A stretch of DNA of 64,000 nt. It comes from Arthrobacter pascens. GTDB lineage: Bacteria; Actinomycetota; Actinomycetes; Actinomycetales; Micrococcaceae. Below, one piece after another: positions 1 through 64,000 of this stretch (positions are counted from its first letter, which is position 1; each line of letters opens with the position of its first letter). The notes under the pieces were generated by a model. That model was not told the origin of the DNA and did no database searches. It worked only from the letters and a program-made list of their open reading frames with translations. A program made the translations under genes and the position numbers. The stretch spans positions 2,356,001-2,420,000 of the forward strand of contig NZ_JAUSWY010000001.1 in the NCBI RefSeq assembly GCF_030815585.1, in the 5' to 3' direction.

Positions 1-293
1 AAGTCTGCCTGGTCCTGCCCGCCCTCTCCGCACTCGCCCAGGGCTACGAGGTCTACGTAGTCGCCGACGCCTCCGGCGGCGTCAGCGCCGAGGCCCACGA
101 CTTCGCCATCCAGCGCATGGCCGCCGCAGGAGCAGTTCCGGTCACCTGGGTCCAGGTCCTGCTCGAGCTCCAGCGCGACTGGGCACGGGGCGAGACCTAC
201 GTACCAGTGTCCGAGATCGTCAAGGCCCACGGCGGCGCCTATGGCCTGGGTATGTACTACGCCGGGGACTTCATCGGCGGAAATGCCGGCTGA
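1..293 (+). CDS. Isochorismatase-family cysteine hydrolase, 3'-terminal part
   Basis: Reading opens at the window edge (first full codon at base 3) and stops at TGA 291-293, leaving about 96 residues. It starts with VCLVLPALSAL, which matches the segment around the catalytic cysteine of isochorismatase/nicotinamidase-like hydrolases, followed by YEVYVVADASGG, also typical of the family. These enzymes hydrolyse small amides or vinyl ethers with a Cys-Asp-Lys triad; only the Cys part is visible here. The N-terminal half, with the Asp and Lys, lies outside the window. It is followed after 47 bp by the DoxX-family gene on the same strand. The substrate cannot be given. Confidence 0.75.
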   Translation, partial: VCLVLPALSALAQGYEVYVVADASGGVSAEAHDFAIQRMAAAGAVPVTWVQVLLELQRDWARGETYVPVSEIVKAHGGAYGLGMYYAGDFIGGNAG

Positions 294-340
294 CCACCCC
301 GAATGTCCTGACGTTATGGAATGAGTGAAGGGACCGGACC

Positions 341-865
341 GTGAATGACGATGTGGGCATCCTGCTGCTGCGGGTGGTCATCGGGCTGCTGATCGCCGGC
401 CACGGCGTGCAGAAAGTCTCTTTCCGTCTCGGCGGGAAGGGACTGCAGGGCGGCATCGACGAATTCAAGGCCGACGGCTTCCGCGGCGGCGCCTTCACGG
501 CGCTGGCCGCCGGCCTCGGCCAGATCGGATCCGGTCTCCTCCTCGCCCTGGGCGCCCTGACCCCGCTCGCGGCTATGGCCGCCATCGGGGTCATGACGGT
601 CGCCGTAACCGTCAAAACCGGCAACGGGCTCTGGGTCCAGCACGACGGGTACGAATTCCCACTGGTCCTGATTACCGTCGCCGCAGCCCTTGGCTTCACC
701 GGCCCCGGCGCCTACTCCATCGACGCATTCGTGGGCATCGACAACCCCCCGCTGTGGGCCGGAACCGCGGCACTGACCGTCGGCGTCCTCGCTGGACTCC
801 TCATGCGGTTGGTGCTCCACCGCGGCACCCCATCTGCCCCTGACACACATCAGGGGCAGGCCTGA
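341..865 (+). CDS. DoxX family membrane protein
   Basis: This 174-residue protein has four hydrophobic segments. It opens with ILLLRVVIGLLIAGHGVQK, the typical DoxX first helix with its GHG motif, and contains the loop LWVQHDGYEFPLVLI, also usual for the family. DoxX proteins are small integral membrane proteins linked to redox and thiol stress in actinobacteria, but their biochemical role is not settled. The start is GTG at 341, preceded by GAAGGGA. It lies between a hydrolase and a YoaK protein, and all three read in the same direction. Confidence 0.8.
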   Translation: MNDDVGILLLRVVIGLLIAGHGVQKVSFRLGGKGLQGGIDEFKADGFRGGAFTALAAGLGQIGSGLLLALGALTPLAAMAAIGVMTVAVTVKTGNGLWVQHDGYEFPLVLITVAAALGFTGPGAYSIDAFVGIDNPPLWAGTAALTVGVLAGLLMRLVLHRGTPSAPDTHQGQA

Positions 866-980
866 TCGGCCACGGAATCCTCCCGGCTTCGTGGACGGCC
901 CGAGGCGACTCGCCGCATAGCGCGCCGCCACCGCCTCGCAGTACCACCCCACGCAGTCCACTCACATCCAAGGAGCTCTC

Positions 981-1664
981 ATGAGTTCTCCCCCTCGAGG
1001 GATCTTCCTCTCGCTCAGTGCGCTCACCATCGCCACCGGCCTCGTGGACGCAGCAAGCGTTCTGGGCATGGGCGTCTTTGCGGCCAACATGACCGGCAAC
1101 ATCGTCTTCCTCGGTTTCTCCCTGGGCGGCGCCCCCGGATACTCCTTCATTGCGGCTCTGTTTGCCCTGGCCGGATTCCTGGTCGGCGCATTCGTCGCCG
1201 GACTGGTCGTCAAGGGCAAGTTCGAGTCCCGAAGAGCGGGACAAGCTCTGGGTGTTGAGTCCGCTGTTCTTGTCGCCGCGGCATTGGCTGCATGGCTCAC
1301 TGGTGCCGATGGATTGGACGGGTGGCCAGACTGGGTCGTGCTCGCGGTGCTGGGCGCAGCCATGGGGCTGCAGAACGCGATCTCGCTGAAGTCGGGTGTC
1401 ACTGACATGAGGACCACGGTGCTCACCCTCACCCTGACTGCGTTGGCGTCCGACCTGGCCCGCGGAAAGAACGATCAGGCCGGCATTCGAATCTACTCTG
1501 TGGTCCTGCTGCTCGTGGGCGCTCTTGGCGGGACACTGCTGCTCTTCTGGGCCGGGCTGACCTGGACTATTGCCGCTGCCGCCCTGTTCGTGGGGATTGC
1601 CGCAATCCTTATAGCACGTACCCGCTCTGCCGCGCTGGGCGCGACCGCCGGCGGAGGCGGCTAA
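981..1664 (+). CDS. YoaK family (DUF1275) membrane protein
   Basis: The 227-residue protein begins after a clear AAGGAG ribosome site. It shows the DUF1275 pattern: ATGLVDAASVLGMGVFAANMT near the N-terminus, then GLQNAISLKSGVTDMRTT near residue 135, within about six membrane helices. Family members are predicted small transporters of unknown substrate. The gene ends 150 bp before the end of the convergent MarR gene. It looks intact. Confidence 0.85.
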   Translation: MSSPPRGIFLSLSALTIATGLVDAASVLGMGVFAANMTGNIVFLGFSLGGAPGYSFIAALFALAGFLVGAFVAGLVVKGKFESRRAGQALGVESAVLVAAALAAWLTGADGLDGWPDWVVLAVLGAAMGLQNAISLKSGVTDMRTTVLTLTLTALASDLARGKNDQAGIRIYSVVLLLVGALGGTLLLFWAGLTWTIAAAALFVGIAAILIARTRSAALGATAGGGG

Positions 1665-1816
1665 AGGGGGCAGCCCGCCTAAGCCAAATCAAACCCGTCG
1701 GCGCTCCGGCCGGCAGAACCGGGTGCCGGGACCGACCCGATGCCCAGCGCCGATAGGCTGGCAGATGAGCCGCCGTTTCCCAGGGCAGATTCCTACCCGT
1801 TCAGAGTTTCCGACTG

Positions 1817-2284
1817 TTACGCCGCGTTGGCCTCGCGCAGTTCTGCCATCGCTTCAGCGACCAAGACCGCCCTGTCCGCGCCGAGAACGTCGATATAGGT
1901 TTTCTGGACGATGTCTGTGACGAGGCAACGAAGCTCCTCCGCCTGCTCGGCCCCTGCGTCGGTCAGCTCCAGGTAGATCACCCTGCGGTCGTCAGCGCAA
2001 GGGTTGCGCGCGGCGAGGTTTCGTTTTGCCAGCCGGTCCGCAATTTTGGTGACACCGCCGGTGCTGAAGGCCGCCTCGCGGGCCAGCGCCGCCATTGGCA
2101 TCCGGTGGCCCGGGGCTCGCGTCAGCCGCAGCAGCGTCTCGGCTTCGGCGGGATCCAGGGAGAACGCGGCCGCCACCGCCTTGTGCAGCTTCTTATTCGT
2201 GTTTTGGAAACCCTCGATGACAAGCCCCCACTGCGATACGGCATCGAGGTCGCGGCTGGCTGCTGCAGATATTTGCTGGGTCAT
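1817..2284 (-). CDS. MarR family repressor, MhqR-like by context
   Basis: This 155-residue protein has a central winged helix: AETLLRLTRAPGHRMPMAALAR, a recognition helix around STGGVTKIADRL, and the wing ADDRRVIYLELTDAG. These are MarR signatures. It is divergent from an MhqO-like dioxygenase gene and an MhqD-like hydrolase gene, the set that MhqR controls in Bacillus subtilis in response to quinones and catechols. The 215 bp between the divergent genes holds strong palindromes, described separately, which are candidate binding sites. The regulatory link is inferred from this arrangement. The start at 2284 has GGAAGGGA upstream. Confidence 0.8.
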   Translation of the reverse strand: MTQQISAAASRDLDAVSQWGLVIEGFQNTNKKLHKAVAAAFSLDPAEAETLLRLTRAPGHRMPMAALAREAAFSTGGVTKIADRLAKRNLAARNPCADDRRVIYLELTDAGAEQAEELRCLVTDIVQKTYIDVLGADRAVLVAEAMAELREANAA

Positions 2285-2389
2285 CAGGTAGTCCCTTCCA
2301 AGCCCTATGGTACACGCCTCAGCATCTACTTACTAGCAGATTGTTTACCAGTAAGGAATCTCCGGAATTTTGCGGGACGAGCGGACTTG

Positions 2390-2427
2390 TTGACGTAAAT
2401 AGTTTCCTAGGAAATAATATTCTAGAA
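2390..2427 (+). promoter_or_regulatory. Candidate promoter with MarR operator palindromes
   Basis: A possible -35 box TTGACG (2390-2395) and -10 box TAATAT (2415-2420) lie 80 bp before the dioxygenase start. The spacing is 19 bp, longer than ideal. A perfect 12-bp palindrome, TTTCCTAGGAAA (2403-2414), sits between the boxes, and an 8-bp palindrome, TTCTAGAA (2420-2427), follows the -10 box. Protein bound here would block transcription, which fits autoregulated MarR repression. Confidence 0.45.
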
Positions 2428-2499
2428 AGATGCGTTTGCATGAACATCACCGGCCAGGGCTTCCTGACCGGGTCAGTCCAAAAACCATGGAGGGTCAAC

Positions 2500-3471
2500 A
2501 TGACCGCGAATACTTCAGGCCTGCACCACGTCACAGCCATTGCCGGCGAGCCGCAGGCCAATATCGATTTCTACGTAAAGGGCCTGGGCCTGCGCCTGGT
2601 GAAGAAGACGGTCAACTTCGATGACCCTTCCACGTACCACCTGTACTACGGCGACGAGGCCGGCCAGCCGGGCTCGCTCATGACATTCTTCCCGTGGCGG
2701 GGCATCGCACCGGGCCGGATCGGTACAGGGCAGTCCACCTCCACCGCCTTCTCCGTCCCGGAGGGAACCCTGGGCTGGTGGCAGAACCACTTCAAGGCCC
2801 TGGGCGTCGAATCCAGCATCACCCGAGCCTCGGCTGAGGAGGAGCGCCTCTCCCTGCGCGACCCGGACGGGCTGCAGCTGGACCTGGTCGCCTCCTCCAC
2901 GATCGATCCCCGGAACCCCTGGGATTCGGCCTCCGTGCCTGCCGAGTACGCCGTGCGCGGCCAGCACTCCTCGGTGCTCACCGTCGCCAACCCGGACAAG
3001 ACTGTGGCCGTGCTGACCGAGGACCTCGGCCTGCACCTGGTCGGGACCTCCGGTAACCGCACCCGCCTTGCCGCCGGCAACGGCGGCGCGGGAAACATCG
3101 TCGACGTTATCGCGGACCCCAAGGCCCGGCCTGGCCTCACCGCCGGCGGCACCGTCCACCACATCGCCTTCCGCGTCCCTGACGTCGCCACCCAGGAGAT
3201 ATGGCGCCAAGAACTGGCCGGACGCGGTTTCCACGTCACGGAGATCCTGGACCGCCAGTACTTCACGTCCATCTACTTCCGCGAACCCGGCGGCGTGCTG
3301 TTCGAAATCGCCACCGACACCCCCGGTTTCGACGTGGACGAACCGCTGCTGGAACTCGGCCGCTCCCTGAAACTGCCGCCATGGCTCGAGCCCTCCCGCG
3401 AGGCGATCGAACACTCGGTGGCCCGGATCCAGCTACCGGCCGAAAACAACCCCGCACTGGCAGGACGGTAG
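2500..3471 (+). CDS. mhqO: Ring-cleaving dioxygenase / glyoxalase-type protein, MhqO-like
   Basis: The 323-residue protein has two vicinal-oxygen-chelate (VOC) modules. The first begins GLHHVTAIAGEPQANIDFYV, and the second holds TVHHIAFRVPDV near residue 215 and GVLFEIATDTPGF near residue 265. The paired His and Glu residues (HHVT, HHIAF, LFEIAT) are the expected metal ligands. MhqO-type proteins are thought to open hydroquinone or catechol rings during quinone detoxification. I placed the start at ATG 2500 because GGAGG lies just upstream and homology begins there; an upstream in-frame ATG at 2341 has no good ribosome site. It is divergent from the MarR gene and 6 bp ahead of the hydrolase, so the two enzymes are probably co-transcribed. 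Confidence 0.82.
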   Translation: MTANTSGLHHVTAIAGEPQANIDFYVKGLGLRLVKKTVNFDDPSTYHLYYGDEAGQPGSLMTFFPWRGIAPGRIGTGQSTSTAFSVPEGTLGWWQNHFKALGVESSITRASAEEERLSLRDPDGLQLDLVASSTIDPRNPWDSASVPAEYAVRGQHSSVLTVANPDKTVAVLTEDLGLHLVGTSGNRTRLAAGNGGAGNIVDVIADPKARPGLTAGGTVHHIAFRVPDVATQEIWRQELAGRGFHVTEILDRQYFTSIYFREPGGVLFEIATDTPGFDVDEPLLELGRSLKLPPWLEPSREAIEHSVARIQLPAENNPALAGR

Positions 3472-3477
3472 GCCCTG

Positions 3478-4119
3478 ATGAACGCCGCAACCACCCCCGT
3501 CACGAGCTGGCCGCACGTCTTCAGCCCCGGTGAGGCAGGCTCCCCGGTGCTGCTGATGCTTCACGGCACCGGCGGGAACGAACACGAGATCGCCGCACTC
3601 GCCGCGGAACTCCACCCCGACGCCGGAGTCCTCGCACCCCGGGGGCAAGTTCAGGAACACGGCATGCTCCGCTGGTTCCGCCGGCACGGCGAAGGCAATT
3701 TCGACGTGGACGACGTGATCGCCCGCGCCGCGGACCTGGCCGCCTTCCTGGACGCGGCGCGGGAGCACTACAACCTCGGCAACAGGCCCGTAATAGCAGT
3801 CGGGTTTTCCAACGGCGCCAACATCGGCCTGGCCACAGCCATCCTCCACCCCAAGACCCTGGACCGGGTCATCGCCTTCTCCGGCATGTACCCCTTCGGC
3901 GACCGGGAAGGCGCCGCTGACCTGGTCGGCAGCAGGCTGTTGATCCTGAACGGCGAGGCCGACTCCATGGCCCCGCTCACCAGCGTCAACACGCTCATGG
4001 CCGCCCTGCGCCAAAACGGTGCCGAGGCCGAGCAGGTGCTTCGCCCCGGAGGGCACGGCATCGCGCACACGGACCTGGACGCCGCAAAAGAGTGGCTCGC
4101 AACGGTCCTCGTACAGTAA
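3478..4119 (+). CDS. mhqD: Alpha/beta hydrolase (phospholipase/carboxylesterase family), MhqD-like
   Basis: The 213-residue serine hydrolase has the oxyanion-loop motif LLMLHGTGGNEHE near residue 25, the nucleophile elbow GFSNGAN (Ser near residue 105), an acid around NGEADSMAPL (near residue 160), and a late histidine in GGHGIAHTD. Length and motifs fit the carboxylesterase group that includes MhqD and YodD, usually encoded next to MhqO-type dioxygenases. The start lies 6 bp after the dioxygenase stop, so co-transcription and MarR control are likely. The natural ester substrate is unknown. Confidence 0.82.
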   Translation: MNAATTPVTSWPHVFSPGEAGSPVLLMLHGTGGNEHEIAALAAELHPDAGVLAPRGQVQEHGMLRWFRRHGEGNFDVDDVIARAADLAAFLDAAREHYNLGNRPVIAVGFSNGANIGLATAILHPKTLDRVIAFSGMYPFGDREGAADLVGSRLLILNGEADSMAPLTSVNTLMAALRQNGAEAEQVLRPGGHGIAHTDLDAAKEWLATVLVQ

Positions 4120-4143
4120 GAGGACGCTGGCCCAACCGGAGAC

Positions 4144-5721
4144 GTGAAAGGACATCGCGTGGAATCACCCTGGGCGCCGCTTCGGCGGCGCACGTTCTTC
4201 ATCCTGTGGATGGCACAACTTGGTTCCAACGTCGGTTCCTGGATGCAAACGGTCGGCGCGCAGTGGTACCTGGTGGAGTCCGGCGCCAGTCCCACAGTCA
4301 TCGCGCTGGTCCAGACAGCGAACTTGGCACCCGCCCTGCTGCTGTCGCTCATGGCCGGGGTGCTGGCCGATTCCTTCGACCGTCGGAGGCTGATCATTGG
4401 CACGAACATCTTCGCGGCTCTGGCTGCGGCGGCCCTGACACTCAGCGCTGCGTCCGGGCTCCTCGAGCCCGCCTCGCTCCTGGTTTACACCTTCCTTATC
4501 GGGGCTGGCGTTGCGCTGAGCTCCCCCGCATGGCAGGCCATCCAACCGGATCTGGTACCGCGGGCCGAAATTCAGGCAGCCTCTGCATTGGGCGGAGTCA
4601 CGGTGAACGCGGCACGTGCCGTTGGGCCGGCCGCAGCCGGTGTCCTCGTCGCGGTGGCTGGCCCGGCCTTTGTTTTCGGACTCAACGCCCTTTCCTTCCT
4701 TGGAGCCGCGGCAGCGGTCTACAGCTGGCGAACCCCGCGGAGGGACCTCGCGGATCGGGAGCGCGTCCACGAAGCACTGGCCGCGGGGATACGCTACATC
4801 CGCTCCGCACCCCGGATCCGGCGCATTCTGCTCCGCACAGCATTGTTTACAACACCGGCCAGCGCCCTGTGGGCGTTGCTTCCCATCGCCGCAAACGGGC
4901 ACCTCGACATCGGCTCGGCAGGCTACGGGCTGCTGCTCGGAGCGCTCGGCGCCGGTGCACTTCTTGGCGTTGTTGTCCTGCCCCGGGTCCGGAACCGGAT
5001 CACGAACGACACCATCCTGGCAGGCTCCGCTCTCCTGTTCGGCGCGGGAACCGCCGCCGCGGCGTTCATGCCGCCGCTGCCTGTGGCAGCACTCATGGTC
5101 GTGGCCGGAGCAGCATGGATAGGCAATCTCTCAACCTTCGGCGCCGTCACGCAGTTGACCCTCCCAGCCTGGGTACGGGCCCGCGGAATGTCCACATACC
5201 TGCTGGTAATGGCAGGCACGCAAGCTCTCGGGGCGCTGGCCTGGGGCTCTATCGCAACCCTCTTCGGCTACGAACTGGCTCTGGCCGTCAGTGCAATCCT
5301 GCTCCTAGCCACCGCGGCCAGCATCTTCATCTGGCCCCTGCTCCCCGGAACCGGTCAACTCGACCGTACGGTCTCCGGCCCCGGCGAACATACACCAACC
5401 CAGACAGGTGCCATTGACCCTGGCACCGGCCCGGTCACCGTGATCATCACCTACCGTCCTGACCCAGACCTCCTGGAGCAGTTCACCGCAGCCATGGAGC
5501 AAGTGGAACTAACACTCCGGAGGACCGGGGCAACAGACTGGAAACTTACCCGCCAACTCGGGCAACCAGGATCATTCGCCGAAATCTACACCCTGCCCAC
5601 CTGGCGTGAATACCAACGCCAGGAAGAAGAACGGATCACCGGGGAAGACCGCCGCCATTTCGACCGGGCACGCGAAACCTGCCTGGAGGAACCCACCCAA
5701 AACTGGTATCTGCCGGCCTAG
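4144..5721 (+). CDS. MFS exporter with C-terminal ferredoxin-like (ABM-type) domain
   Basis: The 525-residue protein is a major-facilitator transporter of the MFS_3/EntS-like group (transmembrane secretion effector family). Residues 10-400 form about 12 helices, opening with FFILWMAQLGSNVGSWMQTV and carrying DSFDRRRL in the loop between helices 2 and 3. Residues about 425-525 are soluble and start VTVIITYRPDPD, resembling the antibiotic-monooxygenase-like tail seen in many proteins of this family. The start is uncertain: GTG 4144 gives the longest form, but GTG 4159 has the better ribosome site (AAAGGA). It lies 24 bp after the hydrolase and may export quinone-like or other toxic compounds as the third gene of that operon; this is inference. 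Confidence 0.78.
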   Translation: MKGHRVESPWAPLRRRTFFILWMAQLGSNVGSWMQTVGAQWYLVESGASPTVIALVQTANLAPALLLSLMAGVLADSFDRRRLIIGTNIFAALAAAALTLSAASGLLEPASLLVYTFLIGAGVALSSPAWQAIQPDLVPRAEIQAASALGGVTVNAARAVGPAAAGVLVAVAGPAFVFGLNALSFLGAAAAVYSWRTPRRDLADRERVHEALAAGIRYIRSAPRIRRILLRTALFTTPASALWALLPIAANGHLDIGSAGYGLLLGALGAGALLGVVVLPRVRNRITNDTILAGSALLFGAGTAAAAFMPPLPVAALMVVAGAAWIGNLSTFGAVTQLTLPAWVRARGMSTYLLVMAGTQALGALAWGSIATLFGYELALAVSAILLLATAASIFIWPLLPGTGQLDRTVSGPGEHTPTQTGAIDPGTGPVTVIITYRPDPDLLEQFTAAMEQVELTLRRTGATDWKLTRQLGQPGSFAEIYTLPTWREYQRQEEERITGEDRRHFDRARETCLEEPTQNWYLPA

Positions 5722-6009
5722 AAGACCCAGAGGTCCGTTCCAGACCCACACGCCGGTACATGCCCCCACGAGCACTGAACACCGGACCAAACGCCATCAC
5801 AGACAGCTAGCAAGCCCTCGAAGAGACAGCCGACGGGTTCATCCGGTTCCAACCGGAAAGAGCGTAAACGCCCACGCCCGTCATCCGGGCCTCGTCTCTG
5901 CCGATAGCGGTGGCAGACAAATCTCAATAAACAGGGGCTTTTGCAATGTCCCACAGGTCAGCTGCATTTGCGGCGGACTATTAACTCTGGAAACTAGAGG
6001 TAACCACTG

Positions 6010-7494
6010 ATGACCAAACCCGAACAATCGGCCGCGTTACGGGCCGATACGCACGGATTGCATCGCCAACTCAGCGGTCGCCAACTAAGCATGATGGGGT
6101 TAGGCGGGGCGATCGGAACCGGTTTGTTTCTTGGTTCCGGACTGGCCATTTCCCAGGCAGGTCCTGCCACCATCATTGCCTACATCGTCAGCGGGCTTGT
6201 GACCCTCGTAGTTGCATGGGCCCTTGCCGAAATGACGGTGGTGCATCCCACGGCCGGCGCCTTTGGTGTGCTTGCCCATGCCTATATTGGACGCTGGGCG
6301 GGCTTCGTAGTCCGCTGGACCTATTGGGCCGTGCTCTCCATCGCCGTTGGCGGCGAAGTTGTCGCCGCAGGTATTTATGTCCGTTTTTGGTGGCCCGAGA
6401 TTCCGCTGTGGCTGACTACCATAGTCTTCTCAGCGGCCATCCTTGCCGTGAACGCCGGAGCCGTTAAGACCTTCGGCAAGGTTGAGTACTGGTTCTCGAT
6501 GATCAAGGTCAGTGCAATTGTTGCCTTCATCCTCTTGGGGCTTGCTCTCATCTTCTTCGGATTGCCGAGCCAGCCGCCGACAGGGATGCATAACCTGGTT
6601 TCCAACGGAGGATTCATGCCCCACGGCATTCAGGGTCTCCTTCTGGCGATGGTGTTCGTGATCTTCAGCTTCCTCGGCACCGAGGTAGTCTCCGTGACTG
6701 CTGCGGAGTCGGAGAACCCTGTTCGCGACGTAGTTCGTGCTACCAAGTCCATGGCCTTCCGGCTCTGCCTCTTCTACATCCTCTCCATCACCATCGTTCT
6801 GGCTGTTGTTCCGTGGACGCAGACTGCCCAGGTCGGCAGCGACATCACGGCCAGCCCTTTCGTCATGGTCTTCTCAGCAGCCGGGGTCCCTGCAGCTGCG
6901 GGCATCATGAACTTCGTGGCGCTGACGGCGGCGCTTTCGGCAGCCAATGCCAACCTGTACGTGACATCGCGCATGCTGCACTCACTGGCTGCGCACAATT
7001 ACGCACCCACGTGGACGGGAAAGCTGACAAAGGGTGGCGCTCCCCTCCGTGCGCTGCTGATCAGTTCCATCGGGCTGTTGATTGCAGCGGTCATCTCGCT
7101 GGTCGCCGCTGACACCGCAGATCTGGCACTGTTCGGCGTGGCCGTCTTTGGCGCACTGGTGGTATGGATTCTGATCCTCGTCACGCACATGCGCTTCCGG
7201 GTCCTCCGGACCCGACACAATCTTCCAGCGTCTCCGGCCCGGCTCAGTGGGGCTCCGATCACCACAGCTCTGGCCATGCTGTTTGTGGGAGCAGTTCTGG
7301 TTTCGACCCTCTTCATCGACAGCCTGAGGTGGGCCTGGGTGGCTGGTCTGCCGTTCTTTGCCCTGGTGCTAGGTGCCTACTTCTACGTCGACAGGCGCAC
7401 AAAGGGTACCGGCGAACGCTATGACCCGTTGGCCGAGGAAATCCAGAGTGCCGATGCGTTGCTTGAGGAGGACGTCGTTTGGGGTGCGAGGTGA
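6010..7494 (+). CDS. Amino acid permease, APC superfamily
   Basis: The 494-residue protein has about 12 membrane helices and the amino acid permease signature GLGGAIGTGLFLGSG near residue 35, followed by SQAGPATIIAYIVSG and a helix containing FLGTEVVSVTAAESENP near residue 225. These are typical of proton-coupled permeases of the AnsP/GabP/CycA group. The specific amino acid is not readable. It starts from an ATG preceded by AGAGGTAACC. It is monocistronic by spacing, with 288 bp upstream and 181 bp downstream, and no regulator beside it. Confidence 0.82.
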   Translation: MTKPEQSAALRADTHGLHRQLSGRQLSMMGLGGAIGTGLFLGSGLAISQAGPATIIAYIVSGLVTLVVAWALAEMTVVHPTAGAFGVLAHAYIGRWAGFVVRWTYWAVLSIAVGGEVVAAGIYVRFWWPEIPLWLTTIVFSAAILAVNAGAVKTFGKVEYWFSMIKVSAIVAFILLGLALIFFGLPSQPPTGMHNLVSNGGFMPHGIQGLLLAMVFVIFSFLGTEVVSVTAAESENPVRDVVRATKSMAFRLCLFYILSITIVLAVVPWTQTAQVGSDITASPFVMVFSAAGVPAAAGIMNFVALTAALSAANANLYVTSRMLHSLAAHNYAPTWTGKLTKGGAPLRALLISSIGLLIAAVISLVAADTADLALFGVAVFGALVVWILILVTHMRFRVLRTRHNLPASPARLSGAPITTALAMLFVGAVLVSTLFIDSLRWAWVAGLPFFALVLGAYFYVDRRTKGTGERYDPLAEEIQSADALLEEDVVWGAR

Positions 7495-7675
7495 GGTATT
7501 CGCGGAGCCCCTGAGGCATAGCTCACGCGTCCGTGGCCGGATGCTTCAGACCCCGAGTCAACAAAAGCCGGGCAGTTCCAACGCCATAATGGCTACATCG
7601 GATGGCTCATCACACCACTCACTCGACAGTAGAGAACCAGTCGAGTAGCCAAGGACCGACGAAGGAAGCAGGATC

Positions 7676-8065
7676 ATGCTCGCACTCTGGATAGTCCTGG
7701 CCCACCTCGTAGGCGACTACGTCATCCAGTCACACTGGATGGCGACAGAGAAGACCAAGCACTGGCTGCCTGCCATCGTCCACGGCGTGACCTACACGCT
7801 GCCGTACGCACTGATCACCCAGTCACCCCTGGCGCTCGTCGTCATAGGCGGGACGCACATCATCATCGACAGGTTCCGCCTCGCACGCCACGTCGCATGG
7901 CTGAAGAACCAGCTCGGACCCAAGCGCTCACGCCCACGCTGGGCTGACGCCAAGGCCACCGGATACCCATCAGAGACACCAGCATGGCTAGCCGTCTGGC
8001 TCATGATCATCACCGACAACACCATCCACTTACTGATCAACACAGCAGCCATCCTCTGGATGTAG
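7676..8065 (+). CDS. DUF3307 domain membrane protein
   Basis: The 129-residue protein begins LWIVLAHLVGDYVIQSHWMA and contains GGTHIIIDRFRLARH, both DUF3307 hallmarks (HxxxDxxxQ near the N-terminus and a second HxxxDR). It has three or four hydrophobic stretches. DUF3307 proteins are small membrane proteins of unknown function, often found in phages and plasmids, so its presence fits a mobile replicon. The start at 7676 has GGAAGCAGGATC upstream. Both neighbours are unrelated. Confidence 0.75.
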   Translation: MLALWIVLAHLVGDYVIQSHWMATEKTKHWLPAIVHGVTYTLPYALITQSPLALVVIGGTHIIIDRFRLARHVAWLKNQLGPKRSRPRWADAKATGYPSETPAWLAVWLMIITDNTIHLLINTAAILWM

Positions 8066-8254
8066 CCATTCCAAGAGCCAAGCACATCTACGCCAGGTCA
8101 GGCTGCCCCAACACTGCAACAGGTGCCCCGACGACGCCGAGGAACTCACCAAAACTATCCCACTGAAAATATACGATGCACTGCTCAGCCAACGCCCGGT
8201 TCACGGCGGGAATGTCCAGGAAGGCAGGGTCATAAGGCGCAAACGGAGCCGGTT

Positions 8255-8631
8255 ATTTCAGACCCTGGGCACGGGCATTAGTTCCGCACTCGTGGTCAAC
8301 GGCCAGCTGGTCCCAAACACCGAGTTTGGTCATCTTGAGCTTGACGGGGTTGATGCTGAGACCCGAGCATCAGCAGCGGCCCGGGAAAGAGACGGTCTCG
8401 ACTGGCGCGAATACTCAGCAAGACTCCAACGGTACTTTTCCCATTTGGTGTTCCTTTGATCACCCGATCTGATCATTGTCGGGGAGGATCTCAGCGCGTA
8501 GCCAAGACTTCCTCCCACTACTTCAGCTCAACACCCCGCTGGTCCCGGCCGAACTGCGGAACACAGCAGGGATGATCGGCGCAGCAGTCAACACGGACGC
8601 TGCCCTTCGGCAGGGCCATTCCTTTGACTGA
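8255..8631 (+). pseudogene. ppgK: Polyphosphate glucokinase (PpgK) fragment, broken
   Basis: The conceptual reading gives TLGTGISSALVVNGQLVPN, then EFGHLELDG, ETRASAAARERDGLDW and LQRYFSHLVFL. All match the C-terminal half of actinobacterial polyphosphate glucokinases (ROK family). A TGA at 8457-8459 interrupts SPDLIIVGG, a frameshift follows near 8490-8510, and the match resumes as FLPLLQLNTPLVPAELRNTAG up to TGA 8629-8631. The N-terminal half, with the phosphate-binding motifs, is absent; upstream bases give no similar reading. The chromosome probably holds an intact copy elsewhere. Confidence 0.7.
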
Positions 8632-8926
8632 CCGTCGTTCTCCCTGCAGGGAGCCCACTCTCTCGTTAATCCCGGCGAAAGCGCCCTCTCGGCGGGCTTT
8701 CCAGCCAATCTAGGTTCATGCCGTTACTGGCTCGATCAGTCGTGGTCCTTCGTCAGGCTCCGGATTCGGCGGGGAGCTCCGCCCACGGCCAACGACAAGA
8801 CCGTCTGAAAACCCTGAAGCGCATGGCGCTGACGACTCTGGTGCCAAAGGTGGCCTATTATGCTGTTAAGCGGCGTCACGAATCGGTAAGTCGGAAGGCC
8901 GATCCGCACCATGCCACGGGAGAGGG

Positions 8927-9961
8927 GTGAGCCGTTTGTCGGCCACTATCGACGACGTCGCCCGCGTCGCCGGAGTCCATAGATCAACGGTCTCCCGCGC
9001 TTTGAACCCACAGACACAGGTCAAGCTGAGTCCGGAAACCACCCGTCGCGTGCAGCAGGCGGCCCGCAAGCTCGGATACGTGCCGAACGCCGTGGCCCGA
9101 GGCCTGCGGACCAATGAGTCCATGTCCGTGGGCGTGGTAATCCCGGACATCCTCAACCCGATCTTCCCGCCGATCATCAGCGGGATAGACTCGATCCTCC
9201 GTCCGGCCGGCTACACGGCACTGGTGACGGACATCCAAGGGGGCCAGAACGCCTATGAGGCCGCCCTTGCGTCCCTGCGACAGCGGCGGGTCGATGGGCT
9301 CATCCTAGCCACGGCGCACTTGGACGACGGGGAATCGTTCCATCGCCTGCATGAGCAAGGAGTCCGGGCCGTGCTCGTCAACCGCGCGGCCGCGTCGAGT
9401 CCCTTCCCGTTAGTACACGGTGACGACACCGGTGGAATGAGGGCAGCCCTCGACCACTTGGCAACCCTCGGGCACGTCCGCATCGCCCATCTTCACGGTC
9501 CTGAGGGGCTATCTACCACGGAAGGGCGCCGCGCGGCCTTCGACGAGTGGAGCCGGCAGCATCCAGAGGTGACCGTCACTGCAAGCTATTGCGGACCACT
9601 AACCGCTGAGGGAGGGCAAGAAATCATGGACGCACTTCTCGACGCCTCCACGGAAGCGCAGTCACGGCCGACAGCCGTGGTAACGGGCAACGACCTCATG
9701 GCTCTCGGGGCCCTGCGTTCCTTGCGTGTCCGGGGTCTGCATTGCCCGGAGGATATGTCAATCGTCGGGTTCAATGACATGCCGTTCGCCGACGAGTTCT
9801 CCCCGCCGCTGACTACGGTCCGGGTGCCCCTGCGCCAACTCGGTGTTGAAAGTGCCCGGCTACTTGTCCAACAGTTACACGGTGAGGGGAGCGGGGCGAT
9901 GGAGTTGACGTTCCCCGTAACGCTCATGGTCCGGGGATCCACCGCACCCCCGCGGGGTTGA
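8927..9961 (+). CDS. LacI family transcriptional regulator
   Basis: The 344-residue protein begins with a classic LacI helix-turn-helix and hinge: ATIDDVARVAGVHRSTVSRAL, then VQQAARKLGYVPNAVARGL. A periplasmic-binding-protein-like sensor domain follows, with SMSVGVVIPDILNPIFPPI near residue 65 and SIVGFNDMPFADEFSPPLTT near residue 280. The GTG start at 8927 has GAGAGG upstream. The ligand is probably a small metabolite handled by the neighbouring island, but unlike most LacI members no sugar gene lies close by. It converges on the M24 gene, so control of that operon would have to act at a distance. Confidence 0.85.
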   Translation: MSRLSATIDDVARVAGVHRSTVSRALNPQTQVKLSPETTRRVQQAARKLGYVPNAVARGLRTNESMSVGVVIPDILNPIFPPIISGIDSILRPAGYTALVTDIQGGQNAYEAALASLRQRRVDGLILATAHLDDGESFHRLHEQGVRAVLVNRAAASSPFPLVHGDDTGGMRAALDHLATLGHVRIAHLHGPEGLSTTEGRRAAFDEWSRQHPEVTVTASYCGPLTAEGGQEIMDALLDASTEAQSRPTAVVTGNDLMALGALRSLRVRGLHCPEDMSIVGFNDMPFADEFSPPLTTVRVPLRQLGVESARLLVQQLHGEGSGAMELTFPVTLMVRGSTAPPRG

Positions 9962-10111
9962 TTCGTGGTGCACGGATGCTCGTCGCGGACCGTGCCAGGC
10001 TGCGACGCAACTGGGGCTGGACGCTCCGCGCCATTGTCTTCTACCGTGTACGGGCAGCCCGTTCAAAGGCCCGCGCCCTCTTTGGGTGCCATGATCGTGC
10101 CGGACGGCAGA

Positions 10112-10141
10112 AGCGGGGCCTGCAACACGTCAGACCCCGCT
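10112..10141. terminator. Hairpin between convergent genes
   Basis: AGCGGGG (10112-10118) pairs perfectly with CCCCGCT (10135-10141) around a 16-base loop. It lies between the convergent ends of the LacI and M24 genes. There is no clear T-run on either side, so terminator activity is only likely from its position. Confidence 0.35.
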
Positions 10142-10155
10142 CCTCGCCCGTTCTC

Positions 10156-10189
10156 GGCTATGCGGAATTAATGGCTATGCGGAATTAAT
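10156..10189. repeat. Tandem 17-bp duplication at the M24 gene end
   Basis: GGCTATGCGGAATTAAT occurs twice head to tail (10156-10172 and 10173-10189). The second copy contains the stop codon of the minus-strand M24 gene (10185-10187). It looks like a recent slippage duplication. Confidence 0.85.
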
Positions 10190-11495
10190 ACTGTCCGGCC
10201 ACGAAGAGCTCCTGGGCAGGGAACTTCGTGAGGACCTCGATGCCGTAGTCGGTAACCACGACCTCCTCCTCGATTCGTGCTGCTGAAATGCCGTCGGAGC
10301 CGGGGCAGTAGGTCTCCATGGCGAAGACCATGCCGGGCCGGATCTCCACCGGGTCCTTCATTGAATTTAGGCGGGAGATGATCGGCCGTTCGTGCAATCC
10401 CAGGCCCAGACCGTGCGCGAACTGGAGGCCGAAGGCAGCCAGCTCGTTGTCGAACCCAAATTCCTGGGCCTTGGGCAGCACGGCCGCGACCTCGTCCGAC
10501 CCCACACCCGGGCGGATGGCGTCGAGGGCGCGGTCCATCCACTCTCGAGCGGTGACATAGGCATCGCGTTGCGCCGAGGTGGCCCACCCGACCCCGAACG
10601 TGCGGTAGTAACAGGTCCGGTAGCCATTGAATGAGTGGATGATGTCGAAGAAGGCCTGGTCTCCGGGGCGGATGATGCGGTCAGTGAAGTTATGCGGGTG
10701 GGGGTTGCACCGCTCCCCGGAGATCGCGTTGATGGCCTCGACCTGGTCCGACCCGTACTCGTATAGCCGCTTGCTCGCGAGGGCGACGATCTCGTTCTCC
10801 CTGACGCCGGGGCGCAGCGCCTCGGTGATGTCTTGGTAGACACCGTCGACCATCGCGGCCGCCTGGTTCAGAAGCATGATCTCGTCCCGGTTTTTGATCA
10901 CACGGGCGTCCAGCATGGACTGCTGGGCATCACTGACAGTAAGGCCTTGCCGTTGCATCTCGAACAGGAACGGTGGTTCGACGACGTCCAACCCGACCGG
11001 CATGTGCGCCAGCCCGCTCTCCTTCAGCAACGACACAATCTCTTTAACGGCTGTGACCATCAGGTCTGCACCGCCTTCAGGAGCAACGGCACCGCGGAAT
11101 CCGAGGAAGCCGGGTCGGTGGTTCTCCGTCGGCATCCAGTCAGAGTAGAGCTGGTGATGCCGCACAGCAGAACCGAAGTCCCAGAGGATGGGATCTTTAC
11201 CCCGCATCAGCAGCGCGTATCGGATCATCTTGTCCCCGAGCGCACCACCGATCCAGGTCTGCGTGGTGTACCGGATGTTATAGAAGTCGAAGAGCAGAAA
11301 CGCGCCGCATTCACTGGCTTCGAGAGCCTCCTGAGCCCGGCCAAGCCGGTACGAGCGCAACCGGTCGAAGTCGACGCGGTGTTCGTAGTCGACCCCCATC
11401 TGGCCTGGTGCCCCGAGCGGTCTGACCTCGGGGGGGCGCTGCGACGGACGCTCGAACCGGGCGGCGTCGACCGAGCCGTGGTTGTGGTGGGTCAT
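10185..11495 (-). CDS. M24-family metalloenzyme (Xaa-Pro peptidase / DddP-like) with altered metal site
   Basis: The 436-residue protein has a creatinase-type N-terminal domain (LLFDFYNIRYTTQTW near residue 70) and a pita-bread M24 catalytic domain. Visible metal ligands are Asp in AFFDIIHSF (near residue 282), His in AHGLGLGLHE (near 364), Glu in FAMETYC (near 393) and Glu in ARIEEEV (near 410). In the second Asp position, 11 residues after the first Asp, it has Cys (GYRTCYYRTF). The motif GERCNPHPHNF is also distinctive. The family contains proline peptidases, creatinase and the DMSP lyase DddP; the N-terminal layout is closest to the last, but DddP keeps the Asp. The gene overlaps the next dehydrogenase gene by 4 bp (start of this gene within the end of 11492-12427), so they are translationally coupled. 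A lyase or hydrolase role in the island's pathway is inference. Confidence 0.7.
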   Translation of the reverse strand: MTHHNHGSVDAARFERPSQRPPEVRPLGAPGQMGVDYEHRVDFDRLRSYRLGRAQEALEASECGAFLLFDFYNIRYTTQTWIGGALGDKMIRYALLMRGKDPILWDFGSAVRHHQLYSDWMPTENHRPGFLGFRGAVAPEGGADLMVTAVKEIVSLLKESGLAHMPVGLDVVEPPFLFEMQRQGLTVSDAQQSMLDARVIKNRDEIMLLNQAAAMVDGVYQDITEALRPGVRENEIVALASKRLYEYGSDQVEAINAISGERCNPHPHNFTDRIIRPGDQAFFDIIHSFNGYRTCYYRTFGVGWATSAQRDAYVTAREWMDRALDAIRPGVGSDEVAAVLPKAQEFGFDNELAAFGLQFAHGLGLGLHERPIISRLNSMKDPVEIRPGMVFAMETYCPGSDGISAARIEEEVVVTDYGIEVLTKFPAQELFVAGQY

Positions 11496-12427
11496 CGCTG
11501 AGGCTCGAGTCCGTTGGAGACGGACGCGTCCTCCGGGATCAGCTTGAGGCCGGCACCGGCGGCCACGGTACGGATCAGGGTGGCGAAATCGTCCTCGGTG
11601 TTCCCATTGCCGACCTCCTGCGCAACGATGTTGCGGGTCATCGAGGCCACGGGCATCGGGACACCGAGCTCGTGACTGGCGGCCAGCCCGAGGTCGAAGT
11701 CCTTCTGCAGCAGAACCTGGGTGAAGGTCGGCGTGAAATCGAGGTTGACCAGGGCCGGGGTCTTGTAGCGGGTGAAGACGGAGCCCATCACGGAGTCGTT
11801 GAGGAAGTCGAGGAGGTCTTGTCGACGCACCCCGCCCTTCTCGGCCAGCACGGTGATCTCGGCCATTGACTGGGTGACGACTCCCAGGAAGATGTTGTGG
11901 GCAATCTTTACCAGGCGGGCCAATTCGCCTTCACCGACGTAGGTGACCTTTTGACCGAAGTGCTCGAGTACCGGCAGGGCTTCCTCATAGGCGGCCTGTG
12001 GTCCTGAGACCGCAACGGAGAGTTTGCCGGCGGCGATGACCGCCGGGTTGCCGCTCACCGGGGTGGCCAGCAGTTCGGTGCCGCGTTCCGCGGCGGCGGC
12101 GCGCAGCTTCTCAGAGGCGTCAATGGACACCGTGGAGGAGTCCGCTATCAGGCGTGGGGCATGGTCCGGATCGGTCAGTAGACCACCCTCGCCGGTCATC
12201 ACCTGTTCCAGGTCCCGGGGCGCGGAAACCATGCTGAAGACGATATCCCGGTCGGCCAGGTCCACCGGTCGCTCGACTTGGCGTGCGCCGGCGTCGACCA
12301 GGGGTTGTGCTTTGGAGGCGGTGCGGTTGTAGACCGTGACGTCGAATCCTGCCTCGAGCAGGCGCAGCACCAGCTGCGAGCCCATGCGTCCGGTGCCGAT
12401 CCAGCCGATAGTGGGTTGGGTGTTCAT
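11492..12427 (-). CDS. NAD(P)-dependent beta-hydroxyacid dehydrogenase (3-hydroxyisobutyrate dehydrogenase family)
   Basis: The 311-residue protein begins with the Rossmann motif IGWIGTGRMGSQLVLRLLEAG. It carries the family signatures ADSSTVSID near residue 95, TPVSGNPAVIAAGKL near 122 and the catalytic Lys in LVKIAHNIFLG near residue 170. Enzymes of this family oxidise 3-hydroxyacids such as 3-hydroxyisobutyrate, tartronate semialdehyde or glycerate derivatives. The coupling with the M24 gene suggests it acts on that enzyme's product. A GC-rich hairpin separates it from the importer genes upstream. The exact substrate is unknown. Confidence 0.8.
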   Translation of the reverse strand: MNTQPTIGWIGTGRMGSQLVLRLLEAGFDVTVYNRTASKAQPLVDAGARQVERPVDLADRDIVFSMVSAPRDLEQVMTGEGGLLTDPDHAPRLIADSSTVSIDASEKLRAAAAERGTELLATPVSGNPAVIAAGKLSVAVSGPQAAYEEALPVLEHFGQKVTYVGEGELARLVKIAHNIFLGVVTQSMAEITVLAEKGGVRRQDLLDFLNDSVMGSVFTRYKTPALVNLDFTPTFTQVLLQKDFDLGLAASHELGVPMPVASMTRNIVAQEVGNGNTEDDFATLIRTVAAGAGLKLIPEDASVSNGLEPQR

Positions 12428-12476
12428 TGGGATAGTCCTTTTCGTCTGTGTTTTTCTGTTGGTGGTGGTTCTGTTG

Positions 12477-12494
12477 CGGCCGGGAGCCCGGCCG
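12477..12494. promoter_or_regulatory. Strong intercistronic hairpin
   Basis: CGGCCGGG and CCCGGCCG form perfect 8-bp arms around a 2-base gap, in the 78 bp between the LivF-type gene and the dehydrogenase gene on the minus strand. No U-run follows in the transcript direction. It could attenuate read-through or protect the importer mRNA end. Confidence 0.45.
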
Positions 12495-12505
12495 GGATCT
12501 GGGTG

Positions 12506-13240
12506 TCAGGCAGCAGTGCCGCTCCCTTGGATGACGCCGCCGAAATAAAGTGCGACCATCTCCGGGTTCTCGCTGATTTCTTTGGCTGGCCCCTCAAGCA
12601 GGACCCGACCGGACTCCATGACGATTCCTCTGCTGGCCATGCGCATCCCGAAGCGGACGTTTTGCTCGACCATGAGGATGGCCGTGCCACGTTGACGCAT
12701 CATGGCCACGGACTCGTCGATTACGCCAAGGGACTTTGGGTCCAGACCCAGGGAAGGCTCGTCGAGGAGTACGAGCTTGGGGTTGAGCATCAGCGAGCGG
12801 GCGAATTCGACCATGCGGCGCTGGCCGCCGGACAGCAGTCCGCACCGGGTCGAGAGCCGACCTTTGACCAGGGGGAATGCGTCCAGTACCTCAGCCAGCC
12901 GCTGCTTCACGAGCTGCCGATCATGACGGATCACGTAAGCGCCGAGGAGGATGTTCTCCTTGACTGTCATGTTGGGAAAGAGGCCGTTGGTCTGCGGGAC
13001 TTGGGCCACGCCCTTGGCCAGGATCTGCTGCGGTGTCAGGTGGGAAATGTCCTCTCCATCAAGGAGAATTCGTCCCTCACCGGGATGGATGAGGCCGCTG
13101 ACCGCCCGCAGGACAGTGGACTTGCCGGCCCCGTTGGGACCCACGATGCAGCCGAGCTCTCCGCGGCCGATTTCGAAGTCCACACCTTGCAGGACGTTTC
13201 CACCACCATAGCCGGCGACTACGCCTTCGAGCTTGATCAT
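12506..13240 (-). CDS. livF: Branched-chain-amino-acid-type ABC importer ATPase (LivF-like)
   Basis: The 244-residue ATPase has Walker [10 protein letters not shown] near residue 36, the signature [15 protein letters not shown] near residue 138 and Walker [12 protein letters not shown] near residue 158. The short form with [14 protein letters not shown] places it in the LivF group of hydrophobic amino acid and small-carboxylate importers. It overlaps the upstream fused gene by 4 bp and completes a four-gene Liv set. It works at the inner face of the membrane with the fused LivG half. The actual substrate may be an amide, urea-like or short carboxylate compound, as LivFGMHK-type systems are diverse. 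Confidence 0.85.
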
Positions 13241-15180
13241 GATGCACTCCCTTCGACGGCAATCCGTCTGGTGGCCGAGTTGTCGATGTCGAGCAGGTAG
13301 TCATCGCCCAGATAGGCGTCGATGACGGCGTCGTCCTTCTGGATCTCGTCCGGGGATCCCGTGGCGATCACGTGGCCTTGGGCAAGGACGCGAACCGGGT
13401 TGCAGAGCCCCAGGACGAACGGCATGTTGTGCTCGACCAGCAGGAAGGTTTTGCCCTGGGCGTTGAGGTCACGGATGAGGTCCCCCATCCGCTCGATGAG
13501 CGTCGGGTTGATGCCGCCGGCGGGCTCGTCCAGGAGAATGAGCTTCGGATCCAGGACCAGGACCTGGGCCAGCTCGACGAGCTTCTGCTGACCGTAGGAC
13601 AATGATCCCGCTTTGGCCTGCTCGTAGCGGGACAAGCCCACGAAGTCCAGCAGTTCCCGGGCCCGTTCTGCCTCCCTGCCGCTGACGGCGTCCAGACCCA
13701 TCTGCGGGATTGAGAATGATCCGAGGGGCGCCGCGATGTTTTCCAGCACCGACATTTCCTTGAAGAGCCTGGTGCTCTGGAAGGTTCGGCCGAGGCCGCG
13801 ATGCGCTCGGCCCCAGGAGGCCATCCGGCTGATATCGGTCCCCCCAATCCGCACGGTGCCGGCGTCCGGCAGCAGGGTCCCGGAAATGAGGTTAAAGACC
13901 GTCGTCTTGCCGGAGCCGTTCGGACCGATGAGTCCGGTGATGGACCCTTCGGGGACGGTGAATGTGCAGTCGTTGACGGCCTGGTTCCCACCAAAGGACT
14001 TGGATAGGCCTTCCACCTCGAGGATGGGAGGCGCGGTCTTAAGCCGTGCCGCCAGCTCGGACGGGTCTGGCGCCTTGGGACGGTCACGGACCGACAACTC
14101 GTCCGCGGCACCGAGACGGGCGCCGGACAGGCCGGCGGTGCCGCGAGTCCGGATCCGTTCCAACTGATGCGACAGGGAGGGAAGCATGCCCTTGGGCAGC
14201 AGCACCACTAGGAAAATCAGCAAGAGCCCGAACATCACCAGTCGCGTGTTGCCTCCTCCACCGGTGTTGTTGGCGAAGATGTCAAGCGGAACCACGATGA
14301 ACGCGCCGAGAACCGGGCCGAACAGTGTCCCGCGGCCGCCGAGGATTACGGCGAGCACCAACTGGACGCTGAGCAGGATCGAGAACATGTTCACAGGGTC
14401 CACGAATCCCATGAAGTATCCGTACACACCGCCGGCCATGCCGACGAGCAGGGCGCTGGCGGCAAAGGCGAGCAGCTTGTAGACCGGAGAATTCACGCCC
14501 ACCGTGCCGGCCTTGCCCTCGTCCTCACGGATAGCGATGAGACCCAGGCCGAACTTCGTGCGACGAATCCACCACGAAAGGGCCAGAGACAGGCCGAGCA
14601 GGACCACCAGGGAGAGGTGGATGGGCCAGTTGCCCCACTCGCGCGGCCAAGAGTACATCGGCATGGTAATACCCGACGTGCCGTTGGTGACGGCCTTCCA
14701 TTCGGTCGCGACGAACCGCATCAGAAACAGCAGCGCGATCGAGATGATCACGAACGACGGCCCACGAGAGCGGTAGGTCACCAGGCCCAGGAGTACGGCC
14801 AACAGGGCCGTGACCAGTCCCGCGACCGGGACCCAGACCAATGGCGGCACCCCGGGAACGACCTTAGCCAAAATCGCCACGAAGTATGCCCCGACGCCGA
14901 TGAAGGCGAAGTGGCCGATGGAAAGGTACCCGGTGTAGCCGGTGATGATGTTCAGTCCGACAGCGCCGATGGCCACCACCAGGGCGATGATCACTGTCGA
15001 TTGTGCCGAGCGGTTCGGAATGACGGGGAACAGTGCGATGACAACCGCTGCGATCCCCAGCAGGACCGTGACTATGCGCCGGATAGTCTCCGTCCTGGCC
15101 CACACCGGGATCTCACCGGCGTCTGGCACCGTCGCGGACCTGGGTGTGCTCGGCTTTGCATGCGTTTTGGTCGTGTTCAT
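13237..15180 (-). CDS. livMG: Fused ABC importer permease-ATPase (LivM-LivG)
   Basis: The 647-residue protein joins two normally separate proteins. Residues about 30-340 are a LivM-type permease with about nine helices, including [21 protein letters not shown], the classic LivM motif. After a charged linker, residues about 385-640 are a LivG-type ATPase with Walker [12 protein letters not shown] (near 420), the signature [12 protein letters not shown], Walker [11 protein letters not shown] and the LivG-type end [14 protein letters not shown]. Such fusions are known in actinobacteria. It overlaps livF at one end and livH at the other by 4 bp each, so the importer is tightly coupled. No frame break is seen. 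Confidence 0.85.
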
Positions 15181-16058
15181 ACCGTGGCGTCCTCCCTGAG
15201 TTTCTGCCCGAGAATGCCCTGAGGGCGCACTATCAGGATGATGATGATGATGAGGAAGGGCACGATCTCAACCCACGAGGCGCCGACATACTGGGTGGCG
15301 AGTTGTTCCGCCACACCAATCGACAACGCTCCGATGACTGCGCCCATCAGGCTCCCGAGGCCGCCCAGGACCACGATCGCCAGCAATCGGGCGATCCACT
15401 GGTAGTGGGTTCCGGGGATGAAGGGATACATCACGGCGATGATGGCGCCGCCCGCACCGAGTGTGGCGATGCCTAGCGCGAAGGCGCTGGCAGAGATGGA
15501 CTTGACGCTGACGCCGACAAGCAGTGCCCCACTCTCGTTGACAGCAGATGCGCGGACTGCCCGGCCCATCCAGGTCTGGTTGAGGATAAGGAACAGGGCG
15601 CCCAGCAGGACCACCGCGATTGCCGCGGCGAGCAGTGTTGCTGTGGGCAGGAAAAACGGTCCGATCTGGACCGAGGTGTCCGTGTAGCCGGTGCGCACCG
15701 TTCTGGACTGGTTGCCCCAGACGAATCCGGCGATGCCCTCAATGGTGAGGGCGATGCCGAACGTCACCAGCACAGTCATGGAGATGTGACTTCCACGCAC
15801 GTGCCGCACCACGAGGTTGTAGCTGAGCCAGCCGACGCCAAACATCACCGCGACGATGATGGGGACTGATAGCAGCGGGTCCAGGCCGGTCAAGGACCAG
15901 ACCGTGTAGGTGAGGTAGGCCGCCAGCACCGCGAAGGCACCGTGGGCCAGGTTGACGACACGCATCACGCCGAAAATCAGGGTGAGCCCCGATGACATGA
16001 GCGCGTACACCGCACCGACCAGGAGGCCGGTTATGAGGAGTTGGAGGAGGGTTATCAT
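15177..16058 (-). CDS. livH: ABC importer permease (LivH-like)
   Basis: The 293-residue membrane protein opens LLQLLITGLLVGAVYALMSSG and continues LIFGVMRVVNLAHGAFAVL, the signature of LivH permeases. It has about eight helices. It pairs with the LivM half of the fusion to form the import channel. It overlaps the fused gene by 4 bp and starts 18 bp after the binding-protein stop, consistent with one operon in the order K-H-MG-F followed by the dehydrogenase and the M24 gene. Confidence 0.85.
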   Translation of the reverse strand: MITLLQLLITGLLVGAVYALMSSGLTLIFGVMRVVNLAHGAFAVLAAYLTYTVWSLTGLDPLLSVPIIVAVMFGVGWLSYNLVVRHVRGSHISMTVLVTFGIALTIEGIAGFVWGNQSRTVRTGYTDTSVQIGPFFLPTATLLAAAIAVVLLGALFLILNQTWMGRAVRASAVNESGALLVGVSVKSISASAFALGIATLGAGGAIIAVMYPFIPGTHYQWIARLLAIVVLGGLGSLMGAVIGALSIGVAEQLATQYVGASWVEIVPFLIIIIILIVRPQGILGQKLREDATV

Positions 16059-16076
16059 TTCTAGTGTCTCTCGGTC

Positions 16077-17288
16077 TTAGTATTCCCCGCCGCGCCAGCG
16101 AGTAATCCGGTCGGTAGTAGCGGCCTCAGCGGGAAGCACGACTTCGCTGACGCCGTTTTGCCACTGCCCGAGGAGGAACTCGCCCCGGGGGCTACCGTCT
16201 TTGTTCCATGCCAGCGTTCCGAGCACGGTCTCCACCTTGTTGCCCCGCAGCCAGTCGGCCAACGCCTTCTGGTCACCGGTGCTACCGACGCCCTCAACGG
16301 CCGAGGCCAGCACCTGGCCGGCCGCGTACCCGTCGGCTGCGTCCTCCGGCGGGTATTCGCCGTGGATCTCGCGGTACTTGGCCACGAACTCCTTATTGCC
16401 TTGGGTATCGGCGTCGACGTGGTAGCTGGAGGAGAAGAGCACGCCCCCGGTGTTTTCCACGCCAACGCCGTCCACGTATTGCTGGCCGTAGGTCGGCGAA
16501 GAGCTCTGGTAGAGGATCTCCGGATGGAAGTTCGCCCGGTTGAGAGCGCGGACGAAGTTCACACCGTCCTCGAACTGCGCCCCCTGGACGACCGCCTCTG
16601 CTCCGGAGTCCCGGATAGCCGTGACAATCGCGTCGAAGTTCTTGGTTGCCGCCGGGTACGTGTCAGCGTAGGCCGTTTCAATTCCCGCAGCCTCAAGCTT
16701 CTTCCTGACGCCCTCCACGGCCGGGGTGGCGAAGGGATCGTCCAACGAAGGATAGGCCACCGTCTGCGGGCGCTCCCCCTCGGGGAGGCCAATGATCCAG
16801 TCAGCGAAGGCCGCCCCCTGCTCGGAGGCCAGGGCCTGCTGCGAGAAGAAGCTGAACTCGAACCCGCGGTTGAACATCTCCGGTGAGGCACAGGAGGCAC
16901 AGATGAAGAGCATCCCAGCACGTTCGGCGACTGTCGAGGCCGGAATATTCAGCAGCGAAGACTGGGTGCCCAGCAGCAGGTCCACGTTCTCATTGGAAAG
17001 CAGCTGGTTGTAGTTGGACACCACCGTGTTCTGATTGGTCGCGTCGTCCTTGTAGATCATCTCAACCTTCCGGCCAAGGATCCCGCCGCGCTCATTCTGT
17101 AGCGCGGCCCAGACCTCGTACCCGCGTTGGGTATCCGCGCCGCCCTGGCTGAACTCACCCGTCAGCGGCAGCGAGGCACCGATTCGAATCGGGACCTCTG
17201 GCCCTGCGGCTGGCACCTGACACCCGGCTAGCGTCACGAGGAGTGCACCCGCACTGGCCACGGTCAAAAAGTTCCTTTTTATGCTCAC
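16077..17288 (-). CDS. livK: Substrate-binding lipoprotein of the Liv-type importer
   Basis: I place the start at GTG 17288 because AAAGGAG lies about 9 bp upstream; an in-frame ATG at 17363 would put a non-signal stretch in front. The 403-residue product then begins with KR and a hydrophobic run ending LLVTLAGC, a lipobox for membrane anchoring. The mature part reads PIRIGASLPLTGEFSQGG, the usual start of LivK-type (Peripla_BP_6) domains, with AQFEDGVNFVRALNRANF near residue 255. Similar binding proteins recognise amino acids, amides, urea or aromatic acids. It is the first gene of the import operon, so its ligand would define the island's substrate. Confidence 0.85.
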   Translation of the reverse strand: MSIKRNFLTVASAGALLVTLAGCQVPAAGPEVPIRIGASLPLTGEFSQGGADTQRGYEVWAALQNERGGILGRKVEMIYKDDATNQNTVVSNYNQLLSNENVDLLLGTQSSLLNIPASTVAERAGMLFICASCASPEMFNRGFEFSFFSQQALASEQGAAFADWIIGLPEGERPQTVAYPSLDDPFATPAVEGVRKKLEAAGIETAYADTYPAATKNFDAIVTAIRDSGAEAVVQGAQFEDGVNFVRALNRANFHPEILYQSSSPTYGQQYVDGVGVENTGGVLFSSSYHVDADTQGNKEFVAKYREIHGEYPPEDAADGYAAGQVLASAVEGVGSTGDQKALADWLRGNKVETVLGTLAWNKDGSPRGEFLLGQWQNGVSEVVLPAEAATTDRITRWRGGEY

Positions 17289-17662
17289 GATTTCCAACTC
17301 CTTTGTCAGACTGGGGCACGATTTATCAGGCAATAATGTCGAAAATCGTGCGACCGATTGCACGCCAGCTTAGGTGGTGATGTGGGTCATAGTCAACAAG
17401 CAAAAACTGAACGGCCTTGACGTGCCCCGGCGGACGCGGGGCCGGGCGGCGAAGTCGCTGATCCTCGAAGGACAGCAGACGAAAAACGCTGAAGGCATTA
17501 CAGTTTTGGGTGTGGCCTCCTGTCGACAGAAGGCACACAAGGCTGCAATTGCCAGTGACTTCACGCCATGTCCGGCGTCCTTTGCCTAAGCAAAGCGTCC
17601 ACTTTGAAATCGGCCCGCTCCATCTTTCGCGCCCGATTTCTCCTGCCAGAGGAATCCCTAGA

Positions 17663-17881
17663 ATGCACGGAAACAGCAATTCGGGTAAGAAGCCGCCAGA
17701 GATGCCGGGCTCATGCCCAGAATGCGGACATCAGCAATACCGTGACGGACAGTGGCACTGGTTAGGCGGAATGATCGGAATATCGCCGCAACCGGGACGA
17801 TGTTCTGATACGACCCTTTCCGGAGGTCCTTGCACCTGTACCTCGCGCGAACACTTCAATTTTGAAGGCGCTATTTTCTGA
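17663..17881 (+). CDS. Small Cys-rich protein, possible zinc ribbon
   Basis: ATG 17663 has AGAGGA nine bases upstream and opens a 72-codon frame ending at TGA 17881. The product has GSCPECGHQQYRDG near residue 18, then a Cys near residue 47 and CTC near residue 56. Spaced Cys pairs like these could bind one zinc ion. No family was recognised. Its neighbours give no functional hint, and it may be a chance frame, although the codon use looks reasonable. Confidence 0.35.
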   Translation: MHGNSNSGKKPPEMPGSCPECGHQQYRDGQWHWLGGMIGISPQPGRCSDTTLSGGPCTCTSREHFNFEGAIF

Positions 17882-18817
17882 GAAAACCAGGCTCACTGCT
17901 ACGAGGAGGGAGTGCCTTTGGTAGGTCACCCACGTCGTTTCTGACCTGAAAACCCATCAGGGAGTTACAACTCGCTCGCTACACGGGGCAGCAGGCCATC
18001 GCCCTCGCGAAAACAGGACAAGCTCAAGAATCTTGAGTGCGCGTCATGAATCAACGCACTGGGGACGCGAGCAGGAACGTTCAGCATCGCGCTCCCGGCC
18101 AGCGGCGAGCCTTGGTTGATCCTGCAGGACGTCCCTTTCCGGGTCTTTATCTGTGACTCACTTGGGTCGACGGCGCGGCCGCCTGGTTGACTCGCCGCGG
18201 CTGAAGCACGACCACACCCACCCGGCATGCTTGGGCCTGTGGGGCGATGCCGCTCCTTCGGCAGGCCCCATGGAGGATACCGTGAAGCAGTCCAAGGGCC
18301 TGCTGGTCGGTCTTAGATTCGAACTCCCGGTCAGGATCAGATCACGCTGCGAATCAGATCGCGGAGATCGTCGACGTCCACCGCGGACATCGTGGAGGCG
18401 CTCAAGTCAGCGTCCACGCGGATCAGATCGTTGTCCTCGGCATGGTGGTCGCATCTAAGACGTAACTGCCCTCGAGCGACGCGCACCCCGGTGTCATTGA
18501 CCCGGCCGCGCTGGTGCTCGGCCGCCGTACCTCACGGCCAGCGGCCAACTGAACATCGTCGCGGTACCGACTGAAGTATTGAAAAAGGCGACGAGTTCTT
18601 AGCGTGCTGGGCAACAGGGCATGGCGGATCAGCAGCATCCCGAGCATGAGAATCTCGTGAAGAAGACCGGGGTCAAACTACAACCTCATCCACACCCTCC
18701 AGGCGCTTGCCGAGCCGGTGAACGGTAATCGAGCGGCGGAGTCGACGCTCAGGCCGTCGTGGAGATCCTCACTGCTGTGGCGTGCACGGGGCACCGCGTA
18801 CATTGGCCAGGGTGCGA

Positions 18818-19009
18818 CTATCCAAGCCGAACGTACGATCTGCCGGCCCTAGCGTCACACTTGGCCTGAAGGATCTCTCTGATCCGCGCGGCGGACATGG
18901 AGTATTCCGCCGGTTTGCCGGCCTCATCCATAAGATAGGAGATCTTCGACCAGATGCATGCATCCTCGGACCTCGCCGGGCTGGTGTGGTCGGTGATGGC
19001 GACGGTCAT
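18818..19009 (-). CDS. Short hypothetical protein downstream of GntR
   Basis: A 63-codon frame starts 25 bp after the GntR stop on the same strand. It reads as ordinary protein (ITDHTSPARSEDACIWSKI, then YSMSAARIREILQAKCDARAG) with a normal G/C bias at third positions. It ends at a TAG beyond which the sequence decays, so it may be the surviving N-terminus of a longer gene. No family was recognised. Confidence 0.3.
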   Translation of the reverse strand: MTVAITDHTSPARSEDACIWSKISYLMDEAGKPAEYSMSAARIREILQAKCDARAGRSYVRLG

Positions 19010-19034
19010 GCGGTGCGGAAGTGATGCCTCCGCC

Positions 19035-19703
19035 TCAGCTGTCCCGGAAGACCTCGGGATGGCTTGCCAACCCCAGCCTGCTGCGGCGAATATGGCCCGC
19101 GAGCACCCATTCGGCCTCTTCGACGTCGCGCCGTCGCATCGCCCCGACGAGCAGCTGGTGGTCGTAGTGCAGACTCCGGTCGCCGGTGCTGTAGAAGAGC
19201 CGGGTAGCGGCCCGACGGTAATGCTGCGTCCGGTTCCACAGGCTACGCACGGTGTCACCGAGAACGGTCGTCTGCGCGGCTTCGAGGCAGCTGAGGTGGA
19301 ATTCACGGTCCAGCTGCAAGAAGCGCTCGACGTCCGTCGTGGCCTCCATGGCATCCGCTTGACGCGCGAGGTGGTCGATCTGCTCGTCAGCGAGGAGCGG
19401 GATGTTCAAACCGAACAACAGGGGCTCGAGCCGTTCCCTCATCCGATACATCTCCTGGCATTCCGACAGGCTGATACGGGAGACCCGGGCGCCAGCATTG
19501 ACCACAAGCGTGACCAATCCTTCGGCCTCGAGGATCCTCAACGCGTCGCGGACCGGCAGGCGGCTCGCTCCATGCTGTTCTGCCAGCTCGTCCTGTCTGA
19601 TCCGCTCGCCCGGAGTGTAGTCACCGGCAAGGATGGCGTCGCGGAGCGTCGCCGCGATCCGGGCACCCGTCGCCCCATGGGCAGCCAGCTCCGTTGTAGT
19701 CAT
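19035..19703 (-). CDS. GntR family regulator, FCD (FadR-type) subfamily
   Basis: The start at ATG 19703 has GAGGA five bases upstream and gives 222 residues. The N-terminal winged helix reads IAATLRDAILAGDYTPGERI, then LAEQHGASRLPVRDALRILEAEGL. The C-terminal helical FCD domain has YRMRERLEPLLFGLN near residue 85 and the metal/ligand region LDREFHLSCLEAA near residue 130. FCD regulators respond to carboxylates. It is 8 bp downstream of the VOC gene and divergent from the E1 gene, so it likely controls both directions through sites between 20255 and 20415. Confidence 0.85.
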   Translation of the reverse strand: MTTTELAAHGATGARIAATLRDAILAGDYTPGERIRQDELAEQHGASRLPVRDALRILEAEGLVTLVVNAGARVSRISLSECQEMYRMRERLEPLLFGLNIPLLADEQIDHLARQADAMEATTDVERFLQLDREFHLSCLEAAQTTVLGDTVRSLWNRTQHYRRAATRLFYSTGDRSLHYDHQLLVGAMRRRDVEEAEWVLAGHIRRSRLGLASHPEVFRDS

Positions 19704-19711
19704 TCTTGTCC

Positions 19712-20254
19712 TCACTCCGCCGGATGGGCCGGGTGCCACAGCCGAGGCCCGCGGCTCTTCTCATATTCTTTACCTTCCGGGAAGCTTACAAGCTCGAACT
19801 GCATGCCCCATGGACTGCGGAAGTATACCCAACGCTGCCCGGCAGCCGCCTGCTTGCTCGCCGTCGGTTCCCCCATGACGTCAATCCCCCGCGCGCGCAG
19901 ATATGTTACGGCAACGTCAAGGTCATCGACGTAGAAGGCGATGTGATGGCCGCCGATGTCGCTGTTGCGGGGCTGCCCGTCTTGGCCGTCCGCCGATTCG
20001 TACAGGAAGACCTCGAAATTGGATCCATGCCCAAGCCGGTAGAACCGGATCTCGCGGATGACCGTGCGCGGGTGAACACCTAGATGAGTGCTCATCCAGT
20101 CTTCGTCGGACTGCTTTGCCCCGAGCGTGTAAACCTCATCACAGCCCAGCACATCGACGAGGAAGCTGTGAGCCTCCTCGAGGTCCGGGACTGTAAAGCC
20201 AATGTGATCGGTTCCGCGCATCCCCGGGATGCCCGGTCGCTTTGCTGCTTCCAT
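19712..20254 (-). CDS. VOC (glyoxalase/dioxygenase superfamily) protein
   Basis: The 180-residue protein has two beta-alpha modules: GTDHIGFTVPDLEEAHSFLV near residue 14 and GGHHIAFYVDDLDVAVTYL near residue 100, ending WVYFRSPWGMQFELVSFP. The His and Glu ligands (DHIGF, HHIAF, FELVSF) are in place. I chose ATG 20254 because GAGGGAG lies six bases upstream, although several upstream Met codons exist. The reaction cannot be told; members include glyoxalases, epimerases and extradiol dioxygenases. It belongs to the GntR transcription unit. Confidence 0.75.
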   Translation of the reverse strand: MEAAKRPGIPGMRGTDHIGFTVPDLEEAHSFLVDVLGCDEVYTLGAKQSDEDWMSTHLGVHPRTVIREIRFYRLGHGSNFEVFLYESADGQDGQPRNSDIGGHHIAFYVDDLDVAVTYLRARGIDVMGEPTASKQAAAGQRWVYFRSPWGMQFELVSFPEGKEYEKSRGPRLWHPAHPAE

Positions 20255-20283
20255 CTTCATCTCCCTCATCCAGCTAGACCCCG

Positions 20284-20356
20284 ATTGTATCCAATAAACC
20301 AACTTACGGCGAGATAATGCCAGCCTGTCTCGGAAGATGCCTTGTATTGTATAAAA
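20284..20356. promoter_or_regulatory. Divergent promoter region with repeated TTGTAT motifs
   Basis: The 161 bp between the VOC and E1 starts contains TTGTATCCAATAA (20285-20297) and TTGTATTGTATAAAA (20342-20356). FCD-type GntR regulators often bind short TNGTNNNACNA-like or TTGTAT-rich sites, so these are candidate operators for the adjacent GntR protein. The second also overlaps a possible -10 element for the E1 gene. Confidence 0.35.
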
Positions 20357-20415
20357 TCCTGGGCTAATCTCCTTGTCAGGACTTCAGCGGAACCTTCCGC
20401 CGGGCTAGGACAAAG

Positions 20416-22614
20416 GTGGCGATGATGCCAAATAGGAAACAACTGCAGACGGGGTGCGACTGGGTCGAGCTCTCGACGACGGATGCCGACTGGGATGCCG
20501 CGGATCCGGTGTTGCTGGGCACGATGCTCAGCGAACTCCACCTGATCCGGGCTTTTGAGGAATCGGTTCTGGAGCTTGCAGGGGAGGGCCTCGTGCACGG
20601 CCCCGCCCACTCGAGCATCGGCCAGGAAGGTGGCGCGGTCGGCTCGATCGTCGGCCTGCGTTCCAGTGACGGTGTAAATGGCTCCCATCGGGGCCACCAC
20701 CAGTTCCTCGCGAAGGCGCTCACGCACGTTGGAGGCGGCAAGCTCGATCCCGCCGACCCGGTGACCCCCGCGATACAGACGGTCCTTCAGCGCACGCTCG
20801 CCGAGATTCTCGGACTTGCCCAGGGCTACTGCCGCGGCCGCGGCGGATCAATGCACCTGCAGTGGTTCGAAGCGGGGGCCTTGGGCACCAACGCGATCGT
20901 AGGCGGCGGGGCCCCGATGGCAGCCGGGAATGCCTGGTCCCAGAAGAACAGCCAGACAACGGACCTGACCATCAACTACTTCGGCGACGGTGCCGCCCAG
21001 ATCGGCTCCGTGCTCGAATCAATGAACCTCGCGGCCGCATGGAAGCTCCCGGTGTGCTTCTTCATCGAGAACAACCTGTACGCCGTCTCGACCAGAGCCA
21101 ACGAGATCACAGCGGACCCCCGATTCTCCGTTCGCGGCCAAGGCTTCGGCATCCCATCATGGCGCGTCGACGGCATGGACCCACTCGCGGTGTACTTGGC
21201 CATGGAAGAGGCTGCTGAGCGAATGCGCTCCGGCGAAGGCCCCACCGTGATCGAGGTCGAGGTCTACCGCTTCTTCCATCAGAACGGCGCTTACCCCGGA
21301 AGCGCCTTCGGCTACCGAACGAAGGAAGAAGAGGCTGCCTGGCTGGCACGCGACCCCCTGGACATGGTGGCGCGTAAGATGATCGAGCGCGGGCAGCTGG
21401 ACGAAGAGCGCGTCGACGCCCTTCGCAGCCGAGTCCAAGAGGCCATGAAGCAGGCCGTCGACCAGCTTCTGGAAAGCGACCCGGAACGCCGCGGCAAGCG
21501 CCGCATTCGTCCTGAACTCTGGCCGGATGTCGGGTTCGTGAACGTCGGGATCCGTGGCGACGCGAGCGAGCTCGACCAGCTCCGCGTGATGGACCCAGCT
21601 ACGACGGAAGGCCCCCGCCGCGACGTCAAATTCATTGATGCCGTCGCCGAGGTAATGAACCAGCGCATGGAGCAGGATTCCCGGATCGTGGTCATGGGTG
21701 AGGACGTCCACCGTCTAAACGGTGGCACCAACGGGGCCACGAAGGGCCTGGCCAAGAAATTTGGCGACGGCCGCATCCTGGGCACGCCGATCAGCGAGAA
21801 CGCCTTCGTCGGACTCGCCGGCGGCATGGCCCTCGATGGCCGCTTCCGGCCAGTCGTCGAGTTCATGTACCCGGACTTCATGTGGGTAGCCGCCGACCAA
21901 GTATTCAACCAGATCGGCAAGGCCCGCCACATGTTCGGCGGCGATAACCCCGTACCGCTGGTGCTGCGCACCAAGGTCGCCATGGGCTCCGGCTACGGAT
22001 CGCAGCACCTGATGGATCCAGCGGGAATCTTCTCCACCAGCCCCGGCTGGCGCATCGTCGCCCCCTCCACGGCGGCAGACTACATCGGGCTGATGAACGC
22101 CGCCCTTGCCCTGCAGGACCCCGTCCTCGTGATCGAACATGTCGACCTCTACGCAGTCAAAGACCACGTGCCGGCGGAGGACCTCGACTACATCATCCCG
22201 CCGGGGCGCGCCGCAATCAGGCGCAGCGGATCGGAGCTCACAGTGATCAGCTACCTTTCGATGGTCAGGCACAGCCTCAAAGCCATCGAACAGACAGGCG
22301 TCGACGCCGAGCTCATCGATCTTCGGTGGCTCGACCGTGCGTCCATCGACTGGGATACGATCGGCGCGAGCATCAAGAAGACCAACGCAGTGCTCATCGT
22401 CGAGGAAGGCGCTCGGGGAACGGCGTACGGCGGGTGGCTGGCCGACGAGATCCAGCGGCGCTACTTCGACTGGCTGGACCAGCCGGTGGCACGAGTCACC
22501 GGCGAAGAAGCGTCGCCCAGTATCTCGCGCGTCCTCGAACGGGCTGCCATCGCCCGGACGGAAGAAATCGTCGCCGGCCTCGAGGCTGTACGCGAGGGAT
22601 TCGGGGCGCGGTGA
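20416..22614 (+). CDS. 2-oxoacid (or acetoin-type) dehydrogenase E1, alpha-beta fusion
   Basis: The 732-residue protein joins both halves of a heterotetrameric E1. Residues 1-390 are the alpha part with GPAHSSIGQEGGAVGS and the thiamine-diphosphate motif GDG (near residue 190) ending in ENN. Residues about 400-732 are the beta part: FIDAVAEVMNQRM, VVMGEDVHRLNGG, then LGTPISENAFVGLAGG. It decarboxylates a 2-oxoacid (or cleaves acetoin) and passes the acyl group to E2. GTG 20416 is the longest start; ATG 20422 or 20425 are possible. It is followed immediately by E2, and no E3 is present nearby. The substrate, such as a branched-chain 2-oxoacid, is inferred only. Confidence 0.85.
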   Translation: MAMMPNRKQLQTGCDWVELSTTDADWDAADPVLLGTMLSELHLIRAFEESVLELAGEGLVHGPAHSSIGQEGGAVGSIVGLRSSDGVNGSHRGHHQFLAKALTHVGGGKLDPADPVTPAIQTVLQRTLAEILGLAQGYCRGRGGSMHLQWFEAGALGTNAIVGGGAPMAAGNAWSQKNSQTTDLTINYFGDGAAQIGSVLESMNLAAAWKLPVCFFIENNLYAVSTRANEITADPRFSVRGQGFGIPSWRVDGMDPLAVYLAMEEAAERMRSGEGPTVIEVEVYRFFHQNGAYPGSAFGYRTKEEEAAWLARDPLDMVARKMIERGQLDEERVDALRSRVQEAMKQAVDQLLESDPERRGKRRIRPELWPDVGFVNVGIRGDASELDQLRVMDPATTEGPRRDVKFIDAVAEVMNQRMEQDSRIVVMGEDVHRLNGGTNGATKGLAKKFGDGRILGTPISENAFVGLAGGMALDGRFRPVVEFMYPDFMWVAADQVFNQIGKARHMFGGDNPVPLVLRTKVAMGSGYGSQHLMDPAGIFSTSPGWRIVAPSTAADYIGLMNAALALQDPVLVIEHVDLYAVKDHVPAEDLDYIIPPGRAAIRRSGSELTVISYLSMVRHSLKAIEQTGVDAELIDLRWLDRASIDWDTIGASIKKTNAVLIVEEGARGTAYGGWLADEIQRRYFDWLDQPVARVTGEEASPSISRVLERAAIARTEEIVAGLEAVREGFGAR

Positions 22615-23927
22615 TGGCTGAGATTCTGCGTATGCCGGAAGTGCTCGCGGGCGCTTCCGAAGCTTCCATCCAAACCTGGCTAGTCTCGCAAGGCTCCATG
22701 CTCGTCGTCGACCAGCCGATCGCGGAGATTGAGACGGAGAAGGCGACTGTGGAGCTGACAGCCGAGTTCGCCGGAGCTGTCGGCAGGATCCTCGTGCCGG
22801 AGGGCGACAACGTCTCAGTCGGCGATCCCATTGCCGTGCTCCTCGGCGAGGGCGAGGCCGAGGACGCCATCGAGGCGGCACTTGCGGGGGCAGGTCTATC
22901 TGCTGCCGTGACACCGAAATCCGCGCCGCAGACGTCCGAACCGACTGGGCAGCCGGCCTCCGGAGCTGAGGGCCTCCCGCCCAACGGGCGCGTCGCACAT
23001 GCTCTCCCGGGCGTCGGCGACTCCGGGCGACGGTTCATGAGCCCTCTCGTGCGTCGCCTCGCGCGACAGCACGGGGTCGACTTGGCTTCGGTGCCCGGAA
23101 CGGGTCCCGGCGGGCGCATCGTCCGCCGCGACCTCGATCGCCATCTCGCAGAACCAGACGAGAAGACGCAGCCGAGTGCTGCCATCGAGCCTCCCCCCGA
23201 GCCCAGGCCGAAGGCTCCACTTACCGCCCCCGGGCCGGTGTCGGCCGCATTCGAGGATGTTCCACTCGACCGGATGCGCAAGGCCATCGCGCGACGGCTC
23301 ACGGAAAGCAAATCGACTGTTCCACACTTCTACCTCACGGCTCATTGCAGGACTGATGCCCTCTTGGCTCTGCGCCGTCAGGTCAACGAGACGGGAACGA
23401 GGAAGGTCTCCATCAACGACTTCGTCATCAAAGCGGTCGCAGGGGCCCTTGTTGATGTTCCCGAGGCGAATGCGATCTGGATAGGGGAGGCAATCCGCCG
23501 GTATTCGTCCGTCGACATCTCGGTTGCAGTGGCGACCGACGGGGGACTTACCACTCCAGTGCTCCGGAGCGTTGAGCGTATGCCTCTGTCGGAGGTCAGC
23601 GCCGCAATCGCCGACCTCGCTGAGCGAGGCCGTTCCGGCCGTCTCCGGCAGCACGAGCTCGAGGGAGGCAGCTTCTCGGTGTCGAACCTCGGCATGTACG
23701 GAACCACGGAGTTCACCGCTATCCTCAATCCGCCTCAGTCCGGGATCCTGGCCATCGGCGCAGCGCACCCGGCTGCTGTCGTGGGCCCGGACGGCGAGCT
23801 GGCCGTAGGGACGATCATGAGCGTGACGCTCTCCGCTGACCACCGCGTTCTGGATGGTGCCGTTGGCGCCCAGTGGCTTGCCGCCTTCCAGCGCCGCATC
23901 GAGAACCCCCTCTCAATCCTGATCTGA
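22614..23927 (+). CDS. 2-oxoacid dehydrogenase E2 acyltransferase
   Basis: The start ATG overlaps the E1 stop (TGATG), giving 437 residues. Domain order: lipoyl domain at residues 1-77 with the lipoylated Lys near residue 43 (IETEKATVEL), an E3-binding domain near 140-178 (SPLVRRLARQHGVDLASVPG), a proline-rich linker, and a catalytic domain near 215-437 with MRKAIARRLTESK and the active-site motif DHRVLDGAVGAQWL. It transfers the acyl group from lipoamide to CoA. E3 must be supplied from elsewhere in the genome. The tight overlap implies a matched E1-E2 pair. Confidence 0.88.
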   Translation: MAEILRMPEVLAGASEASIQTWLVSQGSMLVVDQPIAEIETEKATVELTAEFAGAVGRILVPEGDNVSVGDPIAVLLGEGEAEDAIEAALAGAGLSAAVTPKSAPQTSEPTGQPASGAEGLPPNGRVAHALPGVGDSGRRFMSPLVRRLARQHGVDLASVPGTGPGGRIVRRDLDRHLAEPDEKTQPSAAIEPPPEPRPKAPLTAPGPVSAAFEDVPLDRMRKAIARRLTESKSTVPHFYLTAHCRTDALLALRRQVNETGTRKVSINDFVIKAVAGALVDVPEANAIWIGEAIRRYSSVDISVAVATDGGLTTPVLRSVERMPLSEVSAAIADLAERGRSGRLRQHELEGGSFSVSNLGMYGTTEFTAILNPPQSGILAIGAAHPAAVVGPDGELAVGTIMSVTLSADHRVLDGAVGAQWLAAFQRRIENPLSILI

Positions 23928-23968
23928 CGCGCAGCGTCGCACCCCTAATGACTCAGAAAGGACCCCTT

Positions 23969-25351
23969 ATGGGAACCATCCGTAGTATCGATCCGGCCAA
24001 CGGCGCCGAACTCGCGGCTTTCGAAGAGGACAACGCCGCCGTCGTGGAGCACAAGCTCGCGATGGCTGCTGCTGCCGTGCCACTGCTGTCCGCCGCCGGC
24101 TGGAATGCACGGGCTGCATGGATGCGGACCGCCGCGGACCTCTTGGAATCCGAAATCGAAACGGTCTCGATGCTCATCACGAAAGAGATGGGCAAGCCCA
24201 TCGCCCAGTCCCGGGCGGAGGTGGCGAAGTCGGCGCACGCGATGCGCTTCTACGCCGATAACGCCGAGCAGTTCCTCACCGGTAGGACCTTGGAGAACCC
24301 CGGTGCCGTGAATGCTTCCTCAGCGGGCACACGGTTCGACCCCCTCGGCGTCATCCTTGCCGTGATGCCGTGGAACTACCCGTTATGGCAGGTCGTCCGA
24401 TTCGCCGCACCTGCCCTGATGGCCGGCAACGCAGGCGTCCTGAAGCATGCGTCGAACGTCCCACAGTCAGCGGTCTACATCGGTGGGCTCTTCACCCGGG
24501 CAGGGTTCCCTGAAGGCTCGTTCTCGAGCCTTCTCATCAGCTCTCGCAGGGTCGCGGATGTCGTTCGGGACCCGCGCGTCACGGCGGTTACTCTGACGGG
24601 ATCCGAGGGAGCCGGACGTTCCATCGCAGCCACAGCAGGGGACGCGCTGAAGAAGGTTGTGCTGGAGCTGGGAGGCTCCGACCCGTTCATCGTCATGCCG
24701 TCTGCAGACATCGATGCTGCTGTCGAGACGGCCATCAAGGCCCGGATGACCAACAATGGGCAGGCGTGCATCAACGCAAAGCGCTTCATCGTGCAAGCGG
24801 ACATCTACGACGAGTTCACCCGCAAGTTCACCGAGCGGATGTCCTCGCTCGTCATCGGCGACCCCAGCGATCCAGCCACCGAGATCGGGCCCCTCGCGAC
24901 GGAATCCGGCCGCCGAGAAATCATCGAGCTCGTCGAGGACGCTCGCGCCAAGGGGGCAAACATCATTGCCGCCGATTCCGACAACGAGCGAGCGAGCGGC
25001 TGGTACTTCACACCGACGGCTGTGACAGGTCTGACCCCCGAGATGCGACTTTGGTCGGAGGAAGCATTCGGACCGGTAGCCTCCCTCTACCAGGCAGCAG
25101 ATCTCAATGAGGCCCTGAAGATCGCCAACGGCCTCGAGTTCGGTCTGGGCTCTGCGTTCTGGAGCACCGACACCGACGAGATTGACCGTGCGGTCCGTGA
25201 ACTCCAAGCAGGTGCCGTGTTCGTTAACGGAATGACCATCTCCTACCCAGAGCTGCCTTTTGGCGGCATCAAGCGATCCGGCTACGGACGGGAGCTGTCC
25301 ATGGAAGGCATCCGGGAATTCTGCAACCTAAAGACCGTCTGGGTGGCATGA
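23969..25351 (+). CDS. Aldehyde dehydrogenase (succinate-semialdehyde dehydrogenase type)
   Basis: The 460-residue protein starts at ATG 23969, preceded by AAAGGA; ATG 23948 is the alternative. It shows MPWNYPLWQVVRFAAPALM near residue 132, TGSEGAGRSIAATAG near residue 210, the general-base Glu in VVLELGGSDPF near 232, and the catalytic Cys near residue 267 (NNGQACINAKRF). It ends with PFGGIKRSGYGRELS. Enzymes of this type oxidise short semialdehydes with NAD(P)+. It is the third gene of the E1-E2 operon, 41 bp after E2. With the hydroxyacid dehydrogenase of the other operon it could complete an alcohol-aldehyde-acid series; this is inference. Confidence 0.85.
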   Translation: MGTIRSIDPANGAELAAFEEDNAAVVEHKLAMAAAAVPLLSAAGWNARAAWMRTAADLLESEIETVSMLITKEMGKPIAQSRAEVAKSAHAMRFYADNAEQFLTGRTLENPGAVNASSAGTRFDPLGVILAVMPWNYPLWQVVRFAAPALMAGNAGVLKHASNVPQSAVYIGGLFTRAGFPEGSFSSLLISSRRVADVVRDPRVTAVTLTGSEGAGRSIAATAGDALKKVVLELGGSDPFIVMPSADIDAAVETAIKARMTNNGQACINAKRFIVQADIYDEFTRKFTERMSSLVIGDPSDPATEIGPLATESGRREIIELVEDARAKGANIIAADSDNERASGWYFTPTAVTGLTPEMRLWSEEAFGPVASLYQAADLNEALKIANGLEFGLGSAFWSTDTDEIDRAVRELQAGAVFVNGMTISYPELPFGGIKRSGYGRELSMEGIREFCNLKTVWVA

Positions 25352-25823
25352 CCCAGAGCAGAGTGCGGCACCGGCTTGCTCACTGCATAGGCGCCGATGC
25401 TCAGCCTCACGGAAAGGAACTCGGCTGCGCGTTGTTCGGTTCGCTGCATCTGTTGGGGTGAAGTGCCGCCGCGACGATTGACTCTCGCTTATTGGGGGGC
25501 GAGGGACGACAGATCCGGGACCAGCGGACGGAATGTTAGCGAGGCCCTCCGTAGGAGATCGGTCGTAGATGGCACGAGGTACAGGAGATTGGGAAACGTC
25601 TTCACGATGACCACGGATGCCACCGAGCCACTAGCCGCCATGAACTGCGAACTCCCTCAGGCTTCGGGACGCCTCCTTTTTTGTGAGCACAGCGATGGTG
25701 CTAATGCATCCGCCGCCAGCACCGCCACCCGATGGCCTGTTCCTGTGGATCAGTACCAACGCGTCTGGATACCTGGCGCCGGCAAACCACGGCATTGAAT
25801 GAAATGAGAGAGGGAAACACAAC
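25352..25823. other. Intergenic region before pntA
   Basis: I see no supported gene in these 472 bp. A weak 4-bp stem (AGGC/GCCT, 25659-25674) followed by a run of six T (25677-25682) could be a small terminator. No clear promoter boxes stand out ahead of pntA. Confidence 0.4.
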
Positions 25824-27386
25824 ATGACCTGTATCGGGATCGTAGCCGAATTAGGCGTTGAAACAAGAGTGGCGGGGACTCCCGTCACGGTCAGACAACT
25901 GGTGGAGCTGGGCTACGACGTCGTGGTCGAGAAGGGCGCTGGGGAGTCATCGTCCTTCCCTGACGACTCCTACATCCAGGCAGGGGCGGCGATTGTGGGC
26001 GCCGACGAGGCTTGGGGCAGTGAAGTAGTGCTGAGAATCAATCCGCCCACGGTGGAAGAGATCGGCCGCCTGGCCGACGGGGCGACGCTGATCGGAATGC
26101 TGAGCCCGGGTCTGCGGCCGGAGCTGGTGGAGGCACTGGCGGCACGGCCGATCACGGCGCTGGCGTTGGATGCGGTGCCGCGGATCTCTCGGGCGCAGTC
26201 GATGGACGTGCTCAGTTCCATGGCGAACATCGCCGGGTACCGGGCTGTGATTGAGGCAGCACACGAATTCGGCCGGTTTTTCACCGGGCAGGTGACCGCG
26301 GCGGGCAAAGTTCCGCCGGCGAAAGTGCTGGTCGCCGGAGCCGGGGTCGCGGGTCTGGCAGCGATCGGGGCAGCGAGCAGTCTCGGTGCGATCGTGCGCG
26401 CGACGGACCCACGGCCTGAGGTCGCTGATCAGGTGAAGTCCATCGGCGGGACATATCTCAAGGTTGAGGTCGAGGAGGAGATGAAGTCCTCCGACGGGTA
26501 CGCCAAGGCCACGTCCAAGGCATACAACCGTCGCGCGGCGGAGATCTACTCCGAACAGGCCGCCGATGTGGACATCATTATCACCACGGCCCTGATCCCG
26601 GGGCGTCCTGCGCCGAAGCTGCTCACGGCCGAAGATGTAGCCGGTATGAAGCCGGGCAGCGTGATCGTTGACATGGCCGCCGGGCAGGGCGGGAACGTGG
26701 AAGGCTCCATCGCCGGGGAACGGGTGGTCACGGACAACGGTGTGGTGATCCTGGGTTACACAGACCTTCCTGGCCGGCTACCGGCCCAGGCGTCCCAGCT
26801 GTACGGGACCAACCTGGTGAACCTGCTCAAGCTCCTGACCCCGGACAAAGACGGAGTCCTGACCATCGATTTCGACGACGTGGTCCAGCGCTCCGTGGCC
26901 GTTGTCCGGGAGGGTGAGAAGACCTGGCCGCCGCCCCCCGTTCAGGTCTCCGCCGCCCCGGCGGCCCAGACCCAAGCCACAGGTGCCGGGGCATCCGCTG
27001 CCGGTACGGCAGCGAAGAAGACCGGGATCAGCCCTGCCGGTAAGGCAGGGCTCTTCGCAGCGGGGATCGCGGTGCTGTTCGGGATCAATGCGGTGGCTCC
27101 GGCGCCGCTGCCGCAGCACTTCACAGTCCTGATGCTCTCGATCGTGGTCGGGTTCTACGTCATCGGGAAAGTCCATCACGCCCTGCACACCCCGCTGATG
27201 TCCGTGACCAACGCGATCTCCGGAATCATCGTGGTCGGCGCCGTGCTGCAGTTCACCTCGGACAACGTCGTCATGCAGGTCCTCGCCGCCGTCGCCGTGC
27301 TGCTCGCCAGCATCAACATCTTCGGCGGCTTCGGTGTCACCCGGCGGATGCTTGCGATGTTCTCGGCCGGGAAGGCACGTTCATGA
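25824..27386 (+). CDS. pntA: Proton-translocating NAD(P) transhydrogenase, alpha subunit
   Basis: The 520-residue protein has an N-terminal NAD(H)-binding domain I of the alanine-dehydrogenase type (residues 1-375) with [18 protein letters not shown] and the nucleotide motif [20 protein letters not shown] near residue 170, followed by [13 protein letters not shown]. After an Ala/Pro-rich linker, residues about 400-510 form four membrane helices (domain II, first part). Length matches the single-chain PntA form. Its start has GAGAGGGAAAC upstream. It transfers hydride between NADH and NADP+ using the proton gradient, with PntB as partner. Next to an oxidative catabolic island it would balance NADPH. 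Confidence 0.92.
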
Positions 27387-27433
27387 GCGCCGCCACCGAA
27401 CCAGCAGCAGAAATTATATCGAGGAGCCTTACC

Positions 27434-28858
27434 GTGTCTGACACCGTCTCCGGTCCGTTGACCGCCGACTCCATCGCCGGCGCCGCCTATATCGTCGCGG
27501 CCCTGCTGTTTATCCTTAGCCTCGCCGGGCTGAGCAAACACGAGAAAGCCCGTGCCGGGGTCGTCTACGGCATCGCCGGGATGGTCATCGCCCTCGCCGC
27601 AACAGTCTGGCTGACCCTTCAGGAAGCTTCGGACACCGGCCAAAGCCTGACAGGTTTGGTCCTGCTCCTGGCGGCGGTGCTGGTTGGCGGGGCCATCGGA
27701 CTCTGGCGCGCACGGGTCGTGGAAATGACCGGGATGCCCGAGCTGATCGCGCTGCTGCACAGCTTCGTGGGTCTCGCCGCGGTCTTGGTCGGTTGGAACG
27801 GGCACCTCGAAGCCCCCGGGTTGTCTGCGGACCTGACGGCAATCCACCACGCCGAGGTGTTTATCGGCGTGTTCATCGGCGCAGTCACCTTCACTGGCTC
27901 GATCGTGGCGTTCCTGAAACTCTCGGCCCGGATGAAGTCCTCACCGCTGATGCTGCCTGGCAAAAACGCGATCAACCTTGGCGCACTCGCCGCGTTCATC
28001 GCCCTGACCGTCTGGTACGTCAACGACTCCCAGCTCTGGCTCCTGGTTGTCGTCACCGTTCTGGCCCTCGGGTTGGGCTGGCATCTGGTTGCCTCCATCG
28101 GCGGGGGCGACATGCCCGTCGTTGTGTCCATGCTCAACAGCTACTCCGGCTGGGCCGCCGCAGCCGCGGGCTTCCTGCTCAACAACGATCTGCTGATCAT
28201 CACCGGCGCCCTGGTCGGCTCTTCCGGCGCTTACCTGTCCTACATCATGTGCAAAGCCATGAACCGGTCCTTCATCTCTGTCATCGCCGGCGGCTTTGGC
28301 ATCGCCGCCCCCAGCGCTGCCAACGCAGAGTACGGTGAGCACCGCGAAATCACTGCCCAGGCAACCGCGGACATGCTCACCAACGCCTCCAGTGTCGTCA
28401 TCACCCCCGGTTACGGCATGGCCGTGGCCCGGGCGCAGTACCCCGTCGCCGAGCTCGCCCATCAGCTCCGCGAACGCGGCGTGGACGTCAGGTTCGGCAT
28501 CCACCCCGTCGCCGGCCGCCTGCCCGGGCACATGAACGTGCTCCTCGCCGAAGCCAAAGTCCCCTACGACATCGTCCTCGAAATGGACGAAATCAACGAA
28601 GACCTCGGCGACACTTCGGTAGTCCTCGTCATCGGCGCCAACGACACCGTCAACCCCTCCGCCGCCGAAGACCCGTCCAGCCCCATCGCCGGCATGCCAG
28701 TACTCCGCGTCTGGGAAGCCGACAACGTCATCGTCTTCAAACGATCCATGGCCGCCGGCTACGCCGGCGTCCAAAACCCCCTGTTCTTCCGCGACAACTC
28801 CCAAATGCTCTTCGGCGACGCCAAACAACGCGTCGAAGACATCCTCCGCGCCTTCTAA
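27434..28858 (+). CDS. pntB: Proton-translocating NAD(P) transhydrogenase, beta subunit
   Basis: I chose GTG 27434 because GAGGAG lies eight bases upstream; ATG 27383, overlapping the pntA stop by 4 bp, is a longer alternative. The 474-residue form has about eight membrane helices (residues 10-260) and the soluble NADP(H)-binding domain [23 protein letters not shown] near residue 325, [18 protein letters not shown] near residue 360 and the end [19 protein letters not shown]. All are strongly conserved PntB motifs. It follows pntA in one operon. Confidence 0.92.
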
Positions 28859-29009
28859 CAGAGGACACCCCCGGGGCCCTTTGCTGGTCCACCACAAGGC
28901 CCCGCGGGCACTGGTTCGGGTTCCACAGCCAGACCCGTTTAGCGATGAAGAAGAGAGAAGAGACCATGCCCAGAGGCCGAGTTCCTCCCAATAGCCGTGT
29001 TCAAGAGGT

Positions 29010-29037
29010 GTTCCGATCCGGCGTACCGGATCGGAAC
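29010..29037. repeat. Perfect 12-4-12 inverted repeat
   Basis: GTTCCGATCCGG (29010-29021) and CCGGATCGGAAC (29026-29037) are exact complements around CGTA. There is no T-run beside it, so an operator, processing hairpin or recombination site is as likely as a terminator. Confidence 0.8.
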
Positions 29038-29332
29038 CCCGGCGCAGAAGAAACACGAGCACCGCGAGAGGCCTTCAACATCGACGAACTTACTGCATCC
29101 CCCTGGATTGGTCTTCATCACAGGCATGAGTTCTTACTCCACTGCAGGCATGAGCTGTTGGAGCAACATCTTAAGTACTGATGCTCCAGGACGAACCGGC
29201 CCAAACTCAACACCAGCGCCGGAGCCCCATGGAAATGCCAGATGTCCCCGATCTTTGGATTAACCTGCCCTTCACGTGCCCCACACCTCGAACACGTCTA
29301 CCTAGGTTTCTAACAGCAACGATCCACTCCCG

Positions 29333-29378
29333 AAACCGGCCAGCGCCACTCCCCCTCCCTTAGGAGCTGGCCGGTTTT
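29333..29378 (+). terminator. Rho-independent-type terminator
   Basis: AAACCGGCCAGC (29333-29344) pairs with GCTGGCCGGTTT (29366-29377) around a 21-base loop, ending in TTTT. It lies downstream of pntAB and beyond the end of the broken response regulator reading the other way, and could serve both strands. Confidence 0.6.
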
Positions 29379-29399
29379 CGCCTTCCTTTATGACACTCA

Positions 29400-29690
29400 C
29401 AAGAACGATTGGGTGTCGACGTCATTCGCTTCTCAGCACTAGAGACCAGGCCCGAAATCATCACGATCCTGGCAGTAGAGGATTTGCGGATGCGTCTAGC
29501 GACGTCGAGTCCATTCATGTCAGGAAGGCCCACAGCGAGGGTGATCAGGGCCAGGTCCAGTGCCCGGGATGCGCTGAACGCACCGGCACCGGTCGCTTCA
29601 GAATGCACCTCGAAAGCGGCACGGGAGAGGATCAGACAACAACCCACGGGTATCCGGATCGTCCTCAACAACCAGGCAAACGGCGCGTGA
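29400..29690 (-). pseudogene. Response regulator receiver-domain remnant
   Basis: On the minus strand one frame reads VCLVVEDDPDTRGLLS, the acidic pocket of a receiver domain. After a one-base frame shift near 29620-29635 the text continues ILSRAAFEVHSEATGAGAFSA and VGLPDMNGLDVARRIRKSS, then ARIVMISGLVSSAEKR. The usual phospho-acceptor Asp (LDVGLP) is Ala here (TLAVGLP). The frame ends soon after with no DNA-binding domain, and no start codon fits the first frame. It is a dead, truncated gene. Intact relatives are common in Arthrobacter. Confidence 0.65.
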
Positions 29691-29856
29691 ATTAAAATCT
29701 CCCCAAGATCACCTCAATCCGCTCATGCTACCGCCCACCCCACTAAACCGGACAGGAAAGCCAGGGCAGCGTGGATGCGGTGGGCCGCCAAAACAAACAC
29801 GAGTCGCTTCGGGGAGCGTGGAAGACATCGGTCTTGCGTCCTGGATGTTCCAGGGG

Positions 29857-30303
29857 TCAGGCGGCGTTTAGGCTAGGGAGTGCATTTACCAGCGGGGCCA
29901 GCTCGGGAATGCCCTGGGCTTGGGTCAGGGCGCGTTCCAAAGCGGCGTCATATGCGGGGCGGGCCTGCTCCAACAACTTAACGCCGTCCGCGGTGAGTTC
30001 GGTGTAGATTCCGCGGCGGTCATCGGCGCACAGAATCCGGATTAGCAGGCCGCGGTCCTCGAGCCGGTTAACCAGCCGCGTTGTGGCGCTCGCACTGAGG
30101 GCGGTCGCGCGGGCCAATTGCTGCATCCGCATGTGCCAGCCGTCCTGGCGGCTGAGCGCGTCCAGCACGGTGTGCTCCACCACGGATAGCTGCGCCGCGG
30201 CATGCAGGGCGTGTTCCAGCTCCGCCTCGATCAACCCGTGCAGAGCCGCAAGTGTGCGCCAGCCCTGCGCGCGGACCTCCACGGCGTCGTCCTTGATACC
30301 CAT
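29857..30303 (-). CDS. MarR family transcriptional regulator
   Basis: The 148-residue protein has AQLSVVEHTVLDALSRQDGW, the recognition helix LARATALSASATTRLVNRLED and the wing ADDRRGIYTELTADG, all MarR-type. It is divergent from an MFS exporter gene. The 159 bp between them hold inverted repeats listed separately, suggesting classic repression of the exporter and of itself, relieved by an exporter substrate. This arrangement is seen in many drug-efflux cassettes. The ligand is unknown. Confidence 0.85.
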   Translation of the reverse strand: MGIKDDAVEVRAQGWRTLAALHGLIEAELEHALHAAAQLSVVEHTVLDALSRQDGWHMRMQQLARATALSASATTRLVNRLEDRGLLIRILCADDRRGIYTELTADGVKLLEQARPAYDAALERALTQAQGIPELAPLVNALPSLNAA

Positions 30304-30355
30304 ATTCTTGCTCCTTCAATCAGCCTGCTCCGCCACGGAAGGCGGCCGGCGCAAA

Positions 30356-30413
30356 GTAGTTGCTTGCGCGCTGTACCTGCTTGTGCAAGAATAAATACCG
30401 CGTCTGCAACTAC
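30356..30413. promoter_or_regulatory. Candidate MarR operators between regulator and exporter
   Basis: GTAGTTGC (30356-30363) and GCAACTAC (30406-30413) are exact complements 42 bp apart, and CTTGTGCAAG (30380-30389) is a palindrome centred between them. The set lies midway between the divergent starts, where a MarR dimer would be expected to act. Confidence 0.45.
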
Positions 30414-30462
30414 AAGCTTACGCCGAATACACGCCCTGTGTACAGTTTATAAGGAGCATTCC

Positions 30463-31683
30463 ATGCCTGTTGGCCTGATAGCACTCGCCCTTGGCGGGTT
30501 CGGGATCGGACTCACCGAGTTTGTGATCATGGGCTTGCTGCCCGAAGTTGCCGCTGACTTCCAGGTCAGCGAGGCCACCGCGGGCTGGCTGATCTCCGGC
30601 TATGCCCTCGCTGTCGTGGTCGGGGCCTTGCTCCTGACCGCAGCCATGACCCGCTTCGAGCGCAAGCCCGTGCTGGCCGTTCTGATGGTGCTCTTCATCG
30701 TCGGCAACCTCGTCTCGGCGCTGGCACCGGACTACTGGAGCATGATGGCCGGCCGCATCATCGCCGCTCTATCCCACGGCGCCTTCTTCGGCATCGGAAC
30801 GGTAGTGGCCGCCAACATGGTAGCCCCCACCAAGAAGGCCGGCGCGATCGCCATCATGTTCACGGGGCTAACAGCCGCAAACGTGCTGGGTGTTCCCTTC
30901 GGAACGATGCTGGGCCAGGCGGCCGGCTGGCGCTCCACTTTTTGGGCCATCACAGGAATCGGCCTTCTGGCGCTGGTCGGCATCCTCACGCTCGTACCAA
31001 AAACGGGTTCAGGAGATGCAGCCCCTGGTGGTCTCCGAAGCGAGCTGCGCGCCTTCCGCTCAGGGCAGGTATGGCTTTCCATCCTGGTTACCGTACTCGG
31101 CTACGGCGGGATGTTCGGCGCCTTCACGTACATCGCGTTCACACTCACCGAGGTCAGCGGCTTCTCTGCCGGCACCGTGCCGTGGCTGCTGATCCTCTTC
31201 GGAGTCGGTCTCTTCATCGGTAACACGCTCGGAGGAAAGGCCGCGGACAAAAACGTGGACCGCACCCTGCTGGCCGTTCTCGCAGGCCTCGTCGTCGTGC
31301 TAGTCGTCTTCGCCTTGACAGCCGACAGCCAGCCGATGACCATCGCCTCCATGGTGCTGCTAGGCGGCTTCGGCTTCGCCACCGTCCCCGGCCTGCAGAT
31401 GCGCGTCATGAAATACGCCGACAACGCCCCCACCCTGGCCTCCGGCGCCAACATCGGCGCCTTCAACGTAGGAAACGCGCTCGGCGCCTGGCTCGGCGGA
31501 ATCACCATCACCGCCGGCCTAGGCTACACCTCACCCATCTGGGCCGGAGCCGGCACCACCCTCCTAGGACTCGCAGTCATGGCCCTCGCCGCAGCAGGCG
31601 CCAAACGGATCAAAACCCTCAAGCACGCCCAGGTTCCGGCCACGGGAACCGAACAGACCGCCCCAGAGCCCGCCGTCCGCTAA
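30463..31683 (+). CDS. MFS exporter, AraJ/YdhP-like (DHA1 group)
   Basis: The 406-residue protein starts at ATG 30463 after a perfect AAGGAG. It opens LALGGFGIGLTEFVIMGLLPEVA, the AraJ-like first helix, and has GWLISGYALAVVVGALLLTA, GRIIAALSHGAFFGIG and ANVLGVPFGTMLGQAAGWR within 12 helices. These proton-antiport carriers export sugars, drugs or other metabolites. It is divergent from a MarR regulator and is followed 42 bp later by an aldo/keto reductase that is probably co-transcribed. Confidence 0.85.
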   Translation: MPVGLIALALGGFGIGLTEFVIMGLLPEVAADFQVSEATAGWLISGYALAVVVGALLLTAAMTRFERKPVLAVLMVLFIVGNLVSALAPDYWSMMAGRIIAALSHGAFFGIGTVVAANMVAPTKKAGAIAIMFTGLTAANVLGVPFGTMLGQAAGWRSTFWAITGIGLLALVGILTLVPKTGSGDAAPGGLRSELRAFRSGQVWLSILVTVLGYGGMFGAFTYIAFTLTEVSGFSAGTVPWLLILFGVGLFIGNTLGGKAADKNVDRTLLAVLAGLVVVLVVFALTADSQPMTIASMVLLGGFGFATVPGLQMRVMKYADNAPTLASGANIGAFNVGNALGAWLGGITITAGLGYTSPIWAGAGTTLLGLAVMALAAAGAKRIKTLKHAQVPATGTEQTAPEPAVR

Positions 31684-31725
31684 CCACAGCCCTTCCCTTC
31701 ACTCAAGCCAACTTCAGGAGACATC

Positions 31726-32553
31726 ATGACCACCATCCCCACCGTCACTCTCAATAACGGCGTCCAGATGCCGCAACTCGGCTTCGGCGTGTTCCAAGTG
31801 TCCGACGACGACACCAGCGCCGCGGTCAGCACTGCTCTCGCCGCCGGCTACCGGAGCATCGACACCGCCGCCATCTACGGCAACGAGGCCGGCACCGGCC
31901 GCGCGCTGGCAGAATCAGGGATCGCCCGCAACGAACTGTTCATCACATCCAAACTCTGGATTGATGACCTCGGATACGACGCCACCCTGGCAGCGTACGA
32001 GACCAGCCTGAACAACCTCGGCCTCGACTACCTGGATCTCTACCTCATCCACTGGCCAGCCCCGGGCACCAACCTCTACCTCGAGGCCTGGCGGGCACTT
32101 GAGAAGCTGCTCTTAGACGGACGCATAAGGGCAATCGGCGTCTCCAACTTCCAGCCCGACCACCTCGAAAAGATCATTGAACTAGGGGGAACCGTGCCGG
32201 TCGTGAACCAAGTGGAACTCCACCCTGCCCTGCAGCAGCATGATGTCAGGGCCTTCAACACCGCCAACGGCATCGCCACCGAGGCCTGGAGCCCGCTCGC
32301 GCAGGGCGCCCTCCTCGATGATCCGACCGTCACCGGAATCGCCACAGACCACGAAGTGTCACCCGCCCAGGTAATCCTCCGCTGGCACCTTCAGCAGGGA
32401 CGCATAGTCATCCCCAAATCGGTCACACCCGAACGAATCCGCCAGAACCTGGACCTCTTCGACTTCAACCTATCCGCAGACGAGCTGGCAACCATAGACA
32501 GCCTCGAGAAGGACGGCCGCACCGGCCCTCACCCGGCCGAATTCAACGGGTAG
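31726..32553 (+). CDS. Aldo/keto reductase (2,5-diketo-D-gluconate reductase type)
   Basis: The 275-residue protein has the family signature GYRSIDTAAIYGNEAGTGRA near residue 43 (catalytic Asp and Tyr), Lys in ITSKLWIDDL near residue 75, His in LYLIHWPAPG near residue 107, and the NADPH-binding IPKSVTPERIRQNLDLFDF near residue 230. All four catalytic residues are present. Such enzymes reduce reactive carbonyls or sugar ketones using NADPH. Placed after a MarR-controlled exporter, a detoxifying role is plausible. Confidence 0.88.
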   Translation: MTTIPTVTLNNGVQMPQLGFGVFQVSDDDTSAAVSTALAAGYRSIDTAAIYGNEAGTGRALAESGIARNELFITSKLWIDDLGYDATLAAYETSLNNLGLDYLDLYLIHWPAPGTNLYLEAWRALEKLLLDGRIRAIGVSNFQPDHLEKIIELGGTVPVVNQVELHPALQQHDVRAFNTANGIATEAWSPLAQGALLDDPTVTGIATDHEVSPAQVILRWHLQQGRIVIPKSVTPERIRQNLDLFDFNLSADELATIDSLEKDGRTGPHPAEFNG

Positions 32554-32891
32554 ACGCAAGACCGCCGGGTGTCCCATTTCCAAGGAACCGGGACACTCCT
32601 GGCGGGCCACCCCGTTACGGCGCACGCATGTCCGGAGGATACTCGGCACCTGGGCCCGCGACTACATCGACGCCAAGAATCCCCTGCTCCGCCCCATCGA
32701 GGTTCCCGTCCTGGCAGACTATCGCGATGAAGACCTTGTGCCGTTTCTCGACGGCTGGAGCCCACACGGACCGCATGGTATGTGGTAGAAACGTCGGCGC
32801 TATGAGTATGCGCCGATTCTGCCAGTTCCCGGCCCTTCCAGGCACTGCGCCAGTTCAACGAGCCAAAGACAGCTCGGCGAGCATTCAGCCA
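32554..32891. other. Intergenic region between aldo/keto reductase and HTH gene
   Basis: An open frame across 32640-32790 reads WARDYIDAKNPLLRPIEVP and then VPFLDGWSPHGPHG, which looks like protein, but it has no start or ribosome site and I know no matching family. It may be a gene fragment. Confidence 0.3.
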
Positions 32892-33164
32892 TCAGACTTC
32901 TTCGGTCGGCGTCTCATCAAGGTCGCCAGCCGCAATTCGTTCTGCCGTTTTCCTGTATGCGTCGTCGATGTAATCCTGCAGATCATCGGTCCCGATCCGC
33001 CAGATGTTCCTTCCGCCCAACTGAAAGCCACGCAGTTCGCCGCTCTTCAGCAGGCCGCGTACCAGGGGTTGGCCGATGTTCAGTTCCGTCGCTACCTGAT
33101 CAATGGTCAGGAAACGCGGAGATGGCTTGTTCTCTTCGGGCATGGATCCATCGTATGTGTCCAT
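32892..33164 (-). CDS. Excisionase-like helix-turn-helix protein
   Basis: The likely product is 90 residues from ATG 33164 (ATG 33143 is an alternative). Its core, RFLTIDQVATELNIGQPLV then GELRGFQLGGRNIWRIG, is an HTH_17/MerR-like single winged helix used by phage excisionases and small DNA-binding proteins. The tail DDLQDYIDDAYRKTAERIA follows. Near-identical small proteins are widespread in Arthrobacter genomes. It probably binds DNA; targets are unknown. It is on the same strand as, but 428 bp downstream of, the HEPN-motif operon. Confidence 0.75.
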   Translation of the reverse strand: MDTYDGSMPEENKPSPRFLTIDQVATELNIGQPLVRGLLKSGELRGFQLGGRNIWRIGTDDLQDYIDDAYRKTAERIAAGDLDETPTEEV

Positions 33165-33592
33165 GCGTCCCGGTTCCGGAGGCAGAAACTGCAGTATGTG
33201 GCTAACCTGCTCGCCCACGGCGAGCCTTGGCAGCAGCTCGGAGCCAGGTTCGTGCAGGTGCTGCATCCGCGCGATGAACGCCGCCCGTGTTTGAAGGCAG
33301 GTCGGCCACCGCTGACATGCAGGTTCGCGAACGAGGAAGAGCTCATCGACGGCGACAGGGGACGTTCATGGGTGCCCTGCCGGCGCTGTAAGGGATCGCG
33401 CCGGGCCACCAACGCGAAAAACGCAGCCGTGAACAGCGTCGTATGTTGCTCAGTTCCAACTGATGGTTCCTTGCTCGGCTATGCTGAACGGCACCATTCC
33501 CCCACGTCTCTCAACGATGCGCACTTGGGGGATCCTCTTCCAGAGACAGTCGTTTACCGGCAGATACCGGCCACCGTGGTCCCCCATCGCCA
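33165..33592. other. Intergenic region without supported gene
   Basis: Frames here are short and not protein-like. CGGCTATGCTG near 33477-33487 matches the -10 region of the orphan gene at 43745, so a promoter is possible, but no gene follows on that strand. Confidence 0.35.
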
Positions 33593-34864
33593 TCAGAGCG
33601 GGTAGTCCTTGGCATCGGGCCAAGGCTCTTTCCAGTCTCGGTTCTGCGGGTGGCTCGATAGCCACTGGCGAATGTTGATCAGGACTTCATCGACGTCGTG
33701 CAGAAGGTCCCGCTGCTTGCGGATGAAGGTGTGGTCCGTCACGTTGGTGCGCAGGGCGTGGGCGGGCTTCTGGCGCGCCGCGCGGATCGCGCGTAGGGGT
33801 TTCAGCGCCCACTTCACAGCATCCGCCTTCACATGGTTCATCGTCATGAACAGCTCAAGCCGACCGAGGGTGCCCAGACGGTCCCCTCTCTCGTTCACGT
33901 GCGGAACCTTGGCCTTGTCGAGTGCAGCGCCGTCGATGTTGTCCGACAGGAGCTTGTCGAACGAGTGAATGAAGTGGTCCCACTCCCGCTGGTCGGCCCG
34001 GAGGATCCACCCGAAGTCCTCAGGCAGCTCGTGCGAACGGAAGAGACGCGCGCCCCACACGTTCTCGAACAGATCGCTGATGGCTTTGAGCTCCTGGGCG
34101 AGCCGGGCGAACGGTCCCATGCCTTCTGGCCAGTGGCCCATCTGTGAGCCGTACCAGACGGGATGAGGGTCGATCCCTTCCAGGTCAACCTGGAAACTCG
34201 CCCAGCGCTGCTGGTGCTCAGGTGTCAAGTCGTCCAAGTCGCCGTAGAAGGCCGCGACGCGTCGGACGATTGGGGCATCCGCGACCTCTGGGTCGTATTG
34301 GCGCATGTCGTAGGCGAAGCCGAGGTGCATAAGTCCGACTTTGTCCTTCTTCGGTTCGTCCTTGTTGTCGTATGCCTCGTCGGACAGCCAGAAGTTGATG
34401 CCGAAGTCGCTCATGCCGAACCTGAAGCGGGCGTCGTTGCGGTAGCCCTCGAGCACATCCGGGCTGAAGAAAGCGAGCTCCAATGTAGACCGGCCACGCG
34501 CCATGGCCCTGGCGAACGGGGCATCTTCGAATTTCTTGGGCAGCTTCAACCGCTTCAGCGCCCTCGCCTTGGGGTAGAGGCAGACCCCGTAGTCGTCGTC
34601 GGAGAGCCCACGAAGCTCTTCGATCTGCTGGGCGACGGTCCTTCGCGAAGGCCAGGGACGGATGTGGATGTTCATGTAGTCGCTCGGGCCCACGACTTCG
34701 ATCAGGCCGGCAACTACCAGTTCTATCGCTGTCTCGATCTCGTCGCCTGAGTTTCGGGTGGTGCTGACATGCAGCCCGTTGAAGTCCCGCGACTCCATGT
34801 AGCGCCGCTTCACCTTCTTCAGCAACTCGCGCGCAGACGTGGAGAGGTCGTCTTTTGCAGCCAT
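33593..34864 (-). CDS. Uncharacterised protein with C-terminal R-x4-H (HEPN-like) motif
   Basis: The 423-residue protein was not recognised as a whole. Residues 1-160 are mixed alpha/beta with HIRPWPSRRTVAQQIEELRG and LELAFFSPDVLEGYRND. Residues about 210-310 hold FENVWGARLFRSHELPEDFGW. Residues 335-405 are strongly helical, with AVKWALKPLRAIRAARQKPAH: Arg364 and His369 form R-x4-H, the catalytic pattern of HEPN RNases, in the usual helical setting. No membrane segment or nucleotide-binding loop is seen. It lies 6 bp downstream of the TIGR02391-type gene on the same strand, so the two are one operon. An RNA-cleaving, defence-type role is inference from motif and pairing. Confidence 0.7.
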   Translation of the reverse strand: MAAKDDLSTSARELLKKVKRRYMESRDFNGLHVSTTRNSGDEIETAIELVVAGLIEVVGPSDYMNIHIRPWPSRRTVAQQIEELRGLSDDDYGVCLYPKARALKRLKLPKKFEDAPFARAMARGRSTLELAFFSPDVLEGYRNDARFRFGMSDFGINFWLSDEAYDNKDEPKKDKVGLMHLGFAYDMRQYDPEVADAPIVRRVAAFYGDLDDLTPEHQQRWASFQVDLEGIDPHPVWYGSQMGHWPEGMGPFARLAQELKAISDLFENVWGARLFRSHELPEDFGWILRADQREWDHFIHSFDKLLSDNIDGAALDKAKVPHVNERGDRLGTLGRLELFMTMNHVKADAVKWALKPLRAIRAARQKPAHALRTNVTDHTFIRKQRDLLHDVDEVLINIRQWLSSHPQNRDWKEPWPDAKDYPL

Positions 34865-34870
34865 GCCGAT

Positions 34871-35779
34871 CTAGCCGTTTTCCCTGGTCATAACCTGGCT
34901 GGGTTCGACTGCAGGCTGTGGTGACACCTGCTCGGCCTCAGAGGCGGTCGCGCCATCGACTGACACAACCACACACCGGTCCACGAACTTGGCGAGAACG
35001 CTCAGCGTCGCTAGTTGTTCGATGCCGTCTTGCTCGGTGAAGTCCTCTGCAACGTGCGTCGCCGGGTTCCGGATCACCATGTTCACCCCCGGGGCGAAGC
35101 TCAGCAGTCCAGCCTGCATGGTCTTGACGTCCTGGTCACCCGAGTCGCCGGGCCAGCGCAGGCGGGGCTTACCCTCCTGAGGGTCGGCGATAGCGAACGC
35201 CTGCTGCCACAGAGAAGTGTCGCTCGCGTTGTTCCGATCGGTGAGCTGCTTCATTTGGCCGCTGACGGCTTCCGCGGAGGCCGCAACTGCTGGCCGCAGG
35301 TGACCGTCGTTCCAGAGACGTTGGGCCGCAGCCCACACCAAAGGGTGCAAGAGCGAGGGCTCGATCGTCGGCGACGAGAGCGCCTCGGCCTTCGCCTGGA
35401 GACCTTCCAGCCGACCTGCGCCCTGGAGGCAGAGGCCTCGGAGGACAGGAGCGTCGAGCAGAGGCTTCGGCTCGAGCATCCGCTGCCAGTTCACGAAGGG
35501 GTCGAGCACCCCGACTCCCTGGACTACGAGTCGGACGTTCGTGACGCTGCTGAGATCCATGAGCGCGCCGGCGAGACGGTTCAGCTCATCAGTGAGAACT
35601 TGGACGCGTGCCTTGTCAGCGCTGTCCTTCGGCAGGACAGCTGGAGCGATCCCCACGGCCATAGCCCCGAAGCCGGAGTTCTCGACATGGTGCGTCATGA
35701 ACTCCTCGAACGTCCTCGAGAACTCGTCGAGGCGCTTCGCCAGGAATTCTAAGTACTCGCTGTTCGTCCGGACGTCCAT
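34871..35779 (-). CDS. TIGR02391 (Hypoth_Ymh, HEPN-type) family protein
   Basis: I place the start at ATG 35779, where GGGGGAG precedes it and sensible protein begins; upstream in-frame text is Arg/Pro-rich noise. The 302-residue protein has an N-terminal helical part (KRLDEFSRTFEEFMTHHVEN) and a C-terminal domain from about residue 140: LLHPLVWAAAQRLWNDGHLRPAV and GLLSFAPGVNMVIRNPATH. This matches TIGR02391/Ymh proteins, which belong to the HEPN superfamily. Arg237 and His242 form the R-N-x3-H catalytic motif. Such proteins occur in phage-defence and mobile loci. It is first in a two-gene operon with the 423-residue protein. Confidence 0.75.
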   Translation of the reverse strand: MDVRTNSEYLEFLAKRLDEFSRTFEEFMTHHVENSGFGAMAVGIAPAVLPKDSADKARVQVLTDELNRLAGALMDLSSVTNVRLVVQGVGVLDPFVNWQRMLEPKPLLDAPVLRGLCLQGAGRLEGLQAKAEALSSPTIEPSLLHPLVWAAAQRLWNDGHLRPAVAASAEAVSGQMKQLTDRNNASDTSLWQQAFAIADPQEGKPRLRWPGDSGDQDVKTMQAGLLSFAPGVNMVIRNPATHVAEDFTEQDGIEQLATLSVLAKFVDRCVVVSVDGATASEAEQVSPQPAVEPSQVMTRENG

Positions 35780-36130
35780 GTCTCCCCCTGATTCAGTCGT
35801 GGCGTTCGCGCCCAAGTCGTCTATTGTCGTGGATCGGTCACCTGCCACAAGTCTGCCGGAATTGCGCCGACTCTCACGAACTGGTGGCTGTGCGTGCCGC
35901 ACTGGAGCACGTGTTGTTCGTGGAGGTCGAGTTTCCGGCACCGCTCTCACACATAGTCACTTAAGGGCATACCCCCGGCGGAGTGTGTGCATCAGTCTGG
36001 TGATGTGCTCGTAAACGAGCGAAAAGCGAGCTTCAGATCGGTGCCAGCACGCCAATATCGCCCTCGCCACCACATGCTCATGTGTTGGCGATCTCCGGCA
36101 CTGCGATGGAGTTGCCGGCTCCGCAATGTC
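35780..36130. other. Leader region of the HEPN-motif operon
   Basis: No gene is supported. The region should hold the minus-strand promoter of the HEPN-motif operon; I could not pick convincing -35/-10 boxes. Confidence 0.35.
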
Positions 36131-36403
36131 GCGCTGAATCTGGCCGACCTGGAATGGATCCTCGCACCCCTCCCCCAGCTGGCCGAGCTCGGCCGCCGGG
36201 TCGGCGCGAGCGAGCACGCCCTCTCCCGGCTGACCCGCGACGAGCTCGGCATGACCTACACCGTGTGGCGCAACCAGCTCCGACTGCACTTGACGACCCT
36301 GATGCTCGCTGGGGGCCGAGTCTCACCTGTGCAGATTGAGGGCACGAACCGTAGGCAGGATCGGCTGATCAACGCCTTAAGAGACCGTCGCAGTTTTCGT
36401 TAA
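36131..36403 (+). pseudogene. AraC family regulator remnant (C-terminal HTH)
   Basis: The reading LAELGRRVGASEHALSRLTR followed by GMTYTVWRNQLRLHLTTLML is the double helix-turn-helix of AraC-type regulators. The expected upstream ligand-binding domain is missing and the second helix-turn-helix is lost after GGRVSPV, where the frame changes to unrelated text. It is a fragment, probably non-functional, possibly truncated when the conjugation module was inserted just downstream. Confidence 0.6.
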
Positions 36404-36646
36404 AATCTCTCGCCGTCCGCAAGCCCTCCGGCCCGCCATCAGCCCGAAGAGGGCCTCGACCGCTGGTGGACGCCGCCGGGGCGGGATCTGATCACGCATT
36501 CCTCGTCGCCGCCTGGTATGTTCCAGCGCGGTCGAGCCCGCAAGGGCTGCGGCCACATGCCGACGGGCTGCTTATTGCCTGCACCTGATCAGGCGGTATC
36601 GGATAAGGGCATCGGCGGGCAGAGAGCCCTGCGGTAGTTCCCCAAA

Positions 36647-36674
36647 GATTTACGGAAGGTCCGTTATCGGCGTT
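36647..36674 (+). repeat. dif-like site, copy A
   Basis: Arms GATTTACGGAA and TTATCGGCGTT flank the hexamer GGTCCG. The right arm is identical to that of copy B (56505-56532), and the two copies match at 22 of 26 bases over 36652-36677. The right arm resembles the XerC-side arm of actinobacterial dif sites as I remember them (TTATCGGC-). It marks the left edge of the conjugation module. Confidence 0.4.
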
Positions 36675-36681
36675 TGAAAAG

Positions 36682-36697
36682 CCCCCACACGTGGGGG
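36682..36697. repeat. CCCCCAC-AC-GTGGGGG hairpin
   Basis: Seven-base arms are separated by two bases and followed by GAACCG. The sequence looks like a single type I-E CRISPR repeat core, but no second copy or spacer follows. Confidence 0.6.
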
Positions 36698-37010
36698 AAC
36701 CGCACCCAGCTTCGACATGGAAAAGAGGCAAAGAACTTCAATGCCGGGGACGGATTGAATCATGTTGCGAAATTCCAGTATCTCCATGAATTGACGGGAA
36801 GCAATCTTGCTTTTGTCATTCTGAAAATCCATCATCGTTGGGCCGGTCCGGCGCACGATCCCAGCCTCAATGGCTGAGCACGCTGGCGCCGTTTGCTTGA
36901 TTACCGAATTTCTTGATGGCATCTCCTGTCCGTCGATCTCCTTTTCAGGATGCCCTAACCATCCCGCGGCCGGGCGTAGCGCCCGCACTGCGTTCAAAGG
37001 GAGAAGGAAC

Positions 37011-38045
37011 ATGGAAGCACTCACCATCAAAACCCCCGCCGATGTCCTCAGTTTCGTTGGACATACTCTCGGCTTCTGGCCCAAGGAGAGTCTGGTCTGC
37101 ATCACGCTCGACAAGAAGAATATCGTCGGGGCCACACTACGAGTGGATCTGCCCAAGACCGACGGCGGACTCTTCACTTACGCCCAAACAGTCGCCGGCT
37201 ACATCACGAATGATGCGAATGCGTCAACGGTCCTTTTTGCTGTGTATACGTCAAAACCTTTGGAGTCTGGTGCGGAGAAACCGCATGCTCGCACCGTCGC
37301 TGCCCTGACTGGCGCGCTGGCCCAACAAGGTATCTCCATCCGGGACGGATTACTTGTCGGAGACGACGCGTGCTTGCCATACGACGGCAACTACTTGAGC
37401 AGCCCGTCCATCCCCCTGGCCGCAACCCAGTCCAGCGAAATCAACGCCGAATTCGTGTACCGCGGGAGCCAAATCGAGCCTCGCGGCATCACGCTCCCTG
37501 CCTCAACCAAAGAAACCTTGACGACCGACGCAGTCCTGGACCGGATGGAAGAAATTCGAGGCCTCCCTAGCCCCGAAGCGTTGGACCAGGCCCGCAGCCT
37601 CTGGGCGTCCATGCTGCACGGGAAGACTTATCCCACTGACGAGGAGACCGTCAGTCTGATCGCCAACTTCCAGTTCGCCGCGATCCGCGATCGACTCATG
37701 GCGGACATCCCAGGAATCGACGAACCGATGGTCCAGGTTCTCCTTGCCCAGACCCAGGGCAAACCACAATGGTCCAGGGTTGAATGGGCGCAGCAATTGC
37801 TCATACACGCCTATACGCACAGCAGCACCCAACACTCAGCAGCTTTGTTGACCGCCGTCGGATACATCAACTGGTGGGAAGGCCGAGGCAGCAAGGCCCA
37901 TCAATTCCTGCAGCTCGCCCTCGAGGCAGACCCCGCCTATAGGCTGGCCCGGCTCAGCGACCAAATGGTCGCACATGGAATGCTTGCGCCGTGGAGCGCT
38001 GACAGGGACAAGGCGTTCGGACCGCGAGGGCTCGAAGCCTCCTAA
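37011..38045 (+). CDS. DUF4192 domain protein
   Basis: The start ATG 37011 follows GGGAGAAGGAAC and gives 344 residues. The N-terminus reads IKTPADVLSFVGHTLGFWPKESLVCITL, the DUF4192 signature, and the C-terminus has VGYINWWEGRGSKAHQFLQLALEADPAYRLARL, also typical. DUF4192 proteins are soluble actinobacterial proteins of unknown function, common on plasmids and in conjugative elements. It is the first gene inside the module bounded by the dif-like repeats and ends in a terminator. Confidence 0.8.
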   Translation: MEALTIKTPADVLSFVGHTLGFWPKESLVCITLDKKNIVGATLRVDLPKTDGGLFTYAQTVAGYITNDANASTVLFAVYTSKPLESGAEKPHARTVAALTGALAQQGISIRDGLLVGDDACLPYDGNYLSSPSIPLAATQSSEINAEFVYRGSQIEPRGITLPASTKETLTTDAVLDRMEEIRGLPSPEALDQARSLWASMLHGKTYPTDEETVSLIANFQFAAIRDRLMADIPGIDEPMVQVLLAQTQGKPQWSRVEWAQQLLIHAYTHSSTQHSAALLTAVGYINWWEGRGSKAHQFLQLALEADPAYRLARLSDQMVAHGMLAPWSADRDKAFGPRGLEAS

Positions 38046-38072
38046 CCGCAGGCTTTCAGCGCCACATTTCAC

Positions 38073-38107
38073 AGAACCGTCGACTCGCCGTCGGCGGTTC
38101 TTCTTTG
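38073..38107 (+). terminator. Terminator after the DUF4192 gene
   Basis: AGAACCGTCGAC (38073-38084) pairs with GTCGGCGGTTCT (38090-38101), with one G-T wobble and a 5-base loop, followed by TCTTTG. Strong stem and short U-rich tail. Confidence 0.65.
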
Positions 38108-38332
38108 CCTCCGTGTCCGGGCACCTTCAGCGGCCTTTGCCCATGAAGCCAGTCCCCCGAATTCTCATACGGTCCGCGCACACGGTCACAGGCGCCCAGA
38201 AAGCGCGCCGGTTCACTTGCCCGGCCCCCAGTGAAAGTCTCATCAGCGCCTTCACACCTCTGGCATCCAAGGCCGCCGCCGTGTGCACCGACTCAGGCCA
38301 AGTCATGTTGCAGTCAGACGCCGAGTTGATGA

Positions 38333-38884
38333 ATGAACGTGAAGAGGAAGATTTGCCAGGAATGCCGCGTCGGCTTCGAAGCGTCCCGCAAAACGCAGCG
38401 GTTTTGCTGCACGCGCTGCGCCGACAGACAGCGGGACCGACGACGGCGGAAACGGAACAAGGGAGTGGTCGTTGGCGCCAATGAATCCTCACCAGCAGAG
38501 TCCCCAAGGCGCCAAGAAGCTCAGCGCACTCCCCAACCCGCCATCGAACCACGCGCGAGCAGTCGACAAACCAATGCGACAACCAAACGCTGCCAACTAG
38601 CCATGGATGCACTTCAGACACAATTGCGGTCCCAATCCTTGGACCTGGACCGCCTTGAAGCTGACAACGCAGAGCAACAGGCGCGCATAAGCGTCCTCCA
38701 AGGGGAACTCGCCCGCCTTAAGAGGGCACAGCGAACTAATGTCCAGGATCTAGCCCACGTCGCAGCAAGGGTGGTAGCTGTCACCCAAGCAAAGCAGGTG
38801 CCACTGGACACCAAGACGATAGAAATTCTCCGCCGTCGAGGTTGGATCTCAAACAAGCGCCGAGCGGAGGCAAGAGGGCGATGA
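38333..38884 (+). CDS. Zinc-finger/coiled-coil protein upstream of TraA
   Basis: The 183-residue protein has an N-terminal Cys cluster, CQECRVGFEASRKTQRFCCTRC, fitting one zinc site, then a very basic stretch (RDRRRRKRNKG). Residues about 85-135 form a coiled coil (LRSQSLDLDRLEADNAEQQA). The C-terminal end has TIEILRRRGWISNKRRAEA. Its stop overlaps the TraA start (ATGA), so the two are translationally coupled. A role as a DNA-binding accessory protein of the relaxosome is inferred from basic charge and position; no named family was recognised. Confidence 0.65.
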   Translation: MNVKRKICQECRVGFEASRKTQRFCCTRCADRQRDRRRRKRNKGVVVGANESSPAESPRRQEAQRTPQPAIEPRASSRQTNATTKRCQLAMDALQTQLRSQSLDLDRLEADNAEQQARISVLQGELARLKRAQRTNVQDLAHVAARVVAVTQAKQVPLDTKTIEILRRRGWISNKRRAEARGR

Positions 38885-41800
38885 CCATGTCCATCGCCCG
38901 GCTCTCCGCTCAGACGGGCCTGAAGTACCTCTTCAAGACAACGATGATGGACGACGTCACCGTCACTCCCCCGGACGCCACGACTTACTACATGAAGGCG
39001 GGGACGCCCCAAGGCAGGTGGCTTGGTTCAGGCCTCAGCGGCATTAACCGCGCCACCGGAGACGTCGTCACGGAGACCGATGCCAAAGCGCTTTTCGACC
39101 ACGCCGTCCACCCGGACACCGGCGTCCCCTTAGGCCAGCCACATGGTCAACCCACCATCGTTCAATCCAGCCAAGGCCAAACAACCAAGCGCCACGCCGT
39201 TGTCGGATTCGACCTGACCTTCAGCGCCCCAAAGTCAGTTTCGGTCCTCTGGGCCCTTAGCCCCCGCACCATGCAGGACCAGATCCTGCAAACGCACCAC
39301 GAAGCCGTTGCAGCCACCCTTCGTTGGCTCGAGGAGAACGTCATCCACACGCGAGCGGGGCGTAACGGTATCGCCCGCATCGGCACGAAGGGCGCCATCG
39401 CTGCTGCGTTTGACCACTGGGAATCGCGGGCCGGAGACCCACAACTGCACACCCACTTAGTCATCGCCAACCGCGTTCAGCGCATCACCGACGGCGCTTG
39501 GGTCACCTTGGACTCCCGGACCCTCTACAAAGCGGCCGTCGCGGCCAGCGAGCACTACAACGGACTCCTCTTCGATGCCCTGCACCGGAACCTCGGGACC
39601 GACGCGGAGATCCGGAAACCGGCAGCCAACACACACAACCCAACCCAACAGCTCATCGGCGTCGACGACGAACTGATCCGAGAATTCTCCAACCGCTCCC
39701 GGCTCATCGACCTGGAAACCGACCGTCTCGTGGCCGCTTGGACCGAGGAACATGGTAAACGTCCAAGCGCTACTACAACAGTGAAGCTGAGGCAGCAGGC
39801 GACGCTCTCAACGCGAGCGCCTAAAGCTGAGGCAGTCGCCCCGCTTCGCGTGCTCTCTCGACAGTGGCAGGCACGCGCCATCGCGAGGGGCTTCGAGCCT
39901 GGCCGCATTCTCCTCGAGACGGTACGACGCTCGCAAACCTCACCATTTCGCAGCAGTGACTTCACCGCGGACTGGGTGGAAGCCGTTGCCTCCATTACCA
40001 AGGATCGTGTGGCGGCCAAACGCTCCACCTGGAACCGTTGGAATCTACTGGCCGAGGCCGAACGGGTTTGCGCCGCAGTCCGCTGCCAAACTCCCGGGGA
40101 CCGCAACAGCCTGATCGATGCCATTGCTACGGCCGCTGGGATGCAGTCCGTCCCCCTCAATGAGTGCCGATACCGCGTCGACGCGGACGCGGCGCCTGAC
40201 CTGCGCCTCGGTAAGCAGAGCGTCTTTGATTTTCATGGCGCACGACTTTACACCGACGCCAAAACCCTCGCCGCTGAGGACGTCATTATGCAAGCAAGGA
40301 ACGACGACGGCGGCCCTGCCGTGCGCGCCACCGTCACCATGGACGCGCTCGCCAACTACAGGCATCACGGCCTCTTTGAACTGCACGCGGACCAGCGCTC
40401 CGCGGCTGCCGAGGTTCTGCTGAGCGGGAACCGGCTCGACGCCGTCGTGGGGCCGGCCGGCACGGGCAAAACCACCACCCTCGGGGCTGTAAAGGCCGCG
40501 TGGGAATCAGAGTTTGGTGCAGGCAGCGTCGTCGGATTAGCTCCGGCGGCGGCGAGCGCCGAGGTTCTCGGACGGGAACTGACCATGGACACGGAAAACG
40601 TCGCCAAGTGGCTCTATGAATCCGTGGGTCAAGGGGCCAGTTATCGAGCGTCGCGTTTTTTCGAGATGGAGCGCCGCCTCGACGCCGAGGCGAATCCCCT
40701 TAGCTTCCGACGAACGCGTCTGGCTCAAGAAACAGCTCGGTTGGCAGCGGAACAGAACAGGTGGCGTTTTCATGCGAACCAGCTTGTCGTCGTCGATGAA
40801 GCCTCAATGGTGTCCACGATTCAGCTCTCCGCATTGGTATCTCAGGCACGAGACGCCGGGGCCAAGATCCTCCTAGTGGGCGACCCTGCCCAGCTGGATG
40901 CCATCGACGCGGGCGGCATCCTTGGCTGGCTGGACCGGCAAGGAAAAGCGGCGAGGCTGAGTACGATTTGGCGGTTTGAGCAGAGGTGGGAACGAGAGGC
41001 GTCGCTAAAGCTTCGCTCAGGCGATTCCGCTGCCATCGCCGTCTACGATCAGCAGGGACGCATCCGGCACGGTTCCTATGTCAATATGGTCGATCAGGCC
41101 TATGTGAACTGGCAATCCGATATCCAATCCGGAAACTCGTCCATCCTCATAGCAGCAGACAATGACACAGTCGGCATCCTCAACGAACGTGCCCAGGCCG
41201 ATCTGGTGATCCAGGGTGTCGTGGACGCGGAGCAGACTGTCCTGCTCAGCGACGGGCTGCGTGCCGGCCGGGGTGACACGATCATCGTCCGCCACAACGA
41301 CCGCACCGTCTGGGACAGCAACGGTGACTTCATTCGCAACGGAACCATGTTCGACGTCGGACGCGTCGCCAAGCGCGACGGCTCCCTCGTGGCTGTCCGC
41401 AGGGATACAGGAGGGGTTGTTACCTTGTATCGCGACTATGTTCAGTCCGCGGTTGAGTTGGGGTATGCCACAACGGCACACCGTTCCCAGGGCCTCACGG
41501 TGGACACCGGCCACACGGTCGTCACACAGGGGCGGCTCACCCGTGAACTCCTGTATGTGGCCATGACCCGGGGGCGCATCGGTAATCACGCATACGTCAG
41601 CCAGAACGATCCCCTCGATCACGATCCTTTGGACCCGTCGGTGCAACCGTCGTGGCGCGAGATCTTGGGTGAGGTCCTCGCTGCAGAAGGTGCTGAGCGC
41701 ACTGCCCATGAGGTCCGCGAGGCCGAACATTCCAAAGCCGATAGCTTGCAGCGGCTTGGCGCCGAGTACGACTACCTTGCCCAGATCGCGGCCGGTGAGC

Positions 41801-42456
41801 ACCTGGCTGAGTTCCTTCAGTCCGGTGCGCCCGAGCGGATCAAGGAGATCCTGCAATCTCCCTCGTGGGGTGCGACTGTTGCAGCCTGGCGCCGCTGCTC
41901 TCCAATCAGCCGTCCAAGCGCCCAGCGAGTTGTGCTCGAAACGTTGGAATCAAGCTTGTCGGCTAGAGATCTTGCGTCTGTCCTTCACTCCCGACTTCGG
42001 GGACTTCTCTCTCGCTTGCCTTCAGATGGATTCACAACGATTCCTGAGGTTCTTCACCCGAGCCGCTCCGATCTGAGAGACATGATTCGCCAAGTGGCAG
42101 AACGAATGCAGCGTCGGGCAGACGATGTCGCGGAAGCCGCATTGCTTCATGAGACCGAATGGAAGCGAGACCTTCTACAGTCCCTCGGACAGGAGACAGA
42201 GCCCGAAGAAGCTAGACGTCTTGTTCGCGAAGTCGCTATCTTCCGAGATACGTGGGGGGTCGAAGACTCTCCGCTTGCGCTCGGACCAGTGGCGCCGGAC
42301 TACGAATGGGAACAGCAAGCGCAGCGGGCGAGCATCGAGCGTCAAATGTCTCAGGCCGCCCCCCTCGCTTCAGCCGGATCTCAGCAGCCAGGGGCATGGA
42401 TGAAGACGCCGAGTCAGTGCGAGCCAAGTCTCATCAATGTCGGATGGCAGCTCTAA
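38881..42456 (+). CDS. traA: MobF-type conjugative relaxase-helicase TraA/TrwC
   Basis: The 1191-residue protein starts at ATG 38881. Residues 1-310 are a TrwC relaxase: catalytic Tyr pair in DATTYYMKAG near residue 36 and the three-His metal motif in FDHWESRAGDPQLHTHLVI near residues 178-192. Residues about 490-900 are a RecD/TraI-type helicase: Walker A VVGPAGTGKTTTLG (near 523), Walker B LVVVDEASMVS (near 637), GDPAQLDAIDAGGIL (near 667), and the late motifs ATTAHRSQGLTVDTG and LLYVAMTRGR. It nicks oriT and unwinds the transferred strand. The oriT itself should be close, perhaps in 36700-37000 or 38046-38330, but I could not identify it. Confidence 0.92.
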   Translation: MTMSIARLSAQTGLKYLFKTTMMDDVTVTPPDATTYYMKAGTPQGRWLGSGLSGINRATGDVVTETDAKALFDHAVHPDTGVPLGQPHGQPTIVQSSQGQTTKRHAVVGFDLTFSAPKSVSVLWALSPRTMQDQILQTHHEAVAATLRWLEENVIHTRAGRNGIARIGTKGAIAAAFDHWESRAGDPQLHTHLVIANRVQRITDGAWVTLDSRTLYKAAVAASEHYNGLLFDALHRNLGTDAEIRKPAANTHNPTQQLIGVDDELIREFSNRSRLIDLETDRLVAAWTEEHGKRPSATTTVKLRQQATLSTRAPKAEAVAPLRVLSRQWQARAIARGFEPGRILLETVRRSQTSPFRSSDFTADWVEAVASITKDRVAAKRSTWNRWNLLAEAERVCAAVRCQTPGDRNSLIDAIATAAGMQSVPLNECRYRVDADAAPDLRLGKQSVFDFHGARLYTDAKTLAAEDVIMQARNDDGGPAVRATVTMDALANYRHHGLFELHADQRSAAAEVLLSGNRLDAVVGPAGTGKTTTLGAVKAAWESEFGAGSVVGLAPAAASAEVLGRELTMDTENVAKWLYESVGQGASYRASRFFEMERRLDAEANPLSFRRTRLAQETARLAAEQNRWRFHANQLVVVDEASMVSTIQLSALVSQARDAGAKILLVGDPAQLDAIDAGGILGWLDRQGKAARLSTIWRFEQRWEREASLKLRSGDSAAIAVYDQQGRIRHGSYVNMVDQAYVNWQSDIQSGNSSILIAADNDTVGILNERAQADLVIQGVVDAEQTVLLSDGLRAGRGDTIIVRHNDRTVWDSNGDFIRNGTMFDVGRVAKRDGSLVAVRRDTGGVVTLYRDYVQSAVELGYATTAHRSQGLTVDTGHTVVTQGRLTRELLYVAMTRGRIGNHAYVSQNDPLDHDPLDPSVQPSWREILGEVLAAEGAERTAHEVREAEHSKADSLQRLGAEYDYLAQIAAGEHLAEFLQSGAPERIKEILQSPSWGATVAAWRRCSPISRPSAQRVVLETLESSLSARDLASVLHSRLRGLLSRLPSDGFTTIPEVLHPSRSDLRDMIRQVAERMQRRADDVAEAALLHETEWKRDLLQSLGQETEPEEARRLVREVAIFRDTWGVEDSPLALGPVAPDYEWEQQAQRASIERQMSQAAPLASAGSQQPGAWMKTPSQCEPSLINVGWQL

Positions 42457-42477
42457 ACTGGGCAGCGAAAGGAACCC

Positions 42478-43056
42478 ATGACCTCGAACCCAGTCCTCAA
42501 GCCCAGGTTGGCGACACCCGCGCTGATATTGGCCACTGCGACGGTCTTGATTGCCGCCGGCTACTTCCTGACAACCTTGAGCACCCGTGTGCCCGTTGAC
42601 GCGGTCCTGATGGTTGGTGCGCTTGCCGCCCTGTCGGCGGTTGCCCTGGGGGCCGTGTGGCTCGCTCGGCTTCGCCGCCGCCGCGCTTGGATGGCGGCCG
42701 CCGAACAAAAGTGGCACGACTTCGACGACGCCAGGCGAAACCATGGGACGACCACTGAAATCACGGTTCTCAGTGTCGACGCTCTGGAACCCACTGGATC
42801 CTGGATCACTATCAACTGGGACCGTTTCGATCACGTTCAACATGCATGGATCGAAGCTTTGCCGGATCCGATCTGGCCCGGATCCGTTCTGTTGATTTCG
42901 CCGGACCCGGCCCAGGTCCAGCCAGGTTTGCCGTGGCCGCAAATGTACTACATCAGGAGCTCTGACACGCATGCATGGGCTCCGCGCGCAGACCCGATCA
43001 GGAAACTTGGGAAGTTTCCACATCGGGCTGACCGTCCGCGTAGCTTTCGGAATTAG
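42478..43056 (+). CDS. Small membrane protein downstream of TraA
   Basis: The 192-residue protein starts after AAAGGAACCC, 21 bp behind traA. Two N-terminal helices, LILATATVLIAAGYFLTT and AVLMVGALAALSA-type text near residues 15-65, are followed by an Arg-rich cytosolic stop (RLRRRR) and a soluble domain of about 120 residues with DRFDHVQHAWIEALPDPIWPG. No family was recognised. Spacing puts it in the traA transcript, so a role in transfer is possible. Confidence 0.65.
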   Translation: MTSNPVLKPRLATPALILATATVLIAAGYFLTTLSTRVPVDAVLMVGALAALSAVALGAVWLARLRRRRAWMAAAEQKWHDFDDARRNHGTTTEITVLSVDALEPTGSWITINWDRFDHVQHAWIEALPDPIWPGSVLLISPDPAQVQPGLPWPQMYYIRSSDTHAWAPRADPIRKLGKFPHRADRPRSFRN

Positions 43057-43732
43057 TGTCCGAGACATGCAGGACCAAACGGTGGCGAATACTCGCTTAC
43101 ACACGCACTGGACGAGGTGGCCGCCTGGCCTCTCATGGAGCAGGACGATTACCCCGGCTTACGGTGACAAGGTGAAGTATTCCGGAAAATCTAGCGTCTA
43201 GGACAGGGCAAGCATCATCTACAACTCCCCGGTCAGGGGGAGGGAATCCCAGAGGACGCCACCGCTACATGCCGGGGTTCCGGTTCGCGGAGGAACGAAT
43301 TGTCGATCGGTACCACGTCAAATTGACAAGCGTTTGGGATGGCCGCCGATCCTCATCACTGGTCCCGTGGGCACAAACAACCCCTTACGTCATCGACCTG
43401 ATCGTGGCACTGAGCCTGAGACCAACAGAAGCATAGCCTCTCTGCCGGAGCTGGGATTGCTCGAGCTGCAACGCACCAACAAGTTCTCTTTTCCTCAGTG
43501 ACAGGCTCACCCAGGCGCCCCGCATGCGTTGCCAGGCCGGTGCTCAAGCCCTGTGTTCGCTCCCAACGTCCGAGGATGACAGAAGACCTTTCCAAGACGG
43601 ATGCTCGCAACGTGAGTTCCGTGAGCCCTGAGCCACGGAAAACCCCTCACATTCGGGCGAGGGAAAGACAAGTGCTTGGCCTAGAAATATAGACGTAGAT
43701 GACACTCAAGGGCGCTGTTTGCGTTTCCCGGC
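43057..43732. other. Intergenic region without supported gene
   Basis: One frame near 43250-43435 reads HRYMPGFRFAEERIVDRYHV but lacks a start and matches nothing I know. The rest is non-coding by appearance. Confidence 0.35.
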
Positions 43733-43738
43733 TATGCT
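43733..43738 (+). promoter_or_regulatory. -10 element for a probable leaderless transcript
   Basis: TATGCT lies exactly at -12 to -7 relative to the A of the ATG at 43745. There is no ribosome-binding site before that ATG, so transcription probably begins at the start codon. Leaderless mRNAs are common in actinobacteria. Confidence 0.5.
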
Positions 43739-43744
43739 GGCGTC

Positions 43745-44413
43745 ATGTTTGGTCGGCAGCCGTTGCAGGACTCCAAGTTGGAGATTCTTTTGTCAGACCT
43801 GAAGAGTCGGCAAGAAGAAATACATCATCGCCTCAATCAGGAAAGCAGCAGTTACCTCGCTCTTTTTGCCGTCTTTGTTGGCACGGTTGGAGCTCTCGCA
43901 GCCGCTTCAACGTGGGCGAGCTCAGTTCCGTTGGAGCTGCAAGCGTATCTACCCGCCGTCTGCCTGCTGTTCGCATTGACACTCCTGTGGCTCCCTGTCA
44001 ACGAAGCACATCAGCAACTCAATATCCGTCTATTGGCGGTGTACATCAGCGAGCGGCTTGTTCCTGAAATCCGACAGCATTCGGCGATCGCAGAAAAGAA
44101 GGCCGGCAGAGTGCCGCCGAAAGAAGGCTCGCCGCTTCTGAGCTGGGAATCCTACCGTAACGAACGCTTCCTGTCCGTTAAACTCTCTAACGTTCCTTTG
44201 TTGATCGCCGTAATTTGCCGCTCCGCTGTTCCGTACGGGCCCTTCTTAGCAGCTTTTGCTTATTACAGCACCATCCCGACACGGTTGACTGAAGGTTCGG
44301 GGTTTCTCCTGGAGGTTGTCCTTCTACTGTTGATAGGGGCCGCTTTAGTGACGACTCTGGGCATCATACTAATGCTGGCTTTCGACCGCCGATTTCAGGT
44401 GCGCCCTGACTGA
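43745..44413 (+). CDS. Uncharacterised four-helix membrane protein
   Basis: The 222-residue protein begins with a charged, coiled-coil-like stretch (LEILLSDLKSRQEEIHHRLN), followed by helices SSYLALFAVFVGTVGALAA and YLPAVCLLFALTLLWLPV, a cytosolic loop of about 80 residues, and two more helices near residues 145-205 ending VVLLLLIGAALVTTLGIILM. The two-helix, loop, two-helix layout recalls small membrane effectors such as SLATT-type proteins, but I cannot assign it. The region is visibly more AT-rich than the tra genes. It precedes the ATPase fragment at 44543. Confidence 0.6.
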   Translation: MFGRQPLQDSKLEILLSDLKSRQEEIHHRLNQESSSYLALFAVFVGTVGALAAASTWASSVPLELQAYLPAVCLLFALTLLWLPVNEAHQQLNIRLLAVYISERLVPEIRQHSAIAEKKAGRVPPKEGSPLLSWESYRNERFLSVKLSNVPLLIAVICRSAVPYGPFLAAFAYYSTIPTRLTEGSGFLLEVVLLLLIGAALVTTLGIILMLAFDRRFQVRPD

Positions 44414-44542
44414 GTAGTTGCTTTGGGCGCAGGTTTCTTAGGAACAGCGCGGTCATACCTTGGGCGAGGCCGAACTGCTGGTCAGCGAGTTCGTAGATTT
44501 AATGCGCCAGAAACTTCGGCCGCTTCGTAGTAGGTTTTTGAC

Positions 44543-45145
44543 ATGAAAGCTCTGGGCCGGGGCGCGGGTCAACAGCGGCCGTTTAGCCGCGCTACTGCCT
44601 CCATTCCGGAGCCATCATCCTGGGTGTGGGAAACGTTCTTCTACTCCGAGGTGTCAGGACTCCCAACGAAGGAATACCTGTCACGAACTGTGCTTCCCCG
44701 GCCTCGAGATATCGTCTATTTCTACAATGCCGCCGTCGGCCGCGCCATTGATCGACGAAACGAAAGGGTTCTGGAAGGAGACTTCCTGTCGGCCGAGGAG
44801 ACGTATTCAAGGTACGCCTACGAAGCATTGCTAGTTGAAAATGGTGTCACCATCCCGGAGATGGAAGATGCTCTATTCGGTTTCCTGGGTTGCAACCACG
44901 TCCTCAGGGTTAAGGACGCCCAACTGGCCATAGGTTCAGCAGGCGTTGTCGAGCACCGTATACGCCCTATCCTCGACAAGCTGATCTCGATGTCATTCTT
45001 GGGCATTGAGATTAAGCCTGGAGTGTTCCATTTTCCAGAGGTCGGAAGTGACTTCCAACGAAGCGTGAGGTTGCCTTTCTCCAGCCATCCGGGGATGACC
45101 AGAGGCTTAAGGTTCATCCAGCTTTTAAAACTTCTTGGCAGTTGA
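44543..45145 (+). CDS. C-terminal fragment of a P-loop ATPase (Sll1717-like)
   Basis: The 200-residue frame contains LPRPRDIVYFYNAAVGRAIDR, FLSAEETYSRYAYEALLVEN and, later, IRPILDKLISMSFLGIEIKPG. These match the C-terminal winged-helix part of large P-loop ATPases of the Sll1717 type, which sit in putative defence and signalling loci. The ATPase domain itself is missing: there is no Walker motif in the frame or in the 130 bp upstream. It may be a decayed gene or a stand-alone adaptor; a start at ATG 44543 has no good ribosome site. Confidence 0.55.
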   Translation: MKALGRGAGQQRPFSRATASIPEPSSWVWETFFYSEVSGLPTKEYLSRTVLPRPRDIVYFYNAAVGRAIDRRNERVLEGDFLSAEETYSRYAYEALLVENGVTIPEMEDALFGFLGCNHVLRVKDAQLAIGSAGVVEHRIRPILDKLISMSFLGIEIKPGVFHFPEVGSDFQRSVRLPFSSHPGMTRGLRFIQLLKLLGS

Positions 45146-45252
45146 CGCGAAAGACGACGTGCAGCAAGCAACCTGACGTGGCCACTTCGATAACAGCGTG
45201 TGACAGGCATTCCGCCTCCTGAGCCGCTGAAAATTGACTCAATGCATGGTGC

Positions 45253-45280
45253 AGACCCACCCCGTGGACGCGGTGGGTCT
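45253..45280. terminator. Bidirectional hairpin between convergent genes
   Basis: AGACCCACC (45253-45261) pairs perfectly with GGTGGGTCT (45272-45280). It lies between the convergent ends of the ATPase fragment and ssb; no T-run follows on the plus strand. Confidence 0.5.
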
Positions 45281-45303
45281 CCCCCATTGAGACTGCTGAG
45301 TGT

Positions 45304-45816
45304 TCACCAGCTCATCTCATTCCCCGTTGTCGCGACAAAAGGGGGCACCACAACCGGGCCCTTCGTCGACACGTTGTAGGCAGGGGCAGAAGTGGCGCCG
45401 ACCACGGGCGTCTGAGGGCCGGCGTCGACTTGGGCATCCGGACGTGCATCTGTTGTGCGTGATGATCGCTGATAGATCACGGTTCCGAATCGAAGGTCGG
45501 GCCCGATGGTATCCGCAATAATCCGGCGTGCTTCGCGCCGTTCTCCGTCTTTCTCGTACGCACGGAACTCAAGCTCGCCCGCCACGTTGACGGGGTCACC
45601 CTTCTTCAATGAATTGGCAACATTCTCTGCGAGCGCCCGGAAGGCCGAAACGTTGTGGAAGACTGGTTCGCCGTCTTGCCAGGTGCCGTCTGCTCCCTGG
45701 ACTCGCTGGTTCACCGCGACGCGCAGCTTGGCATGAGCAACGCCGCTTTCTCCAATGGTGAGCTCAGGATCGGCGACGAGGTTACCCGTGATGCTTACTG
45801 GGATTTTCGTGCTCAT
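45304..45816 (-). CDS. ssb: Single-stranded DNA-binding protein
   Basis: The 170-residue protein has an OB-fold: PVSITGNLVADPELTIGESG, then VFHNVSAFRALAENVANSLKKGDPVNVAGELEFRAYEKDG. A Pro-rich flexible tail ends NEMSW, a variant of the usual acidic DxxF/W-type tip. Plasmid-borne SSB protects incoming single strands during transfer. It is 58 bp downstream of the ArdC-like gene on the same strand, with a hairpin in between. Both would be useful early after DNA entry. Confidence 0.88.
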   Translation of the reverse strand: MSTKIPVSITGNLVADPELTIGESGVAHAKLRVAVNQRVQGADGTWQDGEPVFHNVSAFRALAENVANSLKKGDPVNVAGELEFRAYEKDGERREARRIIADTIGPDLRFGTVIYQRSSRTTDARPDAQVDAGPQTPVVGATSAPAYNVSTKGPVVVPPFVATTGNEMSW

Positions 45817-45835
45817 TCTTCTTTCCTTTCTGTGT

Positions 45836-45856
45836 TGAGCGGGTCTCTCCCGCTCA
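45836..45856. promoter_or_regulatory. Intercistronic hairpin before ssb
   Basis: TGAGCGGG (45836-45843) and CCCGCTCA (45849-45856) form an 8-bp stem with a 5-base loop, 20 bp before the ssb start codon. In single-stranded form during transfer such a hairpin could act as a promoter or as a processing site; this is speculation. Confidence 0.45.
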
Positions 45857-45874
45857 TCAGTGTTGCGATTATGG

Positions 45875-47035
45875 CTATGGGCCAGCCATCACAGGCCCAT
45901 CAGGCTTCACCCCGGGGCCGGCACCGGCGTACGTCGCCGCCGGAGTGGCCCGAAGGTCCGCTTCAGGGCCGGCAATCTTCCCCCCGAATCCTGGCGGATG
46001 CGTCAGTTCCAGGATCCCCTTCGTCGCAGCAGTGACCCGCCCGAGGACTGACTTGGCTACATCCACGCGGGACGTGGGGTGTCGGCTGTACATGTCCTGT
46101 TCGAACGCTGCCCGCTGAACTTGAATCACGGTTTCTGCCCATCCCGACAGGTACAGCGCCGATTGGTCCCCGCGGTCAATTCCGTGGGCCCGCAGAACGG
46201 TGTACGCGACGGATTCGGCTTCGATTTCAGCAAGTCCGCGGTGGTCTGCGCTGCTGCCGTACTGTTTGCCCGTCTCGTCTTCAGGGCCGTGAAGCATCAC
46301 ATGCCCCAACTCGTGTGCCAGTACTGCAACCCGGTCTTCGGTGTTCATCCAAGCTCCCACCTCGATCCGATGCTGCGAGAAGTCAGTGAAACCACTGGCG
46401 AGACCGTGCTGAGCGTCAGAGAGATGCAATTCGAAACCATGCCGTCGAGCCACGTTGGCGAGTGACTCCCACAACTCCGGAGCACTAACTGCACTCTCTG
46501 TTCCACCGCGGGGCACCAGGAGCGGCCTGCCCTGCGTTTGTGAGACATCAAAAACCGCCTGCCCACGCCAGCCGGTGATGATTGTCTTCTTCCCACCATC
46601 AGCACCGCCCCGCGGCCAACTATCTCCAACTGGAATACGCTGCCGGGCACCGTCGGGCATGACCACCTCTTGCACACGAGCTGTTCGAGGCGCGATCACC
46701 CACAACGCGTGCTCACCCTTCAAGACTCGCCGGCCGTGCCGGTCCCACTCCCTGTACCCAGCAACGAGGCTGGGCTCCTCCGTACCACGCTGGGCCATCT
46801 GCATCATGAGCAAGGCAACGTTCCCGCCCGAGTACCGCCACAGAGTTGCCGAAGCGTCCAAGAGCACCTGCCACTGGGACGGTGACTCCACAGCTTGCTC
46901 GAGGTGGGCATGAAGCCCTTCAGTCAGTGCAGCAATACGCTCCTCGGGGGTCATCCGCGTCTTGCCGAGTTCCTCCATCCCTGGGGTAGAACCCAGCAGA
47001 AAAGTGCCATGTACGTCCTCAGACATCGGAGCCAC
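45875..47035 (-). CDS. ardC: ArdC-like antirestriction protein with zinc-protease domain
   Basis: About 386 residues from GTG 47035 (GGAGG eight bases upstream); ATG 47026 is an alternative. The N-terminal part has WQVLLDASATLWRYSGGN and VAGYREWDRHGRRVLKGEHA, typical of the ArdC N-terminal single-strand DNA-binding domain. The C-terminal part has VAVLAHELGHVMLHG near residue 240, an HExxH-type zinc site of the IrrE/ImmA class, with ADHRGLAEIEAESVAY supplying the third ligand. ArdC proteins shield plasmid DNA from restriction after conjugation. It is upstream of ssb in one operon. Confidence 0.8.
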   Translation of the reverse strand: MAPMSEDVHGTFLLGSTPGMEELGKTRMTPEERIAALTEGLHAHLEQAVESPSQWQVLLDASATLWRYSGGNVALLMMQMAQRGTEEPSLVAGYREWDRHGRRVLKGEHALWVIAPRTARVQEVVMPDGARQRIPVGDSWPRGGADGGKKTIITGWRGQAVFDVSQTQGRPLLVPRGGTESAVSAPELWESLANVARRHGFELHLSDAQHGLASGFTDFSQHRIEVGAWMNTEDRVAVLAHELGHVMLHGPEDETGKQYGSSADHRGLAEIEAESVAYTVLRAHGIDRGDQSALYLSGWAETVIQVQRAAFEQDMYSRHPTSRVDVAKSVLGRVTAATKGILELTHPPGFGGKIAGPEADLRATPAATYAGAGPGVKPDGPVMAGP

Positions 47036-47114
47036 GACAGCCACCTCCACGCTTCTAAGCTCCACCAATCGGCGGATACCTATTCATGTCCTAAGGGGCG
47101 CCCACAGCATGACT

Positions 47115-47624
47115 TCAGAAATCAGCCCCCAGCTGATGCGGTTCCGCCTGCCACTCCAGAAGGGCAGGATCATCCGTCGAGAGAATCCGTCGCGGTGGTT
47201 CTTTGTGCGCCTGAAGACCAACGCAACCAGCCGCCCGGCAGTGCGTTCTGAGACGCTCGACGGCGTGAGGCAGCCGCTCGTGGAGGGCCAGCGGTCCGAA
47301 CCCGGAGTCGTCTGCTGCGTAAGAGGCGAGCTCAGCCCTCTGGAGGGCATACAGCTCAGCCACAATCTCAGGGTGACGCCACCAGCAATCGGGAACCACC
47401 GACGTCGTGAGCTGGTACGTGGCGACGAACCACCTCACCCACACTGCCAAGGCACGCCAGGCGCTTTCAGACTGCTGGGCGTCCATGTCCCGCCATCTGT
47501 ATGTCACGCCAGACGTACCCCCGGGGGGACGGAATGCCGAGCGGAATAGTTGCGCGGTTAGCTCGTCGTCGTCCCCTCCAACTGATGGGATTTCAAAGCG
47601 TTCGCCATCCTCATAACTGCTCAT
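47115..47624 (-). CDS. DUF4913 domain protein
   Basis: The 169-residue product from ATG 47624 (or 47627, both after GAGGGAA) overlaps the end of the coupling-protein gene by 14 bp. It has a central ALAVWVRWFVATYQLTTSVVP and DCWWRHPEIVAELYALQRAE, the DUF4913 signature. Such proteins recur beside actinobacterial conjugation genes, yet their role is unknown. The C-terminal 50 residues are basic (HCRAAGCVGLQAHKEPPRR). It is the last gene of the transfer operon. Confidence 0.72.
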   Translation of the reverse strand: MSSYEDGERFEIPSVGGDDDELTAQLFRSAFRPPGGTSGVTYRWRDMDAQQSESAWRALAVWVRWFVATYQLTTSVVPDCWWRHPEIVAELYALQRAELASYAADDSGFGPLALHERLPHAVERLRTHCRAAGCVGLQAHKEPPRRILSTDDPALLEWQAEPHQLGADF

Positions 47625-49428
47625 CATCTGTTCCCTCAGTTGCCTTCTGGCGCAGCCTGTGGCCATCTGCCAACGTTCGTTCGACTTCCATCTTTGACCG
47701 CCCGAGCTCGGCTGCGTCCTTGCGCTTGTGCCATTCCCTGAGGTCCAGGAGTATCGGCCGTGTACGCCTGCCCAGCATGAGTGCCGTGCCAACAGGCAGC
47801 CGACGGATCTCATCGAGCCGAATGACAGGACTCTCCCTGATCTGCTCGCCGTCCTGCCGGCCTTGGGAAGACCAGGAACGGGTATTCAAGATGAGGCTTC
47901 TCTCCCCCAGCAGGCCGGCCAGGGAACGAAGGTCACGTTCATCGGAACCCCCTCCGAAAATGACCTTGATAATGGCCGAGTCCCAAATGGTGGCTGCCTC
48001 CTCAATCGACCAGCCGGTACGTGCTTGCGAAAGCGACTGCAGCACCACCAGCGTGGAGATTCCTATCCCGCCTCCATCGGAAAGAGCGACGGGCAGGCCA
48101 GGCCATGGGGCCAGGTTGGCGATCTCGTCGAGGATGAGCGACAGGGGCGGATCCAGCCGGCCGCCGGGCGACACGAAGGCCACCTCGCGGGCCGCGTTGT
48201 CGATGTCGTCGATGAGCGCGGAAAGGTACGGACCCGCGGCGGCGGCTCCAGCCCGAGTGCCGATCAAATAGAGGGTGCCGCGCTCACGGATAAACGCCTT
48301 GGGATCAAACTCCTCGGACGCTTCCTGAGGATCCAAAGCAGCCAGCACTTTAGGCGACGACAGCGGCGCTACGGCGGCCGATACACCGATCCACGAATTG
48401 GACGTGTTCCTGGGGTCGTCCTCAAGGATCCCCATGAGATCGGCCTGCCATCCCAACGCCGCCCCAGGACGACTCAGCACTTCCAGCGCTTCCCGGGCCA
48501 ACACGGGGCTCGAGGACCACCGGCGGAACGCACGTACGCCCTCCCCAGACAGGGCCGCAGCATGCAGCAGACACTGCAGAACGATCAGCGAGCGCTTTTG
48601 CCACGCCGCATTCTCGCCCTTCATCTCTGTGTCAGCTGTGATCACCAGCGCCCGTCGGGTGGCGATGTCGGGATCCTCACATCCGCGCACCGGCGACCAC
48701 CGGAGCGTGGAAGGCAGGCCTGACATCCCCTGCGGGTCGAATACCGTCACGGGTCTTCCGCCGGTGGCTCGCGCCCGCATCGTCACCACCAGGTTGTCGG
48801 CGCGAGTGGACGTCGTCACTACGGCGCCCGGTGCGTCGAGTATGGCGTTGATGACCACATATAGACCCTTGCCGGAACGGGGAGCGCCCTGAATCACCAT
48901 GGACTCTTCAGTCGACACGTGGACCGTGACGCCATGCGATCGCCCAAGCGTCCATGACACGTCCTCGATTTTGGGTTTGCTAAGTCCAGGCCGGGTGAAC
49001 TTTCCGCGTCGTCTGACCGCTCTGGCACCGAAATCGTGAAGGATCTCGGCACGTCCGGCGATTCCGTCTCGCTTCAAGATGTCCTGGCGAAGCCATGCTC
49101 CGGATTGCTTCCATCTTCGCCAGCCCAGGATGGAACCGACCGCGAGCCCAGCGACAAGGAGGAGAACCGGGCCTACTACCCACCACACATCGCCACTGCC
49201 GACGCTGCAGGTGGGGGCCTGCAGCAACACCCAGTCGATCCGGTCCATAACAAGCCCGACGGCGGCTGCCGGACTGAAGGGCGAGGGCTTCCCCGCGCCG
49301 CAGCGCCAAGTCACCACTATGGTGGCTGACGCCTGAACGAGAAGGCATAGGCAAAAGTAGCCGGCCATAGCCACGAGACCGGCGGTCACCAGTGGGCCGC
49401 TAGTCCCCCCGCGTGTCATGGTTCCCAC
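47611..49428 (-). CDS. traG: VirD4/TraG-type conjugative coupling protein
   Basis: The 605-residue protein has two N-terminal helices (residues about 15-35 and 82-102), Walker A MVIQGAPRSGKGLYVV near residue 180 and Walker B PLSLILDEIANLAPWPGLP near residue 440, with TLVVLQSLSQARTGW after it. This is the coupling-protein (TraM/TraD recognition domain) layout. It would dock the TraA-DNA complex to the channel and pump DNA. It directly abuts the VirB4-type gene; ATG 49419 is an alternative start. A GNNTSS-like long C-terminus is absent. Confidence 0.88.
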   Translation of the reverse strand: MGTMTRGGTSGPLVTAGLVAMAGYFCLCLLVQASATIVVTWRCGAGKPSPFSPAAAVGLVMDRIDWVLLQAPTCSVGSGDVWWVVGPVLLLVAGLAVGSILGWRRWKQSGAWLRQDILKRDGIAGRAEILHDFGARAVRRRGKFTRPGLSKPKIEDVSWTLGRSHGVTVHVSTEESMVIQGAPRSGKGLYVVINAILDAPGAVVTTSTRADNLVVTMRARATGGRPVTVFDPQGMSGLPSTLRWSPVRGCEDPDIATRRALVITADTEMKGENAAWQKRSLIVLQCLLHAAALSGEGVRAFRRWSSSPVLAREALEVLSRPGAALGWQADLMGILEDDPRNTSNSWIGVSAAVAPLSSPKVLAALDPQEASEEFDPKAFIRERGTLYLIGTRAGAAAAGPYLSALIDDIDNAAREVAFVSPGGRLDPPLSLILDEIANLAPWPGLPVALSDGGGIGISTLVVLQSLSQARTGWSIEEAATIWDSAIIKVIFGGGSDERDLRSLAGLLGERSLILNTRSWSSQGRQDGEQIRESPVIRLDEIRRLPVGTALMLGRRTRPILLDLREWHKRKDAAELGRSKMEVERTLADGHRLRQKATEGTDDEQL

Positions 49429-50886
49429 TCAAATCATCCGGTCGTCAGTGCCGAAGACCTCCAGCTCGTCAGTGGTGACCCGGTTCGCGACGATGAAGGA
49501 ACGGTTACCGACCTTCCAAAGTCCAACGCCCTTGGGAAGGTTCTCCACATGCTCACATTCAGCCTCGGTTAGTCCCAGGGCTTCTTTGGTCAGGCGCATG
49601 GCGTCATGTTTTTGCCGGTAGATGATCCGGGTGTCTGCCTCGGTAAGCAAGCCAAGGGCCTTTTGCCGATGCCCGCTAGTGCTGTCGCCAATCTCGTTGA
49701 GGTCAGCCACCTTGTGCATGATGAGCAGGTTCGCGATTCCGTAAGTGCGTGCGAGTCGCCATTGCTCGCTCATTTTGGCGAGCATGTAAGGGTCGGCCAG
49801 CATTCGCCAACCTTCGTCGTAGACCACGAGCCGCTTGCCGCCGTCGGGGTTGGTGATCGCCGCCTCCAGCCAAGTGGCGCCGCACGCCGCTGCGAGGGAT
49901 AGCGCCTGTTCGGAAGCACCTATCAGGGCCGACGTATCCATCACCATCATTGGGGCGTCAGCATCGAAGGCTACGGTCGAGGGAGCGTCGAACATGCCCT
50001 CCAAGTCGCCGGACACGGTGCGCCGTAATGAGTGGCTGACAGCCAGGCCGCCGTCTTTGCCGACAAGCCCTATCGTCTCCTTCGACGGGTTCAAGAGGTG
50101 GTCCAGGACCATGGGCAGCGTGGGATTCGAATTCTGGGCGACAGTCTCCATCAGCGCCATGTCCAAGGCGGTGTGCTCGACTGGTCGCAACGGCGTGCCC
50201 TGCCGCATCAGGGAAACTAAGGCAACCAGCAGATGCCTTCGTCGTTGACGCACCACAGCCTGCCACTGTGGTTCCGTCAAAGCGCTAGATCTGGGTCCGG
50301 CATCGAGAGGATTGACCCGTGCGGAGCGTCCTGGTCCCACCGAGATGACTTTGCCGCCAACTGCTTTGGCCACGGCGACCCATTCGCCTTTGGGGTCAGA
50401 TGCGACGGCAGCCTTACGGCCTAGCGTGATCGACCGGGCCACGAGCGACTTTCCGCACATGGACTTACCTGTGCCTACAGTCCCGATGACAACAATTGAG
50501 GGGCCACTGATGACGCCTTTGTCGTAGAGAATCCACGGATCGTAAGAGAAGGCGCCGGAGCCGAAAACGTCAGTGCCGATATATGTGCCTTGGTGGCCCA
50601 GGCCTGATTCGGTGATGAAGGGGTAAGCGGCGGCAAACGTCATGGTCGAAGCGCGGTGTGGTGCCGGCCGCAGGCGATGCGGCCCGCGCAATGAATTTGG
50701 CTCTCGGCTCCCCCAGTCACTTCCTAGCTGAGGCGTGTCCAGCCGTTCGCCGGCCAGGTCAATGAGTCGACGCAGAACTGACGCGCGCGGTAGACGGTTG
50801 GCGAGGCTCTCCTGCCGGCGTCGTTCCATCCGCTCCTGGCGATTACCTGACGGCGTGTAGCGAACGGTTTCTTGGGTTCGAGTCAT
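49429..50886 (-). CDS. VirB4-type conjugation ATPase
   Basis: The 485-residue protein starts at ATG 50886, overlapping the SCO6880-type gene by 4 bp (ATGA). Walker A is VVIGTVGTGKSMCGKSLV near residue 135, Walker B is KRLVVYDEGWRMLADPYML near residue 375, and YGIANLLIMHKVADLNEIGD and DTRIIYRQKHDAM follow, all VirB4-like. The N-terminal half usual in VirB4 is short here because it appears to be supplied by the separate SCO6880 protein. It energises assembly of the transfer channel. Confidence 0.85.
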   Translation of the reverse strand: MTRTQETVRYTPSGNRQERMERRRQESLANRLPRASVLRRLIDLAGERLDTPQLGSDWGSREPNSLRGPHRLRPAPHRASTMTFAAAYPFITESGLGHQGTYIGTDVFGSGAFSYDPWILYDKGVISGPSIVVIGTVGTGKSMCGKSLVARSITLGRKAAVASDPKGEWVAVAKAVGGKVISVGPGRSARVNPLDAGPRSSALTEPQWQAVVRQRRRHLLVALVSLMRQGTPLRPVEHTALDMALMETVAQNSNPTLPMVLDHLLNPSKETIGLVGKDGGLAVSHSLRRTVSGDLEGMFDAPSTVAFDADAPMMVMDTSALIGASEQALSLAAACGATWLEAAITNPDGGKRLVVYDEGWRMLADPYMLAKMSEQWRLARTYGIANLLIMHKVADLNEIGDSTSGHRQKALGLLTEADTRIIYRQKHDAMRLTKEALGLTEAECEHVENLPKGVGLWKVGNRSFIVANRVTTDELEVFGTDDRMI

Positions 50887-52394
50887 CGTAAACCTCTTCC
50901 GAAGGGCAGTGCGCCCGCGACGTAGGCCGCCCATTGCTGTCCGGCCAGCAGGCGCAGCTCAACGAAAGCTCCTGCTGCCGCTGATTCCAGTTCCTGCCTG
51001 TTGCGGGCCAGATCGTCGAGCGTGGCGGCCGAAATGGTCACGTAGGCAGCGGGGCGGACGTCACCGTGTCCGGCCACGATCTCCTCCTCCCTTTGGGCCA
51101 CTTCTTCTTCCTCGGCCTTTTGCTCGCGGGTGAATGGTCTGTCGAAGCGAGTGTTGATCCGTCGTCGAGTTTCATGAGCCTCCTGGGCGGAACGAATGTC
51201 CCTCAGAGCCTCCACAGTGGAAACGGTTCGGATCACTTGCGTTACGGTGTGGCGGAACTCGCCCACATAGATCAGCGGATGGAGGAATCCGGGGAACACT
51301 TTTTGCCGCGGCCACTCAGCGATCCAGAACGTCTGATGAAATCCTGAGTCGGTGCGCACATACGTCCAGTGTTCCTCGACCGCCATTGGCCCCGCAGCCA
51401 AAGCTGGCGGCTCGGGATCGACATCGGGTTCGCGGTCTGCGGGGGCTGCCGGGAGTTCTGCCCTTGGGTCCCTGTGCGGTCTTGCAACTGCTGCTGGATC
51501 GAATGCGCCGTGAACGACATCGAGGATGCCGTCCTCACGCAGCCACTCCTCGACCTTTACGCTGTGCGTTCCCAAGGCGGTGCCCATGGCCTCGACCTCT
51601 AGTCGGAGCACGCGCTCGAGACCGGCCATGCCGCCACCCGACTCTTTGATCCGGCGTCGGGCCTTTGCCGTGTCCACGACAACTGCCACCAGAAGGTCGT
51701 GGCTCATTGTAGAACCGGCGGCTGCCATCAGGTCCTCATAAGCCTGTTCACCCCATGTCAGCGCACGGACGGCGTCGGACTTCCGCGGCACGCTGCGGTC
51801 ATAGAAGTCACGGAGGGCCGTTGAAGGGTAGGGAACGGTGTAGTCCTGCACGGCGATCCTCGCGATGCTTGACCGCTGGGCCATTCCAGCCTGCACGCGC
51901 GACCAGGCCTGTACGGCCCACGCCTTGTCATCGGCGTCGAGCAGGGCGAAAGACCTTGTGGTGCAGCGCAGCACCGCTATCGCTTCCCTGCCCTTGGGAT
52001 CCACAATGAAGCACTCGCCTTTAGCCGCACGACGGAATTCCAGATTCCCGAGGCCGCCAGGAAGTACGAGCCGCCCAGCGAGAAGTGCGGTTTCGGGCCG
52101 TGCCAGGAAGCGGGTCTGCCTGATTGCAGAGCGGTAGAAAAACAGGATGATCTGGGTGGCCCAGATCGGATAAGGGATCCGCGAATACTGCAGGAGACCG
52201 AGCAGCATCAGCGACAGCCACATGGGTCCGGAGGTGAACAGGCCGCTAGGTCCACCGGTGGCAGAGGCCACACTCCCCGTAAAAACCCCGGCCGCGAGCA
52301 GCAGCAATTGGTACCACTTGAGTCCCATGAACAGACCGCGACGTTCGTAACGGGGAAACTTGACTGCTTCGAGAGTCCGTGAACTTTCAGACAT
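50883..52394 (-). CDS. SCO6880 family conjugation membrane protein (PrgI-like plus VirB4 N-terminal-like)
   Basis: From ATG 52394 (AGGTGG upstream) the product is 503 residues. It begins with KFPRYERRGLFMGLKWYQLL, then two helices (residues about 25-45 and 55-75), the PrgI-type membrane anchor, and continues as a soluble domain with FALLDADDKAWAVQAWSRV and STMSHDLLVAVVVDTAKARR. The end has YVTISAATLDDLARNRQELE. SCO6880 proteins pair with VirB4-type ATPases in Gram-positive type IV systems. It overlaps both neighbours by a few bases. Confidence 0.82.
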   Translation of the reverse strand: MSESSRTLEAVKFPRYERRGLFMGLKWYQLLLLAAGVFTGSVASATGGPSGLFTSGPMWLSLMLLGLLQYSRIPYPIWATQIILFFYRSAIRQTRFLARPETALLAGRLVLPGGLGNLEFRRAAKGECFIVDPKGREAIAVLRCTTRSFALLDADDKAWAVQAWSRVQAGMAQRSSIARIAVQDYTVPYPSTALRDFYDRSVPRKSDAVRALTWGEQAYEDLMAAAGSTMSHDLLVAVVVDTAKARRRIKESGGGMAGLERVLRLEVEAMGTALGTHSVKVEEWLREDGILDVVHGAFDPAAVARPHRDPRAELPAAPADREPDVDPEPPALAAGPMAVEEHWTYVRTDSGFHQTFWIAEWPRQKVFPGFLHPLIYVGEFRHTVTQVIRTVSTVEALRDIRSAQEAHETRRRINTRFDRPFTREQKAEEEEVAQREEEIVAGHGDVRPAAYVTISAATLDDLARNRQELESAAAGAFVELRLLAGQQWAAYVAGALPFGRGLR

Positions 52395-53805
52395 CGGATT
52401 TACCACCTGATGGAGGTTCGGCTACTGGTTGGGGGTGGACTGGAGGCGGTGGCGTCGCCGGCATGTTCAGTACCGGATTCCCGCGGTCGGGAACATGAGA
52501 TAGCTCGGGCCGCTCGGTATCAACAGCGGCGTTCCTTGGGCTCACCGCTGTGGCTAATCTTGATGCGGACCGGGCGTGGCTACCAGCGGCTTCACGCCCG
52601 GAACCAGGGGCCTCCCATGACTGTGGAGAGAGCATCCCGGAACTTGGACCCGTGTCGTCGAAAGTGGGAGCGAGTCCGCCAGACCCTAGCGACGGCGTCG
52701 GAACGTGCGAAGACACCGACCTTGGCATACCGGCCGGCAGCGTTCGCGTTGGGAACTGTCCCCGGCTCGATTGGATCGGCCGACTCATTGAGGAGCGCCC
52801 AATCATCGAGGCGAGGGTAAGCCGGCCGCCTGTCTGGCGGCTTATCTGGCGGGCGGCAACGCTACTGCTCCGCGATAGAACGTGCCCGCCACCAGCAGTT
52901 TGCGCCGCTGCAGCCAACTCGCCGCCTGCAAAGCTGACGAGCCTCAAGGCCATCAGCGGCGCGCCACAAGCCAGGACCATTCCGACAGTGCCGGCAGCGA
53001 GTCCGGCGAACGACGTCGAATCCGCAAAGAGCTTGATTGCCACTGCCAGCACGGTCGCAGCGAGCGGTTTCGCGAGCAACAGGGCAACGACAATCTCACA
53101 CCAGCGCCTTGCCCATGTCTTCGTCTTGTCCCACGGCATAAGCATTAAAGCGACTGGCGCGACGGCGGCAAGCACAATGAGTGCGAACGATCGGAAGATC
53201 ATCGAGCACATGAGAATAAATGCCAAAATCCATACAACGATGACGGCCATCGCAGTGACAATCACCCCTCCAGCGGCGCCCCCCGCTGTGCCTGGAGCCA
53301 GCGAGAAGACATTCCACTCCCTGTCGGAGCCGACTGGTGCACGCTCGAAGCCAAAGAGCAGCATGAAGACCACATAGGGATCCGTTCCCATCGAGTCCAG
53401 AAGTGCAGTCGACGCGGAGTCGCTGACCTTAGTGAGCTGACGAACCAGGTAAACGGCCCCGGCCACCATGGGTATTGCAGCTGCGCCGCCAACCAGCGCC
53501 CTGACCATGCGTCGCGGTTGTTGGCTAATCAGACCCGAAAGTAGTTGGAGGATCATCGCGACGACCAAGGGCGTCATCATCACAATGACCCACCAGTTTG
53601 TCAGGCCTCGGATGGAGCTCCACTGCGAATCGTCGATCTCCGATGCACTGAAAGCGCCTGTGATGAAGGCCCACATCCATGACGCAATATTCTGAAGAAT
53701 GTTCGCGAAGAGGGAGGTGATAGCGCCCTGAACACCATCGTTGGCCTGCGAGACGAGTCCGCATCCGGGCGGCCACCAGCCATTGAGGTCACATTGAACT
53801 GGCAT
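52387..53805 (-). CDS. VirB6/TrbL-like polytopic channel protein
   Basis: The 472-residue protein has about seven helices between residues 30 and 290, with WMWAFITGAFSASEIDDSQW, AVIVVWILAFILMCSMIFRSF and VAPVALMLMPWDKTKTWAR. The last is usual in TrbL/VirB6-like proteins of actinobacterial systems. Residues 300-472 are a Ser/Pro-rich hydrophilic tail. It would form the membrane channel with the VirB4 and SCO6880 proteins. Its start at 53805 lies 12 bp after the pilin-like gene. Confidence 0.8.
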   Translation of the reverse strand: MPVQCDLNGWWPPGCGLVSQANDGVQGAITSLFANILQNIASWMWAFITGAFSASEIDDSQWSSIRGLTNWWVIVMMTPLVVAMILQLLSGLISQQPRRMVRALVGGAAAIPMVAGAVYLVRQLTKVSDSASTALLDSMGTDPYVVFMLLFGFERAPVGSDREWNVFSLAPGTAGGAAGGVIVTAMAVIVVWILAFILMCSMIFRSFALIVLAAVAPVALMLMPWDKTKTWARRWCEIVVALLLAKPLAATVLAVAIKLFADSTSFAGLAAGTVGMVLACGAPLMALRLVSFAGGELAAAAQTAGGGHVLSRSSSVAARQISRQTGGRLTLASMIGRSSMSRPIQSSRGQFPTRTLPAGMPRSVSSHVPTPSLGSGGLAPTFDDTGPSSGMLSPQSWEAPGSGREAAGSHARSASRLATAVSPRNAAVDTERPELSHVPDRGNPVLNMPATPPPPVHPQPVAEPPSGGKSDV

Positions 53806-53817
53806 AATCGACTGGAC

Positions 53818-54117
53818 CTAGAACCCGAGCGGGAACGCACTCTGGGACCAGAGGATGTAGCCGTTGATGCCGCCCAGGATCGCGGCCACCGGGCCTGTCC
53901 AAAGCAAGATAGATCCACCGCCTGAGGCGAGGCGCGACGATTGACTCAGCTTGCCGGCCAAGAGCATCGCGGCCCCGATGATCGCCACGATCGCAATCAC
54001 AATGAATGCGCCGACCAGGATCCCTCCGCCGATCTGCTTTAGGGATTCAAGAAAAGGGAAATTCGCGTTTGGTGTGATCCCAGGATCCACCGCTGCCAGA
54101 AACATCTGGTGCTCCAT
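53818..54117 (-). CDS. Small pilin-like (VirB2/DUF6112-type) membrane protein
   Basis: The 99-residue protein (ATG 54117, or 54105) has two helices, GGGILVGAFIVIAIVAIIGAA and GSILLWTGPVAAILGGING, separated by a short polar loop. Size, topology and position directly before the TrbL-like gene fit the VirB2-like proteins of Gram-positive conjugation modules. It is the first gene of the transfer operon reading to 47115. Confidence 0.72.
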   Translation of the reverse strand: MEHQMFLAAVDPGITPNANFPFLESLKQIGGGILVGAFIVIAIVAIIGAAMLLAGKLSQSSRLASGGGSILLWTGPVAAILGGINGYILWSQSAFPLGF

Positions 54118-55041
54118 CCGTCGTTTTCCAGTGGAATGAGCAGTTTGAGCTCACGACTTCATGGAGCAGGCTGGGCGTAGCGACATGACGGCTCGCCGCA
54201 AAGCGACGGGGAAATGGAACAGTCGGATGATTGACGAAGGCCTGTCTGCTAATGGCTCACATACCGCGCCCGCCCAGCGTACATTCATGGCGTCTACGCG
54301 CCGATCGTGGTCGTCCCGGCACGAGTGGCTACCTGTCTGGAGCGCTACGCCGGCGAAGCGAGCAGCGATGTCCCACGAATACCTCCAGACCAAACCCAAC
54401 CAGGCACTCCAGTCAACGGAAACCGCACGAGCCAACCGCCGGAACGAACTCACCAAGAGTCCGTTTGGGCCGGAAGGGTCCACCACGTGCAGGACGCCAT
54501 CTCCTACCGGGATGCTCAGGACAGTGCCAGCAGTATCCCCGGTGAATGTTAGAACAGGGGGTGGGTCGGTCGGGCCCGTGTTTCCCCTGTTCAGGCAAGG
54601 TCTCCCGCATTCAATGGGCTCTTGGCACGGCGATCAAGTCGACCGTGCCGAGCTTGACCGGAGGACGATAGCGACCTTGCGAGAGACCAACTGAGAGGAG
54701 CTTGATTGACGAACGTTCAGGAACGAGGTGGGTAGGCATGTGCCCTGGTCGCATCGTCCTCGCTCGACCACCACCGTCCGTTTGACATACGAGTAATCGG
54801 GTACATGGATGATCATCGCGTGGGACGCGGGCTCGAGCTCGGTCACCATCACCCGTTTCAGGCTGAGGCCGCCGTCAACAAGACCGTGACCCCGCCCGTT
54901 AAAAGGCGATTTGGGACGCATCGCTGGTCGTGATCATTAGATGACCTGGCATACTCCGTCGGGGAAATCTCATTGGACCGCTAGTCGGACTGGTCCAGTC
55001 AATGATTGCCCCGTTATCAGTTGACCTGCAGGACCGTTGGG
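54118..55041. other. Region upstream of the transfer operon
   Basis: No gene is supported in these 924 bp. Open frames exist on both strands (for example 54161-54694 plus), but they are rich in Arg, Ser and Thr, lack conserved motifs and have no ribosome sites. The promoter of the transfer operon should be near 54120-54250. Confidence 0.4.
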
Positions 55042-56274
55042 TCAGGCGAGTTTGGTCACCTGGTAGGTGTGGCCAGCCGCACGGAGTCGCTGCATGAGCA
55101 CGTTGCCGAGTGCAGTGGCCGGTGTCAGCGACCCTTTCGCGGTCGGCAGCCGGTCACCGTCGAGGGCAAGAGCAAGTGCAGTCTCCCCTGCCATCACGGC
55201 GGTGGCGGCATAGCCGGGATCACCGCGGCCAGCAGCAATCGCCTGGTATCGGTGCCCGTCCTCGGTGCGGGCGGTCACCTGGGAGTGGAACCAGCCCACG
55301 CGCTGCGTGCTGGTGCTCGGACCCGCACCCGGTGCCGGCAGACAGCGGTCGAGCACCCCCCGGGTCGGCGGGAACGCCATCGCGCCCATGAATGCCCGGA
55401 GCCCGAGTGCCATTGCCCTGGCGATGACCGCTCCTGCCGGTCCGCGGGCCACCCCCATCACCTCGCCGTACTGAAGGGAGCGGCCGTAGGCCCAGCCCTG
55501 CAATGCGTTGCTGCGGCGCACTATCCGAGTGTTAAACGGGGCCATGATGAAAGGCGCGGTCCAGGTGCCGTCATCGGAACGTCTCACAGGACCGGCGTCA
55601 AGAGGCTGTTGCGTCGTCGGCTCCCGTGTGCGGTCGGGGCTCAGAGCATAGGGGTCCGCGGCTAATGACCTCAGGGCGGTGCTCGATCGCATCGCGTCCA
55701 GCTGCCCGCGCATCGATTCGAGCGCGCCTCCGCTGATGCCAGCCTTGGCCGTAGCAACGAGTTGGACCTCGACCAAACCGCCAGCGCCATCGGCTTCTGC
55801 CGCCTGATGAAGCAACAGTACAGCGAGGTCGGCCGGCACGGAGTCGTAGCCGCAGGAGTGCACGATCTTGGCCCCGCTCGTCCTGGCCAGAGCGTCGCAG
55901 CGATCGATCGCCTCCCGGATGAAGGACACCTCACCAGCGAGGTCGGCGTAGTGGGTACCGGCCCGTGCGCAGGCGTCGACGACAGGTAATCCGTGTTTCG
56001 CGTATGGACCGACGGTAGTGAAGAGCACCCGTGTGCCCGCGGTCAGGGCGGCGATTGAGTCCGCGTCCTCCGAGTCGGCTTCGATGAGGGACCATCCGTG
56101 CGCCGCGACCGGCAACTGCGACCGAACCGCCTCGAGTCTGGATCTGGACCGGCCCGCGAGTCCGACTCGCATCCCGGCCGGTGCATGCTCAGCGACGTAG
56201 ACGGCGACCAGTCGGCCAACGAAACCCGTCGCTCCGTAGAGAACGAGGTCATTTTCCCGAGAAGAGTTGTCCAT
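55042..56274 (-). CDS. Saccharopine dehydrogenase-like / trans-acting enoyl reductase-like oxidoreductase
   Basis: The 410-residue protein begins DLVLYGATGFVGRLVAVYVAE, a Rossmann motif, and has VLFTTVGPYAKHGLPVVDACARAGTHYADLAGE near residue 85 and VHSCGYDSVPADLAVLL near residue 140. These are typical of the saccharopine-dehydrogenase NADP-binding family that includes mycobacterial trans-acting enoyl reductase. True lysine metabolism is unlikely. No partner gene lies nearby; it is cargo between the transfer genes and the dif-like copy B. The ATG at 56274 has GCTGCAG upstream and no strong ribosome site. Confidence 0.8.
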   Translation of the reverse strand: MDNSSRENDLVLYGATGFVGRLVAVYVAEHAPAGMRVGLAGRSRSRLEAVRSQLPVAAHGWSLIEADSEDADSIAALTAGTRVLFTTVGPYAKHGLPVVDACARAGTHYADLAGEVSFIREAIDRCDALARTSGAKIVHSCGYDSVPADLAVLLLHQAAEADGAGGLVEVQLVATAKAGISGGALESMRGQLDAMRSSTALRSLAADPYALSPDRTREPTTQQPLDAGPVRRSDDGTWTAPFIMAPFNTRIVRRSNALQGWAYGRSLQYGEVMGVARGPAGAVIARAMALGLRAFMGAMAFPPTRGVLDRCLPAPGAGPSTSTQRVGWFHSQVTARTEDGHRYQAIAAGRGDPGYAATAVMAGETALALALDGDRLPTAKGSLTPATALGNVLMQRLRAAGHTYQVTKLA

Positions 56275-56827
56275 AACTGCAGCCTTTCACAGCGGCAACT
56301 AAAGCTGACACACGGCTCCATACTTTGATCCTCGGAACAACCGGAACTGATCTACGTTCGAACGGGAAGTCCGGTCCGCCCGTCCACAGCCGGGGACATT
56401 TCTCGTAGGTTATCCACCGCTACTGCTGCCAGGGAGCTACCCCGACGGCTCCCTGCTCAAGCCGTGGATAACCTGAATTGACACGCGTTTGCCCCACCGA
56501 GGCCGGCTGACGAAAGGTCTATTATCGGCGTTCGATTCGGGCTGTCATTAGGGCAGGAGAATCACGCAACTGACGCAAATCGCGTCCAGAACGTCCACGA
56601 TGGCACAAGCTGCCTCAGGCGCGCACAGCAACCGGGGAAGCGCAGGATTGCCGAAGTCACCAATACTCGAACCCTTCAACACAGTAACCATGCAGAGTGA
56701 AGCGGCGCTCAACAAAGAACATGCATTAAAATTTTCGATCGTAAAAAATCCGTGACATGCAAGGTAAATTCTGGTAGCTTGCCGCATAGACGCCGACTGG
56801 TGTTCCACCCTAAAAGAGAGGCCCCAC
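56275..56827. other. Intergenic region containing dif-like copy B
   Basis: No supported gene. It contains the dif-like sequence (56505-56532) and, just before 56828, AAAGAGAGG as the ribosome site of the permease gene. Base composition changes to more AT-rich beyond about 56650. Confidence 0.45.
56505..56532 (+). repeat. dif-like site, copy B
   Basis: Arms GGCTGACGAAA and TTATCGGCGTT flank GGTCTA. It is in the same orientation as copy A (36647-36674), so recombination between them would excise about 19.9 kb holding the whole conjugation module. Compared with remembered actinobacterial dif arms, the left arm keeps TGAC--AA and the right arm TTATCGGC. Confidence 0.4.
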
Positions 56828-58288
56828 ATGACACTGCACCAATCTGGCTCCGGCGGTCAGTCCTTCACAGCAAAGGTCGAGGATCACGCTCTCACCCCCG
56901 TCCCCCTGTCGGAAAGAAAGTCCGGGTGGGGGTTGATGACCAATACCGCCGGGATTGCCTCGACACTTGTCCAGGTGGCTATCGGCGCTGCTGTTACCAT
57001 GATCGCCGGCGTGTGGTGGGGCATTCTAGCCGGCGTTCTCGTGGCCGTATTTGGCGGGGCACTGGGGTGGCTAGTTGGCCACGTTGCCTACGTTTCCGGC
57101 ACCTCAAGTACTGTGACTGCACGCTACTACGGGCTCGGACGTCGGGGTTCGGTTTTGGCTTCCCTCATTTTCGCTTTCATGATTCTTGGATTCCTGGCCT
57201 TGGAAAACGCCCTTCTGTACTACGGAACCCTCTTCATGTTTGGGTGGACACCAAACCTGCTGAACGCAATCATCATTTATGGCATTCTCACTGCGATCTG
57301 GATTCTTCTCACGATCTACGGAATGAAGGTAGTGCAGCGGACCTCCATAATCCTTTTGATAGCGTTCGTAGTGCTAACTGTCACCATGGCAACAGTGGCT
57401 CTGGCGAACTCGCCGCTCTCCCTGGGTGCCATCCTTGCTTCCGGGCCCATTGGTGGTGTAGGGGACGAAATGAAGAACTTCGGACTCGTTGTCTCCATGC
57501 TGGCCGGGAGCGCCGGAGCTCTTGCCTTGGTTGATGCTGACTACGCCCGATATGCAAGGTCAACGCGCGACGTCGGGATCCTGGCCGTAGGGGGGGCGAT
57601 CATGATTGACATCATCGTGGTTATCCTCGGTGCAGTCATCGTCCACGCCAGTGCTGCTTCAGTAACGGACTTCCTGACCCGTAACCCTGCTGCCGCGGAC
57701 AGCCAGGTAGGAGATTCGATAGCGGAAAAAGTGTCGTGGATGATTGCCCACAATACGGGCGCTTACTTCATCATCATTTTCGGCGTCGTTGGGTTCATCC
57801 TTATGTATGTCGCACAGGTCAAAGCACAGGTGCTCAACACCTACTCAGGATCCCTGTCGCTGGTCAATCTTGTGGAAGGCCTGACTGGGAAGAGCCCCAG
57901 CCGGCTCAGCGCAGTTATAGCCGGTAACGTCGTGGCATTGCTGATGATCGCCGGAAACATCCTGGGACTGCTAGGCAGTTTCCTTGGCATCCTCGGTGTA
58001 TCGACCACAGCGCTTGCCGGAGTAATCATTGCCGACTACTTCATCGTCAGAAAATGCAGGCCAGCCACAGGGACTGAAGCCGAGCCCGTGAACTGGGCCG
58101 GGGTTCTCTCGGTGATCTTCGCTACCGTCGTCGGCTCCGTTCTGTCCGAGACAGGAGTCACGCCGCTGGGCTTCCTCGTGAGCTTGGTTATCGTGATTGT
58201 GCTATATCCCGTTCTCCGGATATTTGTTTTCAAGGCACCGGATCAGGCGCCGATTTTGGTCACGACCCCTCAAACAGAGTCAGCCTAG
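56828..58288 (+). CDS. NCS1 family permease (cytosine/purine/allantoin type)
   Basis: The 486-residue protein has about 12 helices, opening SGWGLMTNTAGIASTLVQVAIGAAV and containing ALVDADYARYARSTRDVG near residue 240, which is a conserved NCS1 loop (DYxRY). It imports nucleobases, hydantoins or related compounds with Na+ or H+. The gene has AGAGAGG upstream. No catabolic partner is adjacent. Its third-position base use is more AT-rich than that of the conjugation genes, which suggests separate acquisition. Confidence 0.82.
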   Translation: MTLHQSGSGGQSFTAKVEDHALTPVPLSERKSGWGLMTNTAGIASTLVQVAIGAAVTMIAGVWWGILAGVLVAVFGGALGWLVGHVAYVSGTSSTVTARYYGLGRRGSVLASLIFAFMILGFLALENALLYYGTLFMFGWTPNLLNAIIIYGILTAIWILLTIYGMKVVQRTSIILLIAFVVLTVTMATVALANSPLSLGAILASGPIGGVGDEMKNFGLVVSMLAGSAGALALVDADYARYARSTRDVGILAVGGAIMIDIIVVILGAVIVHASAASVTDFLTRNPAAADSQVGDSIAEKVSWMIAHNTGAYFIIIFGVVGFILMYVAQVKAQVLNTYSGSLSLVNLVEGLTGKSPSRLSAVIAGNVVALLMIAGNILGLLGSFLGILGVSTTALAGVIIADYFIVRKCRPATGTEAEPVNWAGVLSVIFATVVGSVLSETGVTPLGFLVSLVIVIVLYPVLRIFVFKAPDQAPILVTTPQTESA

Positions 58289-58626
58289 CTGCTCTCTCAC
58301 AAGATCCGTCACAGTCAGCGTGGGCGGAACAGTCCCAGACCCATTAGCTTGATGTCCGACCGGATTGCTGTCCACGACCCAGCCGCAGCATCGCAATTCA
58401 GCCTGGGAGCGCGAGCAAAGACATCAGGGCCCATTGCTAGGAACCCTTTGGCGGTGACGGCGGACATCTGTTTTATGTGACGATCAGTAGTCGCCGATCA
58501 GGCCGCTGCTTCCGAGATTCAACGACTTGGCGGGGCCACCCGATGGCGTGGTCACCGCCAGGTCGTTGAGGGCATTACTTACCCATATTGGTGCAGGGTT
58601 GCCTGGACAGTTTGGGGACTCGACCA
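58289..58626. other. Intergenic region with possible gene remnant
   Basis: On the minus strand, about 58485-58600 reads NALNDLAVTTPSGGPAKSLNL and then GSSGLIGDY before a stop, which looks like a protein C-terminus, but no upstream frame continues it. I could not name it. Confidence 0.3.
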
Positions 58627-59034
58627 TCAACCGAGCCGATCACCGTGGGACGATCCTCCCCGAAAGTCCCGAACTAAAGGGAATGATTGCTCAACCGCCC
58701 GAGTAGGCCATCGGCCGCTCTTGCGGCAGCCCACCACAATCGTCACGGCTGCGATGGCAACGGACGACCACTGGCGGTTTCGTCGTGAGTCGCACCATAA
58801 CCCGCCGATGCCGTGCTTGGCGATAACCTGCTCGTCCAGCGGAACCGGTCGCTGTTGCGCGGCCGCGGAACTCATCCGCATCAGCAGCGAAGCCTCATCA
58901 TCCGTCAAGGACAACTCCTCGAGCGAATTCGACCACACCGTCACTTCCAAGGTCACCCGACCGAACAGATCGCTGACCATTGGTTTTGGAAGAAGCCCGA
59001 GACCCGAAGGGGACTGTGAATTAGACGGTGTCAC
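58627..59034 (-). CDS. Hypothetical protein, uncertain
   Basis: A 135-codon frame with reasonable composition in its middle: NSLEELSLTDDEASLLMRM and VPLDEQVIAKHGIGGLW. The start sits only a few bases from the IS3 end, so the frame may be truncated by the insertion. No family was recognised and no ribosome site is evident. Confidence 0.25.
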   Translation of the reverse strand: MTPSNSQSPSGLGLLPKPMVSDLFGRVTLEVTVWSNSLEELSLTDDEASLLMRMSSAAAQQRPVPLDEQVIAKHGIGGLWCDSRRNRQWSSVAIAAVTIVVGCRKSGRWPTRAVEQSFPLVRDFRGGSSHGDRLG

Positions 59035-59078
59035 TCCAGTGAGTTAGGATGTTCGGGCCCCTGTTAGCACTCCAGCGT

Positions 59079-59960
59079 CTATGCGATAGCTAATTTGTTT
59101 TCTTGCTTCCAGGTTTCCCAGTAGCGTTTCGGCGTCATGCCGTCCAGGGATCCGTGGGGCCGTTCATGATTGTAGATAGCTTTCCATTCCTCGGCCAAAT
59201 AGCTGGCCTCGGCCATGGTGTCCATGATTTCTCCGGAGAGTTGTTCCCTTCTGAATTGGGCGTTGAAGGATTCGATGAAGCCGTTCTGCCAGGGTGATCC
59301 CGGATCGATGAACGCTGTGTCGACGCCGGCGGTGTTGCACCACTCGATCAGGGCGGCGGCGGTGAATTCCGGGCCGTTGTCACACCTGACGTAGGTCGGT
59401 GCGGTGCCGGTTTCGGCGATGATGTCCTCCAGCACCGCGACCACGTCCGAGGCTTTGAATGACCGGCGCGGAATGATGGCCAGCGCGGTGCGGGTGTATT
59501 CGTCGATGACGTTGAAAAACCTGATGTGCCGCCCGCAGGAGGTCACATCCGATTGGAAGTCGAAGCTGACCACATGCATCGGGTACTCGGCTGTGAGGCG
59601 CTTCTGCTCCCCAGCTCCGGGCCCGGTCCGGCGCTTCTTCCGCGCACTGGGTTTACAGACCAGACCTTCGTCGCGCCAGAGCCGTCGGATCCGCTTCCTG
59701 TTCAGCGCCACACCATCCCACTCCGGCTGGGAAAGCAGGTGTGCTAGCGGGCCTTCCGCCAACCCCATGCCGGATGCTTGCCGGCGACTGCGCGCAGGGC
59801 CGCACGAAGCCGTGCTTCCTCGAAACCCATGTCGGGCTTCTTCTTGCGGAACGCAGACCGATTCTGCCCAATGACCTTGCAGGCAAATCGTTCGGATGCC
59901 CCGAATTTCTCCACCGCCATGCGCACGGCACGGCCGCGGGGTTCGGGGCTCAGAATTTTC
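59079..59960 (-). pseudogene. IS3 OrfB transposase, frameshifted
   Basis: The N-terminal portion (VEKFGASERFACKVIGQNRSA, then GFEEARLRAALRAVAGKHPAWGWRKA) is read in one frame up to a stop near 59744. The rest (LSQPEWDGVALNRKRIRRLW onward) continues in another frame, so a one-base change near 59750-59765 splits the gene. The rve catalytic core is intact in the second part: Asp in HVVSFDFQSDV, Asp in YVRCDNGPEF and Glu in WQNGFIESFNAQF. This break is additional to the programmed frameshift normal for IS3 between OrfA and OrfB, so transposition is probably lost. Confidence 0.75.
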
Positions 59961-60228
59961 CCTTCGCGACCTCGTTCAGGATGTCGATGGCCAGTTCCTT
60001 CTCTGCCAGCAGACGCTTGAGCCGGGCGTTTTCCTTTTCCAGCTCCTTGGTCCGATTGGACGCCTCGGCGTTCTTCTCGGATCCGTACTGATTCAGCCAC
60101 CGGTACCAGGTCGCTTCGGTGACCTGGAGCTCCTTGATGACCTCGACCATCGGGCGGCCGTCATTGAGCATTTTCTGGCCCTGCCGGACCTTTGCGATGA
60201 CCTGCTCGGGGGTGTGTCTGCGTGCCAT
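59950..60228 (-). CDS. IS3 OrfA
   Basis: The 92-residue protein from ATG 60228 begins ARRHTPEQVIAKVRQGQKML and has an HTH (VIKELQVTEATWYRWLNQYG) and a leucine-zipper tail (LEKENARLKRLLAEKELAID), the standard IS3 OrfA layout for binding element ends and pairing with OrfB. Confidence 0.85.
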   Translation of the reverse strand: MARRHTPEQVIAKVRQGQKMLNDGRPMVEVIKELQVTEATWYRWLNQYGSEKNAEASNRTKELEKENARLKRLLAEKELAIDILNEVAKGKF

Positions 60229-60286
60229 GATTCGTGAATTTCCTCCTGTGTCCATTTTCGGACACGAAACTCACACGAACACTGGA

Positions 60287-60735
60287 CTTCTACCTTGGGA
60301 CCCAACCAGATGCGAAGTACTGGCTGCGGGTGGTCTCGGAGATCAAGAACCGGGGCACCCAGAACTGCCTGATCGTGGTCTGTGACGGGCTCAAGGGCCT
60401 GCCCGAGGCCGTCGCCGCCGTATGGCCCGGGCGGGTCGTCCAGACCTGCATCGTGCATTATGCTGCAACTCGTTCCGCTACCCGGCTATGGACGAATGCG
60501 TGGGGCCGAGTTCGTGCCCTTCCTGCAGTTCGACCGGGAGATCCGCACCATCATCTGCTCCACCAACGCGATCGAGAGCGTCAACGCGCGCATCCGGGGG
60601 CCGCTTTCCGACCGAGCAGGCGGCGCTCAAATGCGTCTATTTGGAGCTCATGAGCCTTGACCCCCACTGGGACAGGCCGGCAACGCTGGTCAAACCGCTG
60701 GAAGGCCGCCCTCCTGACGGGGCGGGGAGTCCGGC
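60287..60735 (+). pseudogene. IS256-family (mutator-type) transposase remnant
   Basis: Reading in broken frames gives AKYWLRVVSEIKNRGTQNCLI, VVCDGLKGLPEAVAAVWPG and VVQTCIVH, the mutator-transposase core with its second Asp. A deletion then joins to text equivalent to LWTNAWAEFVPFLQFDREI, IICSTNAIESVNARIRG (third acidic residue) and FPTEQAALKCVYLELMSLDP in other frames. The 5' part is missing at the IS3 border. Non-functional. Confidence 0.75.
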
Positions 60736-60747
60736 TTTCTTTCTTTT

Positions 60748-60985
60748 TGGAACATGAAGAGACCGGTTCGATGATGGACTTGGTGCGGGTATAGACGGGC
60801 GGGCCCTTCTTCGTTTTCCGTTTGCTGCCCATCCGCTCCCGACCGGTGGCCTGGGTGAGGATCCTTCCCGGGGAGAGTTATGCCCGGGGTCCCGGGTCTT
60901 CTGCTCGGCCTCTTTGCGTGCTTTGGCTGCTGCGTTGTCTTCGAGCTGTTTGAGGGGCCGCGTCTATCTTCGTTAGCCGCGACTG
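60748..60985 (-). pseudogene. IS1182-like transposase scraps
   Basis: On the minus strand, KQLEDNAAAKARKEAEQKTRD (about 60883-60953) resembles the coiled region of IS1182-type transposases, and VYTRTKSIIEPV (about 60755-60798) resembles their YARRKxIVEPVFGQ end motif. The two pieces are in different frames with most of the gene missing between them. Confidence 0.4.
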
Positions 60986-61094
60986 CCGGTCGGCCAACTT
61001 CGGTGGGAGCCCGTCCCCGCGTTTGTCCGCCTCAGAACCTATATCCTAAATCTCCCAGCCACAACAGCGACTGCTGGCCCCCCTCCTAGTGAAT

Positions 61095-61577
61095 TTATGC
61101 CCACATTTGCGCGTAGGAGTGGGAACAGAGCTCTATTACTGTTCCCCACGGGTCTTCGCAGTAGACAACCGCGTAGCCGTGATCAGGGTTGATGACTGTG
61201 ATTTCTGACCTTTGTCGTCCGCCCCCCTCAACTATCCTGTCGATCGTAGTTTTGATGTCCATCGAAGTGATTGCCAGGTGGTAGATGCCAGTCTTCCAGA
61301 ACTCAAAATTGTCGGTGCGTTTTGAGGTTTCCGGGGAAGTGAAATGAAAAAGTTCGAGGCCACCACCGTCTTCCCAGACGAGATGAGCGAAGGAGAATTT
61401 ACTGAACCCGACTCCATAGATTGCGGCTGCTGCCCTTCCCAAATCGGTGTCATCTTCGAGAACTTCGATGGGTCCGGCAAGTAGCCGCATACCAAACGTT
61501 TTTTGATACCACTCAATGGCTGCATTGATATCGGGAACGGTGACACCAGCATGTGAAAAGGTGGGGTTTTGAAACAT
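61095..61577 (-). CDS. VOC (glyoxalase/bleomycin-resistance superfamily) protein
   Basis: The 160-residue protein has module one, FSHAGVTVPDINAAIEWYQKTF with GLELFHFTSPE, and module two, GIYHLAITSMDIKTTIDRIVEGGG ending in CEDPWGTVIELCSH. The His and Glu ligands (SHAGV, LELFHF, YHLAI, VIELCS) are present, so a metal-dependent enzyme is likely. It is 52 bp downstream of the FAD-dependent oxidoreductase gene and probably co-transcribed. Both genes are visibly more AT-rich than most of the window. The substrate is unknown. Confidence 0.8.
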   Translation of the reverse strand: MFQNPTFSHAGVTVPDINAAIEWYQKTFGMRLLAGPIEVLEDDTDLGRAAAAIYGVGFSKFSFAHLVWEDGGGLELFHFTSPETSKRTDNFEFWKTGIYHLAITSMDIKTTIDRIVEGGGRQRSEITVINPDHGYAVVYCEDPWGTVIELCSHSYAQMWA

Positions 61578-61629
61578 CTAGACTCTCCTAGGGTTTTGCA
61601 GTTCCTGCTTTGACTAATGGGTTGGCGGA

Positions 61630-63207
61630 CTAGATCAGTTTCTCTGCCACCAAGTGTCCCGAACCGCCGGAAAGCCCAGGGCCCGGATGCGTGGATGCGC
61701 CGATGTGCCATAGCCCTTTGATTGAGGTCTGGTGGCCAGCCGCCTCGGGAAATGGACGCCACAGGAGATTCTGAAAAAGTTCGGCTGATCCGCCATAGGG
61801 GTCGCCTTCGACCGCATTAGGATTCGCTTGCGCCAGGTCGACGGGCGAAAGGATGTCCCAGGCCAAGACAGTTTCTCGGGTCCCAGGTGCAAACTCTTCG
61901 AGCCTGGCCAGAACCCGTTCCATGAACCCGACCTTCAGTTCCTCGGACCATCCTTCACGTACTGAAAGCGTGCCACCAGCATCTCCGACAGGGGTGAAGG
62001 GAACTTCCTGCAGTTGCAGCCAGAGCGTCGCTTTGCCCTCCGGCGCTCTGGAAGGGTCCAGTACCGATTGCTGACCGACGACCACCGTTGGACCGGCCGG
62101 CAGGAGGCCCGCCTCTGCCTGAGCGCAGGCAATCCCTGTGCTGTCTGAACCGTTGCTCAAATGAATCAATGGGACGGAGTTCAGCCTCGAATCCAGCCAT
62201 TCGACTGGTTTGTTCAGGGCAAGGTGAATCTGCATGGCCCCTCGGCCGTTTTGATACTTCTTTGAAGCCACTACGAGGGAGGGATCTGCATCGGCAAGTA
62301 ACTTTCCATACAGAGCCTGCGGGGAAACGTTGGCTAGCACTGTACGCGAGGCAATTGTTTCATCCGATGTCGATAAACCAGAGACCCTGCCCGCCTCGAC
62401 GTTGATTTTTTCAACATCCGCGCCCAACAGAATGCGTACACCTTTGTCTCGGAGCAACGTTTCGAAGGCAGCCACGAAGTTCGATGCTCCGCCCTTTACC
62501 ACCGGCAGTCCGAAGCTGTGCATAGTGAGGGCCATGACCGGCAACATGACCCCGCCGGTGGCACTGCCGGGGTTAAGGCCGGCGTGAAGTAGCCAAGGCG
62601 ACCACAGCTGATCCGCTTCCCATCCGTCGAATCGACTTCGGATGTAGTTCCGCCCACTCATTAGGGAATCACGAAGGAAACTCTCGTTTCCCCGCAATTT
62701 TCCCCTCTTTAGAGCACCAAAAGCGATACCAGAAACTTCCCTGACCGATCGCAGCTCCGCCCCGAAGGCCCCAAAAACGGTACTGGCATTCTTCGCGAGA
62801 TCATCCAGCATCTTCAGGTAGGCGCCTTCGTCCTCCGTCGAACTCAAACCTGCGGCCGTAGTTTTGGGGTCCCTGTAAGCCACGGCAACACGGTGGTTTC
62901 CAGTTTCCGGATCAATACCTGCGCTAGCAGTCAGAGCACCATCCGCGTTGCAGTACTCCAACCCACGGGCATGCAGTTCCTGCCCGAGTCGCTTATAAGC
63001 TTCACCGGCAACGAAGAGGGGGTGCCAAGATGAGAAAGTGTCATGGATGTAACCCGGAATAGTTCGTTCGGAAGAATGGATGAATCCGCCGAGCCGATCC
63101 GAGCGCTCGATGAGGCAGACCTGCCTTCCCGCGAGGGCCAGCTCTGCGGCCGCCACCAGCGAATTGACTCCGGAACCAATTATCGCAATTTCCTCGCGTG
63201 ATCGCAT
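61630..63207 (-). CDS. FAD-dependent oxidoreductase, phytoene-desaturase-like
   Basis: The 525-residue protein from ATG 63207 (GGAAGGA upstream) opens with the dinucleotide-binding motif IAIIGSGVNSLVAAAELALAG and VCLIERSDRLGG. Later it has the substrate-side signature VVKGGASNFVAAFETLLRDKGV near residue 235 and ends GLWHIGASTHPGPGLSGGSGHLVAEKL, typical of the phytoene desaturase / CrtI-like family. No carotenoid gene is nearby, so a role in carotenoid synthesis is not supported. Paired with a VOC protein, it may oxidise another lipophilic or aromatic compound. Confidence 0.82.
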   Translation of the reverse strand: MRSREEIAIIGSGVNSLVAAAELALAGRQVCLIERSDRLGGFIHSSERTIPGYIHDTFSSWHPLFVAGEAYKRLGQELHARGLEYCNADGALTASAGIDPETGNHRVAVAYRDPKTTAAGLSSTEDEGAYLKMLDDLAKNASTVFGAFGAELRSVREVSGIAFGALKRGKLRGNESFLRDSLMSGRNYIRSRFDGWEADQLWSPWLLHAGLNPGSATGGVMLPVMALTMHSFGLPVVKGGASNFVAAFETLLRDKGVRILLGADVEKINVEAGRVSGLSTSDETIASRTVLANVSPQALYGKLLADADPSLVVASKKYQNGRGAMQIHLALNKPVEWLDSRLNSVPLIHLSNGSDSTGIACAQAEAGLLPAGPTVVVGQQSVLDPSRAPEGKATLWLQLQEVPFTPVGDAGGTLSVREGWSEELKVGFMERVLARLEEFAPGTRETVLAWDILSPVDLAQANPNAVEGDPYGGSAELFQNLLWRPFPEAAGHQTSIKGLWHIGASTHPGPGLSGGSGHLVAEKLI

Positions 63208-63479
63208 GCTGTCCGTTTCCTTCCTAAACCCAGTGCGCTCTCCACTGGTCAGCTGCTGGCCCGTGAGCTTTCGCGACCCACAGTCTCGAATCACCTGTTG
63301 TCTTTCTCGATGGAAGTAATCAGTGATTGAACAGAATCCCTGCCTGACTTCATACGACACTTCAGTGACGATCGTTACCGATAATCTATATTTACTTGCA
63401 TCGCCGCGGCAAGGAGGAACGAAAATCAGTCAGGGCGAGGAAATGCTCTCCGGAATGATCGTGATGCCTTGGATTTCGA

Positions 63480-63898
63480 TCCGGGCCCCCCACCACGTCA
63501 CCCTCGTGTCAGCGGCGCCGAACCGGCGGTCGGGCTACGCCTTCCTGCACAACGCCGTCGATGACCACTCCCGGCTGGCCTACACCGAGATCCTGACCGA
63601 TGAGAAAAAGGAAACCCCTGCCGGGTTCTGGGCACGCGCCAACGCCTACTTCGAATCCTGCGGAGTCGTGGTCAAACGTGTGTTGACGGACAACGGGTCC
63701 TGCTACCGCTCCTACGAGCGCTACAACCGCACCATGCTCGATGAATGGGCCTACGCCAAACCCTACGCATCAGAAAGCGAGCGTGTTGCCGCTTTCACCG
63801 ACTGGCTCCATCACTACAATCATCACCGAGGCCACACCTCACTCAAAGGTCAGCCACCGGCCAGCCGCGTCACTAACCTCTCAGGTCAATACACCTAG
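63480..63898 (+). pseudogene. IS481-family transposase remnant
   Basis: The frame reads RRSGYAFLHNAVDDHSRLAY, VVKRVLTDNGSCYRS and then directly YERYNRTMLDEWAYAKPY, ending YNHHRGHTSLKGQPPASR. These are IS481 transposase segments holding the two Asp and the Glu of the DDE site. About 25 residues normally found between the second Asp and the Glu are missing, and the N-terminal HTH region is absent. It is an internally deleted, inactive copy. Confidence 0.75.
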
Positions 63899-64000
63899 CC
63901 TTCTGGCCGTGGGGCTGGCGACGGGGGCCACGTGACTCGACGTCCGCCGAGCCTGGTAAGTGCCCGGCGGGATGCGTCGTCCACTGCTTTGGCGAGGGTT

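Follow-up and report, generated by a model that had tools for sequence, protein, structure and literature searches.

Results

Genes at the locus

The window analysed here is a stretch of 64,000 nucleotides from Arthrobacter pascens. An operon of two genes had been described at 33593..35779 in the initial annotation, and both open reading frames are present at these coordinates on the minus strand. The first gene (34871..35779) encodes a Ymh-family (PF09509) HEPN protein of 302 amino acids, counted from an ATG, of which residues 144-265 are covered by the Pfam model; a longer frame of 359 amino acids, which starts with GTG and reaches 35950, is also present. The second gene (33593..34864, minus strand) encodes a protein of 423 amino acids with an R364-x4-H369 motif, designated protein B in the following. 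The stop codon of the Ymh gene and the start codon of the B gene are separated by a gap of 6 bp (34865..34870, minus strand), which suggests a single transcript for both genes. A promoter and terminator scan of the region 33266-36870 yielded no site on the minus strand, i.e. the strand of the operon, and one promoter-like and one terminator-like site on the plus strand.

Downstream of B, at a distance of 326 bp, lies a gene for an HTH_17/excisionase-family DNA-binding protein (32892..33266, minus strand). The protein, labelled "excisionase-like" before, matched PF12728 (E 1.2e-8) and TIGR01764 (31.3 bits, cut-off 28.8) and is a putative excisionase. Matches to it at E <=1e-15 were found in 17 of the 59 genomes searched (its own included), all of the same genus, and the host genome carries two copies. 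A small protein that resembles it by eye is encoded beyond the DISARM cluster of another B locus (L083:6013-6261; the locus is L043/L083). An aldo/keto reductase gene near the pair (31726-32553, upstream in window numbering) has a second genomic copy with 78% DNA identity and belongs to a multi-copy family, and therefore an "empty site" comparison using this gene is uninformative.

On the other side, the pair is adjoined by a conjugation module (36870..54117, both strands). It comprises a DUF4192 gene (36870-38045) and a TrwC relaxase gene (38842-42456) on the plus strand as well as genes for SSB (45304-45816), an ArdC-like anti-restriction protein (45875-47068), a TraG/VirD4 coupling protein (47611-49428), and TrbL/VirB6 (52387-53805) on the minus strand. 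The presence of TrwC, TraG/VirD4, TrbL, SSB, and ArdC verified that the pair is located next to a conjugation module, as had been proposed.

The Ymh protein

The 302-residue protein had been labelled as TIGR02391/Ymh-type. The Ymh part of this label was retained, as the score with PF09509 was well over the cut-off (71.8 bits, cut-off 25, E 5.8e-20). The score with the NCBIfam model TIGR02391 was 20.9 bits and thus below its cut-off of 39.45, and the protein was consequently filed under the wider PF09509 family only. The motif R237-NPAT-H242 is present at the residues given before, and R237, N238, and H242 are invariant in all 52 aligned rows; the single sequence contains one R-x4-H and one R-x5-H string. 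The Ymh protein is thus firmly HEPN-like and belongs to a known HEPN family. No match to it was obtained with PADLOC 2.0.0, and a search against the sequences of solved structures returned one row at chance level. A second conserved region, residues 1-135, is mostly helical and lies outside of the Pfam model; the matches in a fold search with this region were scattered unrelated proteins.

Conservation of the motif in protein B

The statement that B matches no known family held true, because no Pfam, NCBIfam, PHROGs, or PADLOC model matched above threshold (PADLOC 2.0.0: no match at all). A comparison with PDB sequences also yielded no match. The motif R364-QKPA-H369 was confirmed at the residues named. 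However, R-x4-6-H strings are common in a single sequence, and B contains two R-x4-H, three R-x5-H, and two R-x6-H strings; conservation is therefore the test. A protein search retrieved 299 homologues, none of which had a Pfam domain among the 120 matches listed, and a profile built from 14 diverse B rows retrieved 311; both searches scored the 7996 candidates that shared the most words with the query. The alignment comprised 50 of the 120 listed homologues, and its rows, together with listed homologues of 395-460 amino acids, formed a set of 164. R364 is present in 163 and H369 in 162 of these 164 homologues, although 38 of them are less than 35% identical to B (lowest 25%). In some distant rows the R-x4-H is kept with different letters in between. 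This degree of conservation places the motif of B above chance occurrence. HEPN proteins have a polar residue after the R, typically N, D, or H, and an acidic residue further upstream. In B the residue following R364 is a glutamine in 159/164 rows, which is polar but not one of the typical letters, and candidates for the acidic residue are D303 (161/164) and E258 (163/164) in upstream helices.

Comparison of B with the profiles of known HEPN families revealed no match for the protein itself, and sub-threshold matches were confined to single distant members. Because there is no profile match to a named HEPN family, we call B HEPN-like and do not assign it to any of them. No profile link was found between the C-terminus of B and Ymh. 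A search with the HEPN_Cthe2314 family was uninformative, as it yielded no match anywhere, including the controls. Two weak matches, to AbiEii (0.017) and to CARF1--CARF_HEPN (0.029), were obtained when 14 rows of the B family were compared with PADLOC, each in one row, and none of nine distant rows had a PHROGs match at E 0.01.

Predicted structure of protein B

The predicted layout of B consists of a winged-helix-like start (about residues 9-58), an alpha/beta middle part (about 59-247), and a HEPN-like helical C-terminus (about 250-405). The placement of the motif in a helical C-terminal domain, as proposed in the initial annotation, was borne out by a confident AlphaFold model. In this AF2 model a helix spans residues 347-365 and is followed by a loop and the last helix (380-403), such that the R-x4-H straddles the end of the first of these helices and the beginning of the loop. 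In HEPN proteins, the motif spans the end of helix 3 and the first part of the loop leading to helix 4 (PMC3710099). The modelled placement in B is thus the HEPN arrangement, with helices numbered by position only. The fold matches spanning the C-terminal domain included weak ones to HEPN toxins, and a fold search of BFVD yielded nothing under E 0.001. On the grounds of the near-invariant R364/H369 and the HEPN arrangement in the AlphaFold model, B probably represents a new HEPN-like family. The proposal that both proteins are HEPN-like therefore stands, firmly for Ymh by PF09509 and probably for B by the conserved motif and its helical placement.

Distribution of B

B is sparsely distributed and was found in 4 of 99 genomes of relatives, 9 of 395 of the family, 5 of 396 of the order, and 3 of 396 of the phylum; these counts include its own genome and fragments. 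Distant copies are present on plasmids of Mycobacterium paragordonae, Agrobacterium vitis, and Tenacibaculum finnmarkense, the last of which ends at the motif. Four IMG/VR viral contigs carry B, and in L017 and L018 the surrounding genes are phage-like by eye. Neither B nor one distant homologue matched phage records in protein mode, and a near-identity DNA search of E. coli genomes with this homologue gave no match.

Two B loci contain further small upstream genes. In the IMG/VR contig L016 (142-861), a 239-residue "FIDILGFKN" protein without a Pfam match directly precedes B with a one-base overlap; presumably it resembles nucleotide-cyclase-type proteins. In a more distant actinomycete of the same phylum (L026:7853-8488), a protein of 211 amino acids, also without a Pfam match, is encoded on the same strand 67 bp upstream of B. 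It ends in R-H-E-N-P-H, an R-x4-H, and is possibly another HEPN-like partner.

Co-occurrence of Ymh and B

The two genes had been proposed to form one conserved system, and this proposal was not sustained. Among the 21 distinct loci with a full or nearly full B gene, Ymh adjoins B in five (the window, L001, L002, L003, and L040), all of them in close relatives; in L003 B is frame-broken, and in L040 an integrase gene is located upstream of the pair. The other 16 loci lack Ymh, including a Sinomonas locus in which B has 88% identity; in L016 and L019 the sequence ahead of B extends for no more than about 1 kb, and a more distant Ymh gene would be missed there. Of the 395 genomes of the family, nine contain B, 28 contain Ymh, and two contain both, compared to 0.64 expected by independence. 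Eight Ymh-only loci (L075-L082) were inspected, from two of 50 plasmid records and six of 28 genomes with Ymh, and B was absent from all eight. Ymh and B as a generally conserved two-gene system was rejected on these three results.

Nevertheless, the pair is not confined to a single occurrence. Both genes are on the same strand with a gap of 6 bp in 5/5 pair loci (in L003 measured to the first ATG). The initial annotation had named rarity of the two genes as neighbours as evidence against its proposal; the survey came close to this outcome, while the constant gap spoke for the pair. For 10 listed B clusters, the longest contig is identical in size to that of a listed Ymh cluster, whereas 0.64 would be expected by chance. 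Seven of these are among the 15 clusters with at least 80% identity and three among the 105 below, and one is the L001 contig. A tree was computed for 77 B rows; of the 11 rows labelled as paired, 10 fall into one clade of 16 rows and one lies outside. The label requires seven changes on the tree versus 10.5 after shuffling, and none of 500 shuffles gave so low a number, with the proviso that metagenome contigs are short and the absence of Ymh is uncertain for tree rows. Because co-occurrence is sparse and each gene is also found alone, the pair looks like a recurrent local combination that defines neither family.

Defence genes in the neighbourhood of B

At least 7 of the 21 B loci, all in other genomes, have defence genes as neighbours: three type I restriction systems, one BREX system, one DISARM system, one Avs2-like gene, and one candidate system. 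In Sinomonas (L004) B follows HsdR, which itself follows HsdM- and HsdS-sized genes, and in L024 B is divergent from HsdM-HsdM-(HsdS by position)-HsdR. In L041 B contains an in-frame TGA and lies between a TrwC relaxase plus a RES-domain gene and HsdR, Mrr, and a type I methyltransferase; the RES-domain protein carries HEPN_RES_NTD1. The order in L025 is PglZ-BrxL-B, then a TrwC relaxase. In L043/L083 B precedes DrmD and DrmMI, which are followed by helicase, MZB, and PLD genes fitting DrmA, DrmB, and DrmC. B lies beside the Avs2-like gene in L042 and 1.7 kb from a PDC-S06 gene in L044. L001 contributed no more than a weak match of the Aga_REase type (E 5.9e-9). A TrwC relaxase gene adjoins B in L041 (875-6747) and L025 (4348-9366), as in the window.

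The scan of B neighbours with family models, often one or two neighbours per locus, covered 13 of the 21 loci; for L020-L022 the annotation of the records served instead, and L002, L003, and L017-L019 were outside of the scan. The value of 7/21 is therefore a lower bound. Gene calls in the other loci were made with a simple codon-usage script that was trained on the window and is weak on low-GC loci. Repeats from the same genome were counted once (L002=L007=L027, L004=L030=L039, L010=L023, L011=L024, L012=L025, L014=L026, L031=L040, L032=L041, L033=L042, L036=L043 with L083, and L037/L038=L044), and places with a partial B are outside of the 21 (L005, L008/L028, L009, L013/L029, L015, L034/L045, and L035/L046).

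The proximity to restriction genes was quantified in 12 genomes with a full or nearly full B, excluding named contigs, plasmids, and viral contigs. Twelve HSDR_N matches (one under the cut-off) were found in nine of these genomes, and none in the genome of the window. B lies within 5 kb of a match in three of the 12 genomes (2.4, 3.3, and 4.7 kb), compared to 0.03 expected under uniform placement; the resulting P of 3.5e-6 is optimistic, because mobile genes cluster in islands.

Discussion

The best reading is that B is an accessory or stand-alone predicted RNase effector of defence islands. We assign a probability of about 0.58 to B being the effector of an uncatalogued HEPN-like RNase family that serves anti-phage defence, in which the RNase activity, the trigger, and the abortive outcome are inferred. 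The proposed defence role thus survives in part: the company of B in other genomes points to anti-phage defence, but not to a conserved Ymh-B system.

HEPN active sites are dimeric, and the R364/H369 site would probably be built across a B dimer. The winged-helix-like and alpha/beta parts would most likely sense an infection-linked signal, for which a nucleic acid or a subunit of restriction, BREX, or DISARM systems encoded nearby are candidates, and would hold the C-terminal HEPN domain silent until then. When the first-line defence fails, the site would cut host RNA and growth would stop, i.e. abortive infection. RNA cleavage by HEPN proteins is metal-independent and needs the R and the H (PMC3710099), and HEPN proteins have been described as backup suicide effectors (PMC3710099, PMC12839542). 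In the window, B would probably be co-transcribed with Ymh, a presumed second, independent HEPN RNase that may serve the same end or share the trigger of B, and both may travel with the conjugation module.

It seems unlikely that Ymh and B are instead an obligate pair, i.e. a hetero-complex or a toxin/antitoxin-like arrangement, with one HEPN protein keeping its partner in check or completing it. The common strand and gap of the five pair loci, the excess of shared contig sizes, and the clustering of paired rows on the tree would fit such a pair, and an operon of two HEPN genes is on record (Bxe_C0808 with AbiU2, PMC3710099). Yet B occurs without Ymh in most of its loci, even in the closely similar Sinomonas copy, the eight Ymh-only loci inspected are devoid of B, and both genes are present in only two of 395 genomes (0.64 expected).

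Less probable still is a role of B mainly in the regulation of defence operons through DNA binding, in which the winged-helix-like start would bind promoters and the helical C-terminus would only dimerise. The predicted secondary structure of the N-terminus, sub-threshold winged-helix matches in one distant member (TrmB 0.088, HTH_27 0.11), and the gene order, with B leading the DISARM cluster in L043 and oriented divergently from the type I genes in L024, are in line with regulation. A dimerisation helix would not need a near-invariant R-x4-H, however, and B follows rather than precedes BrxL (L025) and HsdR (L004). The least probable alternative is that B is not a HEPN protein, that its R-x4-H is structural, that the activity resides in the conserved N-terminal and middle region, and that defence islands merely collect B; the match of motif position and helical layout to HEPN proteins and the HEPN toxins among the fold matches of the C-terminal domain argue against it.

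Within the effector reading, a more far-reaching and tentative idea is that B is a "plug-in" suicide effector family (winged-helix/sensor/HEPN RNase). Its members might combine with type I restriction, BREX, DISARM, or Avs-like systems or with Ymh as another HEPN protein and might act after the defeat of the respective host system, so that a single effector family would back up unrelated first-line defences. Should B prove to be an RNase, an unnamed effector family would be common to several unrelated anti-phage systems and spread over Actinomycetota, Agrobacterium and Tenacibaculum plasmids, and the four viral contigs, and it would allow a direct test of whether suicide effectors are interchangeable between restriction, BREX, and DISARM loci.

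As a kind, HEPN effectors next to R-M and BREX systems are already known. What is new is the B family with its predicted winged-helix-like/sensor/HEPN-like layout, for which the Pfam, NCBIfam, PHROGs, and PADLOC collections searched contain no model. A literature search, with most subscription journals outside of its reach, found no paper with the locus or protein names of six B homologues, on HEPN proteins with DISARM and DrmA, on TIGR02391, on the combination of HEPN, BrxL, and DISARM, or on HEPN and winged-helix proteins together with DISARM, BREX, and type I restriction-modification.

Among known systems, the Ymh family (PF09509/TIGR02391) shares the R-N-x-x-x-H motif and the helical layout with the 302-residue protein, which differs by its N-terminal region beyond the Pfam model. 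In the available passages of PMC3710099, Ymh proteins stand alone, are fused to paraMORC, AbiJ-NTD, or AbiTii domains, or belong to R-M operons, with no mention there of a B-like partner. B differs from the HepT/MNT-associated HEPN toxins (e.g. 7bxo, 5yep, 7ae8) by its 423 residues with winged-helix-like and alpha/beta parts, and no MNT gene was found among the B neighbours scanned. EC042_2821/DUF3644 proteins, with a winged helix fused to HEPN near R-M genes (PMC3710099), resemble the predicted layout of B, but there is no DUF3644 match in B or 50 relatives. The anticodon nucleases PrrC and RloC are HEPN RNases kept beside R-M systems as a second line (PMC3710099), but B has no ABC ATPase match in Pfam. 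BREX and BREX-related systems have stand-alone HEPN proteins as backup effectors (PMC12839542), and B is like these in that it directly follows PglZ-BrxL in L025; the B family differs in that it is also found with type I R-M, DISARM, an Avs2-like gene, and Ymh.
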